A DNA stretch of 40,220 bases, taken from contig CANQRA010000004.1 of NCBI GenBank assembly GCA_947626125.1, positions 1 to 40,220 of the forward strand, given 5' to 3'. Position numbers and translations under genes: made by a program. Source of the DNA: an uncultured Bacilli bacterium (GTDB taxonomy: Bacteria; Bacillota_I; Bacilli_A; RF39; UBA660). A model generated the notes under the pieces. It was not told the origin of the DNA, ran no database searches, and saw nothing but the letters and a program-made list of their open reading frames with translations. This document shows positions 1 through 40,220 of this stretch, piece by piece. Position 1 is the stretch's first letter; each line of letters starts with the position of its first letter.

Positions 1-1035
1 TTACAACCAGGACAAACATATACCATAGAAGCATATGTATATGATTTATCTGGAAGGACATCGAGTGTTGTATCGGGAAATTATGAAACAAAAAAACCAA
101 TTCCTGGAATTGGAGGATATGTGTTTTCTAAAAATCCAAAAGGACTTGACACAAATAAACAATTAGGCGGGCTATACCGGTTTGCTGGAGCGTGCGATGC
201 AGCTAATGGTGAATGTACAGGAACGGTTGATAACTTTGTGTGTTTTGGAACAGATAACCCATCAAGTGATTGTGCTGGAAATGTAGAAAGTGAATACATG
301 TATAGAATAATCGGAATAGTCCCAAGTACAGGAGATTTAAAACTAATAATGAATACGACCATAAGAGAAGGAAATTCACGCTCTTTTGCTTGGCATTCTT
401 CTTCCACAGACGATATGTCTTGGCCAGATTCGAAACCTTTTAATAGACTAAATGGAAAAAACTTAGGCAATTCAACTGGATGGAATGGAACATCAAATTT
501 GTTTATTGATAGTACGACATCAAATGCTACATATATAAAAAGTACGGTTAATAATGATACTTGGTATAATATGATAAAAGATACCAACTGGTTATATGGA
601 GATATAGGGCGTGACAGTTCTGGTAAATATGAACCAAATAAAACAGCGGATGAAGTATTTGACATAGAAAATAGATGGAGTAGCACTGTCACAGCCAAAA
701 TAGGATTGATGTATATACATGATTATTACTATTCATATACAGGAGAAGGATCTACGAATTGTTATTCATCATCCGCGGGATGTGTTAATAGTTGGTTACA
801 TATAAGTAAAAATGGAAAATCAAGTGATTATCAATCTGAATGGACCATGTCACGTTTCGGTCAATGTAGCGGAAATTGTTTTGCGTGGAGTATCAATTCG
901 CGTGGCACCATGACCCAAAGCAGTGTGGGCACCTACGAGGGGATGCGCCCGGTCTTCTATCTTAAGTCCGATGGGGCGAAAATTAGTTCGGGCGAGGGTA
1001 CTGTGGACTCACCGTTCGTGGTGGGGAAGGCGTAG
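1..1035 (+). CDS. Surface protein with Fn3-like and C-type-lectin-like C-terminal region (5' partial)
   Basis: The reading frame is open from base 1, so the gene starts upstream; the GTG at 121 is an internal Val codon, not a start. The first ~30 residues end like a fibronectin type III or similar beta-sandwich repeat (YTIEAYVYDLSG). The rest resembles the multicopy Cys/Trp/Gly-rich surface domain of gut Bacillota with MYRIIGI, KIGLMYIHDYYY, SWLH, EWTMSR and a closing GMRPVFYL...GTVDSPFVVG, similar to DUF6273-type proteins. Such proteins are secreted and often repeated in a genome; their ligand is unknown. The last ~150 bp switch to 58% GC (counted over 901-1020) against 37% over 601-660, so the C-terminus may be an exchanged cassette. 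The family assignment is from motif memory only. Confidence 0.75.
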   Translation, partial: LQPGQTYTIEAYVYDLSGRTSSVVSGNYETKKPIPGIGGYVFSKNPKGLDTNKQLGGLYRFAGACDAANGECTGTVDNFVCFGTDNPSSDCAGNVESEYMYRIIGIVPSTGDLKLIMNTTIREGNSRSFAWHSSSTDDMSWPDSKPFNRLNGKNLGNSTGWNGTSNLFIDSTTSNATYIKSTVNNDTWYNMIKDTNWLYGDIGRDSSGKYEPNKTADEVFDIENRWSSTVTAKIGLMYIHDYYYSYTGEGSTNCYSSSAGCVNSWLHISKNGKSSDYQSEWTMSRFGQCSGNCFAWSINSRGTMTQSSVGTYEGMRPVFYLKSDGAKISSGEGTVDSPFVVGKA

Positions 1036-1092
1036 GTCCGATTAATCTAACTGTGTGGTCCCATTAAGCGGTCCCATTAATCTAGCTGTGTC
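1036..1092 (+). repeat. Short tandem repeats immediately after the surface-protein stop codon
   Basis: Three imperfect direct units start one base after the stop: 1036-1057 (GTCCGATTAATCTAACTGTG...), 1058-1070 (truncated, GTCCCATTAAGCG) and 1071-1092 (GTCCCATTAATCTAGCTGTG...). Units 1 and 3 differ at two or three positions over 22 bases. They share the raised GC of the gene end and stop where AT-rich DNA resumes at about 1110. Confidence 0.7.
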
Positions 1093-1124
1093 TTGGGATT
1101 AAGTGAGGTAGGTTTTAAAGGTAT

Positions 1125-1154
1125 AAAAAAATACGAGTTGTTTCGTATTTTTTT
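1125..1154. terminator. Bidirectional intrinsic terminator
   Basis: An AAAAAATACGA arm, a short loop and TCGTATTTTTTT form a hairpin with A/T tails on both strands. It lies between the convergent surface-protein and uppP genes and can serve both. Confidence 0.75.
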
Positions 1155-1158
1155 GTTA

Positions 1159-1962
1159 TTATCTAAAATAAACAAAGATAAATAAGGCAAGTAATAAACA
1201 ATAGATAGAGAAATGCCATAATTTACCATTTTTAACAATATTACTCAACCATTTATAAGAGAAATAAGTAATTATTAAAGATGCTAACATACCTACTAAA
1301 TAAGGTAGTAATAAAGAAGTACTAGTGTTTATTAAATCTGGAGCTTTTAATAACATAGTACCAGCACTTACAGGGAAATATAACATAAAGGTATATTTTA
1401 AGGCATCATCTCTTTTTAAATGACATAGAAGACAAGCTACTAATACAGTACCACTTCTAGATATTCCCGGAATAATTGTTATAGCTTCAAAGATACCAAT
1501 AATGATGGCATCTTTAATAGTAATGTCTTTACTTGTTTTGTCTCCTTTAATATTTCTTACGATATAAAGCATGAGAGAAGTAAATAAAAAAGTAAAAGCT
1601 AATATTTTTAAAGAATTAAAATGGGTTTCTAAGTAATCATTTAAAAGAATACCTGTTATACCGACAGGTATAGTACTAATAATTAACTTAATAACATACA
1701 TAAAGCCATCTTTATTCTTTTCTTTATTTTTAGTAAATATATAACCAAAGAAATTCTTAATTAAAGTAATAATATCTTTTCGAAAGATAAATAAGATAGC
1801 TAAAAAAGAACCAAAATTAGAGATTATTTCAAAATTAAAAGTATTAAAAATTTCGGTATTAAATAAATTCTTAAATAAGAAGATATGGCCACTTGATGAA
1901 ATGGGTAAAGGTTCCGTTATTCCTTGAATAATTCCCAATATTAAATATTTTATATAATCCAT
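1159..1962 (-). CDS. uppP: Undecaprenyl-diphosphatase UppP/BacA
   Basis: This integral membrane phosphatase converts undecaprenyl pyrophosphate to the monophosphate, recycling the lipid carrier for peptidoglycan and wall polymers; overexpression is known to give bacitracin resistance. The 267-residue length is normal. The first signature is GITEPLPISSSGH (residues 14-26) with the conserved Glu17 and His26; the second is PGISRSG (165-171) with Arg169. Both are the known active-site segments. Many hydrophobic helices fill the rest. The start at 1962 is ATG, preceded on this strand by a purine-rich AAAGAAAG. It is transcribed alone, divergent from the small membrane gene at 2033. Confidence 0.95.
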   Translation of the reverse strand: MDYIKYLILGIIQGITEPLPISSSGHIFLFKNLFNTEIFNTFNFEIISNFGSFLAILFIFRKDIITLIKNFFGYIFTKNKEKNKDGFMYVIKLIISTIPVGITGILLNDYLETHFNSLKILAFTFLFTSLMLYIVRNIKGDKTSKDITIKDAIIIGIFEAITIIPGISRSGTVLVACLLCHLKRDDALKYTFMLYFPVSAGTMLLKAPDLINTSTSLLLPYLVGMLASLIITYFSYKWLSNIVKNGKLWHFSIYCLLLALFIFVYFR

Positions 1963-2032
1963 ATAATCATCTACTTTCTTTATAATTATATAATATTTTT
2001 TTTAAAATATAAATAAAATATATTAGATAATT

Positions 2033-2245
2033 ATGTTAAGAATAAGTTTATTTATAATTGGTTATATTTTAAGTGTAATAGGGTTATTTTTTATTCTATT
2101 ATATTTAAATTTATTAGTAATTGGGTATAGTTTTTTCGAATTTGTTTATTTTATTATTAGAAGTATTTACTGTGATTTATTTTTTATGGGTATTATTTTA
2201 ATCATATTATCTTTAAGGAGGCCTAAAAATGGACTATTATTATGA
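2033..2245 (+). CDS. Small membrane protein, unknown function
   Basis: This 70-residue protein is almost entirely hydrophobic, with two or three likely membrane helices and a short basic tail (LRRPKNG). No family recognised. The ribosome binding site is weak, and the 3' end overlaps the start of the next gene by 17 bases, suggesting translational coupling. It could be a real small membrane protein or a spurious AT-rich frame. Confidence 0.45.
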   Translation: MLRISLFIIGYILSVIGLFFILLYLNLLVIGYSFFEFVYFIIRSIYCDLFFMGIILIILSLRRPKNGLLL

Positions 2246-2861
2246 TGTGTTATTAAATTTTCAAGATAGTTATTGTATGTTTTATGAATGGGATAGTGAT
2301 GATGAAATTGAATATGTTAAAAAAATACCATTAGTAAAAGTAGAAGCCAAAACTATCTTCAATTTTATTTGTAAAAAAATAAAAGTAGATGAAGAATTTC
2401 TTAAATTAATTGAAAATAAAACTAAATTAAAAGGGAATGCTACTTTAAAATATACTTGTATATTTAGTGATGGGAAGAACTGTATAGCTTTAGAATTTGA
2501 TGAAGGGGGAATAGTTTTAAGTAAGAGTAGTTTAATTTTAGAAGATGAATTAAATATTAATGAGTTTATGTATAATATAGCTTTAAAGAAGATTAATTAT
2601 GAGATAATTAGTGATGATATAATAAGTGAAGAAACAAGACAAGAAATTAAAATAAAAAAGATAATTAAAGTAGAAATAGATTCTATATATGAGAAAAAAG
2701 AATATAGTAAACTTAAATATTTATATTTAGAGTGGTTTAAAGAATTACTTCCGAGTATTGAAGAGATGTACCAAAATATGCTTCTTAAATTAAATAGTAA
2801 ATTAACGTCTCAAGAATATAATATATATGAATTAATTAAATTATCTTATCATAATGTATAA
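2229..2861 (+). CDS. YjbA-like (UPF0736/DUF3603) protein, unknown function
   Basis: A 210-residue soluble protein with an excellent AAGGAGG ribosome binding site at about 2216-2222. The N-terminus (YYYDVLLNF...FYEWD..D.IEYVKKIPLVKV) resembles the Bacillus YjbA/UPF0736 family, in which a 'FHEW..DD..ELLDQVPLL' segment is typical; the rest is less clear, and the Bacillus protein is somewhat longer (~250). The function of that family is not established. It overlaps the upstream small membrane gene and is followed after 40 bases by a lipoprotein gene on the same strand. The family call is moderate confidence from memory. Confidence 0.6.
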   Translation: MDYYYDVLLNFQDSYCMFYEWDSDDEIEYVKKIPLVKVEAKTIFNFICKKIKVDEEFLKLIENKTKLKGNATLKYTCIFSDGKNCIALEFDEGGIVLSKSSLILEDELNINEFMYNIALKKINYEIISDDIISEETRQEIKIKKIIKVEIDSIYEKKEYSKLKYLYLEWFKELLPSIEEMYQNMLLKLNSKLTSQEYNIYELIKLSYHNV

Positions 2862-2901
2862 ATTATTTTTTGTGAGGAATAATAGTACTAGGATGTGATT
2901 T

Positions 2902-3441
2902 ATGAAAAAGGTTATTGCAATATTAAGTATTATATTATTATTAAGTGGGTGTGGAGTTAATACCGCGAAGAATGCGGTAGAAAAGTATTTAAAAAAATAT
3001 AAAGCCCTTGATAGTGAAGTTTTAGTCGATTTAGAAAATGTGGTGGAAAAAGATAACTTAAGTGAAGAATTAAAAGATAAGTATCGAGAAGTATTAAAAA
3101 AACAATATAAAGATTTAAGTTATGAAATATTAGAAGAAGAGTATGATGGTGATACAGCTTATGTTACAGTTAAAATTAGTGTTTATGATTTATATAAAGC
3201 TACGGTGGAAGCTAGTGAATATTTAGCGAATAATCCACAAGATTTTATGGATGGCAATGGTAATTATAGTGAAGCATTATATACATCATATAAATTAGAT
3301 AAAATGAAAGATACTACTTCAAGAGTAGATTATACGATTACTTTTACGGTAACAAAAGAAAAAGATAAATATGTAGTTAATGATTTAAATGAGAATGATT
3401 TAAAGAAAATTCATGGTATATATAATTATGATTTAGATTAA
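2902..3441 (+). CDS. Lipoprotein, unknown function
   Basis: The 179-residue protein starts with a textbook lipoprotein signal: MKK, a hydrophobic stretch, then LLSGCG with Cys17 as the predicted diacylglyceryl-modified residue. The mature part is an alpha/beta domain with alternating charged helices and strands ending YVVNDLNENDLKKI, reminiscent of DUF4878/DUF5105-type NTF2-like lipoproteins. No catalytic motif is visible. The stop codon overlaps the stop of the convergent gene at 3438 by four bases. Confidence 0.75.
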   Translation: MKKVIAILSIILLLSGCGVNTAKNAVEKYLKKYKALDSEVLVDLENVVEKDNLSEELKDKYREVLKKQYKDLSYEILEEEYDGDTAYVTVKISVYDLYKATVEASEYLANNPQDFMDGNGNYSEALYTSYKLDKMKDTTSRVDYTITFTVTKEKDKYVVNDLNENDLKKIHGIYNYDLD

Positions 3442-3641
3442 TTATTTTTAAGATAAGAAATATTATGTTTATAATGTTTATTTAAAAGAAGATTACTTTT
3501 TGATGGAAGAGTAGTCTTTTTTATTGGTTTAGATTTCTTTAATTCTTTAAAAATTAACACGGTTAAAAATAAAACAAGAGTTATTAAATATATAGATATG
3601 ATGGTAATAAAAAATATATCGGTAGAGTCATATTTAGTCAT
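3438..3641 (-). CDS. Small single-pass membrane protein
   Basis: A 67-residue protein with one strong transmembrane helix (FFITIISIYLITLVLFLTV) and a basic, Lys-rich C-terminal tail (KELKKSKPIKK). A good AAGGAAGGA ribosome binding site lies just upstream of the ATG on this strand (about 3648-3656), which argues that it is real despite its size. It is convergent with the lipoprotein gene and divergent from the glucosaminidase gene. Family and function not recognised. Confidence 0.6.
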   Translation of the reverse strand: MTKYDSTDIFFITIISIYLITLVLFLTVLIFKELKKSKPIKKTTLPSKSNLLLNKHYKHNISYLKNN

Positions 3642-3787
3642 AAATTATCCTTCCTTTTTGATTGGTTTTCTATTATAAGGGATAAAGTTCTAAATGTAAA
3701 TATTTTGGTAAAAAATGTTAAAAAATGTTATATTTAGAGAAATATTAGGAGATATGTGATACAATTAAAGTTGAAAGTAGGTAAAAA

Positions 3788-5545
3788 GTGCAAAATATTA
3801 ATAAACACTATTTAATATTTATGTTATTTTTATTCTTTTTATTCATATTTAATATGAAGTTTTGTTATGCTATAACATATGTTGGAAAAATAAATGATAA
3901 TGATATCAATTTAAGAAAAGGACCAGGTACTAATTATGAGATAATTAAATCTTTAAGTAAGTATTCCGAATACACTTTAGTTTCTAATGCTTTATTTAAA
4001 GATGAAAAAGGGTGTGCAAGTGGTTGGTATCAAATATATTATGAGGCAAGTGAAATAGGGTATGTTTGTAGCCAATTTGTATCGGTTTCGCAAAAAAACG
4101 ATGAAGGGGAAGCTTCTCATGAAGAAGCTACAAATGATTGTGAAAAAGAATTAAAAGATGCCGGTTTTCCCCAAAGTTATTGGTCAGGGCTTTGTAGTTT
4201 AAAAGAAAAACATCCTACTTGGTCTTTTGAACCAGCTTTTACGGGTCTTGATTGGCAAAGTGCGGTAAGTAGTGAAAGTGCCTGTGGAAAAAGTTATATT
4301 GCTAGTAGTAAAGCAGAGGATATCGATAGCACTTGTAAAAATCCTTATAGTAAAACTTGGTATCCAGCATCCAGTAAAGCTGTATCATTTTATATGGACC
4401 CTCGAAATTGGTTTTCCGAAAATACGATTTTTCAATTTGAATATTTAAGATATAGTGATGTTTTAAAAGAAAAATATCCGAGCGCCGTTAGTAATGTAAT
4501 TAAAAATGCAGAATTTTATAAATATCATTTAGGGATAGGTAATGATTTAGGGGTAATTATTAATAATGCCGGGATGGATGCCAATGTAAGTCCTATATTT
4601 ATTTCGAGTAGAATATTACAAGAGCTAGGTAATAGTAATTCTTTGTATAACCTTTATAGTGGTGTTTATGATGGGGAAGATGGGAAATATAAAGGCTACT
4701 ATAATTTCTATAATTTTGGCGTAAGTGATAGTTGTGCCACAAGTAAAGGAGTTACTTTATGTGGCCTTGAATATGCTTATGCCCAAAAATGGGATAGTTT
4801 ATATAATGCTTTATTTGGGGGTGCTAAAAATATTGCTTCATCTTATATTGATGTTGGTCAAGATAGTAATTACTTACAAAAATTTAATGTTTTACCAACT
4901 AATGCAAATAGATTGTATGGTCATCAATACATGACTAATATCGCCGCTCCATCTAGTGAAGCAAAAACAACTTTTAAATCTTATCAAAATATGAATATTT
5001 TAGATAGTAGTTTTCTTTTTCGGATTCCGGTTTATAATGATATGGATGCCCAAATCGATGAAGGAAACAATGGGGCTGTGGAAGTACCCGAAGAAAATAA
5101 CAAAACAAGTGTAGCAATCAGTACTATCATTGTTAGTAGTGGTTTTAAATACGCCAGTGGGGAAATATCCGGGATTAGTCCGGAGACGGAAGTTAAAACA
5201 GTTAAAAGCACTATTGAAAGTATTGCGGGTGCGCAAAGTGTTGTAATTAAAGATAATAAAAATAATATTGTTAATGATGGGTTTATTGGTACAGGTTTTC
5301 AAGTAGAAGTTAGTAATAATGAAACTACAGAAAATTTAGTGGTTTTAATTAAAGGAGATACTTCAGGTGATGGCAAAATAAATGCCTTAGATTTATTACA
5401 AGTGCAAAAAAATATCTTAGGTAGTTATAATTTAACCGAAAAATATTTAAGCGCTGGTGATACTTCAGGTGATGGCAAAATAAATGCCTTAGATTTATTA
5501 CAAGTACAAAAGAATATTTTAGGTACATATGAAATTAAGCAGTAA
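3788..5545 (+). CDS. Secreted SH3-glucosaminidase with C-terminal dockerin-like module
   Basis: A peptidoglycan hydrolase expected to cut glycan strands as an endo-beta-N-acetylglucosaminidase. Start is GTG at 3788, followed by a signal peptide (1-28). Residues 30-100 form a bacterial SH3 domain (NLRKGPGTNYEII), likely cell-wall binding. Residues ~130-415 match LytD-like glucosaminidases (PSWSFEP-like stretch, FYMDPRNW, SRILQELG); Glu279 is the candidate catalytic acid by position. Residues ~440-520 are a beta-rich linker module. Residues 523-585 carry two near-identical calcium-loop repeats (GDTSGDGKINALDLLQVQ), as in type I dockerins. The neighbour directly downstream has a cohesin-like domain, suggesting a surface complex. 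The roles of individual modules are inferred from motifs. Confidence 0.88.
   Translation: MQNINKHYLIFMLFLFFLFIFNMKFCYAITYVGKINDNDINLRKGPGTNYEIIKSLSKYSEYTLVSNALFKDEKGCASGWYQIYYEASEIGYVCSQFVSVSQKNDEGEASHEEATNDCEKELKDAGFPQSYWSGLCSLKEKHPTWSFEPAFTGLDWQSAVSSESACGKSYIASSKAEDIDSTCKNPYSKTWYPASSKAVSFYMDPRNWFSENTIFQFEYLRYSDVLKEKYPSAVSNVIKNAEFYKYHLGIGNDLGVIINNAGMDANVSPIFISSRILQELGNSNSLYNLYSGVYDGEDGKYKGYYNFYNFGVSDSCATSKGVTLCGLEYAYAQKWDSLYNALFGGAKNIASSYIDVGQDSNYLQKFNVLPTNANRLYGHQYMTNIAAPSSEAKTTFKSYQNMNILDSSFLFRIPVYNDMDAQIDEGNNGAVEVPEENNKTSVAISTIIVSSGFKYASGEISGISPETEVKTVKSTIESIAGAQSVVIKDNKNNIVNDGFIGTGFQVEVSNNETTENLVVLIKGDTSGDGKINALDLLQVQKNILGSYNLTEKYLSAGDTSGDGKINALDLLQVQKNILGTYEIKQ
5357..5505 (+). repeat. 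Near-identical dockerin repeat pair
   Basis: A 47-bp stretch (5357-5403) is repeated exactly at 5459-5505, 102 bp (34 codons) later, in frame. It encodes the two calcium-binding loop/helix repeats of the dockerin-like module. Exact nucleotide identity, including third positions, points to recent duplication or gene conversion. Confidence 0.9.
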
Positions 5546-5555
5546 AGGAGTAATT

Positions 5556-7049
5556 ATGAAGAAATTAAAATTATTATTAATTAGTTTGGTTAGTTTAATG
5601 TTAGGCCCAATCGTAACATATGCAGCTAGTGCGAGTGTTTCTGTAAGTTCTAGTAGTCAAATTCTGATTGGTAACACGGTCACTGTAACAGTTAAATTAT
5701 CGAGCAGTAGTGCCATAGGTAGTTGGGAAATGCAACTTAATTATGATAAAAAATATTTACAACTAACATCTTCTACGGCCGATGATAATGGTAATTATAT
5801 AGTAGGAGTTATGCCGACAGATGATGGAATTAAAAGCAAAACCTATACATTCAAATTTAAAACATTAAAAACGGGGTCAACTAAACTTACGATTGGCAGT
5901 TTAGTAGTTTATGATAATAATATGAATGAGATGGATGTTGATGCAGGAAGTAAAACCATTAAGATTATTACTCAGCAAGAACTGGAGGATAGTTATTCGA
6001 AAGATAACAATTTAAAAAGTTTAAGTGTGGAAGGTTATTCTTTAACGCCAGCCTTTAATAAAGATACTTTGAGTTATAATTTAACAGTGCCTGAGGGAAC
6101 AACTAGCATCAATGTTAAAGCGACACCGAGTGATAGCAAAGCAAGTGTATCGGGGGATGATGAAGTTAAAGTTAGTGAAGGCCTCAACACAGTAAATGTC
6201 GTTGTTAGGGCTGAGAATGGTAGTGAAAAAACTTATACTATTTTAGTTAATGTTATTGACCAAAATCCTATCAATGTTAGTGTGAATGGTACTTCTTATA
6301 CGGTAATTAAATTAAGAAGTAATTATACTTGTCCACAGCTATATACGGAAAGTGAAATAGAAATAAATGGCTTTAAAATTCCCGCTTGTTATAATGAGAA
6401 AATTAATTATACTTTAGTTGGATTAAAAAAAGAAGATGGAACAGTTATAAGTAGTATTTATGATAATAACGAATATGCTTTGTATGAAGAAGCTGTTGGT
6501 ACTAGTTTAAAATTAGTTATTTTAGACTATGATAAAAAAATTGATGGATTAAATAAATATCAAGAAATCATTGATGGAGTAAGTTATCCCGTTTTTAAAG
6601 CCAGTGATAATGCTAAAAATTATGTAGTATATGGGCTAAATGTTTTAACGGGGGAAAAAGATTTATATAATTATGATACCATTAATAAAACTTTTACTTT
6701 ATATGATAGTGATTTAATGAATAATCTTAATAAATTAAATAAAACATATTTATATGTTATTTTAGCTTTTGGGGGAGGATTATTTTTAGCTATCATTTGT
6801 TTATTTAGTATGAATGCGAGTAAAAAGAAGACAATTAAAACTAACTTAGAATTAAAAAAGATGGTCGAAGAAAAGAAAGAAAAAGAAGATAATAAAAAGG
6901 TTAGCAAGAAAGATAAGAAAAAGAAAAAAGTTAAAGAAGAACAAAAAGAAGAAGTTAAAGATAAAGAAGTAGTTAAAGAAGAGATAAAAGAAGAAACAAA
7001 AGAATTTTATGATATTTTTGCAGATGATAAAAGCAAAAAGAAGAGATGA
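5556..7049 (+). CDS. Membrane-anchored cohesin-like surface protein
   Basis: I place the start at ATG 5556, 5 bases after AAAGGAG (5544-5550), rather than the in-frame ATG at 5529 inside the previous gene; this gives 497 residues. Order: signal peptide (1-24); cohesin-like beta-sandwich (~25-140; GNTVTVTVKL, SWEMQLNYDKKYLQL); a cadherin-like/Big-type repeat (~150-235; LKSLSVEGYSLTPAF, TVNVVVRAENGSEKTYTI); an unassigned region; one membrane helix (~397-418); and a very Lys/Glu-rich cytoplasmic tail of ~75 residues. The gene begins 10 bases after the dockerin-bearing hydrolase, so it is a natural candidate receptor for it. The cohesin assignment is from pattern only. Confidence 0.82.
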   Translation: MKKLKLLLISLVSLMLGPIVTYAASASVSVSSSSQILIGNTVTVTVKLSSSSAIGSWEMQLNYDKKYLQLTSSTADDNGNYIVGVMPTDDGIKSKTYTFKFKTLKTGSTKLTIGSLVVYDNNMNEMDVDAGSKTIKIITQQELEDSYSKDNNLKSLSVEGYSLTPAFNKDTLSYNLTVPEGTTSINVKATPSDSKASVSGDDEVKVSEGLNTVNVVVRAENGSEKTYTILVNVIDQNPINVSVNGTSYTVIKLRSNYTCPQLYTESEIEINGFKIPACYNEKINYTLVGLKKEDGTVISSIYDNNEYALYEEAVGTSLKLVILDYDKKIDGLNKYQEIIDGVSYPVFKASDNAKNYVVYGLNVLTGEKDLYNYDTINKTFTLYDSDLMNNLNKLNKTYLYVILAFGGGLFLAIICLFSMNASKKKTIKTNLELKKMVEEKKEKEDNKKVSKKDKKKKKVKEEQKEEVKDKEVVKEEIKEETKEFYDIFADDKSKKKR

Positions 7050-7050
7050 T

Positions 7051-7079
7051 TTGCAAATAATCATAAATTAATATATAAT
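7051..7079 (+). promoter_or_regulatory. Promoter of the engB-pilin-der operon
   Basis: TTGCAA (7051-7056), a 17-bp spacer and TATAAT (7074-7079) make a strong sigma-A type promoter directly after the preceding stop codon. A GGTGAT ribosome binding site (7086-7091) follows. Confidence 0.8.
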
Positions 7080-7096
7080 TTAGTTGGTGATTTATT

Positions 7097-7684
7097 ATGC
7101 AAATTGATTCAGTTAATGAACCATTAATCGCAATAAGAATTAGTCAATATCCAACCGATAACTTAGATGAGTTTTTATTGTTGGGAAGAAGTAATGTGGG
7201 AAAGAGCAGTTTTATCAACACTTTAATTGAAAGAAAAAACTTTGCTAGAACTTCTTCTAAACCAGGTAAAACGCAAACTTTGAATTTCTATTTAGTTAAT
7301 AATAATTTTTATTTAGTAGATGTACCGGGTTATGGTTATGCAAGTGTTTCTAAAGATACGCAAAAGAAATTTGGTTTAATGATTGAGGATTATTTAAAAA
7401 CCCGAACTAATTTAAAACATGTCTTTTTACTTGTTGATTATCGTCATAAACCAACTGAAGATGATATTTTAATGTATAATTTCTTAAAATATTATGATTT
7501 AAATATAACTATTGTGGCAACTAAATATGATAAAGTAACAAAAAATAATCGAGCTAAACAAGATAAATTAATTAGAAATGCTTTTTCTTTAAAAGAAGAA
7601 GATAGTTTTATTCCTTTTTCTACAATTACTAAAAAAGGGAGAATGGAAGTCTTGGATATTATTAGTAGTGATTTAAATAAGTGA
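7097..7684 (+). CDS. engB: Ribosome biogenesis GTPase EngB/YsxC
   Basis: An essential P-loop GTPase that helps assemble the large ribosomal subunit. At 195 residues it has the usual length. G1 is GRSNVGKSS (30-38), followed by a G2 Thr in the SKPGKTQT segment, G3 DVPGYG, G4 TKYDK and a G5-like PFSTITKKG. It is the first gene of a tight operon, 7 bases upstream of a pseudopilin gene and then der, another ribosome-assembly GTPase. Confidence 0.96.
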   Translation: MQIDSVNEPLIAIRISQYPTDNLDEFLLLGRSNVGKSSFINTLIERKNFARTSSKPGKTQTLNFYLVNNNFYLVDVPGYGYASVSKDTQKKFGLMIEDYLKTRTNLKHVFLLVDYRHKPTEDDILMYNFLKYYDLNITIVATKYDKVTKNNRAKQDKLIRNAFSLKEEDSFIPFSTITKKGRMEVLDIISSDLNK

Positions 7685-7691
7685 GGAATTT

Positions 7692-8087
7692 ATGAATAAT
7701 AAGGGATTTACATTAATTGAGTTATTAGCAGTAATTACTTTAATTGGGTTAGTTATTGGTATTGCTATTCCATCAGTAAGTTTTATTAATAAAAGTATTA
7801 AAGATAAAATGTTAGAAAGCAAAAAGGAATTTATTATTGATGCAGCCATTATTTATGGCGAAGATAATGAAGAAGAAATTATGGATAGTAATAAAACTTA
7901 TAATAATTTTGCTTGTATTAGTATTTATTTGAAAGATTTAATCCCGGATTATCTTGATAAAGATGATGAAGTGGGTATAATTAATCCTTTTGATAATACT
8001 TATTTAGACGACCAAGAAATTATTATTTATCATGATAACCAAATTAAAGCTATCCTAGATATGGATAATAATTTAGATTGTAACTAA
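7692..8087 (+). CDS. Type IV prepilin-like protein (pseudopilin)
   Basis: The 131-residue protein begins MNNKGFTLIELLAVITLIGL, the classic class III signal: cleavage by a prepilin peptidase is expected after the Gly in NNKG|FTLIE, with Glu at +5 and a hydrophobic assembly helix. The remainder is a short acidic globular domain with only two Cys. It resembles ComGC-like or PilE-like pseudopilins, which form a pseudopilus for DNA uptake or secretion. The ribosome binding site GTGAGGA spans the engB stop. No other pilus gene (peptidase, ATPase, platform) lies in the window, so the machine it serves must be encoded elsewhere. Confidence 0.9.
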   Translation: MNNKGFTLIELLAVITLIGLVIGIAIPSVSFINKSIKDKMLESKKEFIIDAAIIYGEDNEEEIMDSNKTYNNFACISIYLKDLIPDYLDKDDEVGIINPFDNTYLDDQEIIIYHDNQIKAILDMDNNLDCN

Positions 8088-8098
8088 GGGGGATATAT

Positions 8099-9403
8099 AT
8101 GAAATGTGTATGTTTAATAGGAAGACCTAATGTTGGTAAGAGTAGTATTTTTAATCGCTTAATTAAAGAAAAAAAAGCGATTATTTTAAGTGAGCCAGGG
8201 GTAACGAGAGACCGGGTATATGGAGTAGTTAATTATAATGATAAGAAATTTAATTTAATTGACACGGGTGGCATCTTTGCCGATTCTAGTACATTCGATG
8301 AAAATATTCAAATGCAAGCAAGTATAGCCATCGATGAAGCAGATACAATTCTTTTTGTTGTTGATGGTTTAGAAGAAATTACCGATGCCGATAAAAAAAT
8401 CAGAAATATGCTCAAAAAAAGTAACAAAGAAGTAATTGTTTTGGTTAATAAATTAGATAATCAAAAAAGAGAAGATAATTTATATAACTATTATGAATTA
8501 GGTTTTTCTAAAGTGATGGCAGTTTCGGCTGAACATAATTTAGGTTTTAAAGAATTACTTGAGGAACTTACTAGAGATATAATTAATGAGGTAACCGAAG
8601 AAGATGATATTTTAAAATTTTGTTTTGTTGGAAGACCTAATGTTGGTAAAAGTTCTTTAATTAATGCTTTATTAAATGAAGAAAGAGTTATTGTTAGTGA
8701 CATCGCGGGTACTACTAGGGATGCCATCGATACCAGATTTACCTATAATAAAAATGACTATATTGTCGTAGATACTGCCGGGATGCGGAAAAAAGGAAGA
8801 ATTTATGAAAATATAGAGAAGTATAGTTTAATGCGCAGCATGAAAGCTATTACCGATAGTGATGTATGTGTGTTAGTTATTGATGCGGAAAGTGGTATTA
8901 TTGAACACGATAAACATATTTTATCTTATTGTATTTCCGCTGGGAAAGGTATAGTTATATGCGTTAATAAATGGGATACGGTAAAAGATCCTAATGAAGA
9001 TTTAAAAAGATGGAAAAAAGAATTAGAAGTCTATTTTAAATTTGTGCCTTATATTAATTTTGTCTTTGTTTCTGCGAAAACAAGAAAAAGAATTAATACC
9101 ATCATGGATGAAGTAATTAAAGCTTATGAAAATAATCGCAAAGAAATCAAAACAAGTATTCTAAATGATGTTATAAGTGACGCTGTAAGTTTACATGAAC
9201 CACCATCATATAAAGGTAAAAGATTAAAAATATATTTCACTAATCAAAAAGAAACGAGACCACCAAAATTTGTTTTCCATGTTAATAACAAAAATCTAGT
9301 CCATTTTAGTTATGAAAGATATTTAGAAAATAAGTTAAGAGAGGCCTTTGATTTAGAAGGCACCCCAATCATATTACAATTTAAAAATAAAAATGAAGAT
9401 TAA
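8099..9403 (+). CDS. der: Ribosome assembly GTPase Der/EngA
   Basis: A double GTPase needed for maturation of the 50S subunit. Its 434 residues are the standard length. First G domain: GRPNVGKSS (7-15), DTGGI, NKLD. Second G domain: GRPNVGKSS (about 178-186), DTAGMRKKGR, NKWD. The C-terminal KH-like domain ends with KIYFTNQ and GTPIILQFKNKN, as in the family. A GGGGGA-like ribosome binding site lies upstream. It is the last gene of the engB operon, 11 bases after the pseudopilin gene. Confidence 0.97.
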   Translation: MKCVCLIGRPNVGKSSIFNRLIKEKKAIILSEPGVTRDRVYGVVNYNDKKFNLIDTGGIFADSSTFDENIQMQASIAIDEADTILFVVDGLEEITDADKKIRNMLKKSNKEVIVLVNKLDNQKREDNLYNYYELGFSKVMAVSAEHNLGFKELLEELTRDIINEVTEEDDILKFCFVGRPNVGKSSLINALLNEERVIVSDIAGTTRDAIDTRFTYNKNDYIVVDTAGMRKKGRIYENIEKYSLMRSMKAITDSDVCVLVIDAESGIIEHDKHILSYCISAGKGIVICVNKWDTVKDPNEDLKRWKKELEVYFKFVPYINFVFVSAKTRKRINTIMDEVIKAYENNRKEIKTSILNDVISDAVSLHEPPSYKGKRLKIYFTNQKETRPPKFVFHVNNKNLVHFSYERYLENKLREAFDLEGTPIILQFKNKNED

Positions 9404-9423
9404 CTATTTTACACAATGAACTG

Positions 9424-9452
9424 TTGAAAAATGTAAATATTTATTATAAAAT
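9424..9452 (+). promoter_or_regulatory. Promoter of the fic gene
   Basis: TTGAAA (9424-9429), 17 bp, TAAAAT (9447-9452), about 75 bp ahead of the Fic start codon. The -10 box runs into the left arm of a perfect inverted repeat at 9448-9483, so the element may be regulated. Confidence 0.6.
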
Positions 9453-9484
9453 ACACATTAAATTGCAAAATAATGTGTATTTTT
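9448..9484. repeat. Perfect 13-bp inverted repeat upstream of the fic gene
   Basis: Arms AAAATACACATTA (9448-9460) and TAATGTGTATTTT (9471-9483) are exact complements around a 10-base loop. The right arm ends in a T-run, so it could terminate der transcription; its overlap with the -10 box also suits an operator. Confidence 0.7.
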
Positions 9485-9524
9485 CACAAAAAAGTGCTAT
9501 ATTATAACAAAGGAGTGTGTAAAA

Positions 9525-10604
9525 ATGAAACCATATAAAGCGAAAATATTACCAATTTCCTATAGACTTGATAAAGAGACAATAAAGCTTTTAGGAGAAG
9601 CCAATGATAAATACGGACAATACAAATCTTTATTAAAAATGTTTAAATTTGACCAAAAATACTTTTTAGACTCTCTAGTTTTAGGAGAAAGTATAAGGTC
9701 TTCAAGAATTGAAGGAACCCAAATATCACAAGATGATATGTATTATATGGATTATAAAGAAGCTAATGATAGTATTAAAGAAGTTAAAAATTTAAAACAA
9801 ATGTTGGAGTATGCCAATGAAAGATTAAAAGATAAGAAATTTAGTATTAACATGATTAATTCCATGCACAAAATATTATTATCTGGAGTTAGAGGGGAGG
9901 ATAAATCGCCAGGAGAAATTAGGTCTATTCAAAATTATATTGGCTTACGAGGCCTTGGGAAAGATGGAGCTACATTTGTTCCTCCTATTCCGGAAGAAGT
10001 ACCGGAACTTTTAGATAATTTAATGGAATATATGAATAATATGTATGACGAAGAAGCTTTTATTAAAGTTGCAATTTCCCATATGCAATTTGAATCAATT
10101 CACCCTTATAAGGATGGTAATGGCAGGATGGGAAGAGCACTTATAACATTACAACTAGCCAAATTAAAAGATGATGAACCAATATTATTCTTGTCAGAAA
10201 TTATCGAATTATTTAAAGCAAATTATTATAACGCACTTAATGAATGCCGAAATGGAAATATTGAAGGTTTCATTCGTTTCTTTTTACAGTGTGTAGTGGA
10301 CCAATGTACCAGAAATATTGGTAGAATTGAAGAAATTAATAAAGTTTATGATGAAGATGAAGAAATCATAAAGCAAAATATAAAAGGTAGTATTGTTCTA
10401 AAAATGCACCCTTTAATGATGAAAAAAATAGTATTTACGGCCAAAGAAATGGCCAGAGAACTAAATGTACATATAAATTCAATTAATAATATCTTAAACA
10501 AAATGATTGAACTTAACATTGTAGTTAAAGAAAAGAGAATAGGAACTAATAAGATAACTTATAGATATATTAGAGTCTATGATACTTTTGTCGAGCAATT
10601 ATAA
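9525..10604 (+). CDS. Class II Fic domain protein (predicted AMPylase) with winged-helix tail
   Basis: Fic enzymes transfer a nucleotide moiety, usually AMP, from ATP to hydroxyl groups of target proteins. The 359-residue protein has a Fic_N region; the inhibitory motif S59-SRI-E63-G64, matching (S/T)xxxE(G/N) in the N-terminal position of class II Fic proteins, where the Glu blocks ATP; and an intact catalytic loop HPYKDGNGRMGR (193-204) with His193. The C-terminal ~80 residues look like a winged helix (ARELNVHINSINNILNKMIELNIV), common in stand-alone Fic regulators. AAAGGAG (9509-9515) lies nine bases before the ATG. It has its own promoter. Target unknown. Confidence 0.92.
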   Translation: MKPYKAKILPISYRLDKETIKLLGEANDKYGQYKSLLKMFKFDQKYFLDSLVLGESIRSSRIEGTQISQDDMYYMDYKEANDSIKEVKNLKQMLEYANERLKDKKFSINMINSMHKILLSGVRGEDKSPGEIRSIQNYIGLRGLGKDGATFVPPIPEEVPELLDNLMEYMNNMYDEEAFIKVAISHMQFESIHPYKDGNGRMGRALITLQLAKLKDDEPILFLSEIIELFKANYYNALNECRNGNIEGFIRFFLQCVVDQCTRNIGRIEEINKVYDEDEEIIKQNIKGSIVLKMHPLMMKKIVFTAKEMARELNVHINSINNILNKMIELNIVVKEKRIGTNKITYRYIRVYDTFVEQL

Positions 10605-10620
10605 AGAATGTAAAAAATAA

Positions 10621-10649
10621 TTGCATAACAAAATATGGTATGGTAAAAT
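10621..10649 (+). promoter_or_regulatory. Promoter of the antitoxin RNA
   Basis: TTGCAT (10621-10626), 17 bp, TAAAAT (10644-10649) preceded by an extended -10 TGG. Predicted start near 10656, exactly where the leader TAGGAAGAC begins. Confidence 0.75.
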
Positions 10650-10655
10650 TATAAA

Positions 10656-10716
10656 TAGGAAGACGCATATAAGCGTTACCTATTGCTGAGCTAACCTTTT
10701 AGGTTAGTTTGTTTTT
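10656..10716 (+). ncRNA. Antisense antitoxin RNA of a type I toxin-antitoxin locus
   Basis: A ~60-nt transcript is bounded by a good promoter and an intrinsic terminator: CTAACCT (10691-10697), 3-base loop, AGGTTAG (10701-10707), then TTTGTTTTT. Its 5' end can fold as AGGAAGAC...GTTACCT. It runs antisense to the last codons and the 3' untranslated part of the toxin transcript, as in BsrG/SR4 and TxpA/RatA pairs. The toxin transcript starts with the same TAGGAAGAC-N10-GTTACCTA leader, so the two RNAs could also interact through these arms. Confidence 0.72.
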
Positions 10717-10793
10717 ATAATCAGAATTAGCAAAGCTAAAACGGTTATAAAAACTATGATTAATAAAAAATCGATGTGATTTCTATCTCTCAT
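10704..10793 (-). CDS. Type I toxin: 29-residue membrane peptide
   Basis: The peptide reads MRDRNHIDF, then a single hydrophobic helix (LLIIVFITVLALLILII), then KTN: a charged N-terminus and one transmembrane span, the build of Fst/TxpA/BsrG-type toxins, which damage the membrane when overproduced. AAAGGGTG sits 6 bases before the ATG; an in-frame ATG two codons upstream is too close to that site. A leader of about 90 nt carries CTAGAAAG (10847-10854 on +) and CTTTCTAG (10804-10811), which would pair in the mRNA and hide the ribosome binding site. Promoter on this strand: TTTACA-17-TTTAAT (10892-10920). Too short for ordinary gene calling. Confidence 0.8.
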   Translation of the reverse strand: MRDRNHIDFLLIIVFITVLALLILIIKTN

Positions 10794-10857
10794 AAGCATC
10801 ACCCTTTCTAGTACCTCCCCTATGTAGAAACATATGAATAGTATTTCTAGAAAGTTT

Positions 10858-10920
10858 TAGGTAACACCAATATTTGTCTTCCTAAGTCTTTATTAAAACA
10901 GCTTTAACTATATTTGTAAA
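10858..10920 (-). promoter_or_regulatory. Toxin promoter and shared 5' leader
   Basis: On the minus strand: TTTACA (10920-10915), 17 bp, TTTAAT (10897-10892), then a leader beginning at 10884 with TAGGAAGAC, ten bases, and GTTACCTA (to 10858). The same 9- and 8-base blocks with the same 10-base gap begin the antitoxin RNA at 10656. Confidence 0.7.
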
Positions 10921-10959
10921 TAGTTTTTGAATAAAAAAAGAAAAAAACTAACGATTTTT

Positions 10960-10983
10960 GCCCAAATCTCTAGAGATTTGGGC
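10960..10983. repeat. Perfect 24-bp palindrome
   Basis: GCCCAAATCTC / TAGAGATTTGGGC is fully self-complementary with no loop, lying between the toxin promoter and the RNase J-like gene's promoter. It has no adjacent T-run on either strand, so it is not a normal terminator; an operator or a cruciform/hairpin mRNA boundary is possible. Confidence 0.8.
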
Positions 10984-11027
10984 AGTTATATTGAACCCAC
11001 AAAAAAGCAACTTTTTGGGAAAAGAGA

Positions 11028-11056
11028 TTGATTTCATCTTTTTTTTTTGTTATAAT
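11028..11056 (+). promoter_or_regulatory. Promoter of the RNase J-like gene
   Basis: TTGATT (11028-11033), a 17-bp T-rich spacer, TATAAT (11051-11056). Start expected near 11063, 32 bases ahead of the start codon. Confidence 0.8.
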
Positions 11057-11094
11057 TTGAACATGTGCAAGAACTTTAAATAATAGAAAGCGTG

Positions 11095-12738
11095 ATGAAA
11101 TTGAGCAAAGTTAAAATTTTTGGCTTGGGTGGCCTTGCAGAAAATGGGAAGAACTGTTATGTCGTTGAAATTGATGATAGTATATTTGTCTTCGACTGTG
11201 GATTAAAATATGCCCATTCTAACTTATTAGGTATTGATTATATAATGCCAGATTTTACTTATTTAGTAAAAAATAAGAAAAGAATTAAAGGTTTATTTAT
11301 TACGCATGGTCATAGTGAAAATATGGGAAGTGTTCCTGATTTAGTTAAAGATTTACCTAATATTCGTATTTATGCCACTAAATTTAGCAAGTTTGTTTTA
11401 GAAGAACATGGGGTAAATGAAAAAAATATTATCGAAATAAAACCGCATAAAAAACTTACCTTTGATAATGATATTTCTATTTTTCCTATCTCTGTTTCTC
11501 ATAGTATTCCGGATGCGGTCATGTACGTAATTAATTCTAAAGATGGAGCGATTTGTTATACAGGTGATTTTGTAATTGACCCTACAATGTTAGGGGCTTA
11601 TGATATGGACTTAGGAAAAATAGCTTATGTAGGTAAACAAGGGGTTTTATGCTTAATGTGTGAATCTTCTTTTTCCGAAAGAAAAGGCTATACTTCACCT
11701 AATCATCGTTTAGAAGAGTTTTTTAAAGACACGATTAAACATAATGAAAAAAGAATTATCTTTTCATTGTTACCTTATCATTTATATACGATTAATGATA
11801 TATTTAATGCGGCTAGAAACACGCATCGTAAAATCGTCATTATGGGTAAAAAGTTACAAAATGTCGTTAATTTTGCTATAAAAGAAAAGTATTTAGAAAT
11901 AGAACCCGGAATTATTGGGGATTTAACAAATATTAATGATGATAATGCTATTTTATTAATAAGTGATGAAAGAACTAATCCTTTTGCTAATGTAAGTAAA
12001 ATACTCCATGGCTATGATAAATACATAACTTTAAAAGATAGTGATAGTATTGTTTTTGCGGAACCTAGATATGATAATAATGAAAAAGCTTTAGTAAAAT
12101 TAGAAAATGAATTAGCTAAATTTGGCTGTAATATTGTGAATATCCCGGCTGATAAAGTTATTCTTCATCATCCATCAACTGAAGATTTAATGCTCATGAT
12201 TAAACTAGTTAAACCTAAGTATTATATGCCAGTTAAAGGTGAGTATCGTTATATGGTTAATAATGCTAACTTGGCAAATAATTTAGGGATTAAGCCAGAA
12301 AATATTTTACTTAAACAAAATGGCGAAGTTATTAATTTTGAAAATGGTAAATTAGTTACTAAAAATGAAAAAATAAAAGTAAATGATGTGTTGATTGACG
12401 GCATATCTTCCGAAGATGTTGGCGAACTTGTTATAAAAGACCGAGAGATGTTGGCGGAAAATGGGATTGTTTTAATTAGTGCAACTATTTCTAAGAAAGA
12501 TAAAGTTTTATTGGTGGGACCCGAAGTTACTACCAGAGGATTTATTTATGTTAAAGATTCTAAGGATTTAATCATGGAAATTAAGAATATATGTGAAAAA
12601 ATCATTAACCACAATATTACGCCTACATTTGTTGATTATAATAAAATCAAAGTAGAGATTAGAGAAAAATTAAGTAATTACTTATTTGAAGAAACCGAAT
12701 GTAAACCAATGATTATCGCGGTAGTTCAAGAAGTATAA
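11095..12738 (+). CDS. rnjB: RNase J2-like protein (degenerate catalytic site)
   Basis: A metallo-beta-lactamase/beta-CASP protein of the RNase J family, which works in mRNA decay and rRNA maturation. The metal motif HxHxDH reads H71-G-H73-S-E75-N76, and the late His of the HGEYR motif is replaced (PVKGEYRYM), as in Bacillus RNase J2 (HGHDEN and NGEYR); the GSQGEP segment of active RNase J is also missing. HSIPD, TGDF and TTRGFIYV remain. It therefore probably supports a catalytic RNase J1 as a partner rather than cutting strongly itself. I choose ATG 11095 over GTG 11092 because GAAAG ends only one base before the GTG. 547 residues, usual length. Confidence 0.9.
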   Translation: MKLSKVKIFGLGGLAENGKNCYVVEIDDSIFVFDCGLKYAHSNLLGIDYIMPDFTYLVKNKKRIKGLFITHGHSENMGSVPDLVKDLPNIRIYATKFSKFVLEEHGVNEKNIIEIKPHKKLTFDNDISIFPISVSHSIPDAVMYVINSKDGAICYTGDFVIDPTMLGAYDMDLGKIAYVGKQGVLCLMCESSFSERKGYTSPNHRLEEFFKDTIKHNEKRIIFSLLPYHLYTINDIFNAARNTHRKIVIMGKKLQNVVNFAIKEKYLEIEPGIIGDLTNINDDNAILLISDERTNPFANVSKILHGYDKYITLKDSDSIVFAEPRYDNNEKALVKLENELAKFGCNIVNIPADKVILHHPSTEDLMLMIKLVKPKYYMPVKGEYRYMVNNANLANNLGIKPENILLKQNGEVINFENGKLVTKNEKIKVNDVLIDGISSEDVGELVIKDREMLAENGIVLISATISKKDKVLLVGPEVTTRGFIYVKDSKDLIMEIKNICEKIINHNITPTFVDYNKIKVEIREKLSNYLFEETECKPMIIAVVQEV

Positions 12739-12746
12739 ATTATGTT

Positions 12747-12779
12747 AAATCATCCATATTAGTAATGGGTGATTTATTT
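12747..12779 (+). terminator. Terminator-like hairpin overlapping the next ribosome binding site
   Basis: AAATCATCCA (12747-12756) pairs with TGGGTGATTT (12766-12775), followed by ATTTT. It can end transcription of the RNase J-like gene, but it also contains the GGGTGAT ribosome binding site of the next gene, so it may act as a switch between the two. Confidence 0.6.
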
Positions 12780-13219
12780 TGAAAAAAAATATGAGTGAAG
12801 AAGTAGAATTTTTAAATTACATTTATAAGAATGCGGAGATGGGGGTTATCGGAATTGATGATATTATTACAAAAGTAAGCGAAGAAAAGTTTATTAAACT
12901 TTTAAAAAGCGAAAGAGAAGAATATCAAAGTATTTGTAATGAAGCAGAAGATATTTTAAAAAAATACGGGAAGCAAAATGAAGAGATTGGTTTGATGGCT
13001 AAGATGAGTAGCAAAATGATGAGTGAAATGAAAATGATTAAAGACTCGACAGATAATACGATTGCCAAAATGATGATGGAAGGAACAAATAAAGGAATTA
13101 TAGAAATCACCGAAAAAATTAATGCATATAATATAGAAGATGCCGAAATTGTTGTTTTAGCTAATCGTTTAAAATCTACTTTAGAAAAAAATATTGATGA
13201 ACTAAAAAAATATTTATAA
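12779..13219 (+). CDS. Small helical protein, ferritin-like bundle?
   Basis: A 146-residue, nearly all-helical, charged protein. The most likely start is TTG 12779, placed 5-6 bases after GGGTGAT; the first ATG is four codons later with worse spacing. Its Met/Lys/Glu-rich pattern (KMSSKMMSEMKMIKDSTDNTIAKMMMEGTNKG...) and four long helices resemble DUF2383-like bundles, but no metal-binding ExxH motif is seen. It sits between the RNase J-like gene and tRNA-Asn. Function unknown. Confidence 0.7.
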   Translation: MKKNMSEEVEFLNYIYKNAEMGVIGIDDIITKVSEEKFIKLLKSEREEYQSICNEAEDILKKYGKQNEEIGLMAKMSSKMMSEMKMIKDSTDNTIAKMMMEGTNKGIIEITEKINAYNIEDAEIVVLANRLKSTLEKNIDELKKYL

Positions 13220-13224
13220 TTTTG

Positions 13225-13257
13225 TTGACAATAGTATAATTTTTGTATTATACTATT
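13225..13257 (+). promoter_or_regulatory. tRNA-Asn promoter with internal palindrome
   Basis: TTGACA (13225-13230) and TATACT (13249-13254) are 18 bp apart. An exact 11-bp inverted repeat (AATAGTATAAT 13230-13240 / ATTATACTATT 13247-13257) spans the spacer and the -10 box. Confidence 0.7.
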
Positions 13258-13265
13258 GGAGTAAT

Positions 13266-13341
13266 GCCCGATTAGCTCAGTCGGTAGAGCGCACGGCTGT
13301 TAACCGTTAGGTCGTAGGTTCGAGTCCTACATCGGGCGCCA
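13266..13341 (+). tRNA. tRNA-Asn (anticodon GTT)
   Basis: Acceptor arms GCCCGAT (13266-13272) and ATCGGGC (13331-13337) pair fully; the D arm is GCTC...GAGC, the anticodon loop CTGTTAA with GTT, and the T arm GTAGG-TTCGAGT-CCTAC. Discriminator G and an encoded CCA close it at 13341. Confidence 0.97.
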
Positions 13342-13351
13342 TTAAAAAATT

Positions 13352-13377
13352 AACTTCCTAGATTGGGAAGTTTTTTT
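13352..13377 (+). terminator. tRNA-Asn terminator
   Basis: AACTTCC (13352-13358), loop, GGAAGTT (13366-13372), then a T-run to 13377. Confidence 0.85.
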
Positions 13378-13540
13378 GTGGTTATGCAGTGTGCTACCTT
13401 TTATTAGTTATTAATTTTTTAAAATATTGATTCTGTTTTTTGTCAGTATTTAGGTAATAAAATACACGTGTTTTTTAAATTAAATTGTATAAATAATATT
13501 AAATAAAGTGTATAATATATTTTATAAAGGAGAGGGTAGT

Positions 13541-15049
13541 ATGGAACTAAAAGAAGTTCTGGAAGCCATAGATTATATAAAAAAATATAAAACGGAAACT
13601 ACTAGAATTGAAGTTAAGAAAGCTTTTGGTGGCTTTCCAACGTGCTATGATACTTTTTCTAGTTTTTCTAACAAGTATGGTGGAATAATAATATTCGGTA
13701 TCGATGAAGATAAAGATTTTGAAATAACTGGTGTGTATGATATGAATGAATTGCAAAAGAAAATATCTTCTCTATGTAAAGATTCAATGGAACCAATAAT
13801 CAGGCCCGATATATTACCTTTAGAATACGAAGGAAAACAAATTCTTGCAGTTAAGGTTAACGAAATGCCTCAAAATAAAAAACCTTGTTATTATAAGCCC
13901 AAAGGTTTAAGAGGCGGTTCTTATACGCGAATTGGTGACAGTGACTCGCTTATGACAGATTATGAAATATATGCGTTGCAAAGTTATAAAGACCATATTT
14001 TTGAGGATATTAGGCCTAATAAAAGAGCTAGTTTAGATGATTTAAACAAAGAATTATTAGAAGAATATATTAATAAAGTAAAAATGGAAAAGCCTCATTT
14101 TGCAAAGAATGATTATAATAAATGCTTAAAATTAAGTGGAATAACTGATATAAGTGAAGATAATATTTATCCGACTTTAGCCAGTATACTTATTTTTGGG
14201 GAATATCCACAAAGTTTTTATCCACAATTATTTATTGCTTGTGCTGTTATTCCGGGGATAGAATTAGGTGATGTTGGTCATTTAGGAGAAAGATTCTTAG
14301 ATAATAAAAGAATCGAGGGAACTATTGAAGAAATGCTAGAAGGCACGATGAATTTTTTACAAAGAAATATGAAAACCAGTGTCATAATTAATTCTGATGG
14401 TAGAAGAACAGATCGTACAGAATATCCAATGGAAGCATTGAGGGAGGCAATAGCCAATGCCTTAATTCATCGTGATTACAGTATTCAAACAGAAAATGCT
14501 TATATTTCGGTATATATGTATAGTGATAGAATTGAAATAATAAACCCTGGTGCTTTATATGGAACAAATAGAATAGAAAAATTGGGTACAGCAACTACTA
14601 TGGAAGCTAGAAATACGACTATAATAAGAATACTAGAAGAAAAAGGCTCTGTAATTGAAAATAGGCATTCGGGTATTCCTACTATGATACGTGAAATGAA
14701 AAACTATGGATTACCCAAGCCTGAATTTTATGAAGAAAGAGATAGTTTTAAAGTAATATTTAGAAATACAAATGTGGTTCAAAGTGGTCAAGTAAGTGGT
14801 CAAGTAAGTGGTCAAGTAAGTGGTCAAGTATTAAAATATCAAAAATTAGTATTAGAATATTGTGAGATGCCTAAGTCCGCGGTTGAAATAAAAGATTATC
14901 TTAAAATTAATTCTAGAAGGTATGTTAGAGAAAAAATTATTAAACCTTTGGTAGATAGTGGCCTTTTAAATTATACAAATAAAGACCATATTAATGCAAG
15001 TAATCAAAAATATGTAAGAAATCAGGAAGGAGGAAAGATAAAAAAATGA
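13541..15049 (+). CDS. AlbA_2 domain / ATPase-type transcriptional regulator
   Basis: Start is ATG 13541 after AAAGGAG; an in-frame GTG at 13508 has no ribosome binding site. The 502 residues show an N-terminal AlbA_2 (Schlafen-like) nucleic-acid-binding domain (ETTRIEVKKAFGG, NKYGGIIIFGIDED), then a GHKL-type ATPase region (EALREAIANALIHRDYS, DRIEIINPG, TTIIRILEEKG...SGIPTM), and a C-terminal winged helix (AVEIKDYLKINSRRYVREKI). These are often annotated as RecG-like or putative DNA-binding proteins. Between ATPase and winged helix is the tandem linker SGQV x4. The stop overlaps the next gene's start by four bases, so the two are co-translated. Confidence 0.85.
   Translation: MELKEVLEAIDYIKKYKTETTRIEVKKAFGGFPTCYDTFSSFSNKYGGIIIFGIDEDKDFEITGVYDMNELQKKISSLCKDSMEPIIRPDILPLEYEGKQILAVKVNEMPQNKKPCYYKPKGLRGGSYTRIGDSDSLMTDYEIYALQSYKDHIFEDIRPNKRASLDDLNKELLEEYINKVKMEKPHFAKNDYNKCLKLSGITDISEDNIYPTLASILIFGEYPQSFYPQLFIACAVIPGIELGDVGHLGERFLDNKRIEGTIEEMLEGTMNFLQRNMKTSVIINSDGRRTDRTEYPMEALREAIANALIHRDYSIQTENAYISVYMYSDRIEIINPGALYGTNRIEKLGTATTMEARNTTIIRILEEKGSVIENRHSGIPTMIREMKNYGLPKPEFYEERDSFKVIFRNTNVVQSGQVSGQVSGQVSGQVLKYQKLVLEYCEMPKSAVEIKDYLKINSRRYVREKIIKPLVDSGLLNYTNKDHINASNQKYVRNQEGGKIKK
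14783..14830 (+). repeat. In-frame 12-bp minisatellite (SGQV x4)
   Basis: Four identical copies of AGTGGTCAAGTA run head to tail at 14783, 14795, 14807 and 14819, in frame, giving (SGQV)4. Copy-number change by slippage would alter linker length without a frameshift. Confidence 0.97.
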
Positions 15050-15498
15050 TAAAGGAAAATAAGAAAGATTTAAGTAAAAGGGAAAAAATTAAAAATTATG
15101 TTTTATTAAGCAGTGTATTTATTGTACCTTTATTATTCTTTTTATGGGCTGGATATATTTCTATTTCTTCAGTGGGAGCAAATTTAAATGTAATTTTAAA
15201 CCTTACGAAAGAGGAAACGACGGAAATAATTTCTATGCTTAATAATACTTGGAATGTATTTAAAATAATGGCTTATGAATATATTATTTACTGTTTTTTA
15301 TTAATTTTAAATTATATCTTTTATAAAAAGAAGTATAAATTATTATTATTAGTTTTCAATTTAATTGTCTTAATTATATGTATTATTAGTTTTATATCAA
15401 ATTTTATACAAAATGGGATGTTTTATAATTATGATTTATTAATATTTGTTATTAGTTCTTTAATTGGTTTATATTATGCATATGAGTTATATAAATAA
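15046..15498 (+). CDS. Multi-pass membrane protein, unknown function
   Basis: A 150-residue protein with a charged N-terminus and about four hydrophobic helices (FIVPLLFFLWAGYI; YIIYCFLLILNYIFY; LLLLVFNLIVLIICIISFI; LLIFVISSLIGLYYAYEL). The ATG overlaps the TGA of the regulator gene (ATGA), with AGGAGG upstream inside that gene, so translation is coupled. It may be the regulator's target or sensor partner; nothing in the sequence decides this. Confidence 0.75.
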   Translation: MIKENKKDLSKREKIKNYVLLSSVFIVPLLFFLWAGYISISSVGANLNVILNLTKEETTEIISMLNNTWNVFKIMAYEYIIYCFLLILNYIFYKKKYKLLLLVFNLIVLIICIISFISNFIQNGMFYNYDLLIFVISSLIGLYYAYELYK

Positions 15499-15671
15499 CT
15501 GTTAAAGATATTGTCATCATTGATTATGATGTAATAAATATTTAATGAAACTAATTTAGTTTATGCTTGTTTTGTTATATATCAATTATCGAAGGACGTC
15601 TATTTGTGTCAAATTTACAAATTTTTGGCGATTTTCTCAATTTTTTTGTTATAATCAAATTGGGTGAGGAA

Positions 15672-17363
15672 ATGACTATTGAGAAAGCTTTACAAATATT
15701 AAAATTAAATGCTAATTTTACAGAAGATGAATTAAAAAAAAGTTATTTAAGTCTAGCTAAAACTTATCATCCTGATGCTTTAGTGGGTAAATCTCCGGAA
15801 GAAATAAAACTCGCGGAAGAAAAGATGAAAGAGGTAAATGAAGCATACGAATTTTTAAAAAAGGCAATAAGAAAAGGTTATAAAGGTAGTAATACTCAAA
15901 GTGATAGCACTGATGGCAGAACTAATCAACCTAATGCTCATAATACAAGTAGTACAACTAATAGTAATTATGATAATCATTCTGATTTTGAACAATATAA
16001 AGCTAGTAAAATCGATATTATGTATCAATATATTGCAACTATTAATAAATATGAAAAATTAGATTTTTCTAGTTATAATTATGATGATCTTTTACTTTTA
16101 GCTACAATTAGTATTAAAGCTGCAATTAGCAGGAGTGAAGTAGATAATGCATTTTCGGCTTTTGATAAAAAATTTAAAAAAATTTTAAAAGAAGCCTATT
16201 TTAAAAAACATAATTTGCCTAGTGATGCTAATTTTGTTTTTAATGATAATTTATTGGTTGATGAATTTTATAAAAGTTTAGAACGTTTTAAATTAGTATA
16301 TGACTCAATTTTGTTATCACTTAATAACTTTATTGAACCATATAAAAATGATGCTTATTATATTAAAGTAGCCAAAGATGTAGAACATTTTAAACAAGAG
16401 ACACTCAACCATATTATGGCAATAGATTGGACTAATGATAATAGTGCCCAAAATGAAGCATATGATTGGCTTAATAAATTTAAACAAAAGATTGATAATA
16501 TATTTAAAGTAGGAGCAATTAATAAAAAATTATATTCAGAATTAGTAGATATGGCCAAAGATTGTAGTAATCTTTTGTTAATAACCAAAGTTCAACAATT
16601 AGAATATTTGTTAGATGATAAATTGTTTTATATAAAATATCAAGAAGTAAAACAAGAAATAGAGAATTATAGAGATAAGATAGTGTATAAAGATGAGATA
16701 AAAAGAATAAAAGATGATGTTAATAGTAAATTTGATAAAGCTATTTCAAAATGTTTTAATAGAGAAAGAAAGACATTACTATATCGGTTATACGACCGAG
16801 TTAAAAGTTTTACTACTTTATTTACGATGACTTATACAGTCTCTTGGGAAACTTTTAGATTAATTGATGAAATAGACTTAAATGATCTTGAAAAAGCCGA
16901 TAAGATAATTAAAAACGCTACAGATAGCTTAATAACAAATAAAGATGTTTCCGTGGGAATATTGATTGATAGTTCAAAACCTATCCTGGGAAAAAGCGTT
17001 AGAATTGATGATGAAGAATATACTATCCCAATTGAAGGACAAGGAAATAATATTTATGAAAATTATAATGTTTCCGGAACAAGTTTATCTTTGGACGAAT
17101 TTATGGAAAATTCCGAAGAATTTTTTGTAACATCTACATGGAACAATGAAAATCTTATTGCCTTATATAAATTAGGAGATATCGTCCTTTGCATTTATAA
17201 TGGTCGTTTAGAATTTTTTCAAAATATATCAAATGTTGAAGGGCAAAGTAGAAATCCTTTTAGTAAGTATCAAGATAAAGACTATGTTAAAAGTTTAATT
17301 ATCAATCAATGTTACAAAGATATTGAATTAGTAAAAGAAAAGATGATAAAAAAGGGGATTTAG
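15672..17363 (+). CDS. J-domain protein with large unassigned C-terminal region
   Basis: Start is ATG 15672 after GGGTGAGGA; the longer frame back to 15567 runs through the promoter (TATAAT at 15650-15655). Residues 1-70 are a DnaJ domain with the essential HPD intact (LAKTYHPDALVG), able to stimulate an Hsp70 ATPase. A Ser/Thr/Asn-rich linker follows, then ~430 residues of helical, Lys-rich sequence with no recognisable Cys-rich zinc region or substrate-binding domain of DnaJ. It is therefore a specialised co-chaperone. It is followed by the tandem paralogue cluster at 17474-19632, beyond a weak terminator. Confidence 0.85.
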   Translation: MTIEKALQILKLNANFTEDELKKSYLSLAKTYHPDALVGKSPEEIKLAEEKMKEVNEAYEFLKKAIRKGYKGSNTQSDSTDGRTNQPNAHNTSSTTNSNYDNHSDFEQYKASKIDIMYQYIATINKYEKLDFSSYNYDDLLLLATISIKAAISRSEVDNAFSAFDKKFKKILKEAYFKKHNLPSDANFVFNDNLLVDEFYKSLERFKLVYDSILLSLNNFIEPYKNDAYYIKVAKDVEHFKQETLNHIMAIDWTNDNSAQNEAYDWLNKFKQKIDNIFKVGAINKKLYSELVDMAKDCSNLLLITKVQQLEYLLDDKLFYIKYQEVKQEIENYRDKIVYKDEIKRIKDDVNSKFDKAISKCFNRERKTLLYRLYDRVKSFTTLFTMTYTVSWETFRLIDEIDLNDLEKADKIIKNATDSLITNKDVSVGILIDSSKPILGKSVRIDDEEYTIPIEGQGNNIYENYNVSGTSLSLDEFMENSEEFFVTSTWNNENLIALYKLGDIVLCIYNGRLEFFQNISNVEGQSRNPFSKYQDKDYVKSLIINQCYKDIELVKEKMIKKGI

Positions 17364-17388
17364 TAATATTCAGCCTATGCTTGAATGA

Positions 17389-17411
17389 AACGAACCTTTG
17401 GGTTTGTTATT
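17389..17411 (+). terminator. Weak terminator after the J-domain gene
   Basis: AACGAACC (17389-17396), TTTG loop, GGTTTGTT (17401-17408), then ATTT. The U-run is short. A TATAAT box follows near 17445 for the next gene. Confidence 0.5.
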
Positions 17412-17473
17412 TAGTTATAGTTGTATTTTAAGTAAAAATTTGCTATAATATCTTTTCACAAAGAGGGGATAAT

Positions 17474-18094
17474 ATGGGATTTTTGTCTAATAAAAAACGA
17501 TATGCAGTTACTGAATCAAAATATAATGAGCTTTTAACAAAATATGAATTAGTGGATGATTTTGATGAACTTGTTGCTAAAAGAAGTGAATTATTTAGAG
17601 AAATTCAAGAATTAGAAGATAGGCTAAATGGTATTAGAAAGCCTGTATCAGAAAAAGATAGAGAAATGATGACCCGTTATGATGCGGATAAGTTATGTGT
17701 GGCTATAATTTGGGAACAATTTGAATTGTTAGTTAAAGTGTTTAACTATGATTATAGAGGGGACTCTTATTGGAAAGGAGACATTCTTAAATATCACTAT
17801 TTTTATAAAGATATAGATTATGCCAATAATTATATTGCTTTTGCTGAAGGTAAAGTGAATAAAGACAAGTCAAATGTTAATGTATTAGGTTTTGTAGGAT
17901 ATTCCAAATTAGCCAAATTGATTGGTCAAAAATTGCCAAAAGATAAAAGTGTATCTCTTTTAGAAATTAAAGAAGCATTGAAAGTTTTTGATAATTTTGA
18001 TTTAACGAAAGTAAACATGGAAGAAATAATTTATAGTTTAGAGTCTTTACAAAAAAATCAAAGAAAAGGTAAAGTTAGAAAATTAGCAAGATAA
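17474..18094 (+). CDS. Paralogue 1 of a tandem coiled-coil family
   Basis: A 206-residue protein, ATG after AGAGGGG. The N-terminus carries the motif shared by all three members: KYNELLTKYELVDDFDELVAKRSEL, continuing as coiled coil (REIQELEDRL). The middle is an alpha/beta domain and the end (SLLEIKEALKVFDNFDLTKVNMEEIIYSL) corresponds to the C-terminal part of paralogue 3. The last residues are basic (QRKGKVRKLAR). No known family recognised. It is the shortest member because its coiled coil is reduced. The next member begins 18 bases later. Confidence 0.8.
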   Translation: MGFLSNKKRYAVTESKYNELLTKYELVDDFDELVAKRSELFREIQELEDRLNGIRKPVSEKDREMMTRYDADKLCVAIIWEQFELLVKVFNYDYRGDSYWKGDILKYHYFYKDIDYANNYIAFAEGKVNKDKSNVNVLGFVGYSKLAKLIGQKLPKDKSVSLLEIKEALKVFDNFDLTKVNMEEIIYSLESLQKNQRKGKVRKLAR

Positions 18095-18112
18095 TATTAG
18101 AAAGGTGATTTT

Positions 18113-18823
18113 ATGGGAATGTTAGATTATTTTAATTTGAAAAGAAAGTATAATGAGTTATTAACTAAATATGATATAGCTGATGATTTACAATCTATTC
18201 TAGAAAAAAGAAGTGCTTTACATAAGGAAAATGCAGAGCTTAGCCAAAGTATTACAAGTAAGAAAGAAGAGGCTGAGGCACTAGAAAAAAGAATCGAAGC
18301 ATTAAAAAGCATGCTAGGCGGTTTAGAATCTATTGCGGAAATAGAGGCCCGGGAAAAGAAATTATTAGATGAGAAAACAAAAAAGTTTGCAACTAGTAAT
18401 TTGATTATTGCCTTATACAATAGAAAAGGAACGGAAGGTACTTTACTTGATGCTTTTGTATTTACTGGCCAAATAACTTATATGCATGGTTTAGTAATGG
18501 CTTCCGAGTATCAAAGCTTAAGTGGTAGTTTGTCGGTGACTTTGAAAGATAAAACTATTTGGTCTACTCTAAGTAACAAAGTAGCTCAATCCGACAATAA
18601 AAAAGTCTATAATGCCAACATAAATGATTGGGTATCTTTTGAAGAAGTGTGTAAAGCTTTTGATATCCCTTTATATTTAGAAAACGAAGTAACTTATGAA
18701 GAAGTGATGGAAGTTTTAAAAAAAATTAAGTATTTATATCCAGCTTATTTAAAATACTGCTTAACATTGTCCGACTTTTTAGAAGATATTAATAAAGCAA
18801 AAAATAGGAGTAGAGTAAGATAA
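18113..18823 (+). CDS. Paralogue 2 of a tandem coiled-coil family
   Basis: A 236-residue protein, ATG after AAAGGTGATTTT. Motif at residues ~11-35: YNELLTKYDIADDLQSILEKRS, then a coiled coil to about residue 85, then a domain with GQITYMHGLVMASEYQSLSGS and KKVYNAN..DWVSFEEVCKAF...LYLENEVTYEEVM. Those blocks recur in paralogue 3 (KKVYNATWYSSISFEEIC...LYLEKEVTYDEIM), so the two are close copies. No signal peptide or membrane helix is seen; cytoplasmic. Function unknown. Confidence 0.8.
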   Translation: MGMLDYFNLKRKYNELLTKYDIADDLQSILEKRSALHKENAELSQSITSKKEEAEALEKRIEALKSMLGGLESIAEIEAREKKLLDEKTKKFATSNLIIALYNRKGTEGTLLDAFVFTGQITYMHGLVMASEYQSLSGSLSVTLKDKTIWSTLSNKVAQSDNKKVYNANINDWVSFEEVCKAFDIPLYLENEVTYEEVMEVLKKIKYLYPAYLKYCLTLSDFLEDINKAKNRSRVR

Positions 18824-18843
18824 TATTTAGAAGGAGTTTACAG

Positions 18844-19632
18844 ATGAATAAAATTAAGTTAGCAAAATTACAAAGAGAATATGATGAATTATTAACTAAG
18901 TATGATATTGCTGATGATTTACCATCTTTACTAGAAAAAAGAAGTAGCCTACATCAAGAAAATGATAAATTAAGTCAAGAAATTAGACAAAAAATAGCTT
19001 TGCTGGGTGCATATCAATCTTTAGAAGTATTAAAAGATGAAGTATCTTTAAAAGAAGAAGAATTGACTGACTTAGAAACACGAGTTGAGCAGTTAAAAAA
19101 TATTTTAGGAAACTTAGAATCACTCGAAAAAGTAAGAGAAGAAATTGTCACTTTAGAAAATAGAAAGAAACTCTTACAAGGAAAAAATATTCGAAAATAT
19201 GACCCTAGTAAAATTTTTTACTTCATTTATAGTGGATTATCTCCTGATGAAGAAATTGATTGCCCACATAGACTAGGGGTTTTTATTTATCAAGGTGATG
19301 TGGAATATGTGAGTGATGATGAAACTTATAAATGTAGTGAATATAAGAGTATTGGTGGAAGTATATGGTTGGCGGTAAGTAATTATGATGATGTAGTATG
19401 TGAATCAACGAAAAAAGTGTATAATGCAACATGGTATTCTTCTATTTCCTTTGAAGAAATATGCATAACGATAGGTAGTGAACTATATTTAGAAAAAGAA
19501 GTAACATATGATGAAATAATGCAAGTTATGGCTGTTTTTAATAACTATGATTTAGATGAATTTTCTTTAGAAGAAATAGTTCAAGATTTATGTGAAAAGC
19601 AAAGAGAATTACGAAGAGAAATTGCTAAATAA
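18844..19632 (+). CDS. Paralogue 3 of a tandem coiled-coil family
   Basis: A 262-residue protein, ATG after AGAAGGAG. It has the family motif YDELLTKYDIADDLPSLLEKRSSL, the longest coiled coil (to ~residue 115), a central domain with two Cys-containing loops (EIDCPHRLG, YKCSEYKSIGGS) and the shared C-terminal block. Paralogues 2 and 3 are clearly the nearest pair. It ends the cluster, followed by a terminator at 19644-19672. Function unknown. Confidence 0.8.
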   Translation: MNKIKLAKLQREYDELLTKYDIADDLPSLLEKRSSLHQENDKLSQEIRQKIALLGAYQSLEVLKDEVSLKEEELTDLETRVEQLKNILGNLESLEKVREEIVTLENRKKLLQGKNIRKYDPSKIFYFIYSGLSPDEEIDCPHRLGVFIYQGDVEYVSDDETYKCSEYKSIGGSIWLAVSNYDDVVCESTKKVYNATWYSSISFEEICITIGSELYLEKEVTYDEIMQVMAVFNNYDLDEFSLEEIVQDLCEKQRELRREIAK

Positions 19633-19643
19633 TAAGGTTTAAA

Positions 19644-19677
19644 GACTATCTAAGTATTAATAGATAGTTTTTGATTG
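19644..19677 (+). terminator. Terminator closing the paralogue cluster
   Basis: ACTATCT and AGATAGT arms around AAGTATTAAT, then TTTTTGATT. Confidence 0.7.
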
Positions 19678-19720
19678 GAAAAAATTTAAGCGTCAAGTAT
19701 TAAAAAATATTTAAAAAGTA

Positions 19721-19751
19721 TTGACTCTAACCTTAAGGTCAATGTTATATT
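19721..19751 (+). promoter_or_regulatory. MerR-type promoter with 19-bp spacer
   Basis: TTGACT (19721-19726) and TATATT (19746-19751) are separated by 19 bp, the stretched spacing used by MerR activators, and a dyad centred on CCTTAAGG (19731-19738) sits in the spacer. It lies just ahead of a merR-family gene, so autoregulation is likely. Confidence 0.8.
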
Positions 19752-19772
19752 TAAGATGAAAGGAAGGTTTGT

Positions 19773-20786
19773 ATGTTTAAAATAGGCGATTTTGCTAACC
19801 TTTTTAATGTTTCTATTAAAACAGTTAGATATTATGAAAGTATTGGTTTAATTGTTCCTAAATATATCGATGTATATACAGGTTATCGATATTATGATGA
19901 AGATAATATTTATACTATGCAAGATATAATATCTTTAAAAAAGATGGGCTTTTCTTTAGAAGAAATAAAATATTTTAATAAAGAGAGCATTAAAAATAAA
20001 ATTAAAAATTATGAGCAAGAAATATTAAATTTGCAAAGTAAAATTAAAGTTTTAAAACAATTTTCTTTTAAAGAAGGAGAAAATGATTTAAAAATGATGT
20101 TTGTAAATGATGAAAGTGCGAAAGGAAAATGGTCTTTACTCGGTATTGCGGAAAATAAAGAGGAAGCTTTGAATGAAAACTTTATGGAGGATGATTATAA
20201 TATAAAAGAATTATATTTAATGCCTCATGGGGAAAGTTATTGGGTTATTTCTTGGACGAAAGATACTATTTTTATAGGAGGTAGACCTAATCTTTATGAA
20301 ATAATAGATGATAAATTATACTTAACTATAACAGATTATTTAGATTCTAAGAATTCTAAAGTAGCAGTTTATTATAATGTTAGTCATGATGATTATACTG
20401 TTGAGGATATTAAACAAAAAGATAATGTTAATGTTGAATTTATTAAAGATGAAAGAGTAGTTGGTACTTGGAAAACAGTAGATTACATTAATAACTCAGC
20501 AAGTTTTAATCCCCAAAAATTACAAAGTAGTAATGAAATGTTGCTTTTAGATAAATTAATTTTTGATTATAATGGTAAGGTAGATGTTAGTTATACATGT
20601 GGGAAAATGTTTACTACTAATTATACTAAAGATTATGTTATTAATTTAATTTTACCAGATACTTTATGTAAATATACTTATGAGGAAATTTTAGAAAAAA
20701 AATATCTTATTATTGAGTGGAAAAGTGGGGATTATGTTTTTGGTAGAGTTATTAATGGATACTATGTTTTAGAAAAAATTGATTAG
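19773..20786 (+). CDS. MerR-family regulator with duplicated beta-barrel-like C-terminal domain
   Basis: The 337-residue protein starts with a complete MerR DNA-binding region: MFKIGDFANLFNVSIKTVRYYESIGLI, then GYRYYDEDNIY and ISLKKMGFSLEEIK, followed by a dimerising coiled coil (~85-103). The C-terminal part appears to be two related modules: KGKWSLLGIAEN... (~113-215) and VGTWKTVDYIN...LIIEWKSGDYVFGRV..GYYVLEK (~230-337), a lipocalin-like pattern seen with some Bacillota MerR proteins, probably the ligand sensor. AAAGGAAGG (19759-19767) precedes the ATG. Its own promoter has the 19-bp MerR spacer. Likely target: itself and the gene at 20816. Confidence 0.88.
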   Translation: MFKIGDFANLFNVSIKTVRYYESIGLIVPKYIDVYTGYRYYDEDNIYTMQDIISLKKMGFSLEEIKYFNKESIKNKIKNYEQEILNLQSKIKVLKQFSFKEGENDLKMMFVNDESAKGKWSLLGIAENKEEALNENFMEDDYNIKELYLMPHGESYWVISWTKDTIFIGGRPNLYEIIDDKLYLTITDYLDSKNSKVAVYYNVSHDDYTVEDIKQKDNVNVEFIKDERVVGTWKTVDYINNSASFNPQKLQSSNEMLLLDKLIFDYNGKVDVSYTCGKMFTTNYTKDYVINLILPDTLCKYTYEEILEKKYLIIEWKSGDYVFGRVINGYYVLEKID

Positions 20787-20815
20787 AAATGAATTATAAT
20801 ATGAGGAGGTTGTAG

Positions 20816-21295
20816 ATGAATTATTCTTTAGAAGAAGTAAGAAATTTATTTGAACAATTTAATTTATATACTCTAGATGATGGTACTTATGTTGCCATGA
20901 AGGTGGGAACTAAAATTTATTATTCTGACTCCGATTTTGTTGAAAAGGTAAAATTTGCTCATACGTGGTTCGCGGCAACTAAATATGGAAGGTCATTACC
21001 AACTAGTGATGCAAAACAAATTACGGACTCTGATTATATGTATGCTTTTAATGATGGGGCAAAAGAGACTTATGATTATATCATGGCAGTGGTATCTCCG
21101 ACGATGCAAGCGACAGGCCGTTTATTAAGAGAAGATGTTTTAAAAAAGGAAATAGTTGAAGCCCTAAATTATAAGTATGCTCCTTCTATTGTGAGAGGAT
21201 TATATTCGCAAGAACATTTTCAAAAATCTTTTGAAAATTGGGTAAGAATGGCAAATAATTTACCTATTTTAGAGGCAGCTAGTAAAAAAAGATAA
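20816..21295 (+). CDS. Unknown protein in the merR operon
   Basis: A 159-residue soluble protein with a strong GAGGAGG ribosome binding site, 29 bases after the MerR-family gene and ending at a terminator (21313-21337), so the two form an operon. It begins SLEEVRNLFEQFNLYTLDDGTYVAMKVGTKIYYSD, then a mostly helical region (AHTWFAATKYGRSLP, ETYDYIMAVVSPTMQ). No family recognised. Being the likely regulated gene of a ligand-sensing MerR protein, it may act on or bind the inducer; that is inference from context. Confidence 0.7.
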   Translation: MNYSLEEVRNLFEQFNLYTLDDGTYVAMKVGTKIYYSDSDFVEKVKFAHTWFAATKYGRSLPTSDAKQITDSDYMYAFNDGAKETYDYIMAVVSPTMQATGRLLREDVLKKEIVEALNYKYAPSIVRGLYSQEHFQKSFENWVRMANNLPILEAASKKR

Positions 21296-21312
21296 AGGTA
21301 TATATTTTTAGG

Positions 21313-21337
21313 AAAAAAGTCTTAAATGACTTTTTTT
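21313..21337 (+). terminator. Terminator of the merR operon
   Basis: AAAAAAGTC, loop TTAAAT, GACTTTTTTT. Confidence 0.85.
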
Positions 21338-21412
21338 AGATGGCCAAATTTTTTATTTATTCTCTAACTTTTTTATGGTAAAATAAATAATACCATTTTG
21401 TAGGAGTTATAT

Positions 21413-24400
21413 ATGGAAACAAATGAAGAGTTAGAAAATATAGATGAAGAAGATTTATTAGAGGTAGTCACGGATGATGCTCTTAAAATGTATATAAAAA
21501 ATATAAGTATATATCCTAAATTAAGTATTGAGGAACAAAAAGAATTATTTAGAAGGGGAGAGACGGAAAAACTTATTAATTGTAATTTAAGATTAGTTGT
21601 CAAAATTGCTCTTAAGTACCGAGTAAGAGCCAAGCATATGAAGTTATTAGACATTATTCAAGAAGGTAATTTAGGATTAATGAGGGCAATAGAAACTTAT
21701 GACCCAGACCAAGGGGCTTTTACAACTTATGCTGTTCCGTGGATAAAACATAGCATTCGCCGAAGCTTAGATGATAAAGATCGAAGTATTAGATTACCAT
21801 ATCATTTAGAAGAACTTGTTGGTAAATATAAAAGACTTTTAGCTAGTTTTAATAGTAAAGGTTTAGAACCAACAGAAGAAGAAATTAAAGATATTTTAGG
21901 CATAAATGATAATAAATATAAAACATTAATGGAAGTTGTCGGGCAAAGTTTTGTAAGTATCAGTCAAAAAATTGGCGAGGGTGATGGTATAGAACTGGAA
22001 AATTTCATTGGCAAAGATGAGGAAGCTTATGATACATTAGCCGATAATATGGTTGATAATAATTTAAAAATAGTGTTAAAAACTATTTTAAATTCCCAAG
22101 AATATTTCATTATTTATCATCGTTTCTTAAATGATGAAATAAAAACCTTAGATTGGTTAGCAAAGGCTTTGGGACTTAGCGTTGAGAGAATTAGACAAAA
22201 GCAAGATAGGTGTTTGCGCAAAATAAGGCCTTACATGGAAGAAAATAGTCAAAAGTATCGCGAAGCTTTAACCTTAGTTAGAAGTAGAGGCAATATTGCT
22301 AATTTTAAAGTTGAACCAATAAGCCCTTTAAATATTCTTAAATATTTATATTTAAAAGATGAACTTACCGAGGAAGAAAGAAGAGTATATGAATTAGAAT
22401 TACTTGGTGATTATTATTATACCGATAAAGATTATGCAAATATATTAATGGTTGATAAAGAAGAACTTAGAGAAATTAAAAAGTCTTTAAAAGCTAAAAT
22501 CATGCAAAAATTTGCTGACAAAAAAGCTTTTAAAAATTATAAAGAAGACAAGATAAAAACATACGGCTCAGAAATATATTCCATTTTTAAAATAGAAAAT
22601 GTGGTATTCATTGATTACCAAAGGCTGTATGAAAAATATGCGTCCTTAGATTATGATACGATGATAACTTATTTTAATGAAGCTCAGTATGAATTAAACA
22701 AGGATGAATTAACTCTCATTGAGAGATTTTATAGTAAGTTAGATGGTACAGTTACTAATAAGTCATTTTTAGAACAAGCAGTAAATATTATTAAATTTGG
22801 TTTCAATAAAAAAGAAAAACATTTATCATACAGCAAATTATATACTACATACTTGAAAAATAAAGATATCTTTTCTCTAGATGAACAACAATTTATTAGC
22901 ATGTATATTTTTAATAAAGATTATGATAAAGCTCTCTTAAAGAATAATCCTTATTATAAATCTAAAAATCTAAGAGCAATATATAAACATTACTATATAA
23001 ATCAGTTAGAAAAACTATATTATAATATTTATAGATTTAGTGAGAATACCCTAGATAAAAAAATATGGTTAAAAGTAAAAAAACAATATAAAGAGAGATT
23101 AAGTGAGGAGAGAATCTTATTATTAGATTTATATTTTGGTGTTAATGATGAGCCTCTTTCCATTATGGAATTATCCCAAATGTTTCATAAAGATTACGAT
23201 AAACTTAATGACTTTATTCAAAAAACTTTAATTTATGTTCGTTCATTATACATAGGGAGAAGTAATAGTCTGGAGATTAATAAAAAGCTTTATATTCCTT
23301 ATGTAAAGAAACCTTATTATGATTTTCCTTTAGAAACGAGAAATATTTTAAAAATGTTTTTGATAGATAATTTATCTTATGAAGAAATAGCTAAAAAAAC
23401 GAATTTAACCAAACCTAGAATTTCTAATATTATTACGGATGGTTTACGAAAATGTGATTATTACCGGTTCAATTTAAATGAAGTTTTGATTATCAGTAAT
23501 GAGGAATTAAATAATTTTTTTGCTTATTATGAAGAAAGTTTTTCGGAAAAAGAAAGACAAGTTATTAAACTTAAATTTAGGCGTTATTTAAATAATGATG
23601 ATATTGCTAAACAAATACAGATAAGTAAACAAGAAGTTAATCGCCTAATTGCTCATTTTAATAGCCTATATTATAAATATCAAATTAAAGATGTTAAGAT
23701 TACCCGTGATGATTATATAAATGAGTTAAATTTACATCCTAGTGAAAGTGTTTTGACTAATAATGAAGCCTTGTTTATCTCTTTAAGTTTAGGGATAAAA
23801 TGTTCATATAATCCTGATGGTATTATGTTAAGTAAAGAAGAATTAATGGCCAAATTTAATTTAACTATTAATCAATATTTTAAATTAAAAGACAATATTA
23901 AAAATAAATTAAAGGCAAGAAAAATAAATCTTTTAAAACCCTTTGGTTATATGGATAGAAAAAATTTGGATAATGTTCTTGATGATGTTCATTTACCAAT
24001 TACTAAAGAAGATAGAGAGTTAATTTGCTATCTATTTGGCTTAAAAGGGTATCCTTATTTAACTATTGAGGAACTTATTAACACCAATAAATATGATGTT
24101 AGTAATTTAAAAAGGAAATATCAAAGAGCGATTATTAATATATATAAATATCTTAATAAAGAGATTGATGGTATTATCGATTATGAAACAGATATTGAAC
24201 CATATTTAAAATATTTCCCCCTTTATGAACGTGAAAAAATAAATGATGCTTATAAAGATGGTTTATCTTATGAAAAAATTGCGGCTAAATATAATTTAAC
24301 TTTTAATGTAGTTTGTAAATTAATGCAAAAGATTAATTTTCGTTTGTATGAGCTCCAAAATAGTAAAAAAGCTAAACAATTTGATTTTGAATATTATGAA

Positions 24401-25015
24401 TTAGTAAAAAATGAACCCGACTTGTCATATTATGGCAATGTTAAATTAGCTCAAGAAGTATTTGCTTTGCATTTTGAAGAGTGTTTAACATATCCTGAAA
24501 TAGTTACGAAGTTAGGCCTTAATTGTAAATCTAGTGTGCTTAGTAAGATGGTTTATGATTTAATGCTTAGTGTTTGTAAATATAAAGATGGTTATCGAAA
24601 AACAATTTCTTTTTCTTATGAAGAGATTAAAGACTATTATGAAAGACATGAAAGAGCGATGGATAACTGTCAAAAGCAATTGTATGCAAGGTATTTTAAA
24701 AGAGTTAAAGGATTAAATGGGTTAAATGTTAATATTGAACCGTCATATCAAATAATTAATGATTTAATTCAAGAACGGTTTACTAATGCTTCTAGATTAG
24801 AAACAGCAACAAAAAGTGAGGTATATGCTTTATTAAAAAAACATTATCATGAATTAACCCTAAAAGAAAAAAATAGTTTAATGATTTTATTTGGAATAAG
24901 TGAAAGAGATTTTATGAATGGTAAAGATTTAAAACATGTTTATAAATTATTAAATACTCTAGATATAAAAAGAAGTAGATTAATGGATTTGCCAAGAACT
25001 TTAAATAATTTATAA
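21413..25015 (+). CDS. Giant sigma-70 factor with serial sigma4-like HTH repeats (copy A)
   Basis: Sigma factors give RNA polymerase its promoter specificity; usual length is 350-600 residues, this one has 1200. Residues 22-50 match region 1.2 (DDALKMYIKNISIYPKLSIEEQKEL); 55-119 region 2 (NLRLVVKIALKY, LLDIIQEGNLGLMRAIETYD, AFTTYAVPWIKHSIRRSL); 125-210 region 3; 218-275 region 4 with HTH LDWLAKALGLSVERIRQKQDRCL. After that I count about eight further region-4-like units near 317-366, 564-612, 639-682, 711-752, 785-835, 866-914, 938-982 and 1012-1056, for example LSYEEIAKKTNLTKPRISNIITDGL. GGAG (21403-21406) precedes the ATG; extended -10 TGGTAAAAT at 21376-21384. Copy B at 27385 is collinear. 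The role of the tail is unknown. Confidence 0.88.
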   Translation: METNEELENIDEEDLLEVVTDDALKMYIKNISIYPKLSIEEQKELFRRGETEKLINCNLRLVVKIALKYRVRAKHMKLLDIIQEGNLGLMRAIETYDPDQGAFTTYAVPWIKHSIRRSLDDKDRSIRLPYHLEELVGKYKRLLASFNSKGLEPTEEEIKDILGINDNKYKTLMEVVGQSFVSISQKIGEGDGIELENFIGKDEEAYDTLADNMVDNNLKIVLKTILNSQEYFIIYHRFLNDEIKTLDWLAKALGLSVERIRQKQDRCLRKIRPYMEENSQKYREALTLVRSRGNIANFKVEPISPLNILKYLYLKDELTEEERRVYELELLGDYYYTDKDYANILMVDKEELREIKKSLKAKIMQKFADKKAFKNYKEDKIKTYGSEIYSIFKIENVVFIDYQRLYEKYASLDYDTMITYFNEAQYELNKDELTLIERFYSKLDGTVTNKSFLEQAVNIIKFGFNKKEKHLSYSKLYTTYLKNKDIFSLDEQQFISMYIFNKDYDKALLKNNPYYKSKNLRAIYKHYYINQLEKLYYNIYRFSENTLDKKIWLKVKKQYKERLSEERILLLDLYFGVNDEPLSIMELSQMFHKDYDKLNDFIQKTLIYVRSLYIGRSNSLEINKKLYIPYVKKPYYDFPLETRNILKMFLIDNLSYEEIAKKTNLTKPRISNIITDGLRKCDYYRFNLNEVLIISNEELNNFFAYYEESFSEKERQVIKLKFRRYLNNDDIAKQIQISKQEVNRLIAHFNSLYYKYQIKDVKITRDDYINELNLHPSESVLTNNEALFISLSLGIKCSYNPDGIMLSKEELMAKFNLTINQYFKLKDNIKNKLKARKINLLKPFGYMDRKNLDNVLDDVHLPITKEDRELICYLFGLKGYPYLTIEELINTNKYDVSNLKRKYQRAIINIYKYLNKEIDGIIDYETDIEPYLKYFPLYEREKINDAYKDGLSYEKIAAKYNLTFNVVCKLMQKINFRLYELQNSKKAKQFDFEYYELVKNEPDLSYYGNVKLAQEVFALHFEECLTYPEIVTKLGLNCKSSVLSKMVYDLMLSVCKYKDGYRKTISFSYEEIKDYYERHERAMDNCQKQLYARYFKRVKGLNGLNVNIEPSYQIINDLIQERFTNASRLETATKSEVYALLKKHYHELTLKEKNSLMILFGISERDFMNGKDLKHVYKLLNTLDIKRSRLMDLPRTLNNL

Positions 25016-25037
25016 AAATAGTAAAGTTATGGTATAA

Positions 25038-25053
25038 CCCGAGTTTGACAGTT
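25038..25053 (+). repeat. IS left terminal inverted repeat
   Basis: CCCGAGTTTGACAGTT, exact reverse complement of 27136-27151. Confidence 0.92.
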
Positions 25054-25067
25054 GATGAAATAAAGGG

Positions 25068-25113
25068 AAGCCTAATTAAATACGAATTTAAAGTAAAATT
25101 AGGCTTTTCTTTT
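25068..25113 (+). terminator. Terminator inside the IS left end
   Basis: AAGCCTAATT (25068-25077) and AATTAGGCTT (25097-25106) pair exactly, followed by TTCTTTT. It blocks read-through from the giant sigma gene into the transposase, a common IS safeguard. Confidence 0.8.
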
Positions 25114-25172
25114 CGCAAAAAATATGATATTATATTTACATAAGATACATTATATAGTTGGAGTTGATTTTA

Positions 25173-27059
25173 ATGCCTCATATTGAATGTGTAAAAAACA
25201 ATGGCAAGCCCTATCTCAGATTAGCTGAATCTAGATACATAAAAGAGATTGGCCGGCAAAAAAAGTTTGTTATAAAAAATTTAGGGCCTTTATCTAAATT
25301 TGATGATGGTAAACCTGATTTTTTAAAAAGATTTAGAGAAAAGTTCAAAAATGGTGAAATTGACTTTGATGGTATTAGTTATTATTCTAACTTACCTGTC
25401 AAAAGAACTTTTGAAATTGATAATGATAAAAACTATATTGATTTAAAAAATATAGGCTATTTATTTTTACAAAGTGTTTATAACAGCTTAGGAATCTCAC
25501 AATATTTAAATCAAGTAAAATCAAAATCAAAAATGGAATTTGATTTAAATGGTTTAACTAAAATGTTAGTATTTGGGAGGATATTAAATCCAGCCAGTAA
25601 AAAGAGAACTTACGAAGAAAGAGACCAATATTTATTTCCTATAGTTGATTGTAATGAAATAAAAGAGGTGTATAGAACTTTAGATGTTTTAGCAGAAAAT
25701 TCCAAAAAAATCCAAAATAGAATGAACACAAAAATTAAGAATTCATCTATTGGAAGAAAAACAGATTTAACATATTATGATGTAACTAATTATTATTTTG
25801 AAACAATGTATGGTGATGATGATATTTATGAACTTGATGAAAATAATGAAATAGTAAAAGATGAAAAAGGAAAACCAATTATCGCTCAAAAAGGATTTAG
25901 AAAAGTAGGAGTATCAAAAGAAAATCGTAAAGGGCCAATAGTTCAAATGGGGTTATTTATTGATAATAATGGAATACCTGTTTCGCATAAATTATTTCCA
26001 GGAAATACTCAAGATAAAACAACATTTAAAAATGTATTAGAAAACGAAGCTGATGAAATGGATTTAGGACATGTTGTCGTTGTTGCAGATAATGGAATGA
26101 ATGCCCAAGAAAATAAATATTTAATTGTAGATAAAGGTAATGGTTACATAGTAAGCAAAAGTGTTAAAAGAAGTTGGGCATCTCAAAGAGAATGGGCCCT
26201 AGATGAAAGTGATTACCAAATAGTAACTAATGCAAATAATGAAGTAGTATTTAAATATAAGTCAAGAATAAATGAAATAACACTTACTTATGAAATAAAA
26301 GAAATGATTAATGGCAAAGAAGAATTAAAAGAAAAATTAAGTAAAAAAATAAAAGAAAAAGAAATAATATATTGGAGTAAAAAACATTATGAAAGAGAAT
26401 TACATCAAAATAAGAAATTTATCGAATATTTAGAAAGTTGTAAAGAACATCCAGATAAGTTAAAAGATAAAGAAAGAAAAAGCCAACAATTTATAAAAAC
26501 TGTAGATGTAGATAAAGAAACAGGAGAAATTATTCATCCAGAAAAAGTAATAATATTTTTAGATAAGAAGTTAGAAAAATATAAAGAAACATTAGGATAT
26601 TATTCAATTGTTACTTCTGAAGTAGCAGAAGATGATAGAGAAATAATAAATAGATATCATGGGTTATCAAGAATAGAAGATTCATTTAGAATTATTAAAA
26701 GTGATTTAGAAGGAAGACCAATATATGTATGGACTGAAGAACATATAAAGGCTCACTTTCTAATATGCTTTATAGCCTTAACGATAATAAGAATAATACA
26801 ATATAATATACTTAAATATGAAAATAAATCTACATTAAATGTAGATGGCTGGGAACAAGGAATAACAGCCGAAAAGATAAAAGAATCTTTAAATAATTTA
26901 AAGGCGTGTTCAGATAAAAATGGAGTATGTTTAATAAGTACTCCAACAGTAGAATTTAAAAAAATAGTTAAATCTTTAGGGTTAGAAATACCAGATTTAA
27001 CTACCATAGACAAAATAGATAAATTTAAAAATATATTAAATAAAGACATTTTTATGTGA
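25173..27059 (+). CDS. IS1634-family DDE transposase
   Basis: The enzyme cuts and joins the ends of the surrounding element. I take ATG 25173 (MPHIECVKN) rather than the in-frame TTG at 25158, because GGAG at about 25159-25162 gives usable spacing; length 628, intact. DDE signature: first Asp in YYDVTNYYFET, second in VVVADNGMNAQEN, Glu in GLSRIEDSFRIIKSDLEGRP, which is the IS4/IS1634 Y-(2)-R-(3)-E-(6)-K type block. GHF-like AHFLICFIALTIIRI follows. With intact ends and reading frame the copy may still be mobile. Confidence 0.92.
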   Translation: MPHIECVKNNGKPYLRLAESRYIKEIGRQKKFVIKNLGPLSKFDDGKPDFLKRFREKFKNGEIDFDGISYYSNLPVKRTFEIDNDKNYIDLKNIGYLFLQSVYNSLGISQYLNQVKSKSKMEFDLNGLTKMLVFGRILNPASKKRTYEERDQYLFPIVDCNEIKEVYRTLDVLAENSKKIQNRMNTKIKNSSIGRKTDLTYYDVTNYYFETMYGDDDIYELDENNEIVKDEKGKPIIAQKGFRKVGVSKENRKGPIVQMGLFIDNNGIPVSHKLFPGNTQDKTTFKNVLENEADEMDLGHVVVVADNGMNAQENKYLIVDKGNGYIVSKSVKRSWASQREWALDESDYQIVTNANNEVVFKYKSRINEITLTYEIKEMINGKEELKEKLSKKIKEKEIIYWSKKHYERELHQNKKFIEYLESCKEHPDKLKDKERKSQQFIKTVDVDKETGEIIHPEKVIIFLDKKLEKYKETLGYYSIVTSEVAEDDREIINRYHGLSRIEDSFRIIKSDLEGRPIYVWTEEHIKAHFLICFIALTIIRIIQYNILKYENKSTLNVDGWEQGITAEKIKESLNNLKACSDKNGVCLISTPTVEFKKIVKSLGLEIPDLTTIDKIDKFKNILNKDIFM

Positions 27060-27135
27060 CTTAAATAGAATATTAAGGGCAAAATGCCAAGAAGCCTTAT
27101 AAATACTGGTCAAAATGGGGTCCCTCCGATGCTTT

Positions 27136-27151
27136 AACTGTCAAACTCGGG
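27136..27151 (-). repeat. IS right terminal inverted repeat
   Basis: AACTGTCAAACTCGGG, exact reverse complement of the left end; the next base begins the relic of a third giant sigma gene. Confidence 0.92.
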
Positions 27152-27337
27152 ATTTTAAGAACATATGGTAAAAAATTAACACATAGAACGAAAACAAAAT
27201 TAATGGATATATTTAATATAAGGGAAAGAGAACTTATGAATGGTAAAGAAATAAATCACGTTTATAGATTATTAAATACTCTAGATATAAAAAGAAGGCA
27301 AATAATGGATTCGAGCAGAACTTTAAATAATTTATAA
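27152..27337 (+). pseudogene. 3' relic of a third giant sigma gene
   Basis: Directly after the IS right end, an open frame of 61 codons plus stop reads ILRTYGKKLTHRTKTKL...IRERELMNGKEINHVYRLLNTLDIKRRQ...TLNNL. It matches residues ~1146-1204 of copy B with near-identical DNA, and its last residues (RTLNNL) and 3' flank (AAAAATAGTAAAGTTATG) match copy A. It therefore is the C-terminal end of another paralogue whose first ~1145 codons are missing. No start or ribosome binding site is left. Confidence 0.9.
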
Positions 27338-27354
27338 AAATAGTAAAGTTATGA

Positions 27355-27379
27355 TATAATAGATAGCTAAGTCGGTGAT
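27355..27379 (+). promoter_or_regulatory. -10 box and ribosome binding site of giant sigma copy B
   Basis: TATAAT (27355-27360) sits just after the relic's stop; a TTTATA (27331-27336) 18 bp upstream may be the -35. The ribosome binding site is GGTGAT (27374-27379). The same AAAGTTATG(G/A)TATAA block follows copy A at 25023-25037, where the IS interrupts it: the promoter position of the lost third copy. Confidence 0.65.
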
Positions 27380-27384
27380 ATTTA

Positions 27385-30300
27385 ATGTTAGATGAAGAAT
27401 ATGAAAAAATAAATGAAGAAGATTTATTAAAGGTTGTTACAGATGATGCCCTTAAAATGTATATTAGAAGTATAAGCATATATCCTACATTAAGTGTGGA
27501 AGAACAAAAAGAATTATTTAGAAAGGGCGAGACCGAGAAGCTTATTAATTGTAATTTAAGATTAGTCGTTAAAGTTGCTCTTAAGTACCAAGTAAGAGCT
27601 AAGCATATGAAACTATTAGATCTTATTCAAGAAGGTAATTTAGGTTTAATGCGGGCAATAGAGACATATAATCCTGATGAGGGAGCTTTTACAACTTATG
27701 CCATTCCCTGGATAAGACAAAGAATTCGACGAAGCTTGAATGAAAAAGAAAAAACTATTAGAATACCTGTTCACTTAGAAGAAACTATGAGTAAATATAA
27801 AAGAGTTGTAGAAAGTTTTAGTAACAAGGGATTAGTACCAACAGAAAAAGAAGTAAAAAAAATTTTAGGAATTGGCGATGAGACTTATAAAAGCTTAATG
27901 ATTGCATTAAATAAAACTGTAGTAAGTATTAATCAAAAAGTTGGTGATGATGAAGATACCGAATTAGAAAATTTTATTCCTTCGGAAACCAATGAATTAG
28001 AAAAATTTACTAATGCTTTTTTAGATGAAGAATTAAAAAAAGTTTTAAAACAGGCTTTAAGTCCTTTTGAATATTACATTATTTACTACCGAATTTTATG
28101 TGACGAAAAAAAGACTTTAGAAGAAACAGCGAAACCCTTTAATTTAACTAGAGAAAGAATAAGACAAAAAGAAGAAAAAACCTTAAATAAAATTAAGCCA
28201 TATCTCCAAAGCGACAGTGCTAAATATTATAATGCATTACAAAAAATAAAAGCTAGAGGCCCTCTTGTTCAATTTAAAACAACACCTTTATCTCCTAATG
28301 ATATCATTAAGTATTTTTACCTAGAACCAGACCTTTCATTATATGAAAGAGAAATTTATGAATTAATTTTTTTAGATGAATTTAATTATTCAGTTAAAGA
28401 AATCGCAGATAAATTACATTTATCTTGGGAAGAAGTTAAATTAACGGTGGCTAGTTTAACAGCAAAAATCACACAAAAATTTAGTAATGAAGAACTTTTT
28501 AATGAATTTAAAAACAAGATGATAAAAACGCATGGAGCTAAAATATTTGATGTCTATTTAAGAAGAAAAGAAACACAACCTCAAGAAAAAGCTCTCGATT
28601 ATAAGTATTTAGAGGATAAATATAGTAGTTTAAGCATAGAAGAAATTATGAACTATTTTAATGATGTTCATTATGAGCTTAATAATAAAGAAATAGAATT
28701 ATTACAAAAATTTTTTGCCATTCCGGAGAAATTATATATATCCACAAGGATAATAGAAAAAGATGTTAATATGGCTATCTTTGGTTTTGAACATCAAGTA
28801 TCTGATTTACCATTAAAAGCTTTGTATCAAACATATTTAGAAAATATAAATGAATTTAATGATGAACAACAGTTATATTTAGAAACTTATGTTTTTGGTG
28901 TCCAATCTAAAAAAATATTTAAAGAAACTTATCCTAATGCTTATATTTCATCAACCAAAAATACTTTAATTGAAAAATTAGAGAAACTTTATTACCATCT
29001 TGATGATTTTTTCTTTCATAACTTTACGAAAGAGAAGTGGTTAGAAGTAAAAGCTAAATATGGTGATAAATTTAATGAACAAAGAACCTTAATTTTAGAT
29101 TTATATTTTGGCGTAACAGGTAAAGTATATAGTACAAAAGAATTAATGGAAAAATTTCATTTGAGTTTCGCTGAATTAAATAACACTATTAAAAATGCTA
29201 TTAACTTAGCTAATCGTTTATATGTGGGGATGAGTCATGCTTTAGAAATAGATAAAAATGTTTATCTACCATATGTTAAAGATTTAAAATATGAATTAAG
29301 CGCGGAAACAAGAAAAGTTTTATTAGATTATCTAGAAAAAAATAGAACTTATGATGAGATAGTAAAAACATATGGCCTAACACCTAACAGGGTAAGTTCA
29401 ATAGTAAGTAATGGCCTAAGAAGAATTGATAATTATCGTTATCATATTATTGAAGCTGTAGATATTTCGGAGGATGCCCTTGATGAGGTTATTGCAATTA
29501 ATAAAGATAAGTTTAGTGATAAAGAAATTAAAGTTATTTATTTGTATTATAAAGAATTTAAAACTCCTGCCGAAATTAGTAAACTAGAAAATATCCCCGT
29601 TAATAAAATAAGTATTATTATTTCACGTTTTAATTACTTTTATAGTGTTTTTAAAACTAGAGATGTAGTTTTAACTAATGAAGATATTGCTAAAGAAATT
29701 AATTATCAAGAATCAGAATCGGTTTTAACCAATGATAAAAAAGCCATCGTGGCATGGTATTTTGGCATAAAATGTTCTTATAATCCTTCGGGTAAAAAAG
29801 CCTCAAAGGAAGAACTAATGGCCGAATTTAATTTGCAAAATAATGAATTACGGAATACAATGTTAGTTGCTAAAAGGTTTTTGTTAGAACGCAAAGCAGG
29901 TATGAGAAAACCTGAATTATTATTTATTCCCCGGGAAGATTTAAGGAAAATATTACAAGATAGACATCTACCAATTAATGAAAAAGAAAGAGATATTATT
30001 TGTCAATTATTTGCTCTTAATGGTTATGCGTACATGAATTTAGAGGAGTTAGCCTTAAAGTATGGGGGAACTGTTGGCTACCTAAAAGACCGTTACCAAA
30101 ATGCTATTTTAAAAATCTACAAATACTTAAATAAAGAAATGGAAGGTACCCTAGATTATGAAACGGATGTAGCGCCTTTACTAAAATATTTTTGCCCATC
30201 CGACCGCGATTTAATAACTGAGTATTATAAAAATAATTTAAGTATTAGGAAAATAAGTAAAAAATATCATTTAACGGAAACAAAGGCTAATTATGCTTTA

Positions 30301-30999
30301 GAACAAATAAGAATAAAAATGCATGAGATTATGCATGATGAAAAGGCTAAGAAATTTGACTTTATGTATTATGAAAAAGTAATAGATAATGAAGATTTAC
30401 CTTATTATGGAGATAAAGCTCTAGCTAAAGAAATCTTTAATTTATTATTTGGGATAAATGAAAAGGAACAACTAAGTACGAATGAGATTATAACTAAACT
30501 AAATTTAAATTGTAATTCAAACGTGGTAAATAGAATTGTTATTAATTTGATGTTGGCAGTTTGTAAATATAAAGATGGTATTACTTATAAAAAAACTTTT
30601 ACTTCTGAAGATGTTTATAATTACTTTATGGAGCATGGTAATGAAATGACACCTTCCACAAGAAACCTTTATGCTAGTTACTTACGAAAAATAAGTAAGG
30701 CCCATGTTAAGGGAAAGGGTAGTGAATATATTCCTTATCATATTTTAACTGATTTGTTGATTGCTTCTAATCCTCAAGCCTTTGCTCTTAACTGGGCAAC
30801 TAAAGAGGAAGTAAAGACAATTTTAAGAACATATGGCAAAAAATTAACTCCTAAAACGAAAACAAAATTAATGGAAATATTTGATATAAGGGAAAGAGAA
30901 CTTATGAATGGTAGGGAAATAAATCATGTTTATAGATTATTAAATACTCTAGATATGAAAAGAAAAGAATTAGCAAGTGAGACACGGATATTAAAATAA
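27385..30999 (+). CDS. Giant sigma-70 factor with serial sigma4-like HTH repeats (copy B)
   Basis: 1204 residues, collinear with copy A along its entire length. Regions 1.2 (21-50), 2 (54-118, AFTTYAIPWIRQRIRRSL), 3 (RIPVHLEETMSKYKR onward) and 4 (219-273, LEETAKPFNLTRERIRQKEEKTL) are best conserved. The tail repeats the same series of region-4-like units, e.g. YSVKEIADKLHLSWEEVK, STKELMEKFHLSFAELN, TYDEIVKTYGLTPNRVSSIV, LSIRKISKKYHLTETKAN and LSTNEIITKLNLNCNSNVV. Sequence identity between A and B falls from high in region 2 to moderate in the tail but keeps unit order, so both are likely functional with different specificities. Function of the tail is inferred only. Confidence 0.88.
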   Translation: MLDEEYEKINEEDLLKVVTDDALKMYIRSISIYPTLSVEEQKELFRKGETEKLINCNLRLVVKVALKYQVRAKHMKLLDLIQEGNLGLMRAIETYNPDEGAFTTYAIPWIRQRIRRSLNEKEKTIRIPVHLEETMSKYKRVVESFSNKGLVPTEKEVKKILGIGDETYKSLMIALNKTVVSINQKVGDDEDTELENFIPSETNELEKFTNAFLDEELKKVLKQALSPFEYYIIYYRILCDEKKTLEETAKPFNLTRERIRQKEEKTLNKIKPYLQSDSAKYYNALQKIKARGPLVQFKTTPLSPNDIIKYFYLEPDLSLYEREIYELIFLDEFNYSVKEIADKLHLSWEEVKLTVASLTAKITQKFSNEELFNEFKNKMIKTHGAKIFDVYLRRKETQPQEKALDYKYLEDKYSSLSIEEIMNYFNDVHYELNNKEIELLQKFFAIPEKLYISTRIIEKDVNMAIFGFEHQVSDLPLKALYQTYLENINEFNDEQQLYLETYVFGVQSKKIFKETYPNAYISSTKNTLIEKLEKLYYHLDDFFFHNFTKEKWLEVKAKYGDKFNEQRTLILDLYFGVTGKVYSTKELMEKFHLSFAELNNTIKNAINLANRLYVGMSHALEIDKNVYLPYVKDLKYELSAETRKVLLDYLEKNRTYDEIVKTYGLTPNRVSSIVSNGLRRIDNYRYHIIEAVDISEDALDEVIAINKDKFSDKEIKVIYLYYKEFKTPAEISKLENIPVNKISIIISRFNYFYSVFKTRDVVLTNEDIAKEINYQESESVLTNDKKAIVAWYFGIKCSYNPSGKKASKEELMAEFNLQNNELRNTMLVAKRFLLERKAGMRKPELLFIPREDLRKILQDRHLPINEKERDIICQLFALNGYAYMNLEELALKYGGTVGYLKDRYQNAILKIYKYLNKEMEGTLDYETDVAPLLKYFCPSDRDLITEYYKNNLSIRKISKKYHLTETKANYALEQIRIKMHEIMHDEKAKKFDFMYYEKVIDNEDLPYYGDKALAKEIFNLLFGINEKEQLSTNEIITKLNLNCNSNVVNRIVINLMLAVCKYKDGITYKKTFTSEDVYNYFMEHGNEMTPSTRNLYASYLRKISKAHVKGKGSEYIPYHILTDLLIASNPQAFALNWATKEEVKTILRTYGKKLTPKTKTKLMEIFDIRERELMNGREINHVYRLLNTLDMKRKELASETRILK

Positions 31000-31000
31000 T

Positions 31001-31029
31001 TTGACATAAAATAAACATTTTAATATAAT
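31001..31029 (+). promoter_or_regulatory. Perfect consensus promoter downstream of giant sigma copy B
   Basis: TTGACA (31001-31006), 17 bp, TATAAT (31024-31029): exact sigma-A consensus, starting one base after the stop of copy B. Confidence 0.9.
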
Positions 31030-31056
31030 ATGTTTTTGAAAAAAGGAAGAACGAAC

Positions 31057-32238
31057 ATGAATAAAGCGGTTGAGAAATTTATTAAATTAATTGAAGAAGA
31101 AATTAAAAAGATGAAAAGAAATATTTTTATTCTTTCAAAGAGTAATCGTGGTGTTACTAAAGAAGATATAGAAGGTTTTAGAGGTATTGTAAGAGATAAA
31201 GAAATTTTTGTTGATTGGTTAAAAAATCCCTTTAATGACGATTATGATATAGGAAAAATATTTGTTAATTTTGAGGGCCTTTCCGAAACTTTAAAAGAAA
31301 ATCCGTTAAAATTAAAGGAAATTTTTGAAATTGTAATGTTTGTTATTGCAAAAAATATTAAGATAGGAATATTGCTTATAAAAGTATGTGATTTTTACTT
31401 TAATATGGATATAATTAATAAATTTCATTTTAAAAGCGCGCCGAAAGAAGAAGTACTAGCTTTTGCTCATTCTAAAAAATTTTTATATTCGCCCATTAAA
31501 AATAATTTAACGCCTCCAGAAAAAGAAATGTATCAAGAGTTACTTACTGTATCCCAAAAATCCATTGCTCATGTTAAGTCGGAAGTAGATGGGCATGAAA
31601 TCTTAAATGAATATTTAGTAAGTAAATTTCCAAATATTCAAAAAGAAGATATTCCTTTAATTATGGAAGGGTTTACTAAATGTGGTTTTACACCAAAAAT
31701 TTTACAAGATTTAGAAACATATTTAAATATCTTAACTGATAAAAAGAAAGAACCAATTATAGTGCCTGTAAAAGAAAGATGTTTAAATACTCCTCAATTA
31801 AGTAGTAAAGAGTTAAAAATATTAAATAAAGAATTATCTTATTACTATGATTTTGATAATGATAAAATAATTAGAGCGTTAACTCTAGATGAAGAGTTAC
31901 ATGTTATTAATTTAATGCAAAGATTAGGTTTTAGAGAAGACAGAATGACAAATATTTTAGCTCGAGCTAAGAATGTAATTTCTCTTAACCCAGTTGTTTT
32001 GTATGCCAGATTATATAATAAGTATGAGGCCTTTAGTGATAATGAAAAAGTAAAAGCTTTGTTACAAGAACTAGAAATGTATTTTCAAAATATCTTTATG
32101 GGTGGGGATGATGATTATGAAATTACTAAAATGTGTTTTTTAGATACTTTTAATGAGTTAGAAGAGGTTATACCGCATAATTATGAATATGAATTTGAGG
32201 TAGCAAGAACATTGACAAAAACAAATAGAGTAATTTAA
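31057..32238 (+). CDS. Unknown 393-residue helical protein downstream of giant sigma B
   Basis: Start is ATG 31057 (MNKAVEKFIKL), after AAAAGGAAG; the TTG-like frame from 31030 runs through the promoter's start site. The protein is mostly alpha-helical and lacks membrane segments or Cys clusters. The C-terminal half has repeated short helical hairpins (DIPLIMEGFTKCGFTPKIL; ELHVINLMQRLGFREDRMTNILARAKN), resembling the mTERF-like or helix-repeat style of arrangement rather than any enzyme. No family recognised. It has its own perfect consensus promoter yet lies 58 bases after giant sigma B, so a functional link is possible but unproven. Confidence 0.8.
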   Translation: MNKAVEKFIKLIEEEIKKMKRNIFILSKSNRGVTKEDIEGFRGIVRDKEIFVDWLKNPFNDDYDIGKIFVNFEGLSETLKENPLKLKEIFEIVMFVIAKNIKIGILLIKVCDFYFNMDIINKFHFKSAPKEEVLAFAHSKKFLYSPIKNNLTPPEKEMYQELLTVSQKSIAHVKSEVDGHEILNEYLVSKFPNIQKEDIPLIMEGFTKCGFTPKILQDLETYLNILTDKKKEPIIVPVKERCLNTPQLSSKELKILNKELSYYYDFDNDKIIRALTLDEELHVINLMQRLGFREDRMTNILARAKNVISLNPVVLYARLYNKYEAFSDNEKVKALLQELEMYFQNIFMGGDDDYEITKMCFLDTFNELEEVIPHNYEYEFEVARTLTKTNRVI

Positions 32239-32259
32239 AATTATATTGGAGGAAGGAAA

Positions 32260-32508
32260 ATGACTGGATTTAAAAAAGAATGTTTAATAGGAAATGATTC
32301 AAAAATGGGTAAAGGTTCTTTTTATGGGGTCCATGGCGATACAGAAGCATGCATTACTCCTCAAGTAATTGTTCCGGCACCTCCAAATGATTTAATTGGT
32401 CCTCATTTATTATTTAATCCTACTCCTGAGGTAGGGAAAAACATTCTAGAGTTCGTAAACCTAAAAAAGCTAATAAATAAAGCAAATCCTTTGGAGTTTG
32501 TTTTTTAA
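32260..32508 (+). CDS. Small protein with Gly/Pro-rich middle, unknown function
   Basis: An 82-residue frame with a very strong GGAGGAAGG ribosome binding site, 21 bases after the previous gene. It reads MTGFKKECLIGNDSKMGKG, then a proline-rich stretch (TPQVIVPAPPNDLIGP). Its last codons run through a terminator hairpin (32483-32506), so the C-terminus is encoded by the terminator. No family recognised; the good ribosome binding site is the main support. Confidence 0.55.
   Translation: MTGFKKECLIGNDSKMGKGSFYGVHGDTEACITPQVIVPAPPNDLIGPHLLFNPTPEVGKNILEFVNLKKLINKANPLEFVF
32483..32506 (+). terminator. Terminator overlapping the end of a small gene
   Basis: CAAATCC, TTT loop, GGAGTTTG (one bulge), then TTTTTT. 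Confidence 0.65.
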
Positions 32509-32564
32509 GTAGTATGAATGCTAAAAATATTATATAATTTAGTTAAAGAAAAATAGGAGTGTTT

Positions 32565-32813
32565 ATGAAAAAAAGTTTAAAAATTGTTTTAATAAGTTTA
32601 AGTGTTATCGTGTTCTTTATTGTTCTTGATACTTTACAAGCTAAAATTTGGAATAATAGCCCCATCTTAAAGATTAGAGAAAATTTAAATATAGGAACAA
32701 AAGATTTTGTTGATAAGGGCCTTTTAGTTGATACTTATTGTTATTCTAATGGTAAGAAAATAACTTTATTTAAATGGGAGAATAGATTATATAGTGATGA
32801 AAAAGATATATAG
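32565..32813 (+). CDS. Small exported or membrane-anchored protein
   Basis: Start is ATG 32565 after AGGAG (in-frame GTG at 32559 is too close). The 82-residue product has a Lys-rich start and a hydrophobic helix (IVLISLSVIVFFIVLDTLQ) that serves as signal anchor, then a ~55-residue outer domain (SPILKIREN, KGLLVDTYCYSNGKKITLFKWEN). The 'LVDTY.C.NGKK' pattern recurs in small Bacillota surface proteins of unknown role. It is preceded by a TATATAATTT promoter-like sequence near 32530. Confidence 0.65.
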   Translation: MKKSLKIVLISLSVIVFFIVLDTLQAKIWNNSPILKIRENLNIGTKDFVDKGLLVDTYCYSNGKKITLFKWENRLYSDEKDI

Positions 32814-32879
32814 GGGATTTTAATATAGAATACACAGAAGAAATGTGCAAGGAATTAATAAATGTGATATACTTAGAAT

Positions 32880-33518
32880 ATGAAGAAGATAACTAATTTA
32901 AAATTTAATTTATATATTTTATTTTACTTTTTTATTATTGGCAGTGTGGCAGGTTGGTTTATTGAAGGACTTTGGACCCTTTTAAAAAAAGGTGTTATTA
33001 TCAATCATTCTTGTGTTGTTATAGGTCCATTTAATATGATATATGGTGTTTGTGCTGTATTTTTAACAATTATATTGTATAAATTTAAAGATTCTTCTTT
33101 AGGGAAAATATTTCTTATAAGTTTTATTGGCTGTTCAATTTTAGAATATTTTATGAGTTTTAGCATGGAATATTTCTTTGGCTTTACGGCATGGAATTAT
33201 TCGCAAAAGTTTTTAAATATAAATGGAAGAATAAGTTTGTTTTACTCAATCGCATGGGGATTATTAGGTTGTTTATGGGTAAAGTATGTTTATCCTAAGT
33301 TAAGTATTTTAATTAAAAAGATGGATTATCAAGTAGGGAAAAGATTTGCTATATGCTTAACTGTCTTTTTATTATTAGATGGCGTTCTTACAATAAATGC
33401 GATTAATAGAGCTAGAGCCTTTGATAAGGGGATACCTCCCCAAAATAAATATGAATTATTTTTAGATAAAACTTTTGATAGTAAATATTTAAAAAATATG
33501 TTTAATAATAATTGGTAA
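32880..33518 (+). CDS. CmpB-type membrane protein (putative ABC-transporter type IV family)
   Basis: A 212-residue polytopic membrane protein. The first half matches the CmpB/'ABC_trans_CmpB' family in order: FFIIGSVAGWFIEGLW near the N-terminus, VIGPFNMIYGVCA, a short loop, SILEYFMSFSMEYFFGFTAWNYS, and NINGRISLFYSIAWGLLG. Despite the family name no transport function is proven; the members are common in Bacillota. There is no ribosome binding site: TATACT (32868-32873) ends only 6 bases before the ATG, so the transcript may be leaderless. Confidence 0.85.
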   Translation: MKKITNLKFNLYILFYFFIIGSVAGWFIEGLWTLLKKGVIINHSCVVIGPFNMIYGVCAVFLTIILYKFKDSSLGKIFLISFIGCSILEYFMSFSMEYFFGFTAWNYSQKFLNINGRISLFYSIAWGLLGCLWVKYVYPKLSILIKKMDYQVGKRFAICLTVFLLLDGVLTINAINRARAFDKGIPPQNKYELFLDKTFDSKYLKNMFNNNW

Positions 33519-33524
33519 AAAAAA

Positions 33525-33548
33525 AGATGCATTAACTAATCGGCATCT
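33525..33548 (-). terminator. Terminator of the CFI-box gene
   Basis: On the minus strand AGATGC (33548-33543), loop, GCATCT (33530-33525), then a run of nine T. The stem begins inside the coding region, before the stop codon. The A-run on the plus strand gives the convergent CmpB gene no U-tail. Confidence 0.8.
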
Positions 33549-34113
33549 CCCTATTAACTCTTTGATGACGAGTTCTCGCTTTTCCTAATAAATCCATGTC
33601 GATAGTCATCGTTCTTTTATCTATTTTAACAGGTGTTATATTATAACGTTGCATTAAATGATGAACCATATTCTTATAAATAGTAATTGCTTCTTCATAA
33701 TTACCATTTTTAATGTAATTAGCACATGGTACTAAGTATGCTTGAGAAATAATTAAGGACAAAGGATATTTATTTTCATCAGCAAAAACACAGTGACTAA
33801 TTTGCGGACCAGTGATATCATATTCAAGAAGTAAATCACAATATTCTTGATGAGCTTTTAAATAATTATCACGGAAATCTCTAAGCGTATTTAATAATTC
33901 ACAGTTATCATCATACCCTAAGACATTACAAATAATGGTAGTTATATAGCAATCACTTGAATTCCTTACTCGATTTGGGTCTTCATTGTAATAACTACAA
34001 GCATAATCACTTACTTCAAAATAATTTTTTCTTTCTCTACACCAATATTTATCGCCATAAGCTGATTTTTCTTTTAAATTTAAATTAAGACATGTACCAC
34101 ATTTATTGGCCAT
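33532..34113 (-). CDS. CFI-box domain protein with Cys-rich N-terminus
   Basis: The 193-residue protein has an N-terminal Cys cluster (CGTC at 5-8, YWC, YACSYY), probably a small zinc site, and a central segment CYITTIICNVLGYDDNCELLNTLRDFRDNYL that matches the CFI-box (C[FY]ITTA.C..lG..DdC.EL..lR.FRD). The function of this box is not known; it occurs in many bacteria at the ends of larger or smaller proteins. AGAGGGA precedes the ATG. It is single-gene, convergent with CmpB and divergent from the AAA+ gene. Confidence 0.8.
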   Translation of the reverse strand: MANKCGTCLNLNLKEKSAYGDKYWCRERKNYFEVSDYACSYYNEDPNRVRNSSDCYITTIICNVLGYDDNCELLNTLRDFRDNYLKAHQEYCDLLLEYDITGPQISHCVFADENKYPLSLIISQAYLVPCANYIKNGNYEEAITIYKNMVHHLMQRYNITPVKIDKRTMTIDMDLLGKARTRHQRVNREMPIS

Positions 34114-34196
34114 ATTATCCCTCTTTCTAAGTACAAAATATTATAATCCAATTTTCTTTTTTGTCAAGGTATGTTATAATTTTTACAGGTGATTTT

Positions 34197-35120
34197 ATGG
34201 ACAGTGATACTTTAACATTAATTGATATTTATGGGGAAAATCTAACAGAAAAAGAATATATAACGGACCCAGCGATTGCTAGGGATGAAGAAATAAAACA
34301 ATGTATTTTAACTTTATTAACACCAGAGAAGAGTGCTCTTTTAGTAGGTAAAGCAGGGATTGGTAAAACCGCCATTGTGGAGGGCATAGCTTATAGAATA
34401 AAAAATAATCTAGTCCCGGATGCTTTAAAGGGCTGGAGTGTTATTAAGATTAATGTGGCTAGTTTATTAGGAACAACCACGAATGGTCATAATGAAGTTC
34501 AAAGTAAATTAGATGTTATTATTAAAGAAATATCCGAAAGAGAAAAAACAATTCTTTTTATTGATGAAACGCATTTACTCGTTAATAGAAGTGGGGGAAT
34601 GGATTTTGCTAATCTCTTAAAACCAAGTCTTGACCGCGGTGCCATTAAAATGATTGGGGCAACAACCAATGAAGAATATGAAGCTTATATCTTAAGAGAT
34701 CGAGCATTTTTAAGAAGATTCCAAAAAATAGAAGTTTTAGAAACTGACCAAGAAACAACAGTTAAGATATTAATGGGAACAATTCCTAAATTAGAAAAAC
34801 AAATTGGCGTTAAAATCAATTATCAACCATTTGAAATAGAAAAATTTATGAAATTTATCGTCGAAATGACCGATGAATATAAAAGAATTTATGAAATAGC
34901 TAGTAGATATCCTGACATTTGTTTAACTATTGTTGCTAATGCTTTTACTTACGCTTTATATGATAATGAGCACATAGTTACATGTAAACATTTTTATAAA
35001 GCAATATGTAATGCAAAAAGTGTTTATGAAGATGTCAAAGTAAAAGAAATAGAGAAATTCAAAGAAGTATTTAAAGACTACATTCAAAAAGAAGGTGTCA
35101 ATTTAAACGATAAAGGCTAA
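34197..35120 (+). CDS. Stand-alone ClpA/B-type AAA+ ATPase
   Basis: Start is ATG 34197 after GGTGAT; the frame from 34161 includes the TATAAT promoter box. The 307 residues form a single AAA+ module resembling the first ATPase domain of ClpA/Clp[11 protein letters not shown], Walker A GKAGIGKT (51-58), Walker B ILFIDE (119-124), sensor-1-like [11 protein letters not shown], arginine-finger region RDRAFLRRF. It lacks the Clp N-domain, middle domain, second ATPase and ClpP loop, so it is not a complete disaggregase. Clp-like or MoxR-like remodelling of an unknown partner is likely. A terminator directly follows. Confidence 0.88.
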
Positions 35121-35135
35121 ATTTAGCCTTTTTAT
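35112..35135 (+). terminator. Terminator of the AAA+ gene
   Basis: AAAGGCTAAA / TTTAGCCTTT is a perfect palindrome (35112-35131) followed by more T. Confidence 0.85.
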
Positions 35136-35136
35136 A

Positions 35137-35165
35137 TTGCTTTTTTCTTTATTTTTTGGTATCAT
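35137..35165 (+). promoter_or_regulatory. tRNA-His promoter
   Basis: TTGCTT (35137-35142), 17 bp, TATCAT (35160-35165), ending 14 bases before the tRNA. Confidence 0.6.
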
Positions 35166-35179
35166 TTTACTTGAGTTAT

Positions 35180-35256
35180 GGCGGAATTGGTGAAGTGGTT
35201 AACACGCCGGATTGTGGCTCCGGTATGCAAGGGTTCGATTCCCTTATTCCGCCCCA
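35180..35256 (+). tRNA. tRNA-His (anticodon GTG), possible island boundary
   Basis: Acceptor GCGGAAT (35181-35187) pairs with ATTCCGC (35246-35252); the extra G at position -1 (35180) pairs with C 35253, diagnostic of tRNA-His, and CCA is encoded. The anticodon loop contains GTG; T loop TTCGATT. The gene content changes after it, so its 3' end may be an attachment site, though no duplicate of it was found in the window. Confidence 0.95.
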
Positions 35257-35291
35257 TAATGAATTTTACGCACACCTTTGTGCGAAAGATA

Positions 35292-35330
35292 AGTAAAAGT
35301 TCGTAATACTGATATTATGGACTTTTTCTT
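35292..35330 (+). terminator. Terminator after tRNA-His
   Basis: AAAAGTTCGTAAT and ATTATGGACTTTT pair with two wobble pairs around ACTGAT, then TCTTTT. A smaller hairpin CGCACA-CCTT-TGTGCG precedes it (about 35270-35285). Confidence 0.7.
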
Positions 35331-35354
35331 TTGCAAAGGTGGTGAGGATAAATA

Positions 35355-35906
35355 ATGAATGTGTCCATAGAAATTTTAGAATTTCCTTTGTGCGTAAAAA
35401 ACAAAATACTAAGAATTAAAGATATAACTAAATTAAATATAGAATATATTACAGGTAAAAATATTATCTTTAATAACTCTAATTTGGGACTTAAAGAACC
35501 ACATAAAATTATTATTAGTAATGATAAGAAAAGAATAGTTTTGCTTTGTTATGATAACATTAAAATTGAAATAGACAAAAAGAAAAATGTATCTATTAAG
35601 AATATTAATATCAATGCAAAAGAAATTAAAAATATTGGTTATATGTTTAGAGAAAATTGTTTTGATTTAGTAATAAATTCTAATGATAAGGATTTTATAT
35701 TATCAAATTATCAATCAAAAGAAGATATAGAAAATTATATTAAATCTTTAAGTGAATTCTATAAAATTAAACAAAATAATTTTAATATTAATTCGATTGA
35801 TTTAGAAGAATTAAATAAAAGTAATAGTTTAATACAAATAATACCTAACGAAAAAGAATCAAGATTAGATAATGAAAAGTGTGCTTTATTGCAGATAAGT
35901 ATTTAA
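35355..35906 (+). CDS. Unknown protein, first gene after tRNA-His
   Basis: A 183-residue protein with AAAGGTGGTGAGGA upstream. It is unusually rich in Asn, Ile and Lys, with beta-strand-like segments (HKIIISNDKKRIVLLCYDNIKIEIDKKK, FDLVINSNDKDFILSN) and a helical end; PH-like folds have such a pattern, but this is weak. No signal peptide. The composition differs from the genes upstream of the tRNA, consistent with island DNA. No family recognised. Confidence 0.7.
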   Translation: MNVSIEILEFPLCVKNKILRIKDITKLNIEYITGKNIIFNNSNLGLKEPHKIIISNDKKRIVLLCYDNIKIEIDKKKNVSIKNININAKEIKNIGYMFRENCFDLVINSNDKDFILSNYQSKEDIENYIKSLSEFYKIKQNNFNINSIDLEELNKSNSLIQIIPNEKESRLDNEKCALLQISI

Positions 35907-35968
35907 AAAAAATATAAATTATAGTAAAATATTAATTGAAAAGAGAAGAAACGAAAGGAGAATTTATT

Positions 35969-36313
35969 ATGTTGAAGAATTTAATAGATTTAACAGAAAA
36001 AGATATACAAGATTCTTGTGAAAGAATTATTAGTAGTGGTCCTGTATTTACAGATATGTCCGATTATTATGCAGATAAATTATATGAGATTCATCAAGAA
36101 CATATTGATCAACAAGAAGAAACTATTTTAGGAGTTCCGATTTCTGAAGTTGAAAAGCAATGTCAAATTTATTACGTTAAATCACCATTTGATCAACCAT
36201 TAGATCCTTCAAAAGATCCTATGAACTCAGTAATTGAAGGTGGAAATAGAATCTTAAATGACTCAAAAAAATTAAAATTAGTTAGAGGTATTTATAGACA
36301 AGAAAATAAATAA
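35969..36313 (+). CDS. Unknown small acidic protein
   Basis: Start is ATG 35969 with AAAGGAG (35954-35960); the in-frame TTG at 35936 has no site. The 114-residue, acidic, Gln/Asp-rich product (LTEKDIQDSCERIISSG, HQEHIDQQEETILGVP, KSPFDQPLDPSKDP) has no hydrophobic segment. It is followed by a strong terminator at 36338-36358. No family recognised. Confidence 0.7.
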   Translation: MLKNLIDLTEKDIQDSCERIISSGPVFTDMSDYYADKLYEIHQEHIDQQEETILGVPISEVEKQCQIYYVKSPFDQPLDPSKDPMNSVIEGGNRILNDSKKLKLVRGIYRQENK

Positions 36314-36337
36314 ATTATAATGAAACAAAAATTAATT

Positions 36338-36358
36338 GAGCGAGAAATCGCTCTTTTT
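36338..36358 (+). terminator. Strong intrinsic terminator
   Basis: GAGCGA-GAAA-TCGCTC with a GNRA loop, followed by TTTTT. Confidence 0.92.
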
Positions 36359-36381
36359 GTTGCCCAAAAACTAGAAAGGAG

Positions 36382-36573
36382 ATGGATTTTATTAATTATT
36401 TCTTTGAAATAGTCGTACCACAATTATTAGAATATTTTAAAGATAATGCTAAAGATGTTCCTTTTGTTTTATTATCAAAAGTATTACTAAACAATAAAAA
36501 CTATGAAAAAGAAGTAAAAGAAGTTATAAAAAAATCTAATGAAATTAGTAAAAAATATGAAGAAAAAAAGTAA
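36382..36573 (+). CDS. Small amphipathic protein with doubtful start
   Basis: A 63-residue frame: hydrophobic first half (FINYFFEIVVPQLLEYF, VPFVLLSKVLL), Lys/Glu-rich helix at the end. AAAGGAG (36375-36381) abuts the ATG at 36382 with no spacer, which would not allow normal initiation there; the in-frame ATT at 36391, nine bases downstream of the site, has the right distance and may be the true start. It precedes the structured RNA region. Role unknown. Confidence 0.55.
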   Translation: MDFINYFFEIVVPQLLEYFKDNAKDVPFVLLSKVLLNNKNYEKEVKEVIKKSNEISKKYEEKK

Positions 36574-36579
36574 ACTGTC

Positions 36580-36682
36580 GGAGACTATATTAGAGGGTTT
36601 TAGGGATATGCCCTAACAAGTAGATGGGTGTGTAAACACCATGCTTGATAGATTAAATTTATATATTACGTATATAGTCCCC
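36580..36682 (+). ncRNA. Structured RNA leader, three-way junction
   Basis: Outer stem P1: GGAGACTATAT (36580-36590) with ATATAGTCCCC (36672-36682), ten pairs and one mismatch. P2: TTAGGG (36600-36605) with CCCTAA (36611-36616). P3: CAAG (36617-36620) with CTTG (36644-36647), extended by AT/AT and GGTGT (36627-36631)/ACACC (36636-36640) capped by a GTAA (GNRA) tetraloop. No T-run follows; the AGAAAGGA ribosome binding site of the next gene lies just 3'. It could be a riboswitch-like leader, an independent small RNA or an RNA partner of an island system. It does not fit any RNA class I can recall. Confidence 0.6.
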
Positions 36683-36704
36683 TAATTTAGAAAGGAAAAA
36701 TTTT

Positions 36705-37190
36705 ATGAATGATGAATGGATAGAAAGAAAAGATGTTCAAGAGATGTTTTCGTTAACAACAAAACAATTTGGAAGAGTTATGAGAAATATAAAGAAAAGA
36801 CATGAACATGATTACTATTTATGGATTAGAAGAGATAAAGATAAAAAAGCAAAAGTGTATGTAAGCCGAGAATGTATTGATTGGTTAAGTGAAGTTTATT
36901 TTAACAAAGAAGAACACTACTTAACTGCTGAGATAAGATTTTACAAAAAGAAGATTTTTGATTTAGAAAATGAATTAGGAATAGCTCATAAAAGAAATAA
37001 GTATCAATCTTTCTCTTTAAGATTTTTGCCTTATTTCTTTGGTAAAAATATAAGTACTATTCATGTAGCACTTTATAGAATGAAAAAGATATTTCCATAT
37101 CCTAAACATTTGAAAGAGATGAGGTTATATGTGTTAAAGAAGAAGGAGTTAAATGGTTATATGAAAACTATTTTAAAAGAGATTATTTGA
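36705..37190 (+). CDS. Phage-like helix-turn-helix protein
   Basis: A 161-residue basic protein with AGAAAGGA upstream. The N-terminus WIERKDVQEMFSLTTKQFGRVMRNIKKR looks like an excisionase/MerR-type winged helix, followed by a wing-like LWIRRDKDKKAKVYVSRECIDWL, a coiled coil (FYKKKIFDLENELGIA) and a second basic helical part (RMKKIFPYPKHLKEMRLYVLKKKEL). Typical of phage or island DNA-binding regulators. The structured RNA lies in its leader. Exact family not recognised. Confidence 0.65.
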   Translation: MNDEWIERKDVQEMFSLTTKQFGRVMRNIKKRHEHDYYLWIRRDKDKKAKVYVSRECIDWLSEVYFNKEEHYLTAEIRFYKKKIFDLENELGIAHKRNKYQSFSLRFLPYFFGKNISTIHVALYRMKKIFPYPKHLKEMRLYVLKKKELNGYMKTILKEII

Positions 37191-37289
37191 AAGAATTAGA
37201 AGAATATAAATGGAAATTAGAATTGAAGAAAAATCAAATATTGTGTAGTAATTTGTAGAATTATTTGATATAATAAGTTTAATTTTAAA

Positions 37290-37331
37290 GGGCTAGTACA
37301 GACTTTAATAGTTTTGTACTGGTCTTTTTTA
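37290..37331 (+). terminator. Leader terminator/attenuator before the kinase operon
   Basis: GGCTAGTACA and TGTACTGGTC pair with two wobbles, followed by TTTTTT. A TATAAT box (37269-37274) lies ahead of the hairpin, so a transcript from it would have to pass the terminator to reach the kinase gene: either an attenuator or a short RNA. Confidence 0.65.
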
Positions 37332-37345
37332 GAAAGGAAATACTT

Positions 37346-38236
37346 ATGAAGGAAAAAATAGAAGAATTATTAGGGCAAGAGGAAATAATAATAAAAGATG
37401 TTATAGGCGATGGGGGTCAAAAAGATGTTTTTTTGATTAATTATAAAAATCAAGAATGCCTCCTAAAGATTATTCCACTTATTCCAAAATATATAGATAT
37501 TACTAATATGAGCGATGAAGAGAAAGAATCAATTGAAGATCAGGTTCAAGCAAGATTAAAACGTGAATTAAAATTAATGAAATTATGTTCAGAAAGAATT
37601 CCAAAGATACTTTTTTTAGATAATTATTTAGTATTTAATTTTAATAATAAGAATTATGCTTTTTATTTTGAAGAATATATCAATGGTTTGAACTTACATG
37701 AAGTCATGAATGAGAAAGGTGGATACTCGATTGATGAAATAATTATCTTTTTAGAAAGAATGGTATTAAATTTAAAATGTTTACAAAAAAATGATATTGT
37801 TCATAGAGATATAAAACCAGCAAACATTATAACTTATGGCAATGATTATTTTTTAATTGATTTAGGACTGTGTAGACAGACTTATGAAGATGAAACGTTA
37901 ACAATATCGTTTCAAACCTTAGGTACACAGAGTTATTTATCACCAGAGCAACGGAAAGGCGTAAAAACGGATTATCATTGGGATTTTCGTAATGATCTAT
38001 ATGCAATAGGACTCATTGCAATGGAAATGTATCTACCATCAACTAGAGTAATTAGAAATGAAAACGTAAATTTAAATAATTTAAGACAGTTATGGTATAT
38101 GAATTCAAATGATCAAAAGAGTAAAATATTTTTTAATGAGATTATTACTAAATTATTAGCAGAAAATAGATTTGCAAGATTTAAAACAATTGATATGATA
38201 GAAGAAGCAATTAATAATATAAAGGAGGTTAAATAA
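37346..38236 (+). CDS. Hanks-type Ser/Thr protein kinase
   Basis: A cytoplasmic kinase of 296 residues with all catalytic elements: glycine-rich loop GDGGQKDVF (21-29), Lys41 in CLLKII, the alphaC Glu in KRELKLMKL (Glu74), catalytic loop HRDIKPANI (153-161) with Asp155 and Asn160, metal Asp172 in the DLG variant of DFG, a GTQSYLSPEQ P+1 loop (193-202) and the F-helix Asp in NDLYAIG. No membrane segment, PASTA or sensor domain, so it is unlike housekeeping PrkC. AAAGGA precedes the ATG. It ends one base before the start of the partner gene at 38238; the two form an operon. Confidence 0.93.
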   Translation: MKEKIEELLGQEEIIIKDVIGDGGQKDVFLINYKNQECLLKIIPLIPKYIDITNMSDEEKESIEDQVQARLKRELKLMKLCSERIPKILFLDNYLVFNFNNKNYAFYFEEYINGLNLHEVMNEKGGYSIDEIIIFLERMVLNLKCLQKNDIVHRDIKPANIITYGNDYFLIDLGLCRQTYEDETLTISFQTLGTQSYLSPEQRKGVKTDYHWDFRNDLYAIGLIAMEMYLPSTRVIRNENVNLNNLRQLWYMNSNDQKSKIFFNEIITKLLAENRFARFKTIDMIEEAINNIKEVK

Positions 38237-38237
38237 A

Positions 38238-39440
38238 ATGATATACTTTCAATATGGTGCTCGAGGCGTAAACTTATTAGAAAAATTTATAAACGATGAT
38301 TTAATCGATGGTATAATTTGGGATCCAAGATTTTCTCATAAAGATTTAATTGAGCAAAGAAAAAAAAAATTTACTAAAAAAATGTCATGTTTATTTGATC
38401 CTAAATTCTATTACTATGAGTATGAAACACCAGTATTAAAAAACTTAGAGAAACTTGATTTCAATCCAACTGAAAAAATAACAAGAAAATATTTAAATGA
38501 TCAATCAAAAATGAGCAAATATTTTGATGGCCTTATTAAATATCAACTTCAAATAGATACTGATAATATTATGGCGCCTTCTTTGAGAATAGAAACTTTT
38601 GATAGTGTTAATAGTGAAAGACAGTTAAATTTACTAGATAACTTCAATGATTTCATTTCACAAAAAAACATTGAAAAAAGTAAATGTATTAATTTAACTA
38701 TTGATGAAGGAGCATTTAATGATACAGATAAAATGAATGATTTTATTAGTAGCCTTGATGAATTAAGAGAATACTTTTCTGATATATATTTAACAATAAT
38801 TAGAAATCAAGAATCTAGCAATAAGTTAAACTTCAATCAAAAATGTTTGGAAAATATCTTAAATTTTATATATTTCCTTAATTATGTAGGATATAAGGTA
38901 ACTGTCGGATATACTGGACTAGAAGGTATCTTATATTTTGCAGTAGGGGCAACAAATATAGGTACCAATATTTCTCAATCATTAAAAAGATTGGTTATTG
39001 ATAAAATTGGATTAACTGGTAAAATAAATGACCAAGGTGGATCTCCAGCAAAAAGTCACTATACAAGTATTCCATTGTTAAATTATTTAAAATGTGATTT
39101 ATTTTTAGATCAAATTAGAGAAAATGATAGAGAAAAATTATTTCAATTAATTTTAAGTGATTGTCAACTAGATAATGAAATTAAAGCTGGAAAGAAAAGT
39201 TTTGAATACACTTTAATTGATACTCAGTATCAATATATGGAAGCATTACATAAATTTATAAGTTCGATAGAAAATCTATCATTAAAAGATAGGATTGACT
39301 ATGTCATTAACTCAATTAACCTAGCAATCGAAAAAACTGATGAATATAATGAATTGTTTCAAATTTCAAATTTATCATCTAATCATTTGATTGAATGGAA
39401 AAACGCACTTGTTTCATTTAAAGAAAAAAATATCTATTAG
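38238..39440 (+). CDS. Kinase-partner protein, predicted TIM-barrel-like
   Basis: A 400-residue soluble protein with AAAGGAGG (38221-38228) inside the kinase gene and a one-base gap to its stop. Regular short hydrophobic strands alternate with helices (IDGIIWDPRF; CLFDPKFYYYEYE; IMAPSLRIETFD; KCINLTIDEGAF; IYLTIIRNQ; YKVTVGYTGLEGILYFAVGATNIGTN), resembling a TIM barrel such as the tRNA-guanine transglycosylase type. I see no certain catalytic set. Tight coupling suggests it is the kinase's substrate or effector. This fold call is inference from the strand pattern. Confidence 0.75.
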   Translation: MIYFQYGARGVNLLEKFINDDLIDGIIWDPRFSHKDLIEQRKKKFTKKMSCLFDPKFYYYEYETPVLKNLEKLDFNPTEKITRKYLNDQSKMSKYFDGLIKYQLQIDTDNIMAPSLRIETFDSVNSERQLNLLDNFNDFISQKNIEKSKCINLTIDEGAFNDTDKMNDFISSLDELREYFSDIYLTIIRNQESSNKLNFNQKCLENILNFIYFLNYVGYKVTVGYTGLEGILYFAVGATNIGTNISQSLKRLVIDKIGLTGKINDQGGSPAKSHYTSIPLLNYLKCDLFLDQIRENDREKLFQLILSDCQLDNEIKAGKKSFEYTLIDTQYQYMEALHKFISSIENLSLKDRIDYVINSINLAIEKTDEYNELFQISNLSSNHLIEWKNALVSFKEKNIY

Positions 39441-39463
39441 CAATTTGCTAATAGATATTTTTT
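39423..39463. terminator. Bidirectional terminator of the kinase operon
   Basis: AAATATCTATTAGCAA and TTGCTAATAGATATTT are exact 16-base arms with A/T tails on both sides, shared by two convergent genes that overlap at 39437-39440. Confidence 0.9.
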
Positions 39464-40111
39464 GTATTGATAAATTATAAATTTATTAAGTGAAACAATG
39501 TAAGCAGAATTGTTTAAAGATTTGTTATTATTTCGTTTTGCTTTTAATAATATTCTGGTTTTTCCATTCGCGTTTAAGGACAAAATACCTATTCCATATT
39601 CATTATATAATCTTATAGTTTCATTTTTTAGATTATCACAAACTTCTTTTGGCAAAACAACCCACGAAAAAGTTGAAAATTCTAAATTTTTAATTGCTTG
39701 GGAAAGTGCTTTTTTCCAATCCTTTAACTTTAATTCGTAAGAGTCAAATATTATTTTTGGATAAACAAAATTTTTGTGTAGATAATAACAATTTTCATCC
39801 TTATAAACGATTTTTTCATTTATAAGCCTTTTTAAAATACTTAATTGTGTAGTTCTTGAATAACCAGTTTTTTTCATTAAATATTCTAATGTTCTTTTAC
39901 TATTTTTATGTAAGAAAGAAACTGTAAATGCAAATCTTTGTTGAGATAATAATAATGCCTGTTCATTTAAAATGCTATTGTTATTAATTTTAACTTTTAC
40001 AATATCAACATTTCCAAATCTTCCATTAAATTCTTTTAAAACAATGTTTTTGGGATTACTTTTATATTTCTTATATAATAATTCTTGCATATCTATTTCT
40101 TTTTCAAACAT
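39437..40111 (-). CDS. Winged-helix protein with possible PD-(D/E)xK nuclease-like domain
   Basis: A 224-residue protein, GGGGTGAT before the ATG. Residues ~55-112 are a winged helix (TLEYLMKKTGYSRTTQLSILKRLINEKIVYKDENCYYL). The C-terminal segment IIFDSYELKLKDWKKALSQA...WVVLPKEV...YGIGILSLNANGKTRIL matches a family with restriction-endonuclease-like fold, in which Asp123, Glu126 and Lys128 would be the active-site D-ExK. An earlier part (FNGRFGNVDIVKV) could supply the first strand. It may be the repressor of the kinase operon or an effector nuclease. Promoter TTTACA-17-TATAAT at 40165-40137. Domain call from memory, moderate. Confidence 0.72.
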   Translation of the reverse strand: MFEKEIDMQELLYKKYKSNPKNIVLKEFNGRFGNVDIVKVKINNNSILNEQALLLSQQRFAFTVSFLHKNSKRTLEYLMKKTGYSRTTQLSILKRLINEKIVYKDENCYYLHKNFVYPKIIFDSYELKLKDWKKALSQAIKNLEFSTFSWVVLPKEVCDNLKNETIRLYNEYGIGILSLNANGKTRILLKAKRNNNKSLNNSAYIVSLNKFIIYQYKKYLLANC

Positions 40112-40136
40112 ATCATCACCCCATAACTATATTAAT

Positions 40137-40165
40137 ATTATATCATGTATACTTTAAGATGTAAA
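40137..40165 (-). promoter_or_regulatory. Promoter of the winged-helix/nuclease-like gene
   Basis: On the minus strand TTTACA (40165-40160), 17 bp, TATAAT (40142-40137), 26 bases before the start codon. Nothing further is seen in 40166-40220. Confidence 0.8.
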
Positions 40166-40220
40166 TTAATGAGAGAAAAATTCATTAGTTTATGATAGAA
40201 TATTTTTTATTCTTTCTTAT

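Follow-up and report, generated by a model that had tools for sequence, protein, structure and literature searches.

Giant sigma factors with a tail of repeated region 4-like units in an uncultured gut bacterium

Two giant genes with a sigma70 core

Sigma factors are usually viewed as having an invariant domain set in which one module reads the -35 element and activators provide whatever else is needed. Two genes in a 40,220-nucleotide stretch of DNA (hereafter the window) from an uncultured, low-GC gut bacterium raise the question of what a sigma factor might do with a whole series of such modules. The genes, designated P1 (21413..25015) and P2 (27385..30999), both lie on the forward strand, as do the tail units, insertion sequence, gene remnant and spacer described below, and encode proteins of 1200 and 1204 residues, respectively, with 44% identity end to end. 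The coordinates, lengths and frames given for both genes in the original prediction proved exact when the open reading frames were re-checked.

The sigma70 core was complete within the first 276 residues of each protein according to Pfam and NCBIfam. In P1, this core (residues 1-276, 21413..22240) comprised regions 1.2, 2 and 3, the sigma finger and the canonical sigma4 (22076-22240). Matches to Sigma70_r2 (60-62 bits), Sigma70_r3 (28-35 bits) and Sigma70_r4 (71-89 bits over three stretches) exceeded the curated Pfam cut-offs in both P1 and P2. Region 1.2 fell below the Pfam threshold, yet was covered by the NCBIfam models for RpoD and RpoS, so that all four regions originally assigned to both proteins were found. 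The finger segment aligned to RpoD and the canonical region 4 recognized by Pfam was situated after region 3, with the motif RERIRQ in P2 and VERIRQ in P1. A structural match to SigA and RpoS was noted across the core of the full P1 model on comparison with PDB structures, and the cores of P1 and P2 were about 28-34% identical to those of solved SigA/RpoD and RpoS structures. As sequences, P1 and P2 were shown by computation to belong to the sigma70 family, both by ancestry and by core residues.

Core positions are given here in E. coli numbering, with the roles that we take these residues to have (clamp contacts, and capture and melting of the -10 element). The region 2 contacts to the beta' clamp (equivalents of D403, Q406 and E407) were present in P1 and P2. 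Nearly all homologues retained the D..QEGN motif of region 2.2, the W434 equivalent and the sigma finger, and most retained equivalents of F427, T429 and Y430. Thus, the clamp-binding residues of sigma2, on the general loss of which the original prediction was to stand or fall, have been kept. The equivalent of W433, on the other hand, was replaced by P, F, I or R in most homologues, the equivalents of Q437 and T440 were variable and Y425 was lost, which suggests that recognition or melting of the -10 element by these proteins may differ from the usual. A 449-aa paralogue encoded in the same genome was degenerate at core-contact and -10 sites. The degenerate paralogue and the changes at W433, Q437 and T440 are in line with the idea, which we consider quite unlikely, that P1 and P2 have ceased to be initiators and are decoys carried on a variable island, where by tying up promoter DNA or core polymerase they would repress transcription or counter invaders; retention in most members of the finger, the clamp motif and the equivalents of F427, T429, Y430 and W434 argues against it.

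Repeated region 4 units in the tail

The core is followed in P1 and P2 by a tail of approximately 920 residues with eight additional units of the sigma region 4 fold; the tail of P2 (residues 277-1204, 28213..30996) is collinear with that of P1. Units were located in P1 by profile-profile comparison (hhalign) of windows taken from a 13-member alignment (A2) with a sigma4 profile for which RpoD genes from related genomes were combined with region 4 of the giants themselves. Seven tail segments matched this profile with probabilities of 57 to 95 and an eighth with a probability of 10, whereas the probability never exceeded 1.5 for the null, i.e., 120 column-shuffled windows. The first unit, U1 (residues 314-368, 22352..22516), matched with a probability of 95 (residues 314-364) and corresponded to a helix triad in the AlphaFold2 (AF2) model described below. 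Residues 369-559 (22517..23089), next in order, were helical with no recognizable likeness to sigma4. Probabilities for the units that follow were 57 for U2 (residues 560-616, 23090..23260; match to 560-601), 93 for U3 (residues 634-690, 23312..23482; match to 645-684), 95 for U4 (residues 706-760, 23528..23692; match to 700-757), 88 for U5 (residues 778-838, 23744..23926; match to 779-834), 66 for U6 (residues 860-916, 23990..24160; match to 863-915) and 58 for U7 (residues 930-986, 24200..24370; match to 926-970). The last unit, U8 (residues 1004-1060, 24422..24592), contains a divergent HTH for which the probability was only 10 (residues 1021-1037) and coincides with an AF2 triad.

Unit-to-unit profile comparison linked all eight units to each other or to canonical sigma4, with probabilities of up to 97. 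Thus, U2 was linked to U4 through U8, and U8 was related to U2, U3 and U7 with values of up to 92, 89 and 78, respectively. No link to the series was obtained in this comparison for residues 400-545 and 1084-1150. An iterated sigma4 HMM identified 54 domains past residue 290 in a wider collection of extended sigma factors, a number that includes the canonical region 4 (at approximately 400-470) of the family B proteins considered below, and identified no domain in shuffled or reversed copies.

The P1 sequence was modeled at full length with AF2 on alignment A2 (model me351e0ea70c2). The model was all-helical, with a mean pLDDT of 80 and a pTM of 0.49, at which the placement of core and tail relative to each other is tentative, and the sigma4 helix triad (helices of approximately 11, 8 and 19 residues) occurred eight times in the tail. 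The original description of about eight units was therefore correct, since profile matches, links between units and AF2 triads agree, while the accompanying statement that some 900 residues are built from such units was slightly too broad, approximately 330 tail residues (369-559 and 1061-1200) being helical but not recognizably sigma4. With this qualification, computation shows the tail to be largely duplicated sigma4.

Residues 618-1060 (U3 to U8), when predicted alone, gave a model with a pLDDT of 91.8 and a pTM of 0.77, from which neighboring units appear to be packed rather than loosely strung. Such predicted rigid packing is consistent with the main rival to DNA reading, namely that the tail is a rigid solenoid scaffold derived from HTH units, regulatory in function, that binds partner proteins or folds onto the core. 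We regard this explanation as rather unlikely, and the identity of the nearest structural neighbors, among them sigma4 domains whose structures were determined in complex with -35 DNA, is one point against it. Thus, U3 superposed on UPF0122, a sigma4-like protein, with a Z score of 10.4 (2.2 Å over 70 residues) and on SigW domain 4 bound to -35 DNA with a Z score of 7.3, U4 on KorA (Z 9.9) and on sigmaE region 4 bound to -35 DNA (Z 7.9), and U7 on sigma4 of WhiG (Z 9.3), SigF (Z 9.0), sigma28 (Z 8.9) and region 4 of SigD and SigR (Z 8.8 for both). Z scores for all alignments of the U3-U8 model with PDB chains ranged from 7.3 to 10.4 over approximately 55-70 residues, mostly at 1.6-2.6 Å, and while scores of about 8-10 are modest by the standards of helical domains, the list consists almost entirely of sigma4, sigma4-like and other HTH domains. 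The region 4 fold is accordingly assigned by structure for U3, U4 and U7, by profile for U1 through U7 and for U8 only by way of other units.

These structural alignments were more telling than a Foldseek search of the tail against the PDB, in which no match had an E-value below 0.06, the top twenty all being sigma factors. A single match to the tail below 0.001, an unnamed phage protein, was obtained from BFVD. The PDB entry that gave the top sequence match to the tail, a "CAP repeat" (8vd6) cited by a protein-design paper (PMC12339374), was dropped, no single stretch being significant. Taken with the sigma4 profiles, the structure prediction called for at the outset revealed a series of HTH units with sigma region 4 domains, some of them on -35 DNA, as best PDB neighbors, rather than an unrelated solenoid, and so upheld the original architectural picture, in which sigma4-like HTH units are strung one after another on a sigma factor. 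The functions originally suggested for the array, namely contacts to several DNA sites, a built-in set of activators or a gauge of promoter spacing, are hypothetical.

DNA-contact potential and comparison with known sigma factors

The tail was basic (pI 8.3-9.3) in 11 of 13 members and neutral in the other two, and basic tails in most members argue against a protein-binding scaffold. Charge varied between units. Thus, helices 2 and 3 were clearly basic in U5 (mean charge +4.8) and U6, mildly basic in U3, U4, U7 and U8, and had almost no net charge in U1 and U2, the HTH of U2 being slightly negative; neutral or negative helices in the latter two units are as expected of a scaffold. In U3 and U6, the recognition helix was conserved among members, with a conserved basic patch in that of U6, which again speaks against a scaffold, while the recognition helix of U8 was almost uncharged rather than basic. 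In U1, U2, U4, U5 and U7, outward-facing positions of the recognition helix varied and packing positions were kept, a pattern that would suit modules that read different sequences, although relaxed constraint would look alike. Because of their charge and conservation, U3, U4, U5, U6 and perhaps U7 are suggested as good candidates for DNA binding, and U1, U2 and U8 may have structural roles.

Evidence of selection was obtained from two close members (88% identity), between which dN/dS of the tail was 0.19-0.27; the tail is therefore under purifying selection. Between P1 and P2, the N-terminal block that contacts core polymerase was 89% identical (dN 0.08), whereas identities of other parts ranged from 26% to 62% with dN mostly in the 0.5-0.65 range. 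This is the pattern that would be expected of proteins that share a polymerase and bind different DNA, and judging from it the promoters to which P1 and P2 guide polymerase are most likely not the same. Gene conversion was rejected as the source of the near-identical N-terminal blocks; synonymous sites were not clearly more alike, so that constraint explains the likeness better.

On balance, the evidence leans toward P1 and P2 being working alternative sigma factors in which serial sigma4 modules extend promoter reading upstream of -35. According to this proposal, the region 4 HTH was serially duplicated to give a C-terminal extension of an RpoD/RpoS-like core. The giant sigma, with its clamp residues and finger kept, would join core RNA polymerase, the step with good support, its canonical sigma4 would dock at -35, and subsequent modules would run along the DNA upstream and read its sequence. 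Each paralogue would thus need a long composite promoter and no separate activator. Not every unit need contact DNA, U3 through U6 being the best candidates. A more far-reaching version, put forward tentatively, is that one polypeptide serves as sigma factor and as a row of activators, with eight modules that have their own recognition helices and reach several tens of base pairs from -35, and that tandem paralogues diversify by changing modules.

A module duplicated about eightfold, in proteins kept at a length of approximately 1200 residues whose genes have multiplied in small genomes, would mean that a sigma factor could itself take over upstream recognition. Sigma factors would also offer a natural series for the study of DNA reading by sigma4, running from the one unit of an ordinary sigma through the two or three of some phage sigmas to about nine in the giants, and the giants are a possible source of orthogonal promoters with a long code. 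An origin of sigma factors from HTH repeats was proposed long ago (PMC4802759), and the giants would give that proposal a modern parallel.

Primary and group 2 sigma70 factors (SigA/RpoD, RpoS) resemble the giants in the order of regions 1.2, 2 and 3, the finger and region 4, but have one sigma4 where the giants have eight more units after it, and no region 1.1 was seen in P1 or P2. Known extended sigma factors are ECF sigmas with TPR, WD40, SnoaL or metal-binding C-terminal tails, SnoaL extensions being 120-150 residues and TPR extensions approximately 200 residues in length (PMC8999054). The regulatory role of these extensions, e.g., the TPR and SnoaL tails (PMC8999054), is a further point in favor of a regulatory scaffold. 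ECF sigmas with a C-terminal extension are like the giants in that a module is appended to a sigma factor; however, they lack sigma3 and sigma4 repeats, and the domains they carry instead are unrelated ones for sensing or protein binding, whereas the giants have sigma3 and approximately 920 residues of mostly duplicated sigma4. Classification of P1 and P2 as extended ECF sigmas was rejected because of sigma3 matches above cut-off.

The nearest small-scale parallel to the giants is the sigma factor of Vibrio phage 1.244, one of the large phage sigmas (Ackermannviridae, 604 aa; PHROG 351), which has sigma2, sigma4 and two extra HTH stretches (360-398 and about 455-494), one of which matches Pfam Sigma70_r4_2. 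Unlike the giants, phage sigmas of this kind are half as long, have two or three HTHs and show no detectable relation to the tail past its first part. The Vibrio phage 1.244 record is annotated as sigma-70 only. Phage origin of the giants was rejected; matches in phage records were to the sigma core, extending a little past it in two Vibrio phages, and no relative of the tail was found in viral contigs. UPF0122/YlxM and KorA/TrfB, on which single tail units superpose (Z 9-10, approximately 2 Å over 70 residues), are short stand-alone HTH proteins, whereas the units of the giants form a chain fused to a sigma factor. A second set of extended sigma factors from the same bacterial family, designated family B (about 490-1850 aa, e.g., L051), likewise have a core and repeated sigma4-like units, about eight of which were counted by single-sequence HMM in an 1850-aa member, but form a separate lineage with approximately 185 extra N-terminal residues, in a region too divergent for a reliable census, and tails of very variable length. 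The open-access literature searched contained no description of either the giant or the family B design, in keeping with the original remark that no sigma of this design was known; with a search of this scope, absence of the design from the literature is likely rather than proven.

Membership of sigma70-like MzaA in a listed anti-phage system (MZA) would accord with a decoy or anti-invader role, but P1 and P2 did not match MzaA itself, scores being 127-157 bits, from the sigma part only, against a cut-off of 800. Assignment to other defence systems was likewise rejected on score.

Relatives, variable island and third copy

The genome of this bacterium (1.24 Mb) contains 12 genes with sigma70 region 2, half of which are related to P1 and P2. 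The six open frames concerned encode about 1200, 1204, 1072, 680, 484 and 466 residues, and three of the genes are in tandem on another contig. The phylogenetic spread, which the original prediction had proposed to establish, proved to be that of one bacterial family. Thus, the tail profile matched 23 of 386 genomes of this family, strong matches being mostly full-length (approximately 1180-1230 aa), while a class sample outside the family gave a single weak and doubtful 124-aa fragment and 392 genomes sampled across the phylum gave no match. A search of genome contigs with P2 alone found nothing; the same search with the tail alignment found 10 loci. Named relatives were metagenome-assembled Bacilli or "Tenericutes", several of them rabbit-derived judging by isolate names.

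Split or truncated relatives occurred, and in some relatives core and tail were on separate frames. One homologue (L092), with its own TATAAT-like box, has kept the tail plus a portion of region 4 but shows no trace of region 2 or 3 in the gene or nearby, and therefore the tail may work without initiation as well. A homologue of this kind, without a sigma core, would also be compatible with decoys.

Pairwise identity of the giants did not track that of RpoD from the same genomes (rho 0.04), and for one pair of genomes was 51% as opposed to 98% for RpoD; simple vertical descent was rejected on these grounds. The giant genes of the window lie on an island (13342..32879) between a conserved group (RNase J, a 146-aa gene and tRNA-Asn, 11092-13341) and a CmpB-like gene (32880). 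The corresponding interval held different genes in relatives, including a single gene between the same core genes in one genome (G011), and at the syntenic locus of another (G003) the neighbors were 76-88% identical and the sigma 50%. The giants are therefore accessory, fast-diverging genes on a variable island that have been multiplied and lost quickly. Patchy presence and divergence of this kind would also fit decoys, but a clear defence partner was absent next to the giants.

A third giant gene once stood between P1 and P2. Its 3' remnant (27152..27337) contains the last 60 or so codons, with a C-terminal match to P2 residues 1129-1203, and a repeat (D1) with 80% identity to the P1 3' end; the locus was therefore formerly a tandem array of three. 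Directly upstream of the remnant is an insertion sequence of the IS1634 family (25038..27151) with inverted ends cccgagtttgacagtt and aactgtcaaactcggg and an ORF for an IS1634-type transposase (25158-27059). No target duplication was visible around this element, which therefore probably removed the rest of the third copy by adjacent deletion. Direct reading of the spacer between the remnant and P2 (27338..27384) revealed TGATATAAT, an extended -10-like sequence, and the first part of the spacer was also present as a repeat after P1.

The destroyed copy, the split or truncated relatives and the degenerate 449-aa paralogue might suggest that the giants have no function and are what degenerate duplication has left behind in a reduced genome. 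This explanation, which we consider very improbable, is largely refuted by some 20 full-length members in many genera with open frames of approximately 1180-1230 codons, and the low dN/dS of the tail also counts against it. Working sigma factors with upstream-reading modules remain the favored interpretation. No partner or anti-sigma gene recurred beside the family as a whole, and the lack of a conserved anti-sigma gene would suit a tail with its own regulatory function as a scaffold. Neighbors common to a few relatives were genes for an FAD-dependent oxidoreductase, List_Bact_rpt surface-type proteins, DUF362, an MscS-type channel and UvrA.

Sigma paralogues and related lineages

Three sigma genes (1052, 672 and 449 aa) lie in tandem on contig 2 of the same genome (L040:3206-9771, minus strand); the first encodes a shortened relative of the giant sigma factors P1 and P2, and the core-contact motif of the last is degenerate. 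A separate lineage of extended sigmas, family B, is represented in numerous genomes from the same family of bacteria, at L051:6752-12304 (minus strand), at L043:1422-6485 (plus strand) and at about 25 further loci. Family B members carry approximately 185 additional N-terminal residues, followed by the sigma core and a tail of about 30 to 1400 residues, with approximately eight sigma4-like units in a member of 1850 aa. Several family B genes form tandem pairs. A possible small-scale parallel to the giant sigmas is the 604-aa sigma of Vibrio phage 1.244 (L109:2297-4108), which has two additional HTH stretches beyond sigma4.

Homologues with core and tail separated or core missing

A 975-aa homologue (L092:6507-9431, plus strand) retains the complete tail without region 2 or 3 and has a promoter-like box of its own; it is a natural sigma-less version. 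Core and tail occupy separate open frames, either frameshifted or split, at L113 (421 and 793 aa) and at L114 (252 and 815 aa), the latter adjoined by more sigma fragments.

Neighbouring genes

In two relatives, genes for large, surface-like List_Bact_rpt proteins (InlB B-repeat type) follow in series a short distance downstream of the giant sigma (L085:14318-21685 and L086:14276-18494), and these proteins are possible candidates for its regulon. Within the window, a Schlafen AlbA_2/RecG-type HATPase gene (13508-15049) adjoins tRNA-Asn where the variable island begins; PADLOC matched its product to pAgo models, probably through a common domain. Upstream of the MerR-type regulator lie three paralogous genes in tandem (17474-19632, direct repeat D3), with products of 206, 236 and 262 aa. 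Directly 3' of P2, a gene at 31030-32238 encodes a 402-aa protein, a relative of which (44% identity) is present in genome G033 (L154:13909).
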